Assembly (NCBI GenBank): GCA_948144175.1
Contig: CANXME010002464.1
Span: forward strand, 156,057-220,056
Origin: Closterium sp. NIES-65
Taxonomy: Eukaryota; Streptophyta; Zygnematophyceae; Desmidiales; Closteriaceae
Length of the DNA stretch: 64,000 bases
Reading direction: 5' to 3'
The translations under genes were made by a program, and so were the position numbers. Positions 1 to 64,000 of the stretch are shown here, piece by piece. Every line of letters starts with the position of its first letter. Position 1 is the first letter of the stretch. Under the pieces are notes generated by a model. It had not been told where the DNA came from. It saw only the letters and a list, made by a program, of their open reading frames with translations, and made no database searches.

Positions 1-2
1 AC

Positions 3-1684
3 GTCCTTGAGGACAGGCAGGAGGAGTTCCAGTGCTTGGCCGCTGCTTCACCTCATCTCGTGTCCGTACTGCTTACCCCTGAGGGAGACCCGGATGCACT
101 TGACATCCCGACTCCGCGCTCTTACGCGGAGGCGATAGAGGGTCCCTACTCTTCTCAGTGGCAGGCAGCTATGGATGCAGAGATGGCTTCCTGGAAGTCC
201 ACAGGCACCTATGTTGACGCTGTCCCCCCTCCTGGGGCGAACATCGTCAGTGGCATGTGGATCCTCAGGGTGAAGCGGCCGCCGGGTTCTCCGCCTGTCT
301 TCAAGGCGCGTTACGTGGCTCGTGGCTTCAGTCAGCGGCAGGGAGTTGACTACTTTCAGACCTTTTCTCCAACCCCAAAGATGACCACTCTTCGGGTACT
401 GCTGCACGTTGCTGCTCACCGTGACTACGAGCTGCACTCTCTCGACTTCAGCACTGCTTTCTTGCAGGGCAGCCTGCACGAGGAGATCTGGCTGCGCCGC
501 CCACCTGGCTTCACTGGGTCTTTCCCTCCTGGTACCCAGTGGAGTCACCGCCGTCCAGTTTACGGTCTCCGCCAGGCGCCACGTGAGTGGCACGACACAC
601 TGAGGACTACGCTTGCGGCTCTTGGGTTTGCTCCTTCTACTGCCGACCCGTCGCTGTTTCTGCGCACCGACACTTCTCTGCGTTGTTCTACATCCTCGTG
701 TACGTCGACGACTTGGTCTTTGCCAGAGTTGACACTGCTGGACTCGCCTACGTGAAGTCCGAGCTGCAGAAGAGACACACGTGCACAGACCTGGGTGAAC
801 TGCGCAGCTACCTTGGCTTGCAGATCACCCGGGACAGAGCACGCCGCACCATTACCCTGACTCAGTCACACATGGTGCAGCAGGTCCTTCAGCGCTTCGG
901 CTTCACGTACTCCTCGCCTCAGGCCACTCCTCTGCCTACTCGCCACTCGCTCTCAGCTCTGCCTTCGGATGAGTCCGTAGAGTCGAGTGGCCCGTATCCA
1001 GAACTTGTTGGCTGCCTCATGTACCTGATGACCTGCACACGACCTGACCTTGCATACCCTCTTAGCATTCTCTGACGGTATGTTGCTCCTAGGAGACACC
1101 GACCAGAGCACATGGCTGCAGCGAAGAGGGTGTTGCGCTACTTGTGCAGTACGTCGGGCATGGGGCTAGTGCTTGGAGGGCGGAGTCCAGTAGTCCTCAC
1201 TGGTCACACGGACGCTTCTTGGGCTGACGACCAGGCTACGCAGCGGTCGTCACAGGGTTACACCTTCAGCCTTGGTTCCGGCTCTGTTTCGTGGCGGGCT
1301 ACCCGCTCGTCTTCTGTTCTCGGCTCCAGTTGTGAGGCTGAGATCTACGCCGGGGCCATGGCTGCAGAGGAGCTTCGCTGGCTCACCTACCTGCTGACCG
1401 ACCTTGGAGAGTCGCCTTGTTCTCCTCCAGTCCTATACGTAGACAACAAGGCCATGCTGGCCTTGTGTCGAGAACAGAGATTGGAGCACAGAACAAAGCA
1501 CATTGCTCTTCGCTACTTCCTTGCTTGTGAGCTACAGCAGCGTGGTCAGTTGCGGCTTGCGTACGTGGCCTCTGAGGCCAACACTGCCGATGTCTTCACC
1601 AAGGCACTTGCGCCTTGTGATCATCAGCGCTTCTGCACGCAGCTGGGTCTTGTGCCTGTCTTGCCTCACTTGCTCACCTCTTGA
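3..1684 (+). pseudogene. copia reverse transcriptase-RNase H (broken, Cop-1)
   Basis: The protein would copy element RNA into DNA. The RT motifs are clear: KARYVARGFSQRQGVDYFQTFSP near the start of the domain, AFLQGSLHEEIW, YGLRQAPREWH, then YVDDLVFA. RNase H follows with TDASWADD, SSCEAEIYAGAMAA and VDNKAML, ending in the family C-terminus LPHLLTS. Two breaks are seen by comparison with the other copies. One base is lost near 681-688, just before YVDD, and the frame moves. A TGA at 1073-1075 replaces the Ala codon in the stretch PLSILAR. After 1076 the frame is open to the stop at 1684. The 5' end is cut by the window edge. Confidence 0.9.
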
Positions 1685-1894
1685 CCTTGCTTGTATTGTT
1701 GCATATATATACACGTGCTCTTGCTTGTCTAGTCCTTTATATATATGTACTCTTGCATGTGAACTGGCCTTGTGGCCTTGAACTTGTGGTCAGAATGTGT
1801 GGTGACTTTGTGATCCACCCTGAGCTTGCTTTGCTTTGCTTTGCTTGACTGGTCTTGTGACCCCTTGTTCTCCCCCACTTTGCCTATGGGGGTG

Positions 1895-2027
1895 TGTCAG
1901 AACATATAGCTTGTGCTTATTGTGTAGGCTATAGTGGGGTAGCCCATAAGGGGTACAACCCAATTAGGGTTAGTACTTGTACTTAGTTCATTCATAGTTC
2001 ATTCATTCTCGTTTCAATTCTGTCACA
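1895..2027 (+). repeat. 3' LTR of Cop-1
   Basis: Starts TGTCAGAACATATAGC right after the polypurine tract and ends in CA. It holds the family core GGCTATAGTGGGGTAGCCC and the second GGGGTACA box. The right end is placed by comparison with other LTRs and may be off by a few bases. Confidence 0.8.
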
Positions 2028-2853
2028 AATATGCGCCCCGTGTTGCGTAGTTTTGCTAACGAGGTCAAAATAGTTCATATGGCTAGGTAATAGGATGTAG
2101 TAGAGGACTGTGTGAAGAAATAGTGGTAAAAAAGGCATTTAGACGTTGGCGCAGTGACATCTTGCGCAAAGGCCTATCCTTGCACAGATCCGGGCCAGCG
2201 AACGCACAAACATGCGCCATGTGCTGCGTAGTTGTGCAACCGACCTCAAACCAGTTCCAATAGCTAAGGAATAGGATGTAGTAGGGAACTGTGTGAAAAA
2301 ATAGTGCTAAAAAAGGCATTTAGACATTGGCGCAGTGACATGTTGTGCACAGGCCTATCCTTGCACAGTTTCAGGCGAGCAAACGCACAAACATGCGCCA
2401 CGTGCTGCGTAGTTGTGGTAACAAGGTCAAACCAGTTCATATGGCTAGGAAATAGGATGTAGTAGAGAACTGAGAAGAAATAGTGCTAAAAAGGCACTTA
2501 GACGTCGGCGTAGTGACATGTTGCGCACGGGCCTATCCTTGCACAGATTCGGGCCAGCGAACGCACAAACATGCGCCACGTGCTGCGTAGTTGTGCTAAC
2601 GAGGTCAAAATAGTTCGTATGTCTAGGTAATAGGATGTAGTAGAGAGCTGTGTGAACAAATAGTGCTAAAAAAGGCATTTAGACGTCGGCGCAGTGACAT
2701 GTTGCGCACGGGCCTATCCTTGCACAGATTCGGGCCAGGGAAGGCACAAACATGCGCCACGTGCTGCGTAGTTCTGCTAACGAGGTCAAACGAGTTCCTA
2801 TGGCTAGGTAATAGGATGTAGTAGAGAATTGTGTGAAGAAATAGTGCTGAAAA
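2028..2853. repeat. 181-bp satellite tandem array, about 4.6 copies
   Basis: The motif CATGCGCCACGTGCTGCG recurs at 2030 (variant), 2211, 2392, 2570 and 2751, giving periods of 181, 181, 178 and 181 bp. Each monomer also holds GGCCTATCCTTGCACAG and AATAGGATGTAGTAGAG. Copies differ by a few percent. The array is bounded by Cop-1 on the left and the Cop-2 LTR on the right, so both probably inserted into a larger array. The short minus-strand ORFs inside are by-products of the repeat. Confidence 0.9.
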
Positions 2854-2978
2854 TGTCGGATATATATGACATAGTGTTTGTAGGCTCTAGTGGGGTAGAC
2901 ACTAAGGGGTACAGGTTTCTAGGGTTTCATATTTGTATCACACACTTTCCTAGTTCAATCATTCCTCGTTATTTTACA
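2854..2978 (+). repeat. 5' LTR of Cop-2 (125 bp)
   Basis: Begins TGTC after GAAAA of the satellite and ends ACA before the PBS. It carries TGTAGGCTCTAGTGGGGTAG, a variant of the family core. Confidence 0.85.
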
Positions 2979-2992
2979 TGGTATAGAGCAGG
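2979..2992 (+). promoter_or_regulatory. primer-binding site (initiator-Met tRNA), Cop-2
   Basis: TGGTATAGAGCAGG matches the plant copia consensus TGGTATCAGAGC with one base (C) missing. It lies directly against the LTR, where minus-strand DNA synthesis would start. Confidence 0.75.
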
Positions 2993-3774
2993 TTCCCTAG
3001 TGGGAACGTTTCCTAGGGCCCACCACTAAAACGACTTTTTTTTCTTTACCTGCCTGCAGCGCGCTTCGCGCCTGCCCTAGTCGCGCCTCGTGCGCCTGCC
3101 CTCCCGTCGCGTCCCCTGCCCTTAGTGGCCCGTCGCGCCCTCTTAAGGCCCCTTTGCGGCCCCTCTCACGGCCCTTCGCGGCCCCTTCGCAGCCCTTTGT
3201 GGCCCCTCTCACGGCCCTTCGCGGCCCCTTCGCAGCCCCTCGCGGCCCCTTCGCAGCCCCTTCGCGGCCCCTCGCGGCCCCCTCTCGGCCCTTTCGCTGC
3301 CCTTCGCGACCCCTTCACGGCCCCTTCGCCGCCCCTCGCGGCCCCTCGCGGCCCCTTCTCGGCCCCTTCGCCGCCCTTTGCGGCCCCTTCACGGCCCCGT
3401 CGCCGCCCTTCGCGGCCCCTCGCGGCCCCTTCTCGGCCCCTTCGCCGCCCTTCGCGGCCCCTTCGCGGCCCCTCCGCGGCCTCTCCGCGGGCCTTCGCGG
3501 CCCTTCACGGCCCCTTCGCCGCCTTCGCGGCTCCTTCACGGCCCCTCCGTGGCCCCTTCGCGGCTCGTCACGGCCCCTTAGCGGCCCCTCCCCGGCTCTT
3601 CACAGCCCTGCCGCCCCGTCGTCGCCGCCCCAGCAGCAGCTGCCGTCGCGCCTGCTGCCGCTGCTGCTTCCTCCACGGCGGGTCGCCGCCGCCGCTGCTG
3701 CCGTGACAGCCGCCGCCGCTCCTGCCGTGACATCCGCCGCCGCCGTACCGGCCCTACCCTGCAGCCGAGGCGCG

Positions 3775-3906
3775 TGAGAAGAAATGAACGAGAATGAGAT
3801 GACTATGAACGAAGTGAGTACAAATAGGAAACCCTAATCGGGTTGTACCCCCTATGGGATACCCCACTATAGCCTACACAAATAAGTAAGCTATAATGTT
3901 CTGACA
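3775..3906 (-). repeat. 3' LTR of Cop-3 (132 bp)
   Basis: Read on the minus strand it starts TGTCAGAACATTATAGC and ends TTCTTCTCA, with the core GTAGGCTATAGTGGGGTATC and GGGGGTACAACCC. It follows a polypurine tract in the order expected for a minus-strand element. Confidence 0.9.
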
Positions 3907-4120
3907 CACCCCCATAGGCAAAGTGGGGCAGAACAAGGGGTCACAAGACCAGTCAAGCAAAGCAAAGCAAAGCTCAGGGTGGATCACAAAGTCACCACAC
4001 ATTCCGAGCACAAGTTCAAAGGCCAGAAGGCCAGTTCACATGCAAGATCATATATATAGAGATATACAAGAGTCAAGTAAGCAAGAGCAAGAGTATATAT
4101 AGGTGAAGGTACAAGTAAGG

Positions 4121-7100
4121 TCAAGAAGTGAGCAAGTGAGGCAAGACAGGCACAAGACCCAGCTGCGTGCAGCAGCGCTGATGATCACAAGGCGCAAGTG
4201 CCTTGGTGAAGACATCAGCTGTGTTGGCCTCAGAGGCCACGTACGCAAGTCGCAGCTTTCCACGCTGCTGTAGCTCACGAGCAAGAAAGTAGCGGAGAGC
4301 AATGTGCTTTGTCCTGTGCTCCAGTCGCTGCTCTCGACACAAGGCCAGCATGGCCTTGTTGTCTACGTACAGGACTGGAGGAGAACGAGGCGGCTCTCCA
4401 AGGTCGGTCAGCAGGTAGGTGAGCCAGCGAAGCTCCTGGGCAGCCATAGCCCCGGCGTAGATCTCAGCCTCACAACTAGAGCCGAGAACAGAAGACGAGC
4501 GGGTAGCTCGCCACGAAACAGAGCCGGAACCAAGGCTGAAGGTGTAACCCTGTGACGACCGCTGCGTAGCCTGGTCGTCAGCCCAAGAAGCGTCTGCGTG
4601 CCCAGTGAGGACCACTGGACTGCGCCCTCCAAGCACTAGCCCCATGCGCGACGTACTGCACAAGTAGCGCAACACCCTCTTCGCTGCAGCCATGTGCTCT
4701 GGTCGGTGTCTCCCAGGAGCAACATAGCGTGCGAGAATGCTAAGAGGGTATGCAAGGTCAGGTCGAGTGCAGGTCATCAAATACATGAGGCAGCCAACAA
4801 GCTCTGCATACGGGCCACTCGACTCTACGGACTCATCCGAAGGCAGAGCTGAGAGCGAGTGGCGAGTAGGCAGAGGAGTGGCCTGAGGCGAGGAGTACGT
4901 GAAGCCGAAGCGCTGAAGGACCTGCTGCACCATGTGTGACTGAGTCAGGGTAATGGTGTGGCGTGCTCTGTCCCGGGTGATCTGCAAGCCAAGGTAGGTG
5001 CGCAGTTCACCCAGGTCAGTGCACGTGTGTCTCTTCTGCAGCTCAAACTTCACGTAGGCGAGTCCAGCAGTGTCAGCTGTGGCAAAGACCAAGTCGTTGA
5101 CGTACACGAGGATGTAGAACGGCGGCAGAGAGGTGTCGGTGCGCAGAAACAGCGACGGGTCTGCAGTGGAAGGAGCAAACCCAAGTGCCGCCAGCGTAGT
5201 CCTCAGTGTGTCGTGCCACTCACGCGGCGCCTGGCGGAGACCGTAGACTGGACGCCGGAGACTCCACTGGGTACTAGGAGGGAAAGACCCAGTGAAGCCA
5301 GGTGGGCGACGCAGCCAGATCTCCTCGTGCAGGCTGCCCTGCAAGAAAGCAGTGCTGAAGTCGAGAGAGTGCAGCTCGTAATCACGGTGAGCAGCAACGT
5401 GCAGCAGTACCCGAAGAGTGGTCATCTTCGGGGTGGGGGAGAAGGTCTGAAAGTAATCAACTCCCTGCCGCTGACTGAAGCCACGAGCCACGTAACGCGC
5501 CTTGAAGACAGGCGGAGAACCCGGCGGCCGCTTCACCCTGAAGGTCCACATGCCACTGACGATGTTCGCCCCAGGAGGGGGAACAGCGTCAACGTAGGTG
5601 CCTGTGGACTTCCAGGAAGCCATCTCTGCATCCATAGCTGCCTGCCACTGAGAGGAGTAGGGACCTTCTATCGCCTCCGCGTAAGAGCGCGGAGTCGGGA
5701 TGTCTAGTGCATCCGGGTCTCCCTCAGGGGTGAGCAGTACAGACGCGAGATGAGGTGAAGTGGCGGCCAGACACTGGAACTCCTCCTGCCTGTCCTCAAG
5801 GACGTCCGTGCCAAGGGCACACTCACCCCCGACGGACGGAGGACAGGCAGACTCTGACTCAGCGACAAGACTAGCAGCGTAGTCTAGACAAAAGCGCGCA
5901 GCAAAGTCGACAAGCTCAGTGACAAGGGCAAACGCAGCAGAAGACTCGAAAGAAGGGTCAGTGACGGCAGTAGCAAGGAGACGCGTGACAGTAGAACTGG
6001 CAGCACGAAGAGAGTCCGACTCCGGGTCGGCAAGAGCAGGAAGAGAGGACTCAGGAGGAGAAGGCAAAGGGGCACGCAGAGGAGCAGTAGACCAACGCAG
6101 AGACATCCGGTGCGTGCCAGGGACAGGGGGAGGACGCTGACGCGAACCGCGACCACTAGCGCGCGCAGTACGAACAGGCGACGCAGGGCGAGACGCAGGC
6201 TCACAACGCGAAGTAAGACCTCCAGTAGGACCAGCGTAGGGAGAAGGAGCAGGCAAAGGGGAGGCAGGCTGTAGCTGTGACTGTAACTGGACAGGCTGTG
6301 GACCCTCTAAGGAAGAAGGAGGAGGACCAGAAGAAGGTGTAAGACCAAGAACCTGCTGCAGGAGCGGAACGCAGTACGGTCGGGGCCGCGTGGCGACGCC
6401 AGAAACAGCAAAGACAGCACCAGTACCCCCAACAGGAGCACCCGCTCCAGCAGCACCTCCAGCAGCACCTCCAGTAGCACCAGAACCCCCAGCAGCACCT
6501 CCAGCAGTCCCAGAACCTCCAGCAGCACCAGGAGCACCGCCAAGCGGACCGCCAGGGACAGTCTCAGCGCCAACACCCTCAGCAGCACCAGCTCCAGTCG
6601 AACCCGCAGGCCCAGCAGCTCCAGTACTCCCAGTACGAGCACCTCCGGGACCCGCGGCAGCAGCACCCTCAGCAGCCGAAGAACCTCCAGCACCAGCAGC
6701 ACGCCTCCAGCGCCGGGCAAACCACTCACGCAGCTCCTGTGGGGAGAGTGGCTCCCGGCGAGACGAAGCACCCGGAGAACCTCCAGGCGAAGAACCTCCA
6801 GGCTCAGCACCCCCAGGCAAAGCACCGCCAGGCGTAGCACCTCCAGTCTCAGCACCCCCAGGCTCAGCACCCCCAGGCTCAGCACCCCCAGGCTCAGCAC
6901 CCCCAGGCTCAGCACCCCCAAGCTCAGTACCCCCAGGCACAGCACCCCCAGGCTCAGCATCCCCAGTCTCAGCACCCCCAGGCTCAGCACCCGCAGCAGC
7001 ACCAGAGTCACCAGTGACCTCGACAGGCTCAACCGCGTCTACCTGGGACACACCTGAAGGGGCAGGACCTTGAGGGGGGAGGGGGTCTACCGGGGGGGGA

Positions 7101-9121
7101 CCTGGTACCAAGAAGAGCGGGGGCGGGGGGAGGGACGGAGTGCGGTAGGGGAAGAGGCGGTAGTAGGGTACCGACTCGTCGAACGTGACGTCCTGGGAGG
7201 ACAGAACACGGCGAGAGGTGGGGTGGTAGAACTGCCACCCAGGGGCGTCGGGGGGGAACCCCAGGAAGACGCAGGGAGCAGCGCGAGGGGACAGCTTGTC
7301 CGCAGACAAGTCGCGGACAAACGCCCGAGATCCCCAGACCCGGAACGCCGACGCATCGCCAACCTTCCCGGTCCACAGCAGGGCTGGGGAGGTCTCCGGC
7401 CTGGAGACCCTGGGGTGGAGGTTGATCTGATGCGCCGCGTACCTGACCGCAAACAGCCACAGAAAATGGGGGGGAGCCGCATGCATCATAGACGTACGAG
7501 CGACGTCCATGACCATGCCAATGCGGCGCTCTGCAATCCCATTTTGCTGCGGTGAGTCCGGAAGCGTGAAGGTCTGGCGGATGCCTCGCGCACGACAGTA
7601 GGCACGCAGAAGGCCAGAGGAGAACTCTCCGCCTCTGACCGAGTGCAGACGCAACACAGGAAAGTCCGAGCCAAAGCGCTGCCTGAGCTGGAGACGAGCT
7701 ACGCGGATCCAGTCGATCAGCACCTCAGTGACATCACCCTTGCTGCGCAAGGGGAAGACTGCGGTGTAACGCGAGTAGTCGTCAACCACCAACAGGAAGT
7801 AGCACTCGTGACCGAGTCCACGGACGCGGGCAGGGCCCCACACGTCCATGTGAAGCGTCTGCAACGGAGCCTCTGTCGGAGGAAACTGGGAGGAGTGAGG
7901 GGCAGCACGCTCGCGCCCCTCGACACAGGGGACACAGGCAGGGCCAGGGCCCTGAGGAAGGGGAGGGAGAGACCGGGGAAGACCAGACACAAGAAGACGG
8001 GAGACCATGCCTCTGAGCCGAAGCAGAGAGGGGTGACCCAGCCGGTGGTGCCAGAGGAGAGTCTCGTGAGACAGGCGACGACACAAATAGGGGGCGGACT
8101 CAGGACCAGACCTGGACGCTGCAGCAAACACCTGACCAGACGAAGGGACCCTTCCAGACTCAGCAACTGGAGGAGAAGCAGTGGTCAGTGTGTACAGGCT
8201 CGACCCTGGCTGACGTGTAAACGTAGCCAGGTGACGACCTGTGCTAGCCTGTGTGCAGTGCGTCACTCGCTGACGAGCAGGGGTGAACTGGTGGACTCCC
8301 GCATCCTGTAGGTCAGCACCACTCACCAAGTTCGTAGAGAACGAGGGGAGGTAGAGACCAGACAGGGTGCCAGAGGGAGCCGCCGGACACGGGAGGATTG
8401 TGGAGAAGCGAGACAGAACAGGACCCCCAGAGGGGTCAGCCAGGGACACCGCAACCGGTCGACTAAGCGGCGTGAGTGTGGTGCGGTCCCGAGAGAAGGA
8501 GCGAGACGCTCCAGAGTCAAGGGTGAAGGTGTGGGAGGCCGAAGCCGACGCAGTACCTGAGAGCGCAGACTCACTAGTACCTGAGAGAGCACCCTCACCA
8601 GTACCTGGGACCACAGACGCACTGGCACCTAGAGCAGAAGCCTCGCTGGCACCTAGAGCAGCAGTACCAATGCCCGAGTCGGGCGGGAAACACCGGTAAC
8701 AGTCACCCTCATCACTAATGGTCACAGCATACATGGCAGCAAGGATAGCATCAAAGTCAAGATCAAAGATAGCTACACCAGCCCTAGACAGCTCTCCCCA
8801 GCGGGGGATCTCCGCGGCCTCCGGGAACTGCTGGCGCCAAGCGTCCGTCAGGCAGCCAAAACAGCGCTGGGCGGTGTGGGTACCCCCACACTGCTCTCCA
8901 GCGCGGTCGCCAGTGCGAAGAACGTAGGTGCAGGGACCAAAACCCCCACCACGCTGACGCTGCGTGTACCACTCACGGAGCTGCTGAAGGGTGGGGACGT
9001 CGCGAGAACGCTGCTGCTGCTGCTGCTGCTGGCGCTGACCACCCCCAGTGCTGCTCCGCTGCGAAGCGCCACTCCGACTACCTCCACCACCGCCACCCCC
9101 GCCTCCGCCTCCACCGCCTCC
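4121..9121 (-). CDS. copia gag(C-term)-protease-integrase-RT-RNase H polyprotein, open but catalytically altered
   Basis: The frame is open from the breakpoint at about 9121 to the stop at 4121, roughly 1,660 codons. First comes the gag zinc-knuckle region (C-X13-C-X3-H-X4-C, about 8850-8935). Numbering from the Met at 8734: protease DSGA at 73-76; integrase HX3H (230/234) and CX2C (267/270); integrase acidic residues D297 and E402; a Gly-Ala-Glu-Pro repeat linker at 6790-7010; RT; RNase H. Two active-site residues are changed. The second integrase Asp is Val (V366, codon 7637-7639, HSVRGGEF where the other copies have HSDRGGEF). The RT YVDD box is YVND (N1213, codon 5096-5098). It is probably inactive despite the open frame. 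No 5' start survives. Confidence 0.9.
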   Translation of the reverse strand, partial: GGGGGGGGGGGGGGSRSGASQRSSTGGGQRQQQQQQQRSRDVPTLQQLREWYTQRQRGGGFGPCTYVLRTGDRAGEQCGGTHTAQRCFGCLTDAWRQQFPEAAEIPRWGELSRAGVAIFDLDFDAILAAMYAVTISDEGDCYRCFPPDSGIGTAALGASEASALGASASVVPGTGEGALSGTSESALSGTASASASHTFTLDSGASRSFSRDRTTLTPLSRPVAVSLADPSGGPVLSRFSTILPCPAAPSGTLSGLYLPSFSTNLVSGADLQDAGVHQFTPARQRVTHCTQASTGRHLATFTRQPGSSLYTLTTASPPVAESGRVPSSGQVFAAASRSGPESAPYLCRRLSHETLLWHHRLGHPSLLRLRGMVSRLLVSGLPRSLPPLPQGPGPACVPCVEGRERAAPHSSQFPPTEAPLQTLHMDVWGPARVRGLGHECYFLLVVDDYSRYTAVFPLRSKGDVTEVLIDWIRVARLQLRQRFGSDFPVLRLHSVRGGEFSSGLLRAYCRARGIRQTFTLPDSPQQNGIAERRIGMVMDVARTSMMHAAPPHFLWLFAVRYAAHQINLHPRVSRPETSPALLWTGKVGDASAFRVWGSRAFVRDLSADKLSPRAAPCVFLGFPPDAPGWQFYHPTSRRVLSSQDVTFDESVPYYRLFPYRTPSLPPPPLFLVPGPPPVDPLPPQGPAPSGVSQVDAVEPVEVTGDSGAAAGAEPGGAETGDAEPGGAVPGGTELGGAEPGGAEPGGAEPGGAEPGGAETGGATPGGALPGGAEPGGSSPGGSPGASSRREPLSPQELREWFARRWRRAAGAGGSSAAEGAAAAGPGGARTGSTGAAGPAGSTGAGAAEGVGAETVPGGPLGGAPGAAGGSGTAGGAAGGSGATGGAAGGAAGAGAPVGGTGAVFAVSGVATRPRPYCVPLLQQVLGLTPSSGPPPSSLEGPQPVQLQSQLQPASPLPAPSPYAGPTGGLTSRCEPASRPASPVRTARASGRGSRQRPPPVPGTHRMSLRWSTAPLRAPLPSPPESSLPALADPESDSLRAASSTVTRLLATAVTDPSFESSAAFALVTELVDFAARFCLDYAASLVAESESACPPSVGGECALGTDVLEDRQEEFQCLAATSPHLASVLLTPEGDPDALDIPTPRSYAEAIEGPYSSQWQAAMDAEMASWKSTGTYVDAVPPPGANIVSGMWTFRVKRPPGSPPVFKARYVARGFSQRQGVDYFQTFSPTPKMTTLRVLLHVAAHRDYELHSLDFSTAFLQGSLHEEIWLRRPPGFTGSFPPSTQWSLRRPVYGLRQAPREWHDTLRTTLAALGFAPSTADPSLFLRTDTSLPPFYILVYVNDLVFATADTAGLAYVKFELQKRHTCTDLGELRTYLGLQITRDRARHTITLTQSHMVQQVLQRFGFTYSSPQATPLPTRHSLSALPSDESVESSGPYAELVGCLMYLMTCTRPDLAYPLSILARYVAPGRHRPEHMAAAKRVLRYLCSTSRMGLVLGGRSPVVLTGHADASWADDQATQRSSQGYTFSLGSGSVSWRATRSSSVLGSSCEAEIYAGAMAAQELRWLTYLLTDLGEPPRSPPVLYVDNKAMLALCREQRLEHRTKHIALRYFLARELQQRGKLRLAYVASEANTADVFTKALAPCDHQRCCTQLGLVPVLPHLLTS
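6790..7010 (-). repeat. 15-bp coding minisatellite in the integrase-RT linker (Cop-3)
   Basis: Tandem CTGAGCCTGGGGGTG units (read on the minus strand) code for repeated Gly-Gly-Ala-Glu-Pro. The same place in Cop-5 (about 21,960-22,120), Cop-7 (about 32,020-32,220) and Cop-9 (about 43,370-43,600) holds the array with different unit order and number, always mainly in frame. Confidence 0.85.
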
Positions 9122-9122
9122 A

Positions 9123-9333
9123 CTCCCTCACACGTCCCTCTCCTCTCTGGACTGCTATGCCACATTCATCCCCCACTCCCTCACACGTCCCTCTCCTCTC
9201 TGGACTGCGATGCCACATTCATCCCCCACTCCCTCACACTTCCCTCTCCTCTCTGGATTGCATGCCACATTCATCCCCCACTCCCTCACACTTCCCTCTC
9301 CTCTCTGGACTGCTACTCTCACATACATCCCCC
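9123..9333. repeat. 53-bp tandem repeat, 4 copies
   Basis: The unit begins CTCCCTCACACGTCCCTCTC and ends CATTCATCCCCCA; copies start at 9123, 9176, 9229 and 9281. It is C-rich and replaces the gag sequence of Cop-3 at 9122, so the junction marks a rearrangement. From 9334 to about 9534 the sequence is C/T-rich and related but degenerate, with no gene. Confidence 0.85.
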
Positions 9334-9534
9334 ACCCCCACCCCTCACACTACCCTCCACCCTCTGGCCATCCTCACTTACATCTGTTTGCCCTGCAACC
9401 CTCACTCTCATCCCCCATACCGCCCTCCCCACGTTCGTCTCCTCTCTGGCCTGCCATACTCACTCTTCTCCCCCTCCCGTTTTCCACATTTTACTTTCCG
9501 TTCACTCTTTCCTGAACCCTTCCTTACAGCTAAG

Positions 9535-10570
9535 TCTTTCTCCCACTGTAATAGCTTCTTACTGAGGTAGGCGATGGGCTGCAAACTGCGTTCGTGATGC
9601 TGCATCAGTACTGCTCCGACTGCTTGGTCACTAGCGTCTGCTTCCACCACATAGTCTCTGTCTGGATCCGGTAGGATGAGTACTGGCGCTGTAGTCAGTG
9701 CTGTCTGTTTGTTCAATGCGCGGTAGTCGATGCACATCCGTAAACTACCGTCTGGCTTTGGAGTGAAGAGAACTGGTGCACCGTAGGGAGAGGTGGATGG
9801 GCGGATCAGTTGTCTGTCTAGTAGATACTCTATCTGTTTTTCATGTCTGTCAGTTCAGTTGGGCTCAGTCGGTATGGTGCACGTGAGACGGGTTTCGCAC
9901 CTGGTTCCTCCACGATCTCGTGCTCGTGGGTGCGTGGTGGAGATACGCCTGTGGGTAGGTTGTCGGGCATTATATCCTTGTACTGCTCCAAGACCTCCTG
10001 TGCTGCTGCTATAACCAGTGCTAAGTAACCCGTGTTACTCTCGTTCACTGTCCGTTCGAACCGTGCCAGTGTCGTTTCAGGAACGCTCCCTGTATCCGTC
10101 AAGCTTCGCAGCTCCACTCGTTTCCCGTTGTTGTAGATGCACGTTTTCCGGTTGACCCAGTCGATCTTGGGGTTGAACCGCTTCAGAAAATCTTGCCCCT
10201 AGATGAAATCTAATCCCTTGATGTTCGTGATCGGCAACGTCGGCTTCCACCTCAACGCCCTTATCTGGTGCTGCAGTGTTGACTTTCCGTGGATGGGAAG
10301 CTTCGTACCGTCCACCATCGTTGCTATAAACTGGGTTTCTTCTTAGGATTCTCCAATTTTCTCTAACGTCCCGCGGTCGCACACCGAGTGGGACGCACCA
10401 CTGTCCACCAGGGCCTGGAGGCGACGCCCGTTGCAGATCACCTCGAGTACTAGTGGTTGCTGCTGCTCCGAGTATCCGTAGATGGTATCGCTTATAGAAT
10501 CGTAGGGTACGTCGAATATGTTATCCCTAGGTCCTGCGCTCAAAGATGCAGCTTCAGTATCAGTTTTCAA
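9535..10570 (-). pseudogene. gypsy-type protease and RT remnant (frameshifted, palm deleted)
   Basis: The retropepsin motif ALVDSGASHSVCD lies near 10,385-10,425. Then follow LPIHGKSTLQHQI, KIDWVNRKTCIYNNGKR, the linker YKDIMPDNLPTGVSPPRTHE and the RT entry motif [14 protein letters not shown], and further on [12 protein letters not shown] at about 9,737-9,702. The next residues, [20 protein letters not shown], belong to the RT/RNase H connection, so roughly 170 residues, including the catalytic YxDD, are deleted. Several frame changes separate the pieces, and homology ends near 9,535 after [10 protein letters not shown]. Confidence 0.75.
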
Positions 10571-10662
10571 CTGAGAAAGGTTAGAAGGATTTATCTGAGG
10601 CCGATTCGGCTTCTCTTGGGCCTGGAACCTTCCACTAAGCCTTTGCAGCTGTGTAGCTTCAT

Positions 10663-11706
10663 CTATGGGGAACAGGGAGCCTTTAAACAGTGCTGCTGGG
10701 AGAGAATATTAACTCCTCGGAACGCTCGACCCGTATTAGCGCTCTGGAGTAGGGTCCCCATAATACCCGGTACCGGTTTAATTTCTGACTCTCCCTTAAT
10801 AAAGGCTTGAAACCCACGAGAAGTAATATTCTTACTTGTCGGGGTATACGGCTGGAGTTTCCCGGTCGGTGCAGGGTCTTGTTTCGCGGATCCTCCATTA
10901 GTCTCGGCGATTTCCCCTGGTGCCGGCTGGTCGTGACGTTTTAAATTTGCGCCACCATATTCTCCTTTTTTCGCCCTCTCCGAAGTTGCCACGTTGTCCG
11001 TTTTCTGCTTCGGGGGTGCCGCACTGTTCTTGTCCTTCAGCTCCGCACACCTTCTCTTCATTTTCCAACACGCCAAGATACGATGTCATGTAGCGCCGCA
11101 AAATTTGCACGTCTCATTATTTGCTAGCCGCTGCTCCACATAGCCCTCGTCGTTCTCCATCGGGTCAGCAGTCGTGGGTGGTGCCAATCGCCCCATGCCA
11201 CTAGTTGGCTTGTTGCGTCGTGTTCCGTAGTAGCTACTGTTCAACGTGTCGAACTGTTCGATCAGTGCTGCCGGAACCTGCGCCCACGTCCCCTCGCCTT
11301 GGACTATTCTGTTGTTGATCCACTCTAGAGCTGGGCCTCGTAACAGTGTTGCTGCGAGCCGTATGCGCATTGCGTCTTTTGCCGGGGTCGTGCATCTAAC
11401 GGCTTCGAAGTAAATTTCGAGTTCAGCTACAAATCGACGAACGTCGTTCCTTTTTACTGTAGGATCAAACGCCTCCGGTAGCCTCAGCTTCACTGCTTCG
11501 AGGTTAACTGTAGCTGCTGCCGTTGTCGCATGTAGAATTGTCGGTGTAGCCGCTGCTGCTGCTGCTACTGTTGTCGCTGCTGCTGTGGCGGTTGCCGACA
11601 GGTTCGCAAGGAGTTTTTCGAGTCGTGGGAGCGCTGCACGTATTTGCTTATGCTCAGCACGTAGCTCCGCGATTTTCTGTACTGAAATATCTCTTTTTTC
11701 CTCCAT
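10663..11706 (-). pseudogene. gypsy-type gag with CCHC zinc knuckle (broken)
   Basis: The frame starts at 11,706 (MEEKRDISVQKIAELRAEHK), with a coiled-coil-like N-terminus, an Ala/Thr-rich stretch, then a retrotransposon-gag capsid-like region (LRLPEAFDPTVKRNDVRRF, LRGPALEWINN, FDTLNSSYYGTRR). A CX2CX4HX4C knuckle follows (CKFC, H, C at about 11,100-11,072), but one of its X positions is a TGA at 11,086-11,088. The frame then stays open to 10,663. This would be the RNA-packaging structural protein. Apart from the TGA the knuckle is intact. Confidence 0.75.
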
Positions 11707-12049
11707 TTGGCGATTTACAGGAAGATGCGAGACGAAAATAATCGAATTCTAGGTGCTGGTCGACTTACTGCGAGTCAAATTGACTGTAGAATCGACGAGC
11801 GCAAATTTTGTAGGTTGCGTAAATCTCCCTTAGGCGAAATTCGCGTCCGATCTTGGCCGTTCAGGGGAAAATCGATCTGACGCTCCAAATTCCAACTTTT
11901 TGGGGCGAAATTCTCTGGGCCGTTGAGATGAAACTCGATCGAACGGTCGAAACTCCAACCTTTCCACCAGTAAATCTGAGGGGTGTTCGAAAACCGAATC
12001 GAGGGGGACTTCGAAAAATTGCGCGCAACTGGTTTTACATACCCGTATC
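11707..12049. other. unassigned stretch between gypsy relic and Cop-4
   Basis: Upstream side of the gypsy gag, possibly its leader or a degenerate LTR. It contains loosely repeated phrases (GAAATTC, CGATC). I find no gene, PBS or clear LTR end. Copia sequence starts at about 12,050 inside the linker repeat (GAGCCTGGGGGTG). Confidence 0.4.
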
Positions 12050-12054
12050 TGAGC

Positions 12055-14756
12055 CTGGGGGTGATGCGTCTGGAGCTACTAAGCCTGGTGGTGCGGAGCC
12101 AGCGGCCGCTGGACCTGCTCGTGTGGCGTCTGGCGGTGCTGGGCCTGGAGGTTCTCCGGGTGCTTCGTCTCGGCGGGAGCCACTCTCCCCACACGACCTG
12201 CGCGAGTGGTTTGCCCGGCGCTGGAGGCGTACTACTGGAGCTAGAGCTTCTTCGGCCGCTGAGGGTACTGGTGTCGCCGGTCCCGGAGGTACTCGCCTTG
12301 GGAGTGCTGGAGCTGCTGGGCCTGCGGGTACGACTGGAGCTGGAGCAGCTGAGGGTGTTGGCGCTGAGGCTACTGCTGTCAGTCCTGGCGGTGGTCCTGC
12401 TGCGGGTGCTGCTGGTACTGCTGGAGGTCCTGCAGCTGGAGGTGCTGTTGACACTGGTGCTGCCGCTGAGGGTGCTGGTGCTGTCCCTGCTGTGTCTGGA
12501 GTCGCCGCGCGACCTCGGCCGTACTTCGTTCCGCTCCTGCAGCAGGTTCTTGGTCCTTCTCCTCCTGTACAGTGTCCACCGCCTGTCCAGTCACAGTCAC
12601 AGTTACCGCCCGCCTCCCCACTGCCTGCTCCCTCTCCTTACACTGGTCCTACTGGAGGTCTTGCTGAGCATCATGAGCCCGCGTCTCGTCCCGCGTCGCC
12701 TGTTCGTGCTGCTCGTGCTAGTGGTAGCGGTTCGCATCAGCGTCCTCCTCCTGTCCCTGGCACGCACCAGATGTCTCTGCGTCCGTGCACTGCTCCTCTG
12801 CGTGTCCCTTTGCCTTCTCCTCCTGAGTCCTCTCTTCCTGCGCTTGCCGACCCGGAGTCGGACTCTCTTCGTGCTGCCAGTCCTACCGTCACGCGTCTCC
12901 TTGCTACTGTCGTGACTGACCCCTCTTTTGAGTCCACTGCTGCGTCTGCTCTTGTTGCTGAGCTCGTTGACTTTGCTGCTCGCTGTCGTCTAGACTACGC
13001 TGCTAGTCTTGTTGCTGAGTCTGCGTCTGTCTGTCCTCCGTCCGTCGGGGGTGAGTGTGCTCTTGGCACGGACGTCCTTGAGGACAGGCAGGAGGAGTTC
13101 CAGTGTCTGGCTGCTGCTTCACCTCATCTCGCGTCCGTACTGCTTACCCCTGAGGGAGACCCGGATGCACTAGACATCCCGACTCCGCGCTCTTACGCGG
13201 AGGCCGTAGAGGGTCCCTACTCCTCTTAGTGGCAGGCAGCTATGGATGCAGAGATGGCTTCCTGGAAGTCCACAGGCACCTACGTTGACGCGGTTCCTCC
13301 TCCTGGGGCGAACATCGTCAGTGGCATGTGGATCTTCAGGGTGAAGCGGCCGCCGGGCTCTCCACCTGTCTTCAAGGCGCGGTACGTGGCTCGTCGCTTC
13401 AGTCAGCGGCAGGGAGTTGACTACTTTCAGACCTTCTCTCCCACCCCGAAGATGACCACTCTTCGGGTGCTGCTACACATAGCCGCTCAGCGTGACTACG
13501 AGCTTCACTCCCTTGACTTCAGCACTGCTTTCCTGCAGGGTAGCTTGCACGAGGAGATCTGGCTGTGCCGTCCACCTGGCTTCACTGGGACTTTCCCACC
13601 TGGCACCCAGTGGAGCCTCCGACGGCTAGTCTACGGTCTCCACCAGGCACCGCGCGAGTGGCACGACACACTGAGGACTACGCTTGCGGCTCTTGGGTTT
13701 GCTCCCTCTACTACTGACCCGTCGTTGTTTCTGCGCACCGACACCTCTCTGCCGCCGTTCTACATCCTCGTGTACGTCGACGACTTGGTCTTTGCCACAG
13801 CTGACACTGCTGGACTCGCCCACGTGAAGTCCGAGCTGCAGAAGAGACACACGTGCACAGACCTCGGTGAACTGCGCAGCTACCTTGGCTTGCAGATCAC
13901 ACGGGACAGAGCACACCGCACCATTACCTTGACTCAGTCACACATGGTGCAGCAGGTCCTTCAGCGCTTCGGCTTCACGTACTCCTCGCCTCAGGCCACT
14001 CCTCTGTCTACTCGCCACTCGCTCTCAGCTCTGCCTTCGGATGAGTCCGTAGAGTCGAGTGGCCCGTACCCAGAGCTTGTTGGCTGCCTCATGTACCTGA
14101 TGACCTGCACACGACCTGACCTTGCATACCCTCTTAGCATTCTCGCACGCTATGTTGCTCCTGGGAGACACCGACCAGAGCACATGGCTGCAGCGAAGAG
14201 GGTGTTGCGCTACCTGTGCAGTACGTCGGGCATGGGGCTAGTGCTTGGAGGGCGGAGTCCAGTGGTCCTCACTGGGCACGCGGACGCTTCTTGGGCTGAC
14301 GACCAGGCTACGCAGCGGTCGTCACAGGGTTACACCTTCAGTCTTGGTTCCGGCTCTGTTTCGTTGCGGGCTACTCGCTCGTCTTCTGTTCTCGGCTCCA
14401 GTTGTGAGGCTGAGATCTACGCCGGGGCCATGGCTGCACAGGAGCTTCGCTGGCTCACCTACCTGCTGACTGACCTCGGAGAGCCGCCTCGTTCTCCTTC
14501 AGTGCTGTACGTAGACAACAAGGCCATGCAAGCCTTGTGTCGGGAGCAACGCCTGGAGCACAGAACGAAGCACATTGCTCTCCGCTACTTTCTTGCTCGT
14601 GAGTTGCAGCAGCGTGGTCAGTTGCGACTTGCGTACGTGGCCTCTGAGGCCAACACTGCTGATGTTTTCACCAAGGCACTTCCGCCTTGTGATCATCAGC
14701 GCTTCTCCACTCAGCTGGGTCTTGTGCCTGTCTTGCCTCACTTGCTCACCCCTTGA
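12055..14756 (+). pseudogene. copia linker-RT-RNase H with one premature TAG (Cop-4)
   Basis: The frame reads the linker (SEPGGDASG..., SRREPLSPHDLREWFARRWRR, then Gly/Ala-rich sequence), the conserved pre-RT block (FQCLAAASPHLASVLLTPEG) and then hits TAG at 13,227-13,229, where the other copies read CAG (Gln) in the context SSQWQ. The same frame continues from the ATG at 13,242 to the stop at 14,754-14,756: a complete 504-residue RT-RNase H block with intact YVDD and RNase H motifs. The stop is therefore the only inactivating change seen in this segment, and the same TAG occurs in Cop-5 at 21,007. Confidence 0.88.
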
Positions 14757-14969
14757 CCTTGCTTGTACTCTTACATATATATATACCTGCTCTTGCTTGT
14801 TTAGCCTTATATATATATATATGTGTGTACTCCTGCATGTGAACTGGCCTTGTGGCCTTGACCTTGTGCTCGGACTGTGTGGTGACGTTGTGATCCCCCC
14901 TGAGCTTTGTCTGCTTTGCTTGACTGGTCTTGTGACCCCTTGTTCTCCCCCACTTTGCCTATGGGGGTG

Positions 14970-15091
14970 TGTCAAATTATAATATTCTGTAGGCTATAGT
15001 GGGGTAGCCCATATGGGGTACACATTTCTAGGGTTTCCTAATTTGTATCACTTCCATTCCTTAGTCAATCATTCTCGTTCTACTTTCCTCA
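14970..15091 (+). repeat. 3' LTR of Cop-4 (122 bp)
   Basis: TGTCAAATTATAATATTC after the polypurine tract, family core GTAGGCTATAGTGGGGTAGC, ending TTTCCTCA. Confidence 0.88.
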
Positions 15092-16574
15092 TATGGTTCC
15101 TTCCATGTTTTGAGAGCTTTTTTTAGATAGCATAATAAGGTTACCAGAAAGAATGGAATGACAATGCTGGTTGCATGAGGGGTAAAAGCGAATAGTTTGT
15201 ACAAATGTGGGCGACCTACCGTAATCAGCAACCAGGGCTCTAGATATCAGCCTTTTTATGCTGAGTCAGAGTTAGATCAAGCTTTTTTTTAGGGGCTTGG
15301 CTGAATCCATTTTTTTTGTTATCTACCTTGGCTGGATTATCACAATTTTTTTTCACTATGGTAGCTTTTTCAGCCTTTTTGTATGAGTGTAGGCTGTGCA
15401 CTCAGCCTTGTATAGGGGTTGCACGCACACTGAAACCGGCATTACAGGAATTTCTGTCAGCTTGGCTAAGTTTAGGACTGATGCCGTCAATCGTGGGCGG
15501 GAAATTGAATTTCCCCCGCGCGGCATCGCACAGTCTCGTGAGATCAGCTGCAAGTCCGACAAATCGGGGTTGCGCAGCAGGGAGCGTTGGCGAGATTTGT
15601 TGCCAACATATGGCTCGCAGCGCGCTGCGCCTCGCACGACGCCATAAACATCCACCCCACCCCACCTTTCCTCAAACACAACCACGTGAGGTGCATGCAG
15701 GGACCACCAGGGAGATGGGAGGTTCAATTACGAGGGCCTCTTCCACGCTGCCTCATCCTCACCGTCACGCCTATTCCCTCTATCGCCTGCCAACTCTCGC
15801 TTCACTTCAGTGCTGACTTGAACCCTTGTTTAGGGTTTAGGGAGTGAGACTGCTTATGCCAGAACTGTGGCCACCAAACTGAGAGCGGCACGCACTGCAG
15901 GCACAGCGTCAGAAATGGTTGATGTCTCTGTGCACTCTGTTTCATGCAAATGAGCCCGCCGAGATCCTACGAGGTTAGCTATATTAAATATGCTGGACCA
16001 AGCATTGAAATCCGGGCCATAACTAATCCCCTCCAATGTTCTGTTATTCGCAGGCATTGACAAGAAAAGGGCATTGAAGGAGCTGAGGTCTCTGTGCCCG
16101 GTCCTGGGCAGGTGAGGAGGAGGAGAGACTGTGGAGGAGAGAAGATGGGAGGCGACTGCTGACGCTGCAAACACACAGACGAGCTGTTGGCTCAGTGGCT
16201 ACCGGAACAGTGCTCCGGACTACTGGAGTAACTGGCCCCGCGGCTAAAAGTAGCGGCAGACGAGCAACGGACCCACGGGCGACTGGCGACTACCGGAGAT
16301 TGTAGCCTCCGGACAGCTGCTGACGACAAGACTGCTGCCTCCACTCAACCTCCCCCAGCTGCCCAACGCCCCTCTCACACACCCCCTGCTCAAACCCTAG
16401 CCCTACACCCACAGCACCCCCTTAAACCCTAAACCCCAGACTCCCACACATCCACCCCCCTCAGCGATAGCTGCAGCAGTGGGAGACGAAGGAGGAGGAG
16501 GAGGAGGGGACGGGACGCACAACCGACACCCCCACAACCATCACCCCCACACCCACCCCCCCACGGCTGCACCG
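15092..16574. other. no recognisable gene; two short telomere-like motifs
   Basis: AT-rich at first, then mixed. ORFs up to 166 codons occur but match nothing I know and overlap on both strands. TTTAGGGTTTAGGG lies at 15,829-15,842 and AAACCCTAAACCCC at 16,424-16,437. Both are two-unit matches to the plant telomere repeat and may be chance. The last part (16,330-16,570) is C-rich simple sequence. Confidence 0.5.
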
Positions 16575-17330
16575 GGTCCAGGAGCGGCTGCTGCAGGGGC
16601 CAGGGGCGGCTGCTGCTGGGGCGGTTGCTCCAGGGGCTGCTGCTGCTGGGGCGGCTGCTCCAGGGGCTGCTGCTCCTAGGGCGGCTGCTCCAGGGGCTGC
16701 TGCTGCTGGGGCTGCTCCTGCTGGGGCGGCTGTTGCTGGGGCGGCTGCTCTAGGGGCTGCTGCTGCAGGGGCGGCTGCTCCAGGGGCTGCTGCTGCTGGG
16801 GCGGCTGCTCCAGGGGCTGCTGCTGCTGGGGCGGCTGCTCCAGGGGCTGCTGCTGCTGGGGCGGCTGCTCCAGGGGCTGCTGCTGCTGGGGCGGCTGCTC
16901 CAGGGGCTGCTGCTGCTGGGGCGGCTGCTCCAATGGCTGCTGCTGCTGGGGCGGCTGCTCCAGGGGCTGCTGCTGCTGGGGCGGCTGCTCCAGGTGCTGC
17001 TGCTGCTGGAGCGGCTGCTCCGGGGGCTGCTGCTGCTGGTGTTGCTCCTGCTGGGGCGGCTGCTGCTGGGGCGGCTGCTGCTGGGGCGGCTGCTCCAGGG
17101 GCTGCTGCAGCTGGGGCGGCTGCTGCTGAGGCGGCTGCTCCAGGTGCTGCTGCTGCTGGGGCGGCTGCTCCAGGGGCTGCTGCTGCTGGGGCTGCTGCTG
17201 CTGGGGCGGCTGCTCCAGGGGCTGCTGCTGCTGGGGCGGCTGTTCGAGGGGCTGCTGCTGCTGGGGCGGCTGCTCCAGAGGCTGCTGCTGCTGGGGCGGC
17301 TGCTCCAGGGGCTGCTGCTGCAGCGGAAAT
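16575..17330. repeat. 30-bp GC-rich minisatellite, about 25 copies
   Basis: The unit is GGCGGCTGCTCCAGGGGCTG followed by CTGCTGCTGG, with a few 15-bp half-units. Because 30 is a multiple of 3 it stays open in several frames (for example Ala/Gly/Pro repeats at 16,933-17,466 plus and a Ser/Pro-rich frame on the minus strand). I do not call a protein here: no start context, conserved flank or domain supports one. Confidence 0.9.
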
Positions 17331-17514
17331 TAGGAGGGAGGGGAGGGGAAGGGCGCGGCCCCCAGGGTGCCCTGACGGGCGACGTGCTAGGGAGCTGCGC
17401 AGGCCCCCGAAAGTTCCCCGACGGGCGACGGGAGGGGACCGCGCGCAGGCCCCTCAGGCGCCGTGACGAGGCGACGATCGGGGCCAGTGCGCGGGCCCCC
17501 AAGACGCCGCGACG

Positions 17515-17627
17515 AAGTAGGAGCCCGCCGCGTGCCTCGGGGCGCACGGCGGGCAGAAAACCGCCACGCATTCCGAGCGCGTGGCGGGAAGAAAATTAGA
17601 ATGTCGCGCGCCACAGGGCGCGCGACA
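17515..17627. repeat. cluster of GC-rich inverted repeats
   Basis: Three consecutive inverted repeats. One is an imperfect pair around CCCGCCG and CGGCGGG (about 17,525-17,553). The second is CCGCCACGC with GCGTGGCGG (about 17,562-17,588). The third is a perfect 11-bp stem, TGTCGCGCGCC (17,602-17,612) with GGCGCGCGACA (17,617-17,627), around a 4-base loop ACAG. They follow the minisatellite directly. Confidence 0.75.
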
Positions 17628-17768
17628 CACAGTAGGGCAGCCGAAGCAAGTGGGCCCACAGGCCAGGAGCTTTAAGCTCAGATAGCATATTAAAGTTCTA
17701 GAGTGTAGTAGGCTTAGAAGCCATAGTTTAGGTGCCTTAGTAGCTTAGGTTTTAGGGTGTAAGGAAAA

Positions 17769-17898
17769 TGTCAAGAAAGTTGAAAGGAGAGAATGTGATT
17801 CACTAGCAAGAGTTGGGATACAAGTACAACACCCTAAATTGGGTTGTACTCATTATAGAGTACCCCACTGCAGGCTAGACAGCAAATACATTCTGACA
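17769..17898 (-). repeat. diverged solo LTR of the copia family (about 130 bp)
   Basis: On the minus strand it begins TGTCAGAATGTATTTGC and holds a mutated core (CAGTGGGGTACTCTATAATG, then GAGTACAACCC) in the right order and spacing. The other end aligns with the LTR end of Cop-5. No PBS or polypurine tract adjoins it and no target duplication is visible, so it is best read as an old solo LTR. Confidence 0.65.
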
Positions 17899-18039
17899 CA
17901 TTGGTCCCCTTCGTTTCCCATATCTGCACCCCCACTTTCATTTTTTCATTCAATTACTTGCTCTAGCCTGCCTAGCTGGCGAAGCCATGGTGGAATTCAT
18001 AGGGACCCACTTCCATTTTAAGAAGAAAATGAAGCGCAC

Positions 18040-19147
18040 GTGGCGATTAACCAACGACGGGTGGTATACCGTGAGCCTCCAGACCCTCCTGAACCACCAG
18101 CGCCTCCAGCGCCGCCTGCACCGCCTTCTCCTCCTGCTCCTTCTGCTCCTCCCGCTCCTCCTGCTCCTCCTGCACCGCTTGTTAAATGTTCTGCGTACAC
18201 GGGCAATCGGCCCATGCTCCAGCTCCTGCTGCCAGCTACTTTCAACGAATGAATGTCTAAGCTGGAGTCCAACAAGCCCACTGATGTGTACGTCCCACCT
18301 TCACCGCCGGCACCACGATGGGGACAGCCCAGAGACTGTACGTGGGACGAGTCGGCTGTGGGCGCCGATGACGTTGTTGCTCCCGATGACGAGCCCTACG
18401 GCAATAGTGGAGAGCGTGTGGCAAAGGTGAAACGGGCGCCGAGGCTAGCACAGAGTCGGACTTGTTCCTAGAGGGCGGCGCAAGTGCTGCGGACAACGAC
18501 GGCGTGGAGTCTTACATATCCCCCGGTTAACAAATAAAGTCCCCACCTCTCTGTTAAGAACCGGGATGCCCGCCCCCCCTCTTGTAGGCATAAGCTGACA
18601 CAACGTAAGCGGCACTCGTACACCGCCCAGGAGAAGCTTAAGTGGCTCGTGCGCTTGGAAGTTGCAGCATCAATAAGCGAGGTGGCGCGGGAGTCCGACA
18701 TCCACCGCAAGTACCTGAATGAGTGGAAGCAGCACGCAGACCAGCTTAAGGACGCCCACAGCGCATGGAAACGTTTACACGGCCGCTGGAGAGCTTCGTG
18801 GTACTGTTTGATGGAGATGAAGGTCTACGTGCAACTCCTCGACTGGCGGCGCCGGGGTGTTGCACTTTCGGTCGGCAAACTGCAATGGTCTGGCGAGGTG
18901 ATGAAAGTGCTGTTTCCAGACGTGAAATGGAAAGGGAGTCAGCGATGGTCGCAGCGGTTTCGTAAGCAGTGGAACCTTAGCGTCCGCATGAAAACCAAGG
19001 TGGCGCAGAAGACTCTACAATGTACATGCCTTGTGTTGTTTGAAGCACGCTCAAATTTGCTTGGTGTTTTTATTGATTTGAGTGCGCCCATATGTGTGTA
19101 TCATGTTACTAACTTGCCTTCCCCCTTTGACATTTCATCCCCATGCG
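18040..19147 (+). pseudogene. pogo/Tigger-like transposase, N-terminal part (split by Cop-5)
   Basis: From about 18,600 the frame reads a homeodomain-like brinker/psq DNA-binding block (YTAQEKLKWLVRLEVAASIS, EVARESDIHRKYLNEWK) followed by a CENP-B/Tc5-type helix-turn-helix (LLDWRRRGVALSVGKLQW, then KGSQRWSQRFRKQWNLSVRM), ending near 19,020. The same frame upstream (18,040-18,471) is proline-rich (PPEPPAPPAPP) and interrupted by TGA at 18,250-18,252; it may be an upstream exon, which is uncertain. Bases 19,020-19,147 look like intron. The catalytic half continues at 26,183, beyond the Cop-5 insertion. Stops show it is dead. Confidence 0.65.
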
Positions 19148-19152
19148 GAGAC

Positions 19153-19277
19153 TGAGAAACTGAACGAGAATGAATCGACTAAGGGAAACTTGGGTACAAG
19201 TGCAAACCCTAGAAAACTGTACCCCATATGTGCTACCTCACTATAGCCTACAGTAACTATGTCATATAAATCTGACA
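19153..19277 (-). repeat. 3' LTR of Cop-5 (125 bp)
   Basis: Minus-strand reading starts TGTCAGATTTATATGACATAG and ends GTTTCTCA. It differs from the 5' LTR at about three sites. Confidence 0.93.
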
Positions 19278-19484
19278 CACCCCTATAGGCGAAGTGGGGG
19301 AGAACAAGGGGTCACAAGACCAGTCAAGCAAAGTAAAGCAAGCTCAGGGTGGATCACAAAGTCACCACACATTCCAAGCACAAGTTCAAGGCCACAAGGC
19401 CAGTTCACATGCAGGATTACATATATATATAAGGCTAGACGAGCAAGAGCAGGTGTATATATATATGCAACAGTACAAACAAGG

Positions 19485-20994
19485 TCAAGGGGTGAGCAAG
19501 TGAGGAAAGGTAGGCACAAGACCCAGCTGAGTACAGAAGCGCTGATGATCACAAGGCGCAAGTGCCTTGGTGAAGATATCAGCAGTGTTGGCCTCAGAGG
19601 CCACGTACGCAAGCCGCAGCTGACCACGCTGCTGTAGCTCACGAGCAAGGAAGTAGCGGAGAGCAATGTGCTTCGTTCTGTGCTCCAGTCTCTGCTCTCG
19701 ACACAAGGCCAGCATGGCCTTGTTGTCTACGTACAGCACTGCAGAACGAGGCGGCTCTCCGAGGACAGTCAGCAGGTAGGTGAGCCAGCGAAGCTCCTGT
19801 GCAGCCATGGCCCCGGCGTAGATCTCAGCCTCACAACTGGAGCCGAGAACAGAAGACGAGCGGGTAGCCCGCCACGAAACATAGCCGGAACCAAGGCTGA
19901 AGGTGTAACCCTGTGACGACCGCTGCGTAGCCTGGTCGTCAGCCCAAGAAGCGTCTGCGTGCCCAGTGAGGACCACTGGACTCTGCCCTCCAAGCACAAG
20001 CCCCATGCCCGACGTACTGCACAAGTAGCGCAACACCCTCTTCGCTGCAGCCATGTGCTCCGGTCTGTGTCTCCCAGGAGAAACATAGCGTGCGAGAATG
20101 CTAAGAGGGTATGCAAAGTCAGGTCGTGTGCAAGTCATCAGGTACATGAGGCAACCAACAACTCTGGGTACGGGCCACTCGACTCTACGGACTCATCCGA
20201 AGGCAGAGCTGAGAGTGAGTGGCGAGTAGGCACAGGAGTGGCCTAAGCGATGAGTACGTGAAGCCGAAGCGCTGAAGGACCTGCTACACCATGTGTGACT
20301 GAGTCAGGGTAATGGTGCGGCGTGCTCTGTCCCGAGTGATCTGCAAGCCAAGGTAGCTGCGCAGTTCACCCACGTCGGTGCACGTGTGTCTCTTCTACAG
20401 CTCGGACATCACGTGGGCGAGTCTAGCAGTGTCAGCTGTGGCAAAGACCAAGTCGTCAACGTACACGAGGATGTAGAGCGGCGGCAAAGAAGTGTCGGTG
20501 CGCGAAAACAGCGACGGGTCGGCAGTAGAGGGAGCAAACCCAAGAGCCGCAAGTGTAGTCCTCAGTGTGTCGTGCCACTCACGCGGTGCCTGGCGGAGAC
20601 CGTAGACTAGCCGCCGGAGGCTCCACTGGGTGCCAGGAGGAAAAGACCCAGTGACGCTAGGTGGGCGACGCAGCCAGATCTCCTCGTGCAGGCTGCCATG
20701 CAAGAAAGCAGTGCAGAAGTCAAGAGAGTGTAGCTCGTAGTCACGGTGAGCAGCTATGTGCAGCAGTACCCGAAGAGTGGTCATCTTCGGGGTGGGAGAG
20801 AAGGTCTGAAAGTAGTCAACTCCCTGCCGCTGACTGAAGCCACGAGCCACGTAATGCGCCTTGAAGACAGGCGGAGAACCCGGCGGTCGCTTCACCCTGA
20901 AAATCCACATGCCACTGACGATGTTCGCCCCAGGCGGGGGAACCTCGTCAACGTAGGTGCCTGTGGACTTCCAGGAAGCCATCTCTGTGTCCAT
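19485..20994 (-). pseudogene. copia RT-RNase H with several stops (Cop-5)
   Basis: RT from MDTEMASWKSTGTYVDEV at 20,994 with intact YVDDLVFA, stopping at TAG 20,395-20,397 (CAG in SELQKRH). A second TAG lies at 20,284-20,286 (CAG in MVQQV). Single-base losses near 20,245 and 20,160 change the frame. RNase H is open from MYLMTCTRPDFAYPL at 20,147 to the stop at 19,485, with ADASWADD, CEAEIYAGA and VDNKAML. Confidence 0.85.
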
Positions 20995-21006
20995 AGCTGC
21001 CTGCCA

Positions 21007-23241
21007 CTAAGAGGAGAAGGGACCCTCTATCGCCTTCGCGTAAGAGCGCGGAGTCGGAATGTCAAGTGCATCCGGGTCTCCCTCAGGGGTAAGCAATACG
21101 GACACGAGATGAGGTGAAGCAGTAGCCAAACACTGGAACTCCTCCTGCGTGTCCTCAAGGACGTCCGTGCCAAGGGCACACTCACCCCCGACGGACGGAG
21201 GACATACAGACTCAAACTCAGCGACAAGACTAGCAGCGTAGTCTAGACGACAGCGAGCAGCAAAGTCGACGAGCTCAGCAACTAGGGCAGACGCAGCAGT
21301 GGACTCAAAGGAAGGGTCAGTGATGACAGTAGCAAGGAGACGCGTGACAGTAGGATTGGCAGCACGAAGAGAGTCCGACTCCGGGTCAGGAAGAGCAGGA
21401 AGAGAGGACTCAGGAGGAGAAGGCAAAGGGGCACGCAGAGGAGCAGTGGACGGACGCAGAGACATCTGGTGCGTGCTAGGGACAGGAGGAGGACGCTGAC
21501 GCGAACCACGACCACTAGTGCGAGCAGGACGGACAGGCGACGTAGAGCGAAACGCAGGCTCACGACGCTCAGCAAGACCTCTAGTAGGACCAGTGTAGGG
21601 AGAAGGAGTAGGCAGAGGGGAGGCCGCCTGTAACTGTAACTCTGACGGGACAGGCTGTGGACACTCTAAGGGAGAAGGAGGACCAGTAGAAGGCGGAAGA
21701 CCAAGAACCTGCTGAAGGAGCGGAACGAAGTACGGCCGAGGCCGCGCGGCCACTCCAGACACAGCACGGACAGCACCAGTACTACCAGCGGCAGCACCAG
21801 CGCCAAGAGCACCTCCAGCTCCAGTACCTTCAGCAGCACCAGTAGCACCCCCAGCAGGACCGCCTCCAGGACCGACAGCAGTAGCCTCAGCGCCAACACC
21901 CTCAGCAGCTCCAGCTTTAGTCGTACCCGCAGGCTCAGCAGCTCCGTTACTCCCAGTACGAGCACCTCCGGGCTCAGCACCCCCAGGCTTAGCACCCCCA
22001 GTAGTAGCACCCTCAGGCTCAGCACCCCCATGCGTAGCACCCACACGCTCAGCACCCCCAGAGTCAGCACCCTCAGGCTCAGCACCCTCAGGCTCAGCAC
22101 CCTCAGCAGCACTAGAGTCACCAGTAACCTCGACAGGCTCGACTGCGTCTACGTGGGACACACATGAAGGGGCAGGACCCTGAGGGGGGTGGGGGTCTAC
22201 CGGGGGGGGACCTGGCACAAGGAAGAGCGGTGGCGGGGGGAGGGACGGAGTGCGGTAGGGGAAGAGGCGGTAGTAGGAGACCAACTCGTCAAACGTGACG
22301 TCCTGGGAGGACAGAACACGACGAGAGGTGGGGTGGTAGAACTGCCACCCTGGCGCGTCAGGGGGGAAGCCAAGGAAGACGCAAGGAGCAGCACGAGGGG
22401 ACAGCTTGTGCGCAGACAAGTCGCGGACAAACGCCCGAGATCCCCAGACACGGAACGCAGACGCATCGCCAACCTTCTCCGTCCCCAGCAAAGCTGGGGA
22501 GGTCTCTGGAATGAAGACCCTGGGGTGAAGGTTGATCTGATGCGCCGCGTACCGAACCGCAAACGGCCACAGAAAATGGGGGGTAGCCGCATGCATCATG
22601 GACGTACGGGCGACGTCCATGACCATGCCAATGTGGCGCTCAGCAATCCTATTTTGTTGTGGAGAGTCTGAAAGCGTGAAGGTCTGGCGGATGCCTCGTG
22701 CACGACAGTAGGCTCGCAGAAGGCCAGAGGAGAACTCTCCGCCTCTGTCAGAGTGCAGACGCAGAACAGGAAAGTCCGAGCCGAAACTCTTCCTCAGCTG
22801 GAGACGAGCTGCGCGGATCCAGTCGATCAACACCTCAGTGACATCACCCTTGCTGCGCAAGGGGAAGACTGTGGTGTAACGCGAGTAGTCGTCAACCACC
22901 AGCAGGAATTAGCGCTCGTGACCCTGTCCACGGACGCGGGCGGGGCCCCACACGTCCATGTGAAGCGTCTGCAGCGGGGCCTCTGTCGGAAGAAACTGGG
23001 AGGAGTGAGGGGCAGCCCGCTGCCGTCCCTCGACACAGGGGACGCAGGTAGGGCCAGGCCCCGGAGGTAGGGGAGGGAGGGACCGGGGAAGACCAGAGAC
23101 AAGGACACGGGAGGCCATGCCTCGGAGACGAAGTAGGGAGGGGTGACCAAGGCGGTGGTGCCAGAGGAGAGTCTCGTGAGACAGGAGGCGACACGAGCAG
23201 GGGGCAGACTCAGGACCAGACCTGGACGCTGCAGCAAACAC
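21007..23241 (-). pseudogene. copia integrase and linker (Cop-5)
   Basis: Integrase starts with LLWHHRLGHPSLLRL (zinc-binding HX3H) and has a CX2C pair in TCVPCVEG. The catalytic Asp of HMDVWGPA, the Asp of HSDRGGEF and the Glu downstream (PQQNRIAERHIG) are all present. A TAA at 22,909-22,911 replaces the Tyr codon in ERYFLLV and splits the domain. The Glu-Pro-Gly linker follows (21,960-22,120), then the pre-RT block, which ends at TAG 21,007-21,009 (CAG in intact copies). Confidence 0.85.
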
Positions 23242-23259
23242 CTGACCCGACGCAGCTAC

Positions 23260-24705
23260 CTAACCAGACGCAGGGACAGGAGGAGACGCAGTGGTCAGTG
23301 TGTACAGGCTCGACCCCGGCCGACGAGTAAACGTGGCCAAGTGTCGGCCCGTCTGAGCGTCCGTGCAGTGGGTCACCCGCTGGCTCGCAGGAGTGAACCG
23401 GTGAACTCCCCCATCCTGTAGGTCAGCACCACTCACCAAGTTCGTAGAGAACGAGGGGAGGTAAAGACCCGACAGGGTGCCAGTGGAAGCCGCTGGACAC
23501 GGGAGGACAGTGGAGAAGTGAGCAAGGACAGGACCTTGAGAGGGGTCTGCCAGAGAGACTGCAACTGGACGACCAAGCAGCGTGAGTGTGGTGCGGTCTC
23601 GAAAGAAGGAGCGAGAAGCCCCCGAGTCAAGGGTGAAGGTGAGGGAGGCCGAAGCCGACTCGGTACCTGAGAGCGCGGACTCACCAGCACCTGAGGAAGC
23701 AGACGCACTAGCACTTAGAGCAGCAGCCTCGCTAGCACCTAGAGCAGCAGCCTCACCAGTACCTAGAGCAGCAGTCTCAATGCCCGGGTCGGGCGGGAAA
23801 CACCGGTAAGAGTCACCCTCATCACTAATAGTCACAGCATACATGGCAGCAAGAATAGCATCAAAGTCAAGGTCAAAGATAGCTACTCCCGCCCTAGGCT
23901 CACCCTAGCGGGGGATCTCCTTGGCCTCCGGGAACTGGTGATGCCAAGCGTCCGTCAGGCGACCAAAGCAGCGCTGGGTGGAGTGCGCACCCCCGCACTG
24001 CTCACCCGCACGGTCGCCGGTGCGTACGACGTAGGTGCACGGACCAGTACCCCCACCCCGCTGGCGTGCAGCGTACCACTCACGGAGCTGCTGAGGGGGG
24101 GGGATGTCACGAGTGCGCTGCTGCTGCTGCTGCTGCTGGTGCTGACCCCCACCAGAGGCGACCCTCTGCGCAGCGCCACCCCGACCAGCTCCACCTCCTC
24201 CGTCGCCGCCTCCTCCACCGCCGCCACCTCCGCCACCTCCGCTCCCAACGCCACCGCCGCCGCCGCCTCCGCCTCCACTGCCGCCACCGACACCTCCACC
24301 CCCGCCACCACTCCCACCACCACCCCCACCCCCTCCACTTCCTCCACCGCCACCTCCGCCACCCCCGCCCGCCCCTCCAGCACCCTTGCACCCCTTGCCT
24401 TTGCCGGTGCGGCGTCTCCCGCTCGGGGCAGACGCAGCGCCAACCGACTCGAAACCAACGAGGTCGGCTGCAGCAGCAGAGGCAACAGAGGGCAAAAGGG
24501 GGGAGGGGGAACACCCCTCAAAGACGGGGATGCGAGGGTCACCACGAGAGGCTCCTACAACGTCTATGCTCTTCTCAGCTGCTAGGAGGGCCTTCTCGAG
24601 GAGGTCAACGGTGAGAGTGGTGGGGCAAACTGAGAGGAAGTGGTCCCTGACTACGCGAAGGGAGTCAGGGAGTCGGGTGACTATGTAGTAGAGGGTGATG
24701 TACAT
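23260..24705 (-). pseudogene. copia gag C-terminal part, zinc knuckle and protease (Cop-5)
   Basis: After the poly-C break the frame reads MYITLYYIVTRLPDSLRVVR, a long glycine-rich linker, the knuckle region (C-X13-C-X3-H-X4-C; PCTYVVRTGDRAGEQCGGAH) and FPEAKEIPR, then TAG at 23,905-23,907, where the other copies have TGG in EIPRWGE. The same frame resumes with MYAVTISDEGDSYRCF at 23,844, reads the protease motif TLDSGASRSFF and hits TAG at 23,260-23,262 in place of CAG. Confidence 0.85.
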
Positions 24706-25175
24706 GGGGGGGGGTTCTTGGCGCAGAACTCAGCAAGAAGCGCAGCGCGGTAGCGAGTGTCACTAGTGCGGAGGTGCGTAATGAGGTCAGCGACTGTGGA
24801 AAAGGCAGCAAGGTCAGGGAAGAGGTACGGTAGCATGAGGCGGCTCAGTGCAGCAGTTGCAGGGGAGGAGTAGCGCGCAACTACAGCGTCGTACAGGGTC
24901 TGAGCACTCTTGTACTGGCTAAAGTGCGCACGCTCAGAGGTAGGCAGGTGGCGACGCATAGCAAGACGTGCAGCAGCATCGCGTGTGGCCCACTGTGAGC
25001 GAACAGAGGCGTCAGCATCAGCAGCAGGGGCAGGAGAGGCACCAGAGGTGAGGTCAAAGAGGGAGAGACCGTCTGCCCTATCGCACTGTAGGAAAAGCTG
25101 CATGTCATCTACCCAGACGTCAAAGTCAATGGCCCGACCCTCAGCTTCAAAAGCGAGGATACTAGGGGTAGCCAT
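24681..25175 (-). pseudogene. copia gag, N-terminal part (Cop-5)
   Basis: Starts MATPSILAFEAEGRAIDFDV at 25,175, the start shared by all copies. It resembles the N-terminal gag region of plant copia elements (WVDDMQLFLQCDRADGLSLF, FSQYKSAQTLYDAVVARY, LITHLRTSDTRYRAALLAEF). The frame leaves homology at a run of nine C (24,706-24,714 region) and ends shortly after. The rest of gag continues in another frame from 24,705. It would form the particle shell. Confidence 0.85.
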
Positions 25176-25198
25176 GACAGCAGTAGACTAGCAGCGCG

Positions 25199-26040
25199 AA
25201 CAGTAGGGTAAGGGCAGTGCAGTGACAGAGGCGCTGCTCTTACCGGACAGGGCGGCTCGGGCGGCTTGGCGGCTCGGCAACTCGGGCGGCTCGGCGGTAC
25301 GGCGGCTCGGCAGCAACTGCGGCTCGGCGACTCGGCGGCTCGGGCGGCTCGGCGGTACGGCGGCTCGGCAGCAACTGCAGCTCGGCGGCTTGGCAACCCG
25401 GCGGCTCGGGCGGCTCAGGTGGCGCGGCGGCTCGGGCGGCTCGGGTGGATCGGGCGGCTCAGCAGCAGCTCGGCGGCGCCGGCGGCTCGGTGGTGACGGC
25501 GGGGCCGCGTGGGGACGGCGGCGGGGCCGGGTGGAGCGGCGGCGGGGCCGGGTGGAGCAGCGTCGGGGCCGGTAGAGGCGGCGCCGGGGCCGGGAAGGGC
25601 AGCGCTGGGGCCGCAGGGGTAGGCGACGGGGCCAGCAGAGGCGGCGCCGAGGCAGGGAAGGGCAGCGCCGAGGCCGCAGGGGTAGGCGACGGGGCCGCTA
25701 GGGCGGCTAGGAGGGGGGGGTCGCGAGGGCGGCTTGAAGAGGCCGCGAGGGCGGTTAGAAAGGGCCGCGAGGGCGGCGTGAAAGGGCCGCGAAGGCGGCG
25801 CAACGCGACGGAGCCGCGAGGGCGGCGGATCGGGGCCGCGAGGGCGGCGCGACGCGGCCGCTAGGGCGGCGCGACGTGAAGGGGCCGCGAGGGCGACGCG
25901 ACGGGGCCGCAAGCGCGACGTGACGTGGCCGCTAAGGCGGCGCGACAGGGTCGAAAGAGGGGAGCGCGACTCGGGCAGTGTAGAGCGCACTCCGGGCAAG
26001 GAAAAAAAGGTGGTGGGCCCTAGGAACAGTTCCCACAGGG
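25199..26040 (-). repeat. GC-rich tandem-repeat leader of Cop-5
   Basis: Between the PBS and the gag start. It consists of short units such as GGCTCGGGCGGCTCGG and GGGGCCGCGAGGGCGG. Frames are open on both strands because of the repeat; no protein is supported. It is probably the untranslated leader of the genomic RNA. Confidence 0.75.
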
Positions 26041-26044
26041 GAAC

Positions 26045-26057
26045 CTGCTCGATACCA
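26045..26057 (-). promoter_or_regulatory. primer-binding site of Cop-5
   Basis: Reads TGGTATCGAGCAG on the minus strand: the initiator-Met tRNA complement TGGTATCAGAGC with one A missing, directly against the 5' LTR. Confidence 0.75.
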
Positions 26058-26182
26058 TGAGAAACTGAACGAGAATGAATTGACTAAGGGAAAGTTGGGT
26101 ACAAGTGCAAACCCTAGAAAACTGTACCCCATATGTGCTACCCCACTATAGCCTACAGTAACTATGTCATATAAATCTGACA
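26058..26182 (-). repeat. 5' LTR of Cop-5 (125 bp)
   Basis: Same sequence as the 3' LTR apart from about three substitutions. It is followed on the minus strand by the PBS. Confidence 0.93.
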
Positions 26183-26700
26183 CAGACGTGGATGGCAAGG
26201 AATTTTGGACGTTCGTACGTAAAGCTCGGCGTGATTACGACATCGACGTGTGCTACATAATGAACGCCGCCTAGACTCCTCTGTGGCTGGAGATATCGGA
26301 GACAACCACCATAGAGCAGACGAGCGTGAAGTCAGTGCCCATCCGAAATGGTGGGTACCAGAAAGAATGAGTCACTGTGATGTTGGCGTGCATAGCAACG
26401 GGGGAGAAGCTAAAAACGTGGGTGTTCTTCAAACGCAAGAAAGTGCTAAAGGGTGATTTCCCGAATAGTAAGCTCTGAGGTTGTGACTTTTTGTGGCTGT
26501 TTCATATAAGAAATAAACTAATGACTGTATCATTTTGCTTAAGCGCGGATGTGGTCGTCGGCTGCCAAGAGAATGGCTGGATGGAAGCCAAGAATATCAT
26601 CTAGTGGCTCGACGAGGCAATGGTGCCTTTTATCAAGCCCAAGTTTGGCGTCCTTCGAAAGTTGCCGTTGAGCCCTGATACACCGAAATGCACTCATTCC
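26183..26700 (+). pseudogene. pogo/Tigger-like transposase, DDE half with a small intron
   Basis: Continues the gene cut by Cop-5. It reads EFWTFVRKARRDYDIDVCYI, MNAA*TPL (where the family has MNADETPL, so the first catalytic Asp is Ala and the next codon is a stop), SVPIRNGGYQKE*VTVMLAC, then EKLKTWVFFKRKKVLKGDFP. A 76-bp intron fits at 26,468-26,543 (GTAAGC donor, CTAATGAC branch-like motif, TTTTGCTTAAG acceptor). Splicing it joins KGDFPNS to ADVVVGCQENGWMEAKNII. A further TAG follows before WLDEAMVPF. It ends where Cop-6 begins. This is DDE family transposase by motif order, clearly inactive. Confidence 0.7.
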
Positions 26701-26705
26701 TCGTT

Positions 26706-27367
26706 CTGAGGAGTACAAGTTGGAAACTCTAAAGTGTTGTACCCCATATCAGCTACCCCACTACAGCCTACACAGACTAAAGCATATAAGATTTACACAC
26801 CCCCATAGGCAAAGTGGGGGAGAACAAGAAGTCACAAGACCAGTCAAGGGTAGCAAAGCAAGCTGAGGGTGGATCACAAAGTCACCACGCATTCTGAGCA
26901 CAAGCAAATGGCCACAAGGCCAGTTCACATGGAGAGTTATCTAAAGGCGAACAAACAATACAGTGATGACAACATAGCAAGAATAAGCATCTATGTATAT
27001 GTATAAAGATCACAGCACAACAAAGTCAAGAAGTAAGCAAGTGAGGCCCAGTAGGCACAAGGCCAAGAGCAGTGCAGAAACGCTGATGATCACAAGGCTG
27101 AAGTGCCTTGGTGAAAATATCAGCAGTGTTGGCCCGAGTGGCCACGTAAGCAAGACGAAGCTGGCCATGCTGCTGCAACTCTCGAGCAAGGAAGTAGCGC
27201 AGAGCGATGTGCTTCGTCCTGTGCTCCAGTATTTGCTCCTGACACAAGGCAATCATGGCCTTGTTGTCGACGTACAGCACTGGAGGAGAACGAGGCGGCT
27301 CTCCCAGGTCGATGAGCAGGTAGGTGAGCCAGCGTAACTCTTGTGCAGCCATGGCCCCTACGTATAT
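26706..27367 (-). mobile_element. Cop-6, 3' end: partial LTR and RNase H
   Basis: A minus-strand copia 3' end. The LTR (about 26,706-26,797, its 3' edge lost) is followed by the polypurine tract and RNase H, and breaks off at about 27,367 where the plus-strand leader of Cop-7 starts. Its LTR core (CTGTGTAGGCTGTAGTGGGG and ACAACACTTTAG) matches the 5' LTR at 36,372-36,496 better than any other LTR here, so the two ends are taken as one element. Confidence 0.75.
27026..27367 (-). pseudogene. copia RNase H C-terminal fragment (Cop-6)
   Basis: Reads GIYVGAMAAQELRWLTYL, VDNKAMIALCQEQILEHRTK and NTADIFTKALQPCDHQRF to LLTS at 27,026. The N-terminal side is fused to the unrelated GC-rich leader of Cop-7 read backward, so everything before IYVGAM is missing. 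Confidence 0.85.
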
Positions 27368-27572
27368 CCCGAGCCACTTGAGCCGCCCGAGCCACCGAGC
27401 CGCCGCTGCTGCGGAGCCACTCGAGCCGCCCGAGCCGCCGAGTCCCCGAGCTGCAGTTGCTGCCGAGCCGCCGAACCGCCGAGCCGCCCGAGCCGCCCTG
27501 TCCGGTAAGAGCGGCACCTCTACTAGTGCGCTGCCCTTAGCCTACTGCTCGCGCTGCTAGTCCACTGCTGTC

Positions 27573-29177
27573 ATGGCTACCCCCAGCGTCCTCGCTTTTG
27601 ACGCTGAGGGTCGGGCCATTGACTTTGACGTTTGGGTAGATGACCTGCAGCTTTTCCTACAGTGCGATAGGGCAGACGGTCTCTCCCTCTTTGACCTCAC
27701 TTCTGGTGCCTCTCCTGCCCCTGCTGCTGATGCTGACGCCACTGTTCGCTCAGAGTGGGCCACACGCGATGCTGCTGCACGTCTTGCTGTGCGTCGCCAC
27801 TTGCCTACCTCTGAGCGTGCACACTTTAGCCAGTACAAGAGTGCTAAGACCTTGTACGACGCTGTAGTTGCGCGCTACTCTTCCCCTGCCACTACTGCAC
27901 TTAGCCGCCTCATCCTGCCGTACCTCTTCCCTGACCTCGCTGCTTTTCCCACTGTCGCTGACCTCATTACGCACCTTCGCACTAGTGACATTCGTTACCG
28001 CGCTGCCCTTCCCGCTGATTTCTGCGCCAAGAACCCCCCCCCCTATGTACATCACCCACTACTACATAGTCACCCGGCTCCCTGACACCCTTCGCCCGGT
28101 CAGGGACCACTTTCTCTCTGTTTTCCCCACCACTCTCACCGTTGACCTCCTCGAGGAGCGCCTCCTAGAAGCAGAGAAGAGCATAGTCGCTGTAGGAGCC
28201 TCTCGTGGTGACCCTCGTGCCCCTGTCTTTGAGGGGTGCTCCCCCTCTCCTCTCTTGCCCTCTGTTGCCTCTGCTGCTGCGGCCGACCTCGTTGGTCTTG
28301 AGTCGGTCGTTGCGGCGTCTGCCCCTAGCGGGAGACGCCGCCCTGGCAAGGGCAAGGGGGGCAGGGGCGCTGAAGGAGCTAGCAGGGGCGGTGGCGGCGA
28401 TGGTGGAGGCGGCGGAGGGGGTGGGGGTGGCGGTGGGGGTGGTGGCGGGGGTGGGGGCGTCGGTGGCGGCGGTGGAGGCGGAGGCAGCGGCGGCGGTGGC
28501 GGTGGGAGCGGAGGTGGCGGAGGTGGCGGCGGTGGAGGAGGTGGCGGTGGAGGAGGTGGAGCTGGTCGGGGTGGCACTGCGCAGAGGGTCGGCTCCGGTG
28601 GTGGTCCGCGCCATCAGCAGCAGCAGCAGCGCGCTCGTGAGATCCCCCCCCGTCAACAGCTTCGTAAGTGGTACGCTGTACGCCAGCGGGGTGGGGGTAC
28701 TGGTCCGTGCACCTACGTCCTACGCACCGGCGACCGCGCGGGTGAGCAGTGCGGGGGTGCGCACTCCACCCAGCGCTGCTTTTGCCGCCTGACGGACGCT
28801 TGGCGTCACCAGTTCCCTGAGGCCACTGAGATCCCTCGCTGGGGCGAGCTATCTAGGGCGGGAGTAGCTATCTTTGACCTTGACTTTGATGCTATTCTTG
28901 CTGCCATGTATGCTGTGACTATTAGTGATGAGGGTGACTGTTACCGGTGTTTTCCGCCCGGCCCGGGCATTGGGACTGCTGCTCTAGGTACTGGTGACGC
29001 TGCTGCTCTAGGTGCTAGCGAGGATGCTGCTCTAGGTGCTAGTGCGTCTGCTTCCTCAGGTGCTGGTGAGTTTCCGCTCTCAGGTACCGAGTCGGCTTCG
29101 GCCTCCCTCACCTTCACCCTTGACTCGGGGGCTTCTCGCTCCTTCTTTCGAGACCGCACCACACTCACGCCGCTGCT
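27573..29177 (+). pseudogene. first gag-protease copy of Cop-7
   Basis: Gag starts MATPSVLAFDAEGRAIDFDV at 27,573 and reads to a C10 run at about 28,033. The frame then shifts by one and continues MYITHYYIVTRLPDTLRPVR, a very long glycine linker (28,380-28,560), the knuckle (CTYVLRTGDRAGEQCGGAHS) and the protease start TLDSGASRSFFRDRTTLTPL. It is then joined to gag sequence read in the wrong frame (LHVLLCVATCLPL). The protease is therefore cut a few residues after its active site. Confidence 0.85.
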
Positions 29178-31950
29178 GCACGTCTTGCTGTGCGTCGCCA
29201 CCTGCCTACCTCTGAGCGTGCGCACTTTAGCCAGTACAAGAGTGCTCACACCTTGTACGACGCTGTAGTTGCGCGCTACTCCTCCCCTGCCACTGCTGCA
29301 CTGAGCCGCCTCATGCTACCGTACCTCTTCCCTGACCTTGCTGCCTTTCCCACAGTTGCTGACCTCATTACGCACCTTCGCACTAGTGACACTCGCTACC
29401 GCGCTGCGCTTCTTGCTGAGTTCTTTGCCAAGAACCCCCCCCCCTATGTACATCACCCTCTACTACATAGTCACCCGGCTCCCTGACTCCCTTCGCGTAG
29501 TCAGGGACCACTTCCTCTCAGTTTGCCCCACCACTCTCACCGTTGACCTCCTCGAGAAGACCCTCCTAGCAGCATAGAAGAGCATAGTAGCTGTAGGAGC
29601 TTCTCGTGGTGACCCTCGCACCCCCATCTTTGAGGGGTGTTCCCCCTCCCCCCTTTTGCCCTCTGTTGCCTCTGCTGCTACGGGCGACCTCGTTGGTTTC
29701 GAGTCGGTCGGCGCTGCGTCTGCCCCGAGCGAGAGACGCCGCACCGGCAAGGGCAAGGGGGGCAAGGGTACTGGAGGGGCTAGCGGGGGTGGCGGAGGTG
29801 GCGGTGGAGGCAGTGGAGGGGGTGGGGGTGGTGGTGGGAGTGGTGGCGGGGGTGGAGGGGTCGGTGGCGGCAGTGGAGGCGGAGGCGGCGGCAGCGGTGG
29901 CGGTGGGAGCGGAGGTGGCGGAGGTGGCGGCGGTGGAGGAGGCAGCAGCGGAGGAGGTGGAGCTAGTCGAGGTGGCGCTGCGCAGAGGGTCGGCTCCGGT
30001 GGTGGTCAGCGCCAGCAGCAGCAGCGCACTCGTGACATCCCCCCCCCTCAGCAGCTCCGTGAGTGGTACGCTGCACGCCAGCGGGGTGGGGGTACTGGTC
30101 CGTGCAGCTACGACCTACGCACCGGCGACCGCGCGGGTGAGCAGTGCGGGGGTGCGCACTCCACCCAGTGCTGCTTTGGCCGCCTGACGGACGCTTGGTG
30201 TCACCAGTTCCCTGAGGCCACTAAGATCCCCCGCTCGGGCGAGCTGTCTAGGGCGGGAGTAGCTGTCTTTGACCTTGACTTTGATGCTATTCTTGCTGCC
30301 ATGTATGCTGTAACTACTAGTGATGAGGGTGACTGTTACCGGTGTTTTCCGCCCGGCCCGGGCATTGAGACTGCTGCTCTAGGTACTGGTGAGGCTGCTG
30401 CTCTAGGTGCTAGCGAGGCTGCTGCTCTAGATGCTAGTGCGTCTGCTACCTCAGGTGCTGGTGAGTCTGCTCTCTCAGGTACTGCGTCGGCTTCAGCCTC
30501 CCACACCTTCACCCTTGACTCAGGGGCTTCTCGCTCCTTCTTTCGAGACCGCACCATACTCACGCAGCTTGGTCGGCCAGTTGCAGTCTCTCTGGCAGAC
30601 CCCTCTGGGGGTCCTGTTCTTGCTCACTTCTCCACTGTCCTCCCGTGTGCGGCGGCCCCCTCTGGCACCCTATCTGGTCTTTACCTCCCCTCGTTCTCTA
30701 CGAACTTGGTGAGTGGTGCTGACCTACAGGATGCGGGGGTTCACCAGTTCACTCCTGCGAGCCAGCGGGTGACCCACTGCACGGACACTCAGACGGGCCG
30801 ACACTTGGCCACGTTTACACGTCGGCCGGGGTCGAGCCTGTACACACTGACCACTGGGTCCCCTCCTGTCCCTGCTTCTGGCCAGGTAGCTGCGTCGGGT
30901 CAGGTGTTTGCTGCTGCGTCCAGGTCTGGTCCTGAGTCTGCCCCCTACTCGTGTCGCCTCCTGTCTCACGAGACTCTCCTCTGGCACCACCGCCTTGGTC
31001 ACCCCTCCCTGCTTCGTCTCCGAGGCATCGCCTCCCGTGTCCTTGTCTCTGGTCTTCCCTGGTCCCTCCCTCCCCTACCTCCGGGGCCTGCCCCTACCTG
31101 CGTCCCCTATGTCGAGGGGCGGCAGCGGGCTGCCCCTCACTCCTCCCAGTTTCCTCCGACAGAGGCCCCGCTGCAGACGCTTCACATGGACGTGTGGGGC
31201 CCCGCCCGCGTCCGTGGACAGGGTCACGAGCGCTACTTCCTGCTTGTGGTTGTTGACTACTCGCGTTACACCACAGTCTTCCCCTTGCGCAGCAAGGGTG
31301 ATGTCACTGAGGTGTTGATCGACTGGATCCGCGCAGCTCGTCTCCAGCTCAGGAAGAGTTTCGGCTCGGACTTTCCTGTTCTGCGTCTGCACTCTGACAG
31401 AGGCGGAGAGTTCTCCTCTGGCCTTCTGCGAGCCTACGGTCGTGCACGAGGCATCCGCCAGACCTTCACGCTTCCGGACTCTCCACAGCAAAATGGGATT
31501 GCTGAGCGCCGCATTGGCATGGTCATGGACGTCGCTCGTACGTCCATGATGCATGCGGCTGCCCCTCATTTTCTGTGGCCGTTTGCGGTTCGGTACGCGG
31601 CGCATCAGATCAACCTTCAGCCAAGGGTCTCCATGCCGGAGACCTCCCCAGCTTTGCTGTGGACGGGGAAGGTTGGCGATGCGTCTGCGTTCCGTGTCTG
31701 GGGATCTAGGGTGTTTGTCCGCGACTTGTCTGCGGACAAGCTGTCCCCTCGTGCTGCTCCCTGCGTCTTCCTTGGCTTCCCCCCTGACACGCCAGGGTGG
31801 CAGTTCTACCACCCCACCTCTCGCCGAGTTCTGTCCTCCCAGGACGTCACGTTTGACGAGTCGGTCCCCTACTACCATCTTTTCCCCTACTGCACTCCGT
31901 CCCTCCCCCCGCCACCGCTCTTCCTTGTGCCAGGTCCCCCCCCCCGGTAG
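29178..31950 (+). pseudogene. second gag-protease-integrase copy of Cop-7
   Basis: Begins at gag residue about 70 (RRHLPTSERAHFSQYKSAH), reaches a C10 run near 29,434 and shifts frame. A TAG at 29,575-29,577 replaces Glu in LLAAEKS. Then the frame is open from 29,656: glycine linker, knuckle, protease TLDSGASRSFF, integrase zinc ligands, HMDVWGPA, HSDRGGEF and QQNGIAERRIG, all catalytic residues present. The frame ends at 31,950 because a C run is 10 long instead of the 8 seen in Cop-3, Cop-5 and Cop-9 at this site. Confidence 0.87.
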
Positions 31951-34949
31951 ACCCCCTTCCCCCTCAGGTGTGTCCTAGGTAGACACAGTCGAGCCTGTCG
32001 AGGTCGCTGGTGACTCTGGTGCTGCTGGGGGTGCTGAGCCTGGGGGTGCTGAGTCTGAGGGTGCTACGACTGGGGGTACTGAGCCTGGGGGTGCTGAGTC
32101 TGGGGGTGCTGAGCCTAGGGGTGCTGAGTCTGGGGGTGCTGAGCTTGGGGGTGCTACGACTGGGGGTGCTGAGCCTGGGGGTGCTACGCCTGGAGGTGCT
32201 GCGCCTGGGGGTGAGGAGCCTGAGGGAGCTGGACCTGCTCGTGTGGCGTCTGGCAGTGCTGGGCCTGGCGGTTCACCGGGTGCTCCGTCTAGACGGGAGC
32301 CACTCTCTCCACAGGAGGTGCATGAGTGGTTTGCCCGGCGCTGGAGACGTGCTGCTGGAGCTGGAGGTCCTTCGGCTACTGAGGGTGCTGGTGCCACGGG
32401 TCCCGGAGGTGCTCGTACAGGGAGTACAGGAGCTGCTGGGCCTACGGGTAGTACTGGAGCTGGAGCCATTGCGTCGTCTCGTGGTCCGACTGGAGCTGGA
32501 GCTGCTGAGGGTGTTGGCGCTGAGAGTGCTGCTGGCGGTACTGGAGGCAGTCCTGCTGGGGGTGCTACTGGTGTTGCTGGAGGTCCTGGAGCTACTGGAG
32601 CTGCTGGGGGTACTGGAGCTGGAGGTGCTGCTGGCGCTGGTGCTACCACTGGGGGTACTGGTGCTGTCCCTACTCTGTCTGGAGTCGCTGAGCGGCCTCG
32701 GCCGTACTTCGTTCAGCTCCTTGAGCAGGTTCTTGGTCTCCCGCCTTCTACTGGTCCTCCTCCGTTAGAGTGTCCACAGCCTGTCCCGTCGCAGTTACAG
32801 TTACAGGCGGCCTCCCCACTGCCCGCTCCTTCTCCCTACACTGGTCCTACTGGAGGTCTTGCTGAGCGTCGTGAGCCTGCGTCTCGCCCTGCGTCGCCTG
32901 TCCGTGCTGCTCGCACTAGTGGTCGTGGCTCGCGTCAGCGTCCTCCTCCTGTCCCTGGCATGCACCGGATGTCTCTGCGTCCATCCACTGCTCCTCTGCG
33001 TGCCCCTTTACCTTCTCCTCCTGAGTCCTCTCTTCCTGCTCTTGCTGACCCGGAGTTGGACTCTCTTCGTGCTGCGAGTCCTACTGTCACGCGTCTACTG
33101 GCTACTGTTGTCACTGCCCCTTCCTTTCAGTCCACTGCTGGGTCTGCCCTAGTTGCTGAGCTCGTCGACTTTGCTGCTCGCTGTCGTCTAGACTACGCTG
33201 CTAGTCTTGTTGCTGAGTCTGAGTCTGTCTGTCCTCCGTCCGTCGGGGGTGAGTGTGCCCTTGGCACGGACGTCCTTGAGGACAGGCAGGATGAGTTCCA
33301 GTGTTTGGCTGCTGCTTCACCTCATCTCGTGTCCGTACTGCTTACCCCTGAGGGAGACCCGGATGCACTTGACATCCCGACTCCGCGCTCTTACGCTGAG
33401 GCGATAGAGGGTCTCTACTCTTCTCAGTGGAAGGCAGCTATGGACGCAGAGATGGCTTCCTGGAAATCCACAGGCACCTACGTTGACGAGGTTCCCCCGC
33501 CTGGGGCGAACATGGTCAGTGGCATGTGGATTTTCAGGGTGAAGCGGCCGCCGGGTTCTCCGCCTGTCTTCAAGGCGCGTTACGTGGCTCGTGGCTTCAG
33601 TCAGCGGCAGGGAGTTGACTACTTTCAGACCTTCTCTCCCACCCCAAAGATGACCACTCTTTGGGTACTGCTGCAGATAGCTGCTCACCGTGACTACGAG
33701 CTGCACTCTCTTGACTTCAGCACTGCTTTCTTGCAGGGCAGCCTGCACGAGGAGATCTGGCTGCGTCGCCCACCTGGCTTCATTGGGTCCTTTCTTCCTG
33801 GCACCCAGTGGAGCCTCCGGCGGCCAGTCTACGGTCTCCGCCAAGCACCGCGTGAGTGGCACGACACACTGAGGACTACACTTGCGCTCTTGAGTTTGCT
33901 CCGTCTACTGCCGACCCGTCGCTGTTTTTGCGCACCGACACTTCTTTGCCACCGTTCTACATCCTCGTGTACGTCGACGACTTGGTCTTTGCCACAGTTG
34001 ACACTGCTGGACTCGCCCACGTGAAGTCCGAGCTGCAGAAGAGACACAGGTGCACAGACCTGGGTGAACTGCGCAGCTACCTTGGCTTGCAGATCACCCG
34101 GGACAGAGCACATCGCACCATTACCCTGACTCAGTCACACATGGTGCAGCAGGTCCTTCAGCGCTTTGGCATCACGTACTCCTTGCCTCAGGCCACTCCT
34201 CTGCCTACTCGCCACTCGCTCTCAGCTCTGCCTTCGGATGAGTCCGTTGATTCGAGTGGCCCGTACCCAGAGCTTGTTGGCTGCCTCATGTACCTGATGA
34301 CCTGCACTCGACCTGACCTTGCATACCCTCTTAGCATTCTCGCACGCTATGTTGCTCCTGGGAGACATAGACGTTACTTCGCTGCAGCGAAGAGGGTGTT
34401 GCGCTACTTGTGCAGTACGTCGGGCATGGGGCTTGTGCTTGGAGGGCAGAGTCCAGTGGTCCTCACTGGGCACGCAGACGTTTCTTGGGCTGACGACCAG
34501 GCTACGCAGCGGTCGTCACAGGGTTACACCTTCAGCCTTGGTTCCGGCTATGTTTCGTGGCGGGCTACCCGCTCGTCTTCTGTTCTCGGCTCCAGTTGTG
34601 AGGCTGAGATCTACGCGGGGGCCATGGCTGCACAGGAGCTTTGGTGGCTCACCTACCTGCTGACTGACCTCGGAGAGCTGCTCGTTCTCCTTCAGTGCAG
34701 TACGTAGACAACAAGGCCATGCTGGCCTTGTGTCGAGAGCAGAGACTGGAGCACAGAACGAAGCACATTGCTCTTCGCTACTTCCTTGCTCGTGAGCTAC
34801 AGCAGCGTGGTCAGCTGCGTCTTGCGTACGTGGCCTCTGAGGCCAACACTGCTGATGTTTTCACCAAGGCACTTGCGCCTTGTGATCATCAGCGCTTCTG
34901 TACTCAGCTGGGTCTTGTGCCTGCCTTGCCTCACTTGCTCACCCCTTGA
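31951..34949 (+). pseudogene. linker-RT-RNase H of Cop-7 (frameshifted)
   Basis: After a short deletion and a TAG at 31,976-31,978 (CAG in other copies) the linker repeat (about 32,020-32,220) and SRREPLSPQEVHEWFARRWR lead into RT. The frame changes near 33,893 (one base lost in the ALGFAPS codons) and near 34,680 (one base lost before YVDNKAM). Between them YVDDLVFA and ADVSWADD are intact; the stretch RHRRYFAAAKRV shows a small replacement. RNase H ends at 34,949. Confidence 0.87.
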
Positions 34950-35156
34950 CCTTGTTTGTACTGTTACATATATATATACACCTGCTCTTGCTTGTCTAGC
35001 CTTATATATATTTGTAATCCTGCATGTGAACTGGCCTTGTGACCTTGAACTTGTGCTTGGAATGTGTGGTGACTTTGTGATCCACCCTGAGCTTACTTTG
35101 CTTTGCTTCATTGCTCTTGTGACCCCTTGTTCTCCCCCACTTTGCCTATGGGGGTG

Positions 35157-35282
35157 TGTCAGATTTATATGACATAGCTGCTGTAGGCTATAGTGGGGTA
35201 GCACATATGGGGTACAGCTTTCTAGGGTTTGTACTTGTACCCAACTTTCCCATAGTCATTCACATTCTCGTTCAATTTCTCA
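35157..35282 (+). repeat. 3' LTR of Cop-7 (126 bp)
   Basis: TGTCAGATTTATATGACATAG ... TTCAATTTCTCA. It is clearly the same subfamily as the Cop-5 LTRs. Confidence 0.92.
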
Positions 35283-35443
35283 AGCATCAGCAGCAGGGGC
35301 AGGAGAGGCACCAGAAGTGAGGTCAAAGTGGGAGAGACCGTTGCCCTATCGCACTGTAGGAAAAGCTGCAGGTCATCTATCCAGACGTCAAAGTCAATGG
35401 CCCGACCCTCAGCGTCAAAAGCGAGGACACTGGGGGTAGCCAT
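35283..35443 (-). pseudogene. copia gag N-terminal fragment (Cop-6)
   Basis: MATPSVLAFDAEGRAIDFDV, WIDDLQLFLQCDRA, then a one-base loss changes the frame; the gag codons for SGASPAPAADA are still visible next to the Cop-7 LTR. Confidence 0.85.
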
Positions 35444-36371
35444 GACAGCAGTAGACTAGCAGCGCGAGCAGTAGGCTAAGGGCAGTGCAGTGGTAGAGGT
35501 GCTGCTCTTACCGGGCAGGCGAGAAGGACCGAGGCCCGCCGGCTGGAACAGGGCCGCGACGGCAGTGACCGGGTGTAGCGGACAGGGCGGCTCGGACGGC
35601 TCGGTGGCCCGGCGGCTCGGCAGCAACAGCAGCTCGGCGGCTCGGCGATTCGGCGGCTCGGGCGGCCGAGCAGCTCGGCGGCTCGGGCGGCTCGGGCGGC
35701 TCGGCGGCTCAGGCGGCTCGGGCGGCTCGGCAGGAGCGGCGGCTCGGTAGCTCGGGCGGCTCGGCGGCTGCAGGGACAGTGGCAGCTGCTGCTGCAGGGA
35801 CGACGGCGGCGGCTGTTGCTGCAGAGACTGTGGCAGCCGCAGCTGAAGGGACGACGGCGGCGGCCGCTGCTCCAGGGAAGGCGGCGGGCGCTGCTATAGT
35901 GGGCGACGGCGGGCCGCAAAAAGGGGGGGGGTCGTAAGGGGCCGCACGAGGGGTCGTAAGGGGCCGCTAAGGGCGGCGCGAGGGGCCGCAAGGGTGGCGG
36001 CGGGGCCGAGGAGCGGCGCGAGGGGCCGCAAGGGCGGCGCGCAGGGCCGACGAGAGGCGTGAGGGGCCGCAAGGGCGGCGTGCGGGGCCGACGAGAGGCG
36101 CGCGGGGCCACAAGGGCGGCGCGCGGGGCCGACGAGTGGCGCTCGGGGCCGCAAGGGCGGCGCGCGGGGTCGACGGGCGGCACGAGGGGCCGTAAGGGTG
36201 GCGCGCGGGGCCGTAAGGGCGGCTCAAGGGGCCGCTAAGGGCGGCGCGACGGTAGGGAGGGCACTCGGGGCGCGACTCGGGCAGGGGCGAAGCGCGCTCC
36301 GGGCTGGAAAAAAAAAATTATCGAGGTGGGCCCTAGAGAGCGTTCCCACTAGGGAACCTGCTCTGAAACCA

Positions 36372-36496
36372 TGTGAAGAATGAAACGAGGAATGATTGAA
36401 CTGAGCAGCATGAGAAGTACAAGTACCAGACCCTAAAGTGTTGTACCCCATATAAGCTACCCCACTACAGCCTACACAGACTATAGTGTATGAACA
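36372..36496 (-). repeat. 5' LTR of Cop-6 (125 bp)
   Basis: Minus-strand reading TGTTCATACACTATAGTC ... TTCATTCTTCACA. It is followed by the PBS TGGTTTCAGAGCAGG (one mismatch to the initiator-Met tRNA complement). Confidence 0.88.
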
Positions 36497-36684
36497 AATC
36501 TGTCCACACTTTGTCAACCAAGCCGTCGGCTTTCGCAAAAATAAGTACATACATAAATGAATACATAAATGCATAAATATTAAATAATTAAATGAATAAA
36601 CAAGCATACTATCCCACCGAGCATGTGGTCGATAGAAAAGCTTATGTTTGGGGAATTTAGATGCCCTGGATGCGAAAGCATGTT

Positions 36685-36897
36685 CTACAAGGCAGTTGCG
36701 AGACATACCTGTGTAATGTACATATGATTCGACACTAGGTGGTGAGTGATGATGGATGTGAGAAGCAAGTGGAGGGGAGAATGCCTCAACCCCGTGTCGT
36801 AGGCTTTATGAAAGTCCACCAGCACCATCAGCCAGTCCTCTCTTCCCGCTATGTAACTCTGCTGGCCGTCCCAGCACCGCCTGTATTTTACTCGCAT
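36685..36897 (-). pseudogene. non-LTR (LINE-type) reverse transcriptase scrap
   Basis: The frame reads RRCWDGQQSYIAGREDWLM and VLVDFHKAYDTGLRHSPLH. This resembles the QxGFIPGR ... VLLDFxKAYDxV region of non-LTR retrotransposon RT. Only about 35-40 residues are recognisable, with no catalytic FADD block. Confidence 0.42.
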
Positions 36898-37917
36898 GGG
36901 AAATGATCAACGAGGGGCCGTACAGTGCCAGAGAGGTGATCAACCAGGGGCCGAGAGGCCCGAAACTGACCAAACCGCTGCGCGAGGGGGGATTAACAGA
37001 AAGGTTCGTCACGGCTTGCATTTTCGCTCACATCTCAATATTCTTAGGATATCGTAAATGAATCATTTTTTTCATCCGGTACCGTCGTTTAGCGAGCCAG
37101 GTAGCGCTACCAGCGGTACCGACGCTACCGGGAAATGTTAGATAGCCTAAAAAACAAAAACAAATAGGGAACCTCTTCGCATTGTCGGGATGGATCAACC
37201 ATAAACACAGGAACCCGCCTGGTGTTTAGGGTTGATGCCTCCCAAGTCCCATCCATTTCCGAACGGGTTTTATCGTTTATGTCAGCTAAAGCGATGTAAT
37301 ATTTTCGAAAACGATTACGCATTCATTTCCTAAAAATATATACATGACGAAACTGTTAACCACTATTTGGGATGTAGAATCTACTAATGCACCTTTAATT
37401 CACACCAGGTAGTCCCCACAGGGTCACCTCCAAGGGTCCTCGGGTGCCTGGCAAAGCCAGCCCCTAACCAAGGGTCCGTGTTTGTAGAGGGACGCACTAA
37501 GTGTAAAAACAACGGCGTGCACTAGAGCACTCCCAAAACTTGTATACGCAGCGTTGACGACGAACTGGTCGTGTGCAGAGAGTTCTGTTCACGTCAATAC
37601 GTTGAAAGATAAAATATTCACTCAAAAGATTGATTACAACTTCACACAAGCACATATATATATTTCGCCTAACACACATGCAAAGGAAAATAGCAAACAA
37701 TTCATAAACTGCATTTCTAGGAGTTCGTCTTGTTGTCTTGAAAACGGTTGCCAAACTTCTGCTACATTTGGCTTGATCTGAGTCCTTGAAATAACTGCCT
37801 TCAAATTACATGTCTGCCAAATGCCCCTGCTGACTCCTCTCGCGAGCGATCATGAACTCCCGTGTAGAATCATGAACGCTCGTGTGGGAATTCTGTTTCC
37901 CCAAGCTTTACAGTTGT

Positions 37918-38050
37918 AAAACGGTTTTCACCGTTTTGTACCTGTAAGAAACAATCGCGTTACACGCGCGACTTAAATGGCGAATTTCACTATTTCGCCA
38001 TGTCACAAAAAGACTCGCTCGAGATTCAGTTTTACAACTGAAATCTCGAG
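37918..38050. repeat. three consecutive hairpins
   Basis: AAAACGGT/ACCGTTTT with a 4-base loop (37,918-37,937); ATGGCGAA/TTCGCCAT (37,977-38,001); CTCGAGATTCAGT paired with the arm from 38,036 to 38,050 ending AATCTCGAG (38,018-38,050, one bulged base). Confidence 0.75.
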
Positions 38051-38131
38051 TGAATCTCGAGCACCCCTCGGGATCTCTCGGCACCCCTTGCAACCCACGC
38101 GGCGCACCGTCCTGACGTGGGCAGGGCGATA

Positions 38132-38458
38132 CACCTAACCACCGCTATTTTCAAGGGGAAACCCAACCCACTAATCTCGTGTTTCAAAGTTACCCTACAC
38201 GTTTTCGACTATTTCAGTTCAACACTTAGATGACTGGGGCTATGAATGACGCCTAATGCTCGAAGTTTAAACTCATTATGCGAATCTGATTCCATAGCGC
38301 CACTTCTACAGTACTCTCTTTGAGGATCTAGAACAGACTCTCGCAAAAATTAAATGATGCCCCACACAACCCTCGGTCAAAGATTTAGAAAGGGTGCATA
38401 CCCCACTTGTGCAAGTGGGGTGGAAAATAGACCGAAAGAAAATAGCGGTGGTTGGGTG
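38132..38458. mobile_element. 327-bp MITE with 20-bp terminal inverted repeats and TA duplications
   Basis: The left end CACCTAACCACCGCTATTTT (38,132-38,151) is the inverse of the right end AAAATAGCGGTGGTTGGGTG (38,439-38,458) with one mismatch. TA flanks both ends (38,130-38,131 and 38,459-38,460), the duplication expected for Tc1/mariner/pogo-type transposases. No ORF inside. A perfect inverted repeat, ACCCCACTTG and CAAGTGGGGT around TG, lies at 38,400-38,421. Non-autonomous. Confidence 0.85.
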
Positions 38459-38465
38459 TAATTAT

Positions 38466-38591
38466 TGTCAAACTCATATGCTATAGTCTGTATAGGCTGT
38501 AGTGGGGTAGACAATATGGGGTACAACACTTCTAGGTTTTCCTACTTGTACCCACCTGCTTGCTAGTTCATTCATTCCTCGTTTCTTCACA
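38466..38591 (+). repeat. 5' LTR of Cop-8 (126 bp)
   Basis: TGTCAAACTCATATGC ... TTTCTTCACA with the core GTATAGGCTGTAGTGGGGTAG. It starts six bases after the MITE's TA flank. Confidence 0.88.
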
Positions 38592-39112
38592 TGCTATCAG
38601 AGCAGGTTCCCTAGTGGGAACTTTTTCCTAGGGCCCACCACTGAAAATCGAGTTTTCTTTCTTTTTCCTGCCCTGAGATCGAGTCGCCCCTGACCGAGGC
38701 GCGCCCTGTGTGCCGCCCTCCCCTTAGCGACTCGTCGTGCCGCCCTTAGCGGCCCCGTCGCCCCCTCTCACGGCCCCTCGCGACCCCGTCGCCGCCCCCT
38801 AGCGGCCCGTCGCGCCGCCCTGAGCGGCCCGTCGCACCGCCCTGAGCGGCCCGTAGTGCCGCCCTCAGTGGACCCTTGCGGCCCCGCCTCCACGGCCCCG
38901 TCGCCGCCCTCTCGCGGCCCCGTCGCCGCCGTTCGCGGCCCCGCCGCCGCCCTTAGCGGCCGCGTCACCGCCCGTCGCAGCCCTGCAGCTGCTCCTCGCG
39001 GCCTCGTCGCCGCCCTCTCGCGGCCCCAGTGCCGCCCTCTCGCGGCCGCGTCGCCGCCCTTTCGCGGCCCCAGTGCCGCCCTCTTGCGGCCTCGTCGCGG
39101 CCCCGTCGCCGC
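38466..39112 (+). mobile_element. Cop-8: 5' LTR + PBS + leader fragment
   Basis: LTR 38,466-38,591 (126 bp), PBS TGCTATCAGAGCAGG from 38,592, then a GC-rich leader with CGCCGCCC and GCGGCCCCGTCGCC units to about 39,112. No gag follows; about 60 bp later Cop-9 begins. Same architecture as the Cop-2 fragment. Confidence 0.82.
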
Positions 39113-39171
39113 CCCTAGGGTACTCGCTTCAGGGGAAACCCATTATGAAATAGGTAACCCTGAGTCATCAG

Positions 39172-39298
39172 TGTCAGAACATTATAGCTTATGCTTTTGT
39201 GTAGGCTATAGTGGGGTATCCCATAGGGGGTACAACCCAATTAGGGTTAGTACTTGTACCCACTTCACTCATAGTTCATTCACGTTCACTTCTTCACA
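39172..39298 (+). repeat. 5' LTR of Cop-9 (127 bp)
   Basis: TGTCAGAACATTATAGC ... TTCTTCACA. Core GTAGGCTATAGTGGGGTATC, then GGGGGTACAACCC. Confidence 0.95.
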
Positions 39299-39313
39299 TG
39301 GAATCAGAGCAGG
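39299..39313 (+). promoter_or_regulatory. primer-binding site of Cop-9
   Basis: TGGAATCAGAGCAGG, the initiator-Met tRNA complement with one T-to-A change, next to the 5' LTR. Confidence 0.78.
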
Positions 39314-39399
39314 TCCCCTCCTAGGGACTGTTCCCAGGGCCCACCGAAGCGCGCCCCGAGGCGCGCGTTCCTTTTTTTTTTCGCGACCCTCCGTGTCGC

Positions 39400-40010
39400 C
39401 CCTAGCGGCCCGATACGCCGCCCTTACCTACGCGGCCCCGCCGCCCTTACCTACGCGGCCCCGCCGCCCTTACCTACGCGGCCCCCGCCGCCCTTACGTC
39501 GTGGCCCCGCCGCCCTTACCTACGCGGCCCCGCCGCCCTTACCTACGCGGCCCCGCCGCCCTTACGTCGCGGCCCCGCCGCCCTTACGTCGCGGCCCCGC
39601 CGCCCTCACGTCGCGGCCCCCGCCGCCCTCACGTCGCGGCCCCGCCGCCCTCACCTCGCGGCCCCGCCGCCCTCACGTCGCGGCCCCGCCGCCCTCACGT
39701 CGCGGCTTCGCCGCCCTTACGTCGCGGCCCCGCCGCCCGCACGTCGCGGCCCCGTCGCCTCACCTTCGCGGCCTCGCCGCCCTCACCTTCGCGGCTCCGC
39801 CGCCCTTACCTACGCGGCTCCGCCGCCCTTACCTACACGGCCCCGCCGCCCTTACCTACGCGGCCCCGCCGCCCTTACCTACGCGGCCCCGCCGCCCTTA
39901 CGTCGCGGCCCCGCCGCCCTCACGTAGCGGCCCCGCCGCCTCACCTTCGCGGCCCCGCCGCCCTCACGTAGCGGCCCCGCCGCCTCACCTTCGCGGCCTC
40001 GCCGGTCTCC
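39400..40010 (+). repeat. leader tandem repeat of Cop-9, about 25 units
   Basis: Units of about 21-23 bp such as GCGGCCCCGCCGCCCTTAC with alternating CTAC or GTC inserts. It continues into GAGCCGCC-type repeats up to the gag start. A 371-codon plus-strand frame across it is a repeat artefact. Confidence 0.85.
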
Positions 40011-40333
40011 CCTCCTGCCGAGCCGCCCGAGCAGCCGCCCGCCACGCTGCCCGGTACCGGAGCAGCCGAGCCGCCCAGCAGCAGCCGCCGAGCCGCAGTT
40101 CAGCCGAGCCGCCCAGCAGCAGCCGCCGAGCCGCCGGGCCGCCGACCCACAGTACAGCCGAGCCGCCCAGCAGCCGCCGCCGAGCCGCCGGGCCGCCGAG
40201 CAGCAGTACCGCCGAGCCGCCCCGCATCCGAGCCGCACTACTGCCGAGCCGCCCGACCTGCCCTGTCTGGTGAGCACAGCCCCACTGCTACTGCGTGCCC
40301 TTCCCCCACTGCTTGCACTGCTAGTCTGTCGTC

Positions 40334-40831
40334 ATGGCTACCCCTAGTGTCCTCGCTTTTGACGCTGAGGGTCGAGCCATTGACTTTGAGGTCTGGGTCG
40401 ACGACCTGCAGCTGTTTTTACAGTGCGATAGGGCGGACGGTCTTTCTCTCTTTGACCTCACCTCTGGCGCCTCCCCTGCTCCTGCTGCTGATGCTGACCC
40501 CACTGTTCGCTCTCAGTGGGCCACCCGCGATGCTGCTGCACGTCTTGCTGTGCGTCGCCACCTGCCTACCACTGAGCGCGCGCACTTTAGTCAGTACAAG
40601 AGTGCTCAGACCTTGTACGACGCCGTAGTTGCGCGCTACACTTCCCCTGCCACTGCTGCACTGAGCCGCCTCATGCTACCGTACCTCTTTCCTGACCTTG
40701 CTGCCTTTCCTACAGTCGCTGACCTCATCACGCACCTCCGCACTTCTGACACTCGCTACCGCGCTGCACTTCCTGCTGAGTTCTGCGCCAAGAACCCCCC
40801 CCCCCCCTGTACATCGCTCTCTATTACATAG
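40334..40831 (+). pseudogene. copia gag, N-terminal part (Cop-9)
   Basis: MATPSVLAFDAEGRAIDFEV at the shared start. The block WVDDLQLFLQCDRADGLSLF ... FSQYKSAQTLYDAVVARY ... LITHLRTSDTRYRAALPAEF is intact. It ends after a run of 13 C (40,795-40,807). The rest of gag continues one frame away from about 40,810. Confidence 0.87.
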
Positions 40832-41815
40832 TCACTCGCCTCCCTGACTCCCTTCGCGTAGTCAGGGACCACTTCCTCTCAGTCTCTCCCACCACCCTCA
40901 CTGTCGACCTCCTCGAGAAGGCCCTCCTAGCGGCGGAGAAGAGCATAGTCGCTGTAGGAGCCTCTCGTGGTGACCCGCGCACCCCCATCTTTGAGGGGTG
41001 TTCTCCTTCCCCCCTGCAGCCCTCTGTTGCCTCTGCTGCTGCTGCCGACCTGCTTGGTCTTGAGTTGGTCGGCGCGGCGTCTGCCCCTAGCGGAAGACGC
41101 CACCCTGGCAAGGGCAAGGGGGGCAAGGGCGCGGGTAGAGCTGGCGGGGGCGGTGGAGGTGGCAGTGGCGGTGGCGGAGGGAGTGGGGGTGGCGGTGGGA
41201 GTGGTGGTGGGGGTGGTGGTGGTGGTGGCGGCAGCGGAGGCGGCGGCGGTGGCGGCGGCGGCGGTGGGAGCGGAGGCGGCGGTGGTGGCGGAGGTGGAGG
41301 CGGCGGTGGCGGAGGAGGTGGAGCCGGTCGGGGTAGTGCCCCGCAGCGGAGCGGCTCTGGTGGTGGTCAGCGCCAGCAGCAGCGTTCTCGGGACATCCCC
41401 CCGCCTCAGCAGCTCCGTGAGTGGTACACGCAGCGTCAGCGTGGTGGAGGTCTTGGCCCGTGCACCTACGTTCTTCGTTCCGGCGACCGCGCAGGTGAGC
41501 AGTGTGGGGGTGCCCACTCCACCCAGCGCTGCTTTGGCCGCCTGACGGACGCTTGGCGTCAGCAGTTCCCCGAGGCTAGTGAGATTCCCCGCTGGGGAGA
41601 GCTGTCTAGGGCTGGCGTAGCGATCTTTGATCTTGACTTTGATGCTATCCTTGCTGCCATGTATGCTGTGACTATTAGTGATGAGGGTGACTGTTACCGG
41701 TGTTTCCCGCCTGACCCGGGCATTGGTACTGCTGCGCTAGGTGCTTGTGAGGCTACTGCTCTAGGTGCCAGTGCGTCTGCACTCTCAGGTACTGGTGAGG
41801 CTGCGCTCTCAGGTA
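40810..41815 (+). pseudogene. copia gag C-terminal part and zinc knuckle (Cop-9)
   Basis: The frame resumes YIALYYIVTRLPDSLRVVRD, then LLEKALLAAEKSIVAVGASR and the basic segment GRRHPGKGKGGKGAG, a glycine-rich linker of about 60 residues, the knuckle GPCTYVLRSGDRAGEQCGG ... HSTQRC, and RAGVAIFDLDFDAILAAMYA. A one-base insertion near 41,815 moves the frame just before the protease. Confidence 0.87.
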
Positions 41816-44690
41816 CTTGCGTCGGCTTCGGCCTCCCTCACCTTCACACTTGACTCAGGGGCTTCTCGCTCCTTCTTTCGAGACCACACCACACTCACGC
41901 CGCTTGGTCGGCCGGTTGCAGTCTCCCTGGCTGACCCCTCTGGGGGTCCTGTCCTCGCTCACTTCTCCACTGTCCTCCCGTGTCCGGCTGCCCCCTCGGG
42001 CACCCTGTCGGGTCTGTACCTCCCCTCGTTCTCGACGAACTTGGTGAGTGGTGCTGACCTGCAGGATGCGGGGGTTCACCAGTTTACTCTTGCGAGTCAG
42101 CGGGGGACCCACTGCTCGGACGCTCGCACAGGCCGACACCTAGCTACGTTTTCGCGTCGGCCCGGGTCGAGTCTCTACACCCTGACCGTTGAGTCTCCTC
42201 CAGTCCCTGCGTCTGGTCAGGTAGCTGCGTCGGGTCAGGTGTTTGCTGCTGCGTCCAGGTCTGGTCCTGAGTCTGCCCCCTGCTCGTGTCGCCTCCTGTC
42301 TCACGAGACTCTCTTGTGGCACCACCGTCTTGGCCACCCCTCCTTGCCTCGTCTTCGGGGCATGGCTTCCCGTGTCCTTGTCTCTGGTCTCCCCCGGTCT
42401 CTCCCTCCCCTTCCTTCGGGGCCCGGACCTTCCTGTGTCCCCTGTGTCGAGGGGCGGCTCCGGGCTGCCCCTCACTCCTCCCAGTTTCCCCCGACAGAGG
42501 CTCCTCTGCAGACGCTTCACATGGACGTGTGGGGCCCAGCCCGCGTCCGTGGACAGGGTCACGAGCGCTACTTCCTGCTGGTGGTTGACGACTACTCGCG
42601 TTACACCACAGTCTTCCCCTTGCGCAGCAAGGGTGATGTCACTGAGGTGTTGATCGACTGGATCCGCGCGGCTCGTCTCCAGCTCAGGAGGAGCTTCGGC
42701 TCGGACTTTCCTGTTCTGCGTCTGCACTCTGACCGAGGCGGAGAGTTCTCCTTTGGCCTTCTGCGAGCCTACTGTCGTGCACGAGGCATCCGCCAGACCT
42801 TCACGCTTCCGGACTCTCCACAGCAAAATGGGATTGCTGAGCGCCGCATTGGCATGGTCATGGACGTCGCTCGTACGTCCATGATGCATGCGGCTGCCCC
42901 CCATTTTCTGTGGCCGTTTGCGGTTCGGTACGCGGCGCATCAGCTCAACCTTCATCCCAGAGTCTCCCGGCCGGAGACCTCCCCAGCTCTGGTGTGGACA
43001 GGGAAGGTCGGCGATGCGTCTGCGTTCCGTGTCTGGGGATCTCGGGCGTTTGTCCGCGACCTGTCTGCGGACAAGCTGTCCCCTCGTGCTGCTCCCTGTG
43101 TCTTCCTAGGCTTCCCCCCTGACGCCCGAGGGTGGCAGTTCTACCACCCCTCCTCTCGTCGTGTTCTGTCCTCCCAGGACGTCACGTTCGACGAGTCCGT
43201 CCCCTTCTACCGCCTCTTCCCCTACTACAATCCTTCCCTCCCGCCGCCACCGCACTTCCTTGTGCCAGGTCCCCCCCCGGTAGACCCCCTTCCCCCTCAG
43301 GGTCCTGCCCCTTCATGTGTGTCCCAGGTAGATGCAGTCGAGCCGGTCGAGGTTGCTGGTGACTCAGGTACTGCTGGGGGTGCTGAGCCTTGGGGTGCTG
43401 ATCCTGGGGGTGCTGACTCTGGGAGTGCTGAGTCTGGGGGTACTGAGCCTGGGGGTGTTGAGCCTGGGGGTGCTGCCTCTGGGGGTGCTGAGCCAGGGGG
43501 TGCTGACTCTGAGGGTGCTGCGCGCGTGGGTGCTGAGCCTGGGGGTGCTGAGCCTGGGGGTGCTGCGTCTGGAGCTGCTGAGCCTGGAGGTGTGGAGCCT
43601 GCGGCCACTGGACCTCCCCTTGTGGCGTCTGGCGGTGCTGGGCCTGGAGGTTCTCCGGGTGTTTCGTCTCGGCGGGAGCCACTCTCTCCACAGGAGCTGC
43701 GTGAGTGGTTTGCTTGCCGCTGGAGGCGTACTGCTGGAGCTGGCGCTTCTTCGACCGCTGAGGGTGCTGGTGCCGCCGGTCCCGGAGCTGCTCGGCATGC
43801 GGGTTCGCCTGGAGCTGGAGCTGCTGAGGGTGTTGGTTCTGAGACTACTACTGTCCGTCCTGGAGGTGGTCGTGCTGCGGGTGCTGCTGGTGCTGCTGGA
43901 GGTCCTGTCGCTGGAGGTGCTGTTGGCGCTGGTGCTGCCGGAGGTGCTGAGGGTGCTGGTGCTGTCCCTGCTGTGTTTCGTGCCACCGCGCGGCCTCGGC
44001 TGTACTTCGTTCCGCTCCTTCAGCAGGTTCTTGGTCTTCCTCCTCTCTTAGAGGGTCCACCGCCTGTCCAGTCGCAGTCACAGTTACCGCCGGCCTCCCC
44101 ACTGCCTTCTCCCTCTTCCTACACTGGTCCTACTGGGGGTCTTGCTGAGCGTCGTGAGCCTGCGTATCGTCCTGAGTCGCCTGTTCGTGCTGCTCGCACT
44201 AGTGGTCGTAGTTCGCGTCAGCGTCCTCCTCCTGTCCCTGGCACGCACCGGATGTCTGTGCGTCCGTCCACTGCTCTTCTGCGTGCCCCTTTGCCCTCTC
44301 CTCCTGAGTCCTCGCTTCCTGCTCTTGCCGACCCTGAGTCGGACTCTCTTCGTGCTGCCAGTCCTACTGTCACGCGTCTCCTTGCTACTGTCGTCACTGA
44401 CCCCTCCTTTGAGTCCACTGCTGCGTCTGCTCTTGTTGCTGAGCTCGTCGACTTTGCTGCTCGCTGTCGTCTAGACTACGCTGCTAGTCTTGTTGCTGGG
44501 TCTGCGTCTGTCTGTCCTCCGTCCGTCGGGGGTGAGTGTGCTCTTGGCACGGACGTCCTTGAGGACAGGCAGGAGGAGTTTCAGTGTCTGGCTGCTGCTT
44601 CACCTCATCTCGCGTCTGTACTGCTTGCCCCTGAGGGAGACCCGGATGCACTAGACATCCCGACTCCGCGCTCTTACGCGGAGGCCGTCA
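41816..44690 (+). pseudogene. copia protease-integrase-linker (Cop-9)
   Basis: Open in one frame: protease TLDSGASRSFF, integrase HX3H (WHHRLGHPSL) and CX2C (SCVPCVEG), Asp of HMDVWGPA, Asp of HSDRGGEF, Glu of QQNGIAERRIG, then the linker repeat (43,370-43,600) and SRREPLSPQELREWFACRW. All catalytic residues are present. A one-base loss near 44,690 ends the frame shortly before RT. Confidence 0.9.
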
Positions 44691-46236
44691 GGGTCCCTAC
44701 TCCTCTCAGTGGCAGGCAGCTATGGATGCAGAGATGGTTTCCTGGAAGTCCACAGGCACCTACGTTGACGAGGTTCCCCCTCGTGGGGCGAACATCGTCA
44801 GTGGCATGTGGATCTTCAGGGTGAAGCGGCCGCCGGGCTCTCCACCTGTCTTCAAGGCGCGGTACGTGGCTCGTGGCTTCAGTCAGCGGCAGGGAGTTGA
44901 CTACTTTCAGACCTTCTCTCCCACCCCGAAGATGACCACTCTTCGGGTGCTGCTGCACATAGCCGCTCAGCGCGACTACGAGCTCCACTCTCTTGACTTC
45001 AGCACTGCTTTCTTGCAGGGTAGCCTGCACGAGGAGATCTGGCTGCGCCGTCCACCTGGCTTCACTGGGACTTTCCCTCCTGGCACCCAGTGGAGCCTCC
45101 GACGGCCAGTCTACGGTCTCCGCCAGGCACCGCGTGAGTGGCACGACACACTGAGGACTACGCTTGCGGCTCTTGGGTTTGCTCCCTCTACTGCTGACCC
45201 GTCGTTGTTTCTGCGCACCGACACTTCTCTGCCGCCGTTCTACATCCTCGTGTACGTCGACGACTTGGTCTTTGCCACAGCGGACACTGCTGGACTCGCC
45301 TACGTGAAGTCCGAGCTGCAGAAGAGACACACGTGCACAGACCTGGGTGAACTGCGCAGCTACCTTGGCTTGCAGATCACCCGAGACAGAGCACGCCGCA
45401 CCATTACCTTGACTCAGTCACACATGGTGCAGCAGGTCCTTCAGCGCTTCGGCTTCACGTACTCCTCGCCTCAGGCCACTCCTCTGTCTACTCGCCACTC
45501 GCTCTCAGCTCTGCCTTCGGATGAGTCCGTAGAGTCGAGTGGCCCGTACCCAGAGCTTGTTGGCTGCCTCATGTACCTGATGACCTGCACTCGACCTGAC
45601 CTTGCATACCCTCTTAGCATCTTGGCACGCTATGTTGCTCCTGGGAGACACCGACCAGAGCACATGGCTGCAGCGAAGAGGGTGTTACGCTACTTGTGCA
45701 GTACGTCGGGCATGTGGCTAGTGCTTGGAGGGCGGAGTCCAGTGGTCCTCACTGGGCACGCGGACGCTTCTTGGGCTGACGACCAGGCTACGCAGCGGTC
45801 GTCGCAGGGTTACACCTTCAGTCTTGGTTCCGGCTCTGTTTCGTGGCGGGCTACTCGCTCGCCTTCTGTTCTCGGCTCCAGTTGTGAGGCTGAGATCTAC
45901 GCCGGGGCCATGGCTGCTCAGGAGCTTCGCTGGCTCACCTACCTGCTGACTGACCTTGGAGAGCCGCCTCGTTCTCCTTCAGTGCTGTACGTAGACAACA
46001 AGGCCATGCTGGCCTTGTGTCGAGAGCAGCGCCTGGAGCACAGAACGAAGCACATTGCTCTCCGCTACTTTCTTGCTCGTGAGCTGCAGCAGCGTGGTCA
46101 GTTGCGACTTGCGTACGTGGCCTCTGAGGCCAACACTGCTGATGTTTTCACCAAGGCACTTCCGCCTTGTGATCATCAGCGTTTCTTCACTCAGCTGGGA
46201 CTTGTCCCTGTCTTGCCTCACTTGCTCACCTCCTGA
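44691..46236 (+). CDS. copia reverse transcriptase-RNase H, intact block (Cop-9)
   Basis: Open from the ATG at 44,722 (MDAEMVSWKSTGTYVDEV) for 504 codons to the TGA at 46,234-46,236. RT motifs KARYVARGFSQRQGVDY, AFLQGSLHEEIW, YGLRQAPREWH and YVDDLVFA (about residue 178) are complete. RNase H has the ADASWADD Asp, SCEAEIYAGA Glu and YVDNKAM Asp. It would normally be released from the polyprotein, so the ATG is unlikely to be a true start. Confidence 0.88.
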
Positions 46237-46253
46237 TCTTACTTGTACTCTTG

Positions 46254-46291
46254 CATATATATATATATATACCTGCTCTTGTTTGTTTAGA

Positions 46292-46335
<44 letters not shown>
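46254..46335. repeat. (TA)n microsatellites in the 3' UTR of Cop-9
   Basis: Two TA runs, the second about 20 units, after the stop codon. Shorter TA runs occupy the same place in the other copies, so this one has expanded. Confidence 0.85.
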
Positions 46336-46337
<2 letters not shown>

Positions 46338-46483
46338 TCCTCCTGCATGTGAACTGGCCTTGTGGCCTTGACCTTGTGCTCAGACTGTGTGGTGACGTTG
46401 TGATCCACCCTGAGCTTGCTTTGCTTTGCTTTGCTTGACTGGTCTTGTGACCCCTTGTTCTCCCCACTTTGCCTATGGGGGTG

Positions 46484-46610
46484 TGTCAGAACATTATAGC
46501 TTATGCTTTTGTGTAGGCTATAGTGGAGTATCCCATAAGGGGTACAACCCAATTAGGGTTAGTACTTGTACCCACTTCACTCATAGTTCATTCACGTTCA
46601 CTTCTTCACA
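46484..46610 (+). repeat. 3' LTR of Cop-9 (127 bp)
   Basis: About two substitutions from the 5' LTR (one in the GTGGGGTA box, one in the CATAGGGGG box). Confidence 0.95.
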
Positions 46611-46615
46611 ATCAG

Positions 46616-47532
46616 TGTGCCTTGTAAACCCTGGCATATCAGGAAAATTCTAGCTCCCGAAAAAATTTACCCTAGGCCATCAATGTGACTACCAAAAACC
46701 ACCCTGATAATCAGGGTATCAGGGAGATTTACACTAATAAAATTTGCCCTGGTCAGGATCTGCTGGTTTTCAACGTGACACCTGTATGGTTACTGACGTC
46801 AGCCGTTCTGACATTGCGATCTTTGGCTGGGAAGAGTTGAAGGTTTGAAAATTTGAACCACTTGTTACCCTTATGTCTTTACAAAAACACGTGTCAGCCC
46901 TGATAGACCGAACTGTACCGCGTCCTGATTTATGAGATGCCTAGAAACTGACTTCAAATAGCCATATGTAGCCTTCGCCGCGCCGACAATAGCGAAGCAG
47001 TGAGCGACTTGATTGGTGGCAGTCCCAACGTCCAGCCAGGAACTCAGCGCGCGACATCCCTTGGTCCAAAACGTTTTACAGGTCAATTTCTACGTTACAG
47101 AAGTGTTAAATACGGTACCTAAGCCTCGGCCCAATCTCAACGTCAACTCCGTCAGAGCACCAGGAAACAATATGCAACGGTTTATCCAGAATCCACCCCC
47201 CCACTCCACCAAATGCTGCCGTACAGCGAAGCAAGTGAGCACCAGACCAAGAATTCACATTTTGCTCATCGAAAGCGGTTCAGTACAATACCATGCACTC
47301 TGAAGCGGTATTCTCACTCGGACTTCCATTTCTCACTACTCACCAGTCCGAGCTGAACTTTCAGACATGTAGCGGAATGAGCACCATTACCAAGAATGTT
47401 TCAGTTAGATCGCAATGATGCGGCTACCCTCATAACCGAGCTACTCACGGCATTGCGGAGTTAGTGTTCTCCTTCCATTGAATCTTCAATAGCTTCTAGC
47501 TTTCTCTGATTTTCCTTACAGTGGAACTAAAG
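46616..47532. other. upstream region of the mannosidase gene
   Basis: Lower GC. Contains CCCTGAT-A-ATCAGGG (46,702-46,716), a perfect inverted repeat. No clear TATA box or gene. TTTTCCTTACAG at about 47,509-47,520 is a good splice acceptor, so an upstream untranslated exon may exist. Confidence 0.5.
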
Positions 47533-47865
47533 ATGAACGCGGCGGCGATGGCTTCATGGAATCGAGCCGCAGTGCTCGTGCCGCCGTTCGTTATAGGCGT
47601 CTTGACGGGCTTCACTTTGCTGATGCTGCAGCAGTCACTGTCACCACGCATTCCGATATCATTTGACAGGGTAGAAACAGCAACGGTTCAGAACGAACAT
47701 ACGCCGATCGCGCCGGTTCGCAGTGAATCTCTAACCTCGTTTGAGGAGATCGTACCGTTTCGTTACAACACGAGCGCTGTATTAGTGGACGGAAAGCTGA
47801 ACGTACACTTGGTGGCTCACTCGCACGACGATCTCGGTTGGCTGAAAACCATTGATCAGTATTAC
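47533..47865 (+). CDS. mannosidase exon 1: membrane anchor and HSHDD motif
   Basis: ATG at 47,533 ([19 protein letters not shown]). A GTG 12 bases upstream is not used as a start in nuclear genes. Residues about 12-32 ([21 protein letters not shown]) form one hydrophobic segment, a signal anchor or uncleaved signal peptide. A polar stem follows, then [20 protein letters not shown] with the zinc-binding His and Asp. The donor is TAC|GTGAGT, phase 0. Confidence 0.85.
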
Positions 47866-50800
47866 GTGAGTACGGACTACGAAAAATGCCAGAGATTGAG
47901 AGATTGAAGAATCGGATCGAATTCTGCGTTACTCTCTGTCAGGAGTCCTCACTGCAGCTTGAACTCGTCCGCTGTCCTCGCTGCTACAGCATTGTTCCCC
48001 GAAAATGTTGGAAATAGATTTCAAATGGATCTTCAAGGCCTCCCAGCCGGGCTGCGCTTCCGTAGGGAATTCGATAAGGGGCTTCTGTGTTTGGCGGAAC
48101 ATCGGTCTTTGAAGTTCGGAGAGCCGCATATTAAGTTCGTGACGTGAAATCATGGGCGTGGTTTGTATGACGTGGGTCCGTGTAGTCAGTTCACGCTGAC
48201 AAGCGGAGATGACGAAAGTCTGACAAATGCTAACCTTCATCCGCACCCTGTTTCTGTTTCGTCGTACATCACTGCAGGTCGACCCGGTACAGTACATCAT
48301 TGAGACCGTCGTTGACCAGCTTTCAGACAATCCTGACCGTAGATTCATTCAAGTCGAGCAGGTGAGAGCATCGTCTGGACCTAGTAATAGGTTCAATGTG
48401 GCCTTACGTTTGCACGGTAGTACCAAGTGCTCCGTACCTCTACTGCTAAATCCTAAGTGGAAGCATATTACAAGTCGCACCACTTATCTGTATTTCTGCA
48501 GGGTTTTTTCTATCGTTGGTGGGAACGCCAGCACGAACCAATGCGGGATAAAGTACGGAAGCTGGTGGCTTCTGGCCGATTGGAGTTCATGTGAGTCAGC
48601 CCATGCCTTGATGTAGACCGGGATTCACTGACAACATCGCATTCTGACATGTGACAGGAGGGATACGAATCTAGTAGCATCACCCATGCTTTTTCAAGTT
48701 TTCATTACCGTAGCATGCATGCATTCGCTGAATTCAAGTTTTCCCTCACCTCCAGAGCATGGCGTGTAGGTCATGCATGACAGGAGTACTGGGCATGCTG
48801 CACACCCCCATGGCGGGATGTTGAAGAACCCTCATTTGACATGTCATCCCCCCCTCCTCCCCCTCCTACAACCCCCACTCCCGTGTCTACCCTTCCCCCC
48901 ACTTCCCCCTCCCTCCCCCTCCTTTCCTTCCCCTTCTTCTCTCATACACATATCTTCTATGTTTCTTCCATGTGCTATGCTGTGCAGCAACGGCGGGTGG
49001 GTGATGCATGACGAGGCGTGTGCACATTACACGGACATGGTGCATCAGATGGCCATGGGGCACCGCTTCCTCATGGCGACATTCAACGTCACCCCGCGCA
49101 TCGCCTGGCAGATCGACCCCTTCGGCCACTCTGCTACTCAAGCCAGCCTCATCACTGCTCAGGTGCGGCCTGGGCAGGTGGTCCTTCCCCTCCTTCATTT
49201 CCCTTCCCCCCCACCTCCCCCCCACTTAGTCCCCCCCCACCCCTCCCCACATGCATGTCCACCAGGCGCAGTGTTCATGGGGAGGGTGGACCAGCAGGCA
49301 AAGGACGCTCACATGGCCGCCTGCGAATTCCAACCCCTGCCCCCTTTCCCATTCCCCATCCCTTCCTCTCCACGAAATCACCACCACCCCTCTCTTCCCA
49401 CCTTCCCCTTTCCCCCACCCTTCTCCCACAAGCATCTCTCCACCAGACGGGGCTACAAGCGGTGTCCATGGGGAGGGAGGACCAACAGGAGAGGGAGACT
49501 CGGTTGACCATCCACTCCCACCCCCGACCCCCCATCCCTTTTCCTCCCACCCACCTCCCACACACGTGCCCACCAGGCGGGGTTGGAAGCCGTGTTCATG
49601 GGGAGGGTGGACCAGCAGGAAAAGGAGTCTCGTTTGGCCGCCAAAACAATGGAGTTTGTGTGGCGGGCAGACGGGGCGACGCAGAGAGAAAACCAGGTGT
49701 GTGCTAGGGTGTGCTGCTGCTGTATGGTAGGGTGTGTTACGGTGGATTCTATTGGAAAAGCAGACTCGTTTGGCCACCAAAACAATGGAATGGAGTTTGT
49801 GCGGCGTGCTGAAGGGGCGTCACAGAGAGACAACCAGTTGTGTGTGATATGTGAGGAGGCTGATTGAATGGTAGGGTGTGCTGCTGGGGATTGAATAGGA
49901 GAAGCAGGCTCACATGTCCGCCAGGACATCACAGTTCGTGTGCCAGACAGGCAGGCAGCTGTATTTCTCTAATACACGAACTGGGGCCACATGTGGTATT
50001 GTCTACGACAGACAATACGAAGGTTCGTTCGAGGCAACCAGGTGGGCCACATGTCATGCTGTTGAGATGTAGGGTGTGCTGTTGTGGAGCGAATATTGCG
50101 TGCGTTGTACGGGTGATGGTGAAGATAGGATCTGGTGGTGCTCGTGCATTGAGTGTGCTTCGGTTAGATTGGTCGTACCAAGGTCACCATCTTCTCTCCT
50201 CTTGTCAAATGCAATGCACCTGATCCGCTAGATTGCATGTAGCAAAGCGAGTTCTTATCCTCTTCTTACATTTTAATTCAAAACTAGCAGATAGCACTGT
50301 GAGTCAACTCTGCCAGCGGCAGATGAAGTCAAATTCGCGTCAAAGACTTTGGATGTCACGAGCACCATCGGATGTCATGCGCCCAGCAATCAAGGTGGCT
50401 TTTTTGACGTTCGCGAGCGCGGCGATCTCGATTTCAAAAAACCTTCATCGTCAACCTTGGAATGGTATTCGGTTACTACTTGCCCATACCAGGAAACAGA
50501 CGATCCTACCAGCCATTCCCCTCGCCACCCCACTCTCTCCACCCCTCTCCAACCCTCTCCCAGGTGCTGGGAATGGTATCCTATGATGGTTACTACTCGC
50601 CCTCACAGTTCCGCTACCAGGACTCAGACGATCCTTCTTACCGCATTCAGGTACTCCCTCGCTCTCTCTGCTGCTCTGCACTCGCCCCTCTGCTGCAACG
50701 CACTTGCCCCTCTGCTGCAACGCACTTGCCCCTCTGCTGCAACGCACTTGCCCCTCTGCTGCAACGCACTTGCCCCTCTGCTGCAACGCACTTGCCCCTC

Positions 50801-53800
50801 TGCTGCTCTGCACTTGCCTCTCTGCTGCACAGCAAGCTTCATGTGTGCACCTCTCCTGTAGGCGCGTGATAAAGGAGTGTTTTTGAGACGTCTCACCATG
50901 CCTTCCACCATGCCTTCCACCATGCCTGTCAGCACCATGCCTTGCACCACTCAGTGTTTCGGCTGATCACTTGTGTGGATCCCTGGTCGTGTGCGCACTG
51001 AACCCCCTTACTCCTGACAACCCCATTTCACTCTGCAAGAGTAACTCCCCCTTTCCTGCCTTGTCGCACCACCACAGCTTCCCCACACCCTCTGCTCTTC
51101 CATTGCTCGATCTGCTCTACCATCGTCCCTCTGCCCTCGTCCACTGGTCAGGACAATCCCTATGGGGGGTCGCCCAACGTGCAGCGCCTGGTGGACGAGT
51201 TTGTAGCGGAAGTGACCAAGAGGGTGAGTGAGTGGCTCTTGGGCCTTCAAGTGGTTCTTGCCCAGTACATGTTTTTATAGTTGACATAAAAACGAACGTG
51301 CAGCGCCTCGCAGAAGAGTTTGTTGCAGAAGTAACACCGAGGGTGGGTGAGTGAGTGGCGCTTGGAGTGTGCTTTGAGACGTCTTGAAAATTTTGACACC
51401 GAGAGTGAGTGGTGTGGCGCTTGGACTGTGTTTCAAGCGCACTTGCACAGTAGATGTTCGTGTTAATCATGCTGAAGTGCTCATGGTTTGAAATATGGGC
51501 GACGTGACTGATTGAGCGCGCAATGTTAGTCGCCTAAGTTTTTTTCACGTTTCTTGGTACTTGCATGGGGCCTTCAAGTCTTCTAAGTTCCCTGGTGTGC
51601 GTGATTGGCCCTCCTCTGTACCATCCACAGCGTCTTTCCACCCGCCAACCCCTCTATCTCAAAACCCTTTCTTCCTCTCACTGCCTTAACCGTTGCTCTC
51701 CACGGTTCTCATCTCACTCACCCCCCAAGGGGCCTCACGGGTTTAAGATATGCTGTTCCCTATGAGCAAGGACTTTGCGTTGAACCAGCCACCCTTCACC
51801 CATTGCATCCTCTGCACCTCACCGAGTGAGTGAGGCTCACTCTCTCCCACACACTCTCCCGAGGAAGCAGAGGGCTTCAAGGCGAATCACCTGCTGCTTC
51901 CCATGGGCGAGGACTTTACCTTGAACCAAGCCCTCACTCACTCACTCACCCACTCATTCACTCACTCACTCACTAACTCCCTTGCTGCTTCTTCTACACC
52001 TTACTCTCTCTCACACTAACTAACAGGCGGAGGGCTTTAAGACGAATCACCTGCTGTTCCCCATGGGCGAGGACTTTGCGTTTGACCGCGCCATCTTGTG
52101 GTTCAAGAACATGGACAAGCTCATTCACTACGTCAACCTGGTCGGTCGCTCGCTGGGTGGTTGGTGTGGTATGGCATGGCATGGCTTGACATGACACATC
52201 ATGCGATGGGATGGGATGGGATTGCATGCTATCTCGTGGTTCAAGAACATGGACAAGCTCATTCATTATGTCAACCTGGTCAGTCGCTGTTGGGTCGCTG
52301 TGTGTTAGGCATGGCTTGGGATGGCATGGCGTGGCATGCCATCTCGTGGTTTAAGCTCATTCACCACGTCAACCTGGTCAGTTGCTCGCTGGGTGCGAAG
52401 TGGGCTGATGGATGCTGGATGATTGGGTTGGGTCGCTGCTGGTTGCTTGGCTTGGCATGGCATGGGGTGGGATGGCGTGCGTGACATGCCATGCCATCTC
52501 ATAAGAAACCAATTTTTTGCACCTTGGGATGAGATTTTACTCATTTTAACTCTGTACCTGTGTTACAGGACGGGAGGGTGAACGCGCTCTATTCCACGCC
52601 ATCCATGTATCTGGACGCACTCCACTCTGCCAATGCCACGTGGCCTCTCAAGACTGGTGACATGTTCCCGTGAGTCAGCAGGCAGGCAACGGTTTGGTTA
52701 CCCCTGCAACTAGCCATCCCCACCCACCCGCACCCATCCGCGCCCACACGCACTCACCACACTGCATTCATCTATATATGTTCTTAAAAAGAATATATAT
52801 CTCTCTCACCCATCATGCCCCCCTATCGCTCACCCATTCCCCTTCCCCTTCTCCCTCCCAATCTCTGCTTTTCCATGCCCAAGAGTCTCTCACCCCAGCC
52901 ATGGGGAGGACGGCTCAGCACGCCCCACCGGGCGGCACAGCACACCCCGCTGGGCGGCACAGCACACCCCGCTGGGCGGCATAGCACGGCACAGCACACC
53001 CCGCTGGGCGGCATAGCACACCCCGCTGGGCGGCACAGCACGCCCCACTGGGCGGCACAGCACGCCCCACTAGGCGGCACAGCACGCTCCACTGGCCGCC
53101 ACAGCACGCTCCACTGGACGGCACATCACGCCCACTGGACAGGCTGGGCCATGGCACAAGGGAACCTATTCTCTGCATAGAGTTCTCACATACCCTCCCC
53201 CCAGTCTCCCCCCTTCCCGCTCCCCTCCCCCCTTGCCTCACCCCTCACCCCATGCATGTGCCCCTCGCCCCAGCTATCAGGACGATGGGCCCTACTGTTC
53301 GGGCTACTTCAGAGGAGAAACCATTGTCCGCATATGTTCTCGCGTTCCCCCCCTCGTCCCCATTCCCCTCCCTCCCTTCCGCCCACCCTCTCCCTCCCCT
53401 CCGCCCATGCGCCCCTCGCCCCAGCTACCAGGACGACGGGCCCTACTGGTCCGGCTACTTCACATGAGGACCCTTCTCCGCATATTTTCCCCCGTCCCCC
53501 AACCCCTCCCTCTTCTCCGTCCATGCGCTCCTCGCCCCAGCTACCAGGACGACGGGCCCTACTGGTCCGGCTACTTCAGCAGCCGCCCCTCTCTGAAGCT
53601 CCTCGCGCGCTCCTGCAGCGCCCTGCTGCTGGTGCGCTGCCCTCTCAACCTGCTCATTTGATGTGGTGTGGTGTGGTGTGGTGTGGTGGGATGGGATGGG
53701 ATGGGCTGGGATGGGCTGGGGTGGGATGGGATGGGATGGGATGGGATGGGATGGGATGGGATGGGATGGGATGGGATGGGATGGGATGGGATGGGATGGG

Positions 53801-56800
53801 ATGGGATGGGATGGGATGGGATGGGATGGGTTGGGATGGGATGGGATGGGATGGGATGGGATGGGATGGGATGGGATGGGATGGGATGGGATGGGATGGG
53901 GATGGGGTGGGGTGGGGTGGGGTGGGGTGGGGTGGGGTGGGGTGGGATGGATGGATGGGATGGGATGGATGGGATGGGATGGGATGGGATGGGATGGGAT
54001 GGGATGGGATGGATGGGATGGGATGGGATTGGGATGGGATGGGATGGTTGGGATGGGATGGGATGGGATGGGATGGGGATGGGATGGGATGGGATGGGAT
54101 GGGATGGGATGGGATGGGATGGGATGGGGATGGGGGTGGGGTGGGGTGGGGTGGGGTGGGGTGGGGTGGGGTGGGGTGGGGTGGGATGGGATGGGATGGG
54201 ATGGGATGGGATGGGATGGGATGGGATGGGATGGGATGGGATGGGATGGGATGGGATAGGATGGGATGGGATGGGATGGGATGGGATGGGCTGGGGTGGG
54301 ATGGGATGGGATGGGATGGGATGGGATGGGATGGGATGGGATGGGATGGGATGGGATGGGATGGGATGGGATGGGATGGGATGGGATGGGATGGGATGGG
54401 ATGGGATGGGATGGGATGGGATGGGGTGGGGTGGGGTGGGATGGGATGGGATGGGATGGGATGGGATGGGATGTCACATTGGGTCTTACTCCCTGAAGCT
54501 CCTCGTGCGCTCCTGCAGCTCGCTGCTGCTAGCGCGCTGCTTATTTCAGCTGCCTGTTTCTGTGTGATGCTATGGGATGGGATGGGATGTTGTATGGTAT
54601 GATGCGATATGCTGTGTTGTGATGTGATTATGATGTGACGCGAAAAGAGAATTCACCTATTAATTATTTCCCTCCCTACAGTCACATCATCCAGACCTGC
54701 CGCACCCTCCCATCTTTCACTCTGGCCTGTTGTTTCAACCATTTGAGTCAACTCAACAGTCACATCAATCACGTTTTCCTCACTCACCCATGTTTCACGC
54801 AACCCGTCGGTCGATGCTGCTCGCCTGGCCTACATGCAGGGGACTGGTTGGTTGGTTGGCGTCAGTGCTGGAAGCTACGGATGCCTGAACCCACCTGGCT
54901 CACGTCACTTGGCGCGCCCTTGAAAAGCACACTTGCCATTGCTTCCTTTCAAGGACAAGAAGTGGGCTGAAGCTGTCTTGCTTACCCCAACAGCATCACA
55001 TGTGTGCCTGTCCTGCTCTCTCGTCCTTCAGGCCACCACAGCAGCAGAGGCAGCAGTGGGGAAGGAAGCGCTACAGGCATGGGGCATGGCGACGGGGCGC
55101 ATGATGGTACTGGAGCACCTTGTGCTCGACACACACATGGGCAAGACGACCAGAGACAGCCAGAAGGAGGAGAAGCAGGCGGATGGGGGGGAGAGTGCGG
55201 GAGGGGTGGAGCGGATGAGGGTGGGGTGGGAGAGCGAGCGGCGGGTGCGAGTGGCGAGCTCGTTCCGGTTGGAGGAGGCGGTGGCAGTGGTGCAGCACCA
55301 TGATGGCATCACAGGCACGGCGCAGCAGCATGTTACCGATGACTACTCTGACAGGCTGCACCGCGCTTCTGAGGAGGTGAGGGTTGCACGGGATAGAGGT
55401 TGATCCCTTCAGTGCACGGGTAGAGACTGCTCCTGTGAGTGTATGGCATGGGCTAGAGGAGGCGGTGGCAGTGGTGCAGCACCATGATGGGATCACAGGC
55501 ACGGCGCAGCAGCATGTTACCGATGACTACTCTGACAGGCTGCACCGCGCTTCTGAGGAGGTGAGGGTTGCACGGATAGAGGTTGATCCCTTCAGTGCAC
55601 GGGTAGAGACTGCTCCTGTGAGTGTATGGCATGGGCTAGAGGAGGCGGTGGCAGTGGTGCAGCACCATGATGGGATCACAGGCACGGCGCAGCAGCATGT
55701 TACCGATGACTACTCTGCTCTGCTGCACCGCATTGCTGAGGAGGTGAGGGATGAGTGCATGGGTAGAGGTTAGTCCCCTCAGTGCAAGGCGAATGGACTG
55801 GAGGAGGCGGTGGCAGTGGTGCAGCTCCATGATGGCATCACGGGCGCGGCCCAGCAGCACGTTACTGATGATTACTCTTCCAGACTTCACCGCGCTTCAG
55901 AGGAGGTGAGTGCGTGCCTGATGACTGGCTTGCTACAGCTAGGGCTGGTCGGGGTTAGGGTTGAGCTCGTTCCGGCTGTAGGCGGCGGTGGCAGCGGGGC
56001 AGCACCACGACGGCATTACAGGCACGGCACAGCGGTACGTTACTGATGATTACTCTGCTAGACTTCACCGCGCTGCGCTGGAGGTGAGCTGTGGCGTGGA
56101 TGGCGACGGATGGTATTAGGTGCTGCGTGCATGTGTGAGCTCCTATGCGTGCATGTGTGAGCTCCTATGCGTGCAACACCGCATCACAGGCACAGCACAG
56201 CAGCATGTTACTGACGACTGCTCTGAACGGCTGTATTGCACTGCACTGCCGAGGTTGGGTGCTGCGTACATACACGTATGGGTTGGTTTGGTTTGGGTTG
56301 GGTTGGGTTGGGTGCGACATGCATGGTATTACCATAGACTGCTCCTTTAAATGGGTTCAGGCTGGTGCTAGCCTCCCAACCTCACGGGCCCCCATTCCCC
56401 ATACCACCCACCGCCGACCGCCGACCCAGGCATCCACCAGCTGTGCTCACAGCAGCCCTCATGCACCTCATCACGCGAGGCACCCCCCACCCCTCCCCAG
56501 ACACTCCACTCCACACACCTAGGTGACTTTTGAGTCGACTCAAAAGTCACCTCACTCCACACACCTCACCTCGCCATCCCCATCTTCCCCACCCATAGAG
56601 GAATCAGCCGTGCTGACACCTCATCATGCGAGGCACCATCCCCCCTCTCCAGGCACTTCACACACCCCACCATCCCCATCCGTACCCCCTCCTGCCAACT
56701 TCCCCTCCCATCTCCCAACCTCCCATGCCCCACCCTACCAACCGCCCATGCAGGCATCAGCCGTGCTGACAGCAGCACTGGCGCACCTCATCACGCGAGG

Positions 56801-59800
56801 GACCCTCCCCCCATCCCCATCCGTACCTCCATCCAACCTCTCCTCCAACCTCTCCTCGCGGGCAGCAGCAGCCGTGGAGTTCACATTTAGGGAGGACAGT
56901 GTCGAGCAGCGCGGGTGGGGGTTCTGGAACCAGTTAGCAGATGGAGCAGAGGAGGAGGACGAGGAGGATGAGGAAGATGAGGGGGACGAAGAGGGTAAGG
57001 CACGCAACAAAATCGACAGGATGAATGAGTTATTGTATGAGGCGGATAGAGCAGGTGCGGCGGCGGATGACGAAGATGAGGGGGATGAGGAGGCGGGAGA
57101 GGGAGATGGTGGGCAGCATGCTGCAAGGTCCCGTGCAAAGAAGAAAGTCCCTCACGTGACGGAGGAGACAATATCTGAGTCGACTCAGAAAAAATTCCCG
57201 TGTGGAAAAGAGGGTTCCTGACAAGGAGGAGGAGGAGGAGGAGGAGAGAGCAAGCGACCCCAATGAGGTGTTTGACCCTCAGTCGTTGCAGCCAGCTGAC
57301 CCTCAAGCGGTCCAGAATGGTGCTGCTGGCCGTGCTGCTGACGGCACACGGGCTGAGGAGAGGAGGGTGCAGGAGGTGGAGGAGGGGCAAGTGAGCAGGG
57401 GGCGGAGAAGGAGGGGGGTGACGCTGGGCGACGGTGCCAAAGCAGAGCAGGGGGGACAGCAGCTTCCTTCACTGAACCTGAAAATGGTGTGTGATGGTGT
57501 TGATGGTGGCGGTGTGATGTGGTGGTGGTTTGATGGTGGTGTGATTGTGGTGTGATGGATGGTGGTGTGAGTTGATGGTGGTGTGATGTTGATGATTGTA
57601 GAAGTGCGAAACAGGAGCTGGTCAACGAGGTGACTGATTCCCTGGATGTTTCTTTTTGCTACGCCACGATGGTCAAAGGGGCGATTGGTTGGATTCAATG
57701 AAATTGACAGGTTTTGAGACGTCTCAAAACTAGACGTTGTAAAACCAAAGGGGCGATTTGATTGGATCAGATCAGGTTGACAGACTGTACCAACCAGACC
57801 AGCTGCTCTTTCAACTGCTCCCACTACGTCTGAGCATCACAAATTGTTGTGCTCCAACCATTTGTGACCGCTATGCTCCTAACCTCTATGCTGCTTCCAT
57901 CTTGCCTGTCATCCTCTCATCCCTCCTCCCTCTATCACCCCCTCTCATCCTGAATTCCACTCCCCACCCTCCCTTCCTTCCCCCCTCTTCACAGTGCCCT
58001 CTGCTCAACATCTCCTATTGCCCTCCAACCGAAACACCCCTGCAGCCAGATCAGACCCTGGTACGTACCCTGCGTGCTGTGCTGTTTCACATGCCATGCC
58101 ACACACACACCATCCCATAAAGCGCCGTGAAGCATTCCCTCATGCAGTCAGTCAACTCAAAACCCACTGACCTGTGCATCCTTGCTTCCCTCTGTTTCAC
58201 TGCCCATTTCCCAACTGCCCGTTTCCGCATCTCCTTTGCTTGCCTTCCTTGCTACTTTCTCACCTCACCTCTCACATCCATCCCTACTCTCACCTCCATC
58301 TAACTTCTCACCCACCTCCCTCTCCATCTCTCTCTTTCAGTTCCATACGCACCGCTTGTCTCCATGCTTCCTCCCTCCCACCCATATCCTTATACCCGGG
58401 CACCTTTGAGAATTCCCAAGGCACCTTTGAGAACTCCCAAGGCACCTTTGAGAATTCCCAAGGCACCTTTGAGAACTCCCAAGGTACCATTGGGAATTCC
58501 CAAGGCACCTCATCCATATCATATCGGCCCACACGTCTCCACCTTTCTCATCCATCCATACCCATCGGGCCATCCCACAGGTGGTGGTGGCCTTCAACCC
58601 TCTTATGAGGTGCCTCAAAAGCACCTCATCTGTATCATATTGGCCCACACGTCTCCACCTTTCCCATCCATCCATACCCATCCCACAGGTGGTGGTGGCC
58701 TTCAACCCTCTCGCGTGGTCCCGCTCTGAAGTGATTCGATTCCCGGTATGAGTGCACCGCGCACCCTTCAATGCTGTTACTTGCTTCATCCATCTTGCCT
58801 TGCATTGGCATTAAGCATCAGCAATTGCATCAGCAACTGCATGGGCACCTGCATGGGCACCGGCACCAGAGGTCGACAGCATTAACAAGTGAACGATTTG
58901 TTGCCCTCCTCTCCCTTACAACGCAGAGGTTTCACACACTCTCCCTCCCCACACAACACCCCCCTCCCTCTGTTCTCACTCCTTGATAGGTATCTTTCCC
59001 CAGCTTACTCCTCACTGCTGCCTCTCATGCCCCCATCCCCTCTCAAATTTCTCAACAATCACTCTCCTCCCTTTTTACATTCACTCCACTCCAACCACAT
59101 CATGTCTTACGCCCTTTCCATCCCTTCCCTCCTCTGCTCCTCCCTCTCTCTCTCCCCTTCCCACTACGCTCCTTGACAGGTGTCATCCCCCTACCTTCTA
59201 GTCACTGATGCCTCTGGCGCCCCCATCCCCTCTCAAAAACTTCAAGAGACCCTCCTCTCCCCTCCCTCTGTTCCCCCCGTCTCTCCGCCTCTCCCACTGC
59301 TCTCCCTGACAGGTGTCATCCCCCCATCTCCTTGTTACCGACGCTTCTGGCGCCGCCATCCCCTTCTCAAATACTCCAAGAGACCCTCCTCTCCCCCTCC
59401 ACCTGCTCCACTCCAACCACATCAGGGGCTTACGCTTTCCCTTCCACCCCCTCCCTTCTCTTCCTCTCCCCTCTCCCCCTCTCCCAATGCTCTCCCTGAC
59501 AGGTGTCATCCCCCAATCTGCTAGTCGCCGACGCCTCTGGCGCCCCCATCCCCTCTCAAATAATCAGGGAGACGCTCGTCACCCCCGCCACCCCGCTCCA
59601 CCTACATTGCTGCTTACACTGGCGTGGGGGAAATAGTAGGAGAGGTGGAGGGGGAGGAGGAAGGGGTGGAGGGGGGGGAAGGAGGGGAGGAGGGAGCGGA
59701 GGAGGGGGAGGAGGGGGATGAGGAGGAGGGCGGGGGAGGGGGAGGGAGGAGGAGGAGTGGGTGGATTATGGGGATGGGCGAGGGCCGCAGCCGAGCCATA

Positions 59801-59936
59801 AGCCGAAAAGGAAGCATCGGGAGAGGCAGACGAAGGAGGAGACGGGGGGAGAGCAGAAGGAGGGAGAGCAGAAGGAGGGAGAGCAGAAGGAGGGAGAGCA
59901 GAAGGAGGGGGAGCAGCGGGAGGGAGAGCAGGAGGG

Positions 59937-59980
<44 letters not shown>

Positions 59981-62900
59981 CAGTGCTGTCGCTTGTGTTT
60001 TATGCAGAGGTGCCTCCTCTTGGATTCGCCACCTTCTTTGTCTCGCCAGCAACCCAAGGTACAGCACCTATCATCAGTCAGGTACGCTGTCTAGCCCATC
60101 TCGAAAAATCGTCACTCGGGTTTGCTACTCATGGCGGAAGAGCAGCAAATCTGAAGCTTGTCAGAAGTACAGAAGCTGTGGTATACAGCTCGCTAAGGTA
60201 TGTTCCAAGGAAAGAGCTCACTGGAAAGGACGGTTTGCCAAGGTATGTTCCATGCAGACAAGCACATGCACAGAGAGCAAGCAGAGCATGCTACGTGTGT
60301 GCTTCCTGTCACAACCACAGCACCCCTGCAAACCACTCTGCTCCCTTGCTCACCTGCCTCTCACAATTCCACGCCTTCCCCACGTGCAGACACACCTGGC
60401 AGAGCGTACGAGAGTGCTGCATGGAGCAGTGTGGTTGACGCTACAGCAACAACGGCAGCGGCAGCAGCAGCAGCACAGCCTGTGGCAGCACCGCTGCCTG
60501 CGACAGCAGCAGCAGCATCATCAGCATCTGAAAAGGCATCAGCTGAGACGGAAGCTGCAGCGGCCCAGGCAGGGGCAGCCGAGAAGCAACCCGGCAAGGC
60601 GGGGAGGGGGAGGAACACGAGAGGGCGGAGGATGGCGGTGCGCGGTGGACAGGAGGGAGGGTTGAACGGTGGGGAGAGGAGAGGGAGAGAGGCGGGGAGC
60701 AGGGGGAGAGGAAGCAGGAGGGGGTTGCATGGCGGTGGTGGGGGAATGGAGGAGGGCAAGATGGTGGGGGAGGAGGAGAGGGAGGGGGAGGGGGAGGGAG
60801 GGGGCTGGAAGGGGGTGATACTGTTGTGCTGGGAGGGTGGCAAGGCGTGGGGGCCACTCGTGGTAGCGGTGCTGCTGGTGCTGGCACGGACGGTGGGGAG
60901 CGGGCTGCGTTGCGTGTCTCGTTCTCCAAGTCAGCGGTGGGCATGCAGCGGATGGAGCTGGTCTCTCGGAGTGCCAATGGCACGGAGGAGGTTGTGGTGA
61001 GTGGTGTGGCACGGGGGAGATTGTGGTGTGGCAGTGGAGTAAGTAAGTGGTGGGTGGTGATGTGACTATGGCGGGCAATTAGCGATGGGTGTTGAGTGAG
61101 GGAAAAGGGTTGGCTGGCGGCATGAGCAGGGATGACATGGGCAGGGATGACATGGGCAGGGATGACATGGGCAGGGATGACATGGGCAGGGATGACATGG
61201 GCAGGGATGACATGGGAAAGGATTACATGGGCAGGGATGATTTGTTACTGGCTGGGATGATTTGTTACTGGCTGGGATGATTTGTTACTGGCTGGGATGA
61301 TTTGTTACTGGCTGGGATGATTTGTTACTGGCTGGGAAAGCGAGATTAGAAAGGATAGAATGGGTAACCTCCTGCAAGCTGTTGCAGTTGAAGAGCATAT
61401 TGACTTGACACAGTGGATCGTGTCAATCCTTCTTTCTACTTTCTTTGCAACTAAAGCATAGCGTACTCACATAGTGAAGCGAAAACACTGTACTTTCCAG
61501 TCCAGCCGACAATGGCACTTGGTAGGCACTGCACTTGTACCATCCTCAAATGGATGTAATTTCTCGTTGTGCACTCCTGTTACATGCCCTGTCATGTCAT
61601 CTGCTCTGCTCCCTGCATACCATGGCACGCACCCCCTCACCCCACCACATCATCCCATCCCACGCCCCCCCATGCCGCGCCATGGCACAGCGCATGGGCA
61701 TGGCAGTGAGTGCCAGCATGATGGAGTATGCCACCTTAGCTTGAGGTGCATACATCGTACCACCTCATCCACTCCACCCCACCCCATGCCACGGCAGCGC
61801 ATGGGCATGGCAGTGAGTGCCAGCATGATGGAGTATGCCACATTCGCCGGCGGCGCATACATCTTCCAACCCTCCAAGCCAGCCATGCCCATCACCTCCA
61901 CCAACGCCACCTACCAGGTCAGTCAGTGGACGTGTGGGTCACAACAAGCGCCAAGGTGCACGCAGCATGGATCTCACACTCCACTGATAGAACCAGTGCC
62001 TTGAGTCTCCACTGGTAGAACCAGTGCCTTGAGTCGTTCAAGTCACAGCAGGTGCATACATCTGAGTCGCTTTTGAGAATTCTCAAGAGCGACATCTTCC
62101 AGCCCACCAAGCCAGCCACGCCCGTCACCACCACCACGAATAGCACTCACCAGGTCAGTGGGCGGGAGGGTGGGTCACGACTCAGAACCACCACCATGAC
62201 GCAGCATGCCTCTCGCAGGGCAGTGGTGGCGCCAGTGGCAGTGTCTTGAGAATGAAAAGGTCAGAGGAGGTGGTGTGTGCACCGCAGCGCATGGGCATGT
62301 ACGTGATGCACCATAGTGCGACATGCTTGTGATGCTTCTCCTGCTGCACCGGTGCTGACTGTGCCTTCAGTGTAGAATGGCTCTTGATGGCTGGGGTGGG
62401 TGGGTGCTCTCGTGGGTGCGTGCGTGCATGGGTGGGTGGGTGGGTGGGGTGGGTGGGTGGAGTGAAGCCGCTTTACAGCACCAGGCCTTTGATTTCCATG
62501 AGATTTTTGTTCTGCTCTGCTGACGTGGCACAGGTGCCCATTCACATCCAGCGTGGACCAATCGTGGAGGAGTTCAGCCGCCAGATCACTCCATGGATCT
62601 CTGAGGTGAGTGCACTTCCTTCACCTCCTTCTCCTCCACCTCCTTGAGTGTGCAGGGCACTTTTCAGAAACATAAACCCGCAACTTCCTGCAGTGGTGCA
62701 TAAATGGATTCCCTTTTTGTTACCTCGCCCTACCCACTGCAACGTGCTTCCACTGCCTCATTGCATCCTCCCGCTGCTTGCGTCTCTGCCGCTCTGCACC
62801 GCTCCCAACTCCCAGGTCTTCAGAGTGTATCCAGGGGGGACTACGCTGAGCTGCACTATTCCGTGAGTGCTCTCTGATTCTTGCACACCCTGGTTTCCAG

Positions 62901-64000
62901 AATCCGCATGAACCGACTCTTCATTTCAGTCGTCTCACAAGACATTGCCTGGGCCAACCGGCTGTGGTCTGACAAGACGTTGCTTGGGCCAGATGGATCC
63001 CTGCCCCCCTGGGGTGGCAACCAGACCAGAGGTGTGGTGGTGTTTCGCCTCACCACTGCTTGTGAAGCCATTTCCACGCGATGGAAAAGGAATGCGCTGC
63101 TAGTTCACATCAGCCTGTGCTGTTCATTGCTGTGTGCGTGCGTGCGTGCGTGTGTGTGTGTGATGACCAGGTGGGTCCGCTGCCCGCCAAGCAACCAACC
63201 ACGAGGTGGTGACTCGCTTCGTGTCGCCCATCAACAGCAGCAAGGCCTTCTACTCCGACTCCAATGGCCGCAGCTACCTCAAGCGGGTGAGACGTTGTTT
63301 GTTGTTTGTTGTGTACACACACAGTCCGTGTTGGCGCTGGAAGCTCTCTTCAATGCGCCCATCAACAGCAGCAAGGCCTTCTACTCCGACTCCAATGGCC
63401 GCAGCTACCTCAAGCGGGTGAGACGTTGTTTGTTGTTTGTTGTGTACACACACAGTCCGTGTTGGCGCCTGGAAGCTCTCTTCAATGCGCCCATCAACAG
63501 CAGCAAGGCCTTCTACTCCGACTCCAATGGCCGCAGCTACCTCAAGCGGGTGAGAGGGTGTTTGTTGCGCTCGCATGAGTGTACACTACACGGTCATTGC
63601 TTGCTGCTGCCTGGCAACTCGACACGCTTCACTGCTCCCATTGACAGCAGCACAACCCGCTATTCTGAATCCAACAGCCAGAGCTACATCATGCGGATGA
63701 CTTTCGTGGATAATCAAAAGTGACTTTCAATAGCCTGAGCTGCAACAAGCGGGTGAGAGAGGTTGCAGATCTGGGTTCCTGACAGGCTACCGTTGACAGG
63801 AGGAGCTCTTTTCACGCAGTGGGGTGGGTGGTTGATCGCCACGTGTATGAAGTAATGTTTTGAGATGTCTCAAAGCTATATCAAGCGGGTGAGAGAGGCT
63901 CTAGATTTGGGATCCTGACAGGCTACTGATGACAAGAGGAGCTCTTTTCACACAGTGGGGTGGGTGGTTGATCGCTTCCCCTCCTCGTGACAACAGCAGC
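47533..64000 (+). CDS. GH38 class II alpha-mannosidase, plant vacuolar/lysosomal type, many exons, 3' end outside window
   Basis: Predicted to hydrolyse alpha-mannose from N-glycans in the secretory/vacuolar pathway. Exons placed by homology and GT/AG sites: 47533-47865, 48278-48361, 48502-48590, 48988-49162, 49577-49696, 50564-50650, 51152-51223, 52027-52140, 52569-52669, 53541-53631, 55032-55376, about 56754-56800 or longer, 57995-58060, 58689-58745, 59503-59580, about 59980-60057, about 60890-60996, 61798-61917, 62534-62605, 62816-62862, 63171-63286. Active-site motifs: [15 protein letters not shown] (zinc His and Asp), WQIDPFGHS (nucleophile Asp), QHHDGITGT (zinc His). Almost every exon fits its neighbours in phase. 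Exons 20 and 21 are each one base short. Many exons have decayed copies beside them. The residues after HSHDD separate it from Golgi mannosidase II, which has HSHNDPGW. Confidence 0.85.
48278..48361 (+). CDS. mannosidase exon 2
   Basis: 28 codons ([20 protein letters not shown] ... RRFIQVEQ), phase 0 at both ends, matching the conserved NRKFIYVEQ region after QYY. Acceptor CTGCAG, donor GTGAGA. Confidence 0.85.
48502..48590 (+). CDS. mannosidase exon 3
   Basis: [20 protein letters not shown] ... LVASGRLEF, the FFxRWW helix of GH38. Leaves phase 2, donor AT|GTGAGT. Confidence 0.87.
48988..49162 (+). CDS. mannosidase exon 4: nucleophile motif
   Basis: [20 protein letters not shown], then [20 protein letters not shown] and [12 protein letters not shown]. 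The Asp of WQIDPFGHS is the catalytic nucleophile and zinc ligand of GH38. Completes the split codon of exon 3, ends phase 0. Confidence 0.9.
49248..49965 (+). repeat. decayed copies of exon 5
   Basis: Partial copies at about 49,262-49,330 (GTGTTCATGGGGAGGGTGGA), 49,443-49,502 (GTGTCCATGGGGAGGGAGGA), 49,750-49,846 (CGTTTGGCCACCAAAACAAT) and 49,895-49,960. Several keep the CCACCAG or CAACCAG splice context but have lost parts of the frame. Confidence 0.8.
49577..49696 (+). CDS. mannosidase exon 5
   Basis: 40 codons: [39 protein letters not shown]. Matches the GFDSVFFGRIDYQDR ... LEVIWRGS region. Acceptor CCACCAG, donor GTGTGT. Confidence 0.83.
50564..50650 (+). CDS. mannosidase exon 6
   Basis: 29 codons, [20 protein letters not shown] ... 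SDDPSYRIQ, aligning with the YEPPxGFYYEITDDSP region. Phase 0 at both ends. A decayed copy lies at 50,452-50,512 ([13 protein letters not shown]). A 22-bp repeat follows directly. Confidence 0.7.
50660..50830. repeat. 22-bp tandem repeat in intron 6, about 7 copies
   Basis: Unit CTGCTGCAACGCACTTGCCC plus CT, starting 10 bases after the exon 6 donor. Confidence 0.85.
50884..50895. repeat. palindrome TGAGACGTCTCA
   Basis: 12-bp perfect palindrome preceded by TTTT; a partial member of the TTTTGAG-NNNN-CTCAAAA family. Confidence 0.7.
51152..51223 (+). CDS. mannosidase exon 7 with downstream copy
   Basis: 24 codons, [20 protein letters not shown] ... VTKR, the YNVQxRVxDFV region. A decayed copy at 51,297-51,343 (CGTGCAGCGCCTCGCAGAAG...) still ends before a GT. 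Confidence 0.82.
51725..52385 (+). repeat. decayed copies around exon 8
   Basis: Upstream copies of its 5' half at about 51,727-51,785 and 51,862-51,920 (GGCTTCAAGGCGAATCACCT). Downstream copies of its 3' half at about 52,229-52,278 (AACATGGACAAGCTCATTCA) and 52,340-52,379 (CTCATTCACCACGTCAACCT). Both downstream copies end before a GTCAGT donor, better than the one of exon 8. Confidence 0.82.
52027..52140 (+). CDS. mannosidase exon 8
   Basis: 38 codons: [20 protein letters not shown] ... [14 protein letters not shown], the TNHIMFTMGTDF and MDKLIHYVN region of GH38. Donor GTCGGT is weak. Confidence 0.85.
52569..52669 (+). CDS. mannosidase exon 9
   Basis: [20 protein letters not shown] ... 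[12 protein letters not shown], the DGRVNxxYSTPS region. Ends phase 2 before GTGAGT. Confidence 0.88.
52912..53130. repeat. 22-bp tandem repeat in intron 9, about 10 copies
   Basis: Unit GGGCGGCACAGCACACCCCG plus CT, with sequence drift along the array. Confidence 0.85.
53541..53631 (+). CDS. mannosidase exon 10
   Basis: Completes the split codon, then [20 protein letters not shown] ... [10 protein letters not shown], the YWTGYFTSRPALK region. Donor GTGCGC, phase 0. Two partial copies of its start lie at 53,272-53,319 and 53,425-53,467, each after CCCCAG. A copy of its end lies at 54,487-54,545. Confidence 0.83.
53663..54472. repeat. (GGGAT)n pentanucleotide array, about 160 units
   Basis: About 810 bp of GGGAT with three blocks of GGGGT (about 53,901-53,943, 54,133-54,183, 54,422-54,438) and GTGTG at the start. 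All frames are open because of the 5-base period, giving artefact frames of up to 448 codons on both strands. It separates exon 10 from a second copy of that exon's 3' half. Confidence 0.97.
55032..55376 (+). CDS. mannosidase exon 11: QHHD motif
   Basis: 115 codons, phase 0. A low-conservation first part ([20 protein letters not shown]) is longer than in other family members. Then [20 protein letters not shown] and [18 protein letters not shown]. The QHHDxxxGT His is the fourth zinc ligand in GH38 structures. Donor GTGAGG. Confidence 0.87.
55377..56250 (+). repeat. tandem array of the QHHD exon segment, five further copies
   Basis: Copies at about 55,453-55,560, 55,637-55,743, 55,800-55,905, 55,978-56,080 and 56,170-56,250. 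The first period is 184 bp and the second 183 bp, so copies 2 and 3 read through in frame with the intron between them. Copies drift: copy 4 has QLHD, copy 6 has lost the HHD. GTGAGG, GTGAGT or GTGAGC donors persist in copies 2-5. Confidence 0.92.
56521..56552. repeat. 32-bp perfect palindrome flanked by 14-bp direct repeats
   Basis: The left half is AGGTGACTTTTGAGTC and the right half is its exact complement read backward. CACTCCACACACCT is repeated directly against both ends (56,507-56,520 and 56,553-56,566). Confidence 0.93.
56754..57221 (+). CDS. mannosidase exon 12 region with acidic extension
   Basis: [16 protein letters not shown] matches the EAESVVATSLAHL region that follows the QHHD motif. 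The frame stays open through a highly acidic low-complexity stretch ([15 protein letters not shown]) to 57,221. How much is exon and where the donor lies is unclear. Two decayed copies of the exon start lie at 56,441-56,480 and 56,594-56,635, each with GCATC or GAATCAGCCGTGCTGAC-like sequence. Confidence 0.55.
   Translation, partial: ASAVLTAALAHLITRGTLPPSPSVPPSNLSSNLSSRAAAAVEFTFREDSVEQRGWGFWNQLADGAEEEDEEDEEDEGDEEGKARNKIDRMNELLYEADRAGAAADDEDEGDEEAGEGDGGQHAARSRAKKKVPHVTEETISESTQKKFPCGKEGS
57174..57189. repeat. 16-bp palindrome TCTGAGTCGACTCAGA
   Basis: Perfect; same core type as the 32-bp palindrome (TGAGTCGACTCA). It falls inside the open acidic frame. Confidence 0.85.
57711..57730. repeat. 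20-bp palindrome GTTTTGAGACGTCTCAAAAC
   Basis: Perfect. It sits between two imperfect copies of a ~38-bp segment containing CAAAGGGGCGATT and ending TTGACAG (57,671-57,710 and 57,743-57,781). Confidence 0.93.
57995..58060 (+). CDS. mannosidase exon 13
   Basis: 22 codons, [22 protein letters not shown], the conserved [11 protein letters not shown] motif of plant-type GH38. Acceptor TTCACAG, donor GTACGT. Confidence 0.9.
58401..58505. repeat. 21-bp tandem repeat, 5 copies
   Basis: Unit CACCTTTGAGAATTCCCAAG plus G, alternating AATTC and AACTC. The unit holds a damaged form of the TTTTGAG-AATT-CTCAA palindrome seen at 62,066. Confidence 0.9.
58689..58745 (+). CDS. mannosidase exon 14 with upstream copy
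   Basis: 19 codons, [19 protein letters not shown], matching VVVVYNPLGWKR. A copy of its start (VVVAFNPL) with CCCACAG acceptor lies at 58,581-58,604 and ends in a hairpin (GAGGTGC and GCACCTC, 58,605-58,629). Confidence 0.88.
59503..59580 (+). CDS. mannosidase exon 15 with two upstream copies
   Basis: [25 protein letters not shown], matching the VSxxxVVVxDSxGxxIxSQ region. Earlier copies at 59,180-59,252 ([20 protein letters not shown]) and 59,313-59,385 ([18 protein letters not shown]) each follow TTGACAG or CTGACAG. Which copy is spliced is not decidable from sequence; the copies could be alternatives. Confidence 0.75.
59624..59979 (+). repeat. Glu/Gly-rich low-complexity stretch, 15-bp repeats and (CAG)13
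   Basis: GGAGGGGGAGGAGG-type sequence, then GAGAGCAGAAGGAGG units (about 59,850-59,935; Glu-Gly-Glu-Gln-Lys in frame), then about 13 CAG from 59,940, running straight into exon 16. It could be an in-frame acidic and polyglutamine insertion or intron; a TGA at 59,719 breaks one of the frames. Confidence 0.75.
59980..60057 (+). CDS. mannosidase exon 16
   Basis: [25 protein letters not shown], matching the LxFxAxVPPLGFSTY motif of the C-terminal domain. The start is unclear because of the CAG run; donor at AAG|GTACAG. Confidence 0.75.
60890..60996 (+). CDS. mannosidase exon 17 (tentative)
   Basis: [30 protein letters not shown] resembles the beta-domain segment that follows VPPLGF in GH38. Donor GTGAGT in phase 0. 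The acceptor is not certain, and 60,060-60,890 otherwise shows only low-complexity sequence. Confidence 0.5.
61125..61337. repeat. two adjacent minisatellites in intron 17
   Basis: GCAGGGATGACATGG (15 bp) about 7 copies, then GCTGGGATGATTTGTTACTG (20 bp) about 5 copies. Both share GGGATGA, so the second may derive from the first. Confidence 0.9.
61798..61917 (+). CDS. mannosidase exon 18 with flanking copies
   Basis: 40 codons, [20 protein letters not shown] ... [27 protein letters not shown] matches the conserved SGAYIFRPN. A copy of the 5' half is at 61,689-61,742 (ends in a stop), a copy of the 3' half at 62,092-62,155 ([20 protein letters not shown]) with GTCAGT donor. Confidence 0.82.
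62066..62093. repeat. 28-bp near-perfect palindrome with AATT centre
   Basis: Arms GTCGCTTTTGAGAA and TTCTCAAGAGCGAC, one mismatched pair. ACATC lies at both edges (62,058-62,062 and 62,092-62,096) and the insertion interrupts the 3' copy of exon 18. Confidence 0.88.
62534..62605 (+). CDS. mannosidase exon 19
   Basis: 24 codons, [24 protein letters not shown], matching the xxVxRGPLVxExHQxFxPWI region. Acceptor GGCACAG, donor GTGAGT. Confidence 0.87.
62816..62862 (+). pseudogene. mannosidase exon 20, one base short
   Basis: Reads VFRVYPGG and then, only if the frame moves by one, DYAELHYS before the GTGAGT donor. The break is in a run of six G. The exon is 47 nt where 48 would keep the phase. 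It is either a true frameshift or a homopolymer sequencing error. Confidence 0.7.
63171..63286 (+). pseudogene. mannosidase exon 21, one base short
   Basis: VGPLPAKQ, then a frame change, then [30 protein letters not shown], matching the VGPIP ... EIVTxxxT ... FYTDSNGRDFIKR region. 116 nt where 117 is needed. Confidence 0.72.
63325..63960 (+). repeat. tandem copies of the exon 21 segment
   Basis: Period 131-132 bp. Copies at 63,325-63,417 ([20 protein letters not shown], open for 31 codons between AG and GT), 63,456-63,549, then diverged ones at 63,620-63,695 ([20 protein letters not shown]), 63,720-63,753 and 63,866-63,888 (each ending AAGCGGGTGAGAGAGG). Confidence 0.9.
63859..63874. repeat. 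TTTGAGATGTCTCAAA near-palindrome
   Basis: 16 bp with one central mismatch; member of the TTTTGAG-NNNN-CTCAAAA family, again between two copies of the exon 21 end. Confidence 0.8.

Follow-up and report, generated by a model that had tools for sequence, protein, structure and literature searches.

The window analysed here, a stretch of 64,000 nucleotides from Closterium sp. NIES-65, carries on its + strand a gene for a GH38 alpha-mannosidase of the lysosomal type (47533..63286), modelled with about 21 exons, mostly joined across GT-AG introns. The model was built by eye, guided by homology and splice sites, and the boundaries it gives for exons 12, 15, 16 and 17 are provisional. Its first 553 residues contain the GH38 N-terminal and middle domains according to Pfam (PF01074, E 1.1e-75; PF09261, E 4.7e-15), which places the product among the GH38 alpha-mannosidases. 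The closest solved relative is the jack bean alpha-mannosidase (6b9o, E 3.7e-159), matched in three stretches covering residues 2 to 721 of 981; the gene is cut by the end of the window, and the model stops at this residue 721. That the nearest solved relative comes from jack bean suggests a gene of the green lineage. Exons 20-21 (62816-63286) have no single read-through frame in the assembly, possibly because of a sequencing error or of damage to the gene, and the interval 56860-57160, past exon 12, is open, acidic and glutamate-rich and may be either a part of the protein or intron. Introns 1-20 sum to 13367 bases, i.e. a mean of 668 bp by our arithmetic, near the mean introns of 485-554 bp given for Closterium (PMC10407611), a comparison that is no test.

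The remainder of the window (1-47400), as judged from its ORFs, is mostly made of Copia-type elements, with several Copia-like ORFs on both strands. One Copia-type ORF submitted to Pfam matches RVT_2, and an ORF at 11086-11706 is weakly gag-like, under the Pfam cut-offs. Between retroelement ORFs lies a tandem array (2024-2853) in which a 181-bp unit recurs about 4.6 times, the units being about 87% alike; no long open frame was seen in it. Relatives were sought in viral contigs and in phages and none was found in either; an Rfam search gave no match.

Partial exon copies in the adjacent introns

Many exons of the mannosidase gene are accompanied, in the introns next to them, by partial copies of themselves, hereafter called echoes. 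Every modelled exon, 21 in all, was compared by alignment with the introns on either side (up to 900 bases of each), and its best score was set against the maximum of 100 dinucleotide-preserving shuffles. For 12 of the 21 exons, a direct copy scores above the shuffle maximum. These are exon 17 and all 11 exons (5, 6, 7, 8, 10, 11, 12, 14, 15, 18 and 21) for which an earlier note on this DNA had claimed partial copies. The best scores range from 46 to 205 in ten of the twelve; they are 32 for exon 6 and 34 for exon 17, the latter narrowly above its shuffle maximum of 30. Exon 4 ties with its shuffle maximum (27 and 27), and the adjacent-intron scores of exons 1, 2, 3, 9, 13, 16, 19 and 20 are not above the 100 shuffles. 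On the minus strand, used as a control, none of the 21 exons exceeds the shuffles. The same shuffle maxima were applied to the non-adjacent introns, a far larger search space. There, exons 1, 2 and 3 exceed them by 1-3 points (scores 28, 23 and 23) and exon 11 reaches 45 within a stretch holding GA-rich repeats; no other exon passes. The off-diagonal segments anticipated by the earlier note are also found, in a blastn self-comparison, for ten of the named exons. The exception is exon 6, whose echo core (19/21 bases, score 32 against a shuffle maximum of 25) is missed by blastn.

The alignment was repeated over the whole adjacent introns with the found copies masked, giving 31 hits of score at least 30. 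Three were dropped, namely two upstream of exon 11 (TGGGA minisatellite, low-complexity) and one borderline hit of exon 17. The 28 copies kept, 14 upstream and 14 downstream, belong to 15 exon sides of 11 exons, and 8 of these 15 sides bear more than one copy, in keeping with the duplication-prone locus that had been proposed. These results firmly establish the echoes as real tandem partial copies.

All the echoes lie on the + strand, and the real copies of exons 5 (49577..49696), 8 (52027..52140), 10 (53541..53631) and 11 (55032..55376, encoding the QHHD stretch) are given by the gene model and its jack bean match. Exon 5 has two upstream echoes (49207..49520), made of the intron end and the first exon part (47/54 and 50/62 in the exon part), and a downstream echo (49754..49911) made of the last exon part (69/79) and the intron start (54/70). 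The upstream echo of exon 6 is the weakest (50458..50520, extent by eye; tested core 50487-50507). Downstream of exon 7 lies one echo (51295..51365), whose intronic part recurs from 51398, and exon 8 is flanked by two upstream echoes (51751..51935; 57/69 and 28/31) and two downstream ones (52228..52395; 47/51 and 23/24). The two upstream echoes of exon 10 (53255..53462) comprise its first 38-39 bases with the acceptor (35/39 and 38/38). Its downstream echo (54489..54540; 38/42) is 900 bp away, past a 5-bp (TGGGA) minisatellite of about 157 copies (53687-54473).

Exon 11 is followed by an array of five decayed units (55456..56260), each consisting of the last exon third and intron, with a period of about 184 bp at first and exon-part matches of 104/105, 97/105, 95/107, 94/112 and 46/53. 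Two upstream echoes (56398..56661; 38/45 and 16/16) precede exon 12 (56754-56799, 3' end provisional). The upstream echo of exon 14 (58511..58603; 23/23 in exon, 58/62 in intron) is separated from the real copy by a hairpin at 58604-58629, and three upstream echoes belong to exon 15 (58979..59411; 82/98, 68/83 and 26/29). Exon 18 (61798..61917) has one echo upstream (61644..61764; 64/73 in exon, 34/40 in intron) and one downstream (62092..62217), with a 28-bp palindrome (62066-62093) at the left edge of the latter. Finally, the provisional exon 21 (63171..63286) is followed by an array (63356..63975) in which two units match 65/65 in the exon part and one 56/79, and whose farther pair (63738-63839 and 63874-63975) has little exon left. 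The echo spans, set by hand and excluding the exon 21 array, amount to 4414 bases, or 3600 minus the minisatellite, which represents 27-33% of introns 1-20 (3600-4414 of 13367 bases).

Geometry, divergence and coding constraint of the copies

The midpoint of an upstream copy falls in the first part of the exon, at 0.21-0.52 of exon length, in 13 of 14 cases (exon 6 is the exception, at 0.71), and that of a downstream copy falls in the last part, at 0.62-0.90, in all 14 cases. The copies had been described beforehand as covering the first or last half of an exon; this is right, and a direction can be added to it, the first part being found upstream and the last part downstream. They were also said to often keep the AG or GT, which holds in strict register for 8/14 and 7/14, respectively, some of the misses being register slips and the ends of exons 18 and 21 being 1-3 bases off in this count. 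At most one exon edge is reached by 26 of the 28 copies; exon 12 and exon 15, whose own 3' ends are provisional, account for one each of the remaining two. The nearest copy is mostly offset by 110-233 bp from the exon copy.

The copies are not restricted to exon sequence. All 18 pairs examined, chosen from the 28 copies, continue into the intron, by 9-78 intron bases each. In these pairs, identity is 89.5% in the exon parts (1085 aligned bases) and 86.5% in the intron parts (795), values that lean high, as the ranges come from blastn alignments. The copies are in direct orientation and neighbour each other, as tandem duplicates do, and the unit straddles the splice junction in each of the 18 pairs examined, as in the edge-crossing class represented by a potato gene (see below). 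This geometry is the predicted footprint of tandem duplications whose two ends fall on opposite sides of an exon edge. The copy still attached to the remainder of the exon gets called the exon, and the other copy remains in the intron; the rule of first part upstream and last part downstream thus follows from a simple straddling duplication and is, alone, no demonstration of selection.

In the exon 11 array, whole-unit identity to the exon unit changes with distance from 94 to 81, 75, 76 and 66%. The nearest copy is the best-scoring one in 6 of the 8 multi-copy arrays, one of these six being a tie, and the upstream exon 5 array and the exon 12 array show the opposite trend, their nearest copy not being the best. 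Younger copies would thus tend to lie beside the exon, a tendency that is convincing only at exon 11.

Differences between exons and copies are distributed as 60/33/97 over codon positions 1/2/3. There are 98 nonsynonymous and 92 synonymous differences, counts that take in a few bases beyond the ends of exons 18 and 21, and the nonsynonymous share is 0.516, compared to 0.72-0.76 without constraint. By our arithmetic (kappa 2, uncorrected, copies within an array not being independent), dN/dS is about 0.38. We reckon that about 0.5-0.55 is expected for one free and one constrained copy, and far less for two constrained exons. When an assumed caterpillar tree is applied to the exon 11 array, 11.4 synonymous and 6.2 nonsynonymous changes fall on the exon lineage, and 13.5 synonymous and 13.9 nonsynonymous changes on the echo lineages. 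A single stop is seen in the copies, against 5.1-5.4 expected (P 0.03-0.04). A pair composed of one constrained copy and one mostly free copy would fit the codon-position differences. As a dN/dS of 0.38, under the 0.5-0.55 expectation, and the deficit of stops speak against complete freedom, the echoes would be mostly, perhaps not wholly, free of constraint.

Concentration at exon edges and possible origins

To compare exon edges with introns under a single criterion, repeats of period up to 60 were masked and tandem pairs within 1200 bp were collected by blastn (E 0.01). Such pairs are found on 14 exon sides of 10 exons, exon 6 being absent, against only one or two intron-only pairs. One of these two (63738/63874) is inside the exon 21 array, with little exon left; the other (56963/57062) is a 32-base acidic-coding match of low complexity that may be exon. 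When the exons and the exonic parts of the echoes are masked, 13 tandem hits (E<=0.1) are obtained, all of them in or beside echo arrays when grouped by eye. If intron-only and straddling units were placed uniformly, 21% of them would be expected to straddle an edge by at least 20 bp with the present introns, and 30% with the echo spans removed by hand. The bias in detection, a frozen exon being easier to see, was simulated with divergence, indels, masking and the same blastn cut. Straddling and intron-only units are found in 250/250 and 229/250 cases, respectively, with mild indels, and in 331/400 and 245/400 cases with more indels and age, so that the expected straddling share rises from 0.21-0.30 to 0.27-0.37 after detection loss. 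Under the assumption of independent events, the P values by sides for 14/15, 14/16 and 14/17 are 8.5e-6, 4.5e-5 and 1.7e-4 at a share of 0.37, and 9.5e-8, 5.7e-7 and 2.4e-6 at a share of 0.27. By exons (10/11, 10/12 and 10/13), they are 3.4e-4, 1.4e-3 and 4.0e-3 at 0.37, and 1.4e-5, 6.5e-5 and 2.1e-4 at 0.27. Whole-exon or inside-exon duplications would result from only 11-15% of random placements, and their absence is therefore weak evidence for selection. The apparent anchoring at exon edges rests on one gene.

Short palindromes are present in the introns, with the core TTGAG-N4-CTCAA, often TTTTGAG-N4-CTCAAAA, at 54743, 56530, 57714, 62073 and 63860 (extents 54741-54757, 56521-56552, 57711-57730, 62066-62093 and 63857-63874), and with looser relatives at 50879, 51372, 57174 and 58604; the core pattern has no hit in 1-47.4 kb. 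A 21-bp minisatellite at 58399-58510 (unit GGCACCTTTGAGAATTCCCAA) resembles this family. The nine sites, core and looser relatives together, had been noticed before they were tested. With 40 bp flanks, the direct repeats at three of the nine sites are rarer than 0.5% of 2000 random intron positions, a fourth site is at 2.5% and the other five are unremarkable (0.23 to 1.0). The nine-site mean is reached by none of 20,000 random nine-position means; it is less extreme with 90 bp flanks (P 0.007). Two of the palindromes, 58604 (exon 14) and 63857 (exon 21), sit at joins between array units; on visual inspection a third, 62066, seems to have been inserted into the exon 18 echo. The association of palindromes with repeats is a lead, and of the earlier suggestion that hairpins drive the duplications only this hint survives, i.e. 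short palindromes at several copy joins. Palindromic repeats have been reported in Volvox organelle genomes (PMC2670323).

Our preferred reading, to which we give a probability of roughly six in ten, is that numerous short tandem duplications, each reaching from an exon into the adjacent intron, left the echoes behind as remnants. After a duplication straddling an edge, one complete exon would retain both splice sites. The geometry, adjacency and divergence pattern are observed; what we infer is that the surplus half-exon, carrying a single splice site and a piece of intron, would sit in the intron and be removed with it. The complete copy would stay under coding constraint and the extra copy would decay, and repeated rounds at one edge would give rise to arrays. 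The source would most likely be the repair of staggered or nicked breaks, as the size class and the geometry, and these only, suggest. This verdict on the mechanism relies on the sequence pattern together with published precedents. In rice, tandem duplications are described as the commonest insertions, enriched at 50-200 bp, becoming scarcer beyond 125 bp until they make up 5% of events at 200 bp, and ascribed to the repair of adjacent nicks rather than to slippage (PMC7971508). Small tandem duplications, under 100 bp, are also reported from mouse and human cells, where they result from fill-in at complementary 3' overhangs (PMC8355091). Two of our blastn alignments extend past the end of their unit, by 6 and 14 bases; these overruns may be junction homology, which would better fit slippage. 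The left extension at the joins is 0-1 base, a near-tautological value as it is measured from alignment ends, the original break points being lost to decay.

Simple duplication predicts, with random placement, 27-37% of straddling units after detection, against 14 of 15 or 16 observed, and the edge concentration of long-unit duplications is left unaccounted for by the short-duplication explanation. One tentative possibility, which we find rather unlikely, is that the duplication process is aimed at exon edges, where features of exon ends, such as nucleosomes on exons, polymerase pausing or RNA-DNA hybrids at splice sites, would favour nicks or breaks; new half-exon copies would be born beside the exon and pushed into the intron, feeding its growth. 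The 14 exon sides (10 exons) found against one or two intron-only pairs under the same blastn criterion, with P values of 1e-7 to 2e-4 by sides and 1e-5 to 4e-3 by exons, argue for such targeting, as do the location of the 13 residual hits in or beside echo arrays and the drop of identity with distance at exon 11. It is opposed by the fact that a single gene is concerned, whose events may be clustered rather than independent, that echo spans and collapsed introns were set by hand, and that smaller intron-only repeats flank the palindromes at 54741, 56521 and 57711; ordinary repair duplications with chance clustering could possibly suffice. Equally doubtful is the broader proposal that the introns of this lineage grow mainly from their exons by edge-targeted duplication, much of the intron being old exon edge, with the palindromic motif possibly inserted at joins.

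An artefact of assembly, i.e. diverged haplotypes or misassembled repeats merged in one contig, appears improbable to us, and the merged haplotypes evoked by the earlier note fit poorly with half-exon units mostly 110-233 bp off and with graded ages. The frame that is not simply continuous across exons 20-21 and the near-identity to the exon of exon 11 unit 2 (104/105) and exon 21 units 2 and 3 (65/65 in the exon part) are in its favour. However, a merge of haplotypes should give widely spaced repeats of entire exons and introns, most units are part-exons of many ages, and intron parts age together with exon parts. A haplotype merge is thus rejected on unit size and graded ages, except for these near-identical units. 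The store of alternative exons also evoked there, by which copies would be spliced in or used for gene-conversion repair of the exon, is in our opinion very improbable. Many copies retain AG or GT, and the third-position bias and the few stops could point to some use. Nevertheless, 26 of the 28 copies stop at one edge or before any, copies read onward by eye soon hit stops, the jack bean alignment requires none of them, one copy per pair appears largely unconstrained, and nonsynonymous differences make up a far larger share than in a pair under constraint. No copy resembles a usable alternative exon.

The implications of the anchoring at exon edges depend on its extent. If it holds genome-wide, it would name a route of intron lengthening and provide a record of small duplications, which would be datable because selection holds one copy of each pair still; it would also be a warning for gene predictors, which may call echoes as exons. 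If no other gene shows it, what we describe is a remarkable local accumulation of a known, ordinary type of mutation.

Comparison with known systems

Internal gene duplication was reportedly treated by Gao and Lynch in 2009. Duplications of this class, and one case that crosses an edge, are already published; what the literature searched does not report is a gene along which half-exon copies pile up, anchored at exon edges. The statement of the earlier note that no such system is described was nevertheless too strong, as an edge duplication (PMC4974935) and classes for partial copies (PMC12343006) are both found in the available text of these sources.

Mutually exclusive exons, as described in excerpts, likewise arise by local tandem duplication of an exon with flanking intron, but their alternatives are chosen singly (PMC6071210, PMC9013439), whereas 26 of the 28 echoes reach at most one edge; arrays of this kind, which need full-length copies with both splice sites, are rejected on this ground. 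Intron gain of the Rogers type (AGGT) also involves a tandem genomic duplication touching splice signals, but its unit is reported to be exonic, part of it becoming intron (PMC3443670), whereas the mannosidase unit straddles an existing edge; it is rejected for its wrong geometry, the units examined including intron sequence. Introners are rejected within this gene, as there is no dispersal among introns: away from the adjacent introns, 28 is the highest score of any exon other than exon 11 (45, in the stretch with GA-rich repeats).

The other systems are closer. A survey tool, as presented in the excerpts, has classes for partial exon copies and considers exon-like intron matches within the same gene, possibly degenerate exons, and the survey finds such intronic matches in more genes than full-exon duplications (PMC12343006). 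The repair duplications of rice and mammals resemble the mannosidase echoes in being direct tandem copies of an overlapping size class, many mannosidase units (131-233 bp) being at or beyond their upper sizes; anchoring at exon edges goes unmentioned in the portions of these reports at hand (PMC7971508, PMC8355091). The potato RdRp gene is reported to owe a new spliced intron to a tandem duplication spanning an intron-exon edge, and its first intron also contains a separate 83 bp duplication (PMC4974935). The unit of the edge duplication, like those described here, joins an intron's 3' end to the 5' part of the following exon, and its tandem copies are slightly diverged. This duplication differs in being one event, checked with reads, that gave a new intron and added coding sequence, whereas the mannosidase gene has 15 exon sides concerned and, by homology, no added exon. 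From the available text, the potato edge duplication is the closest described event (PMC4974935).
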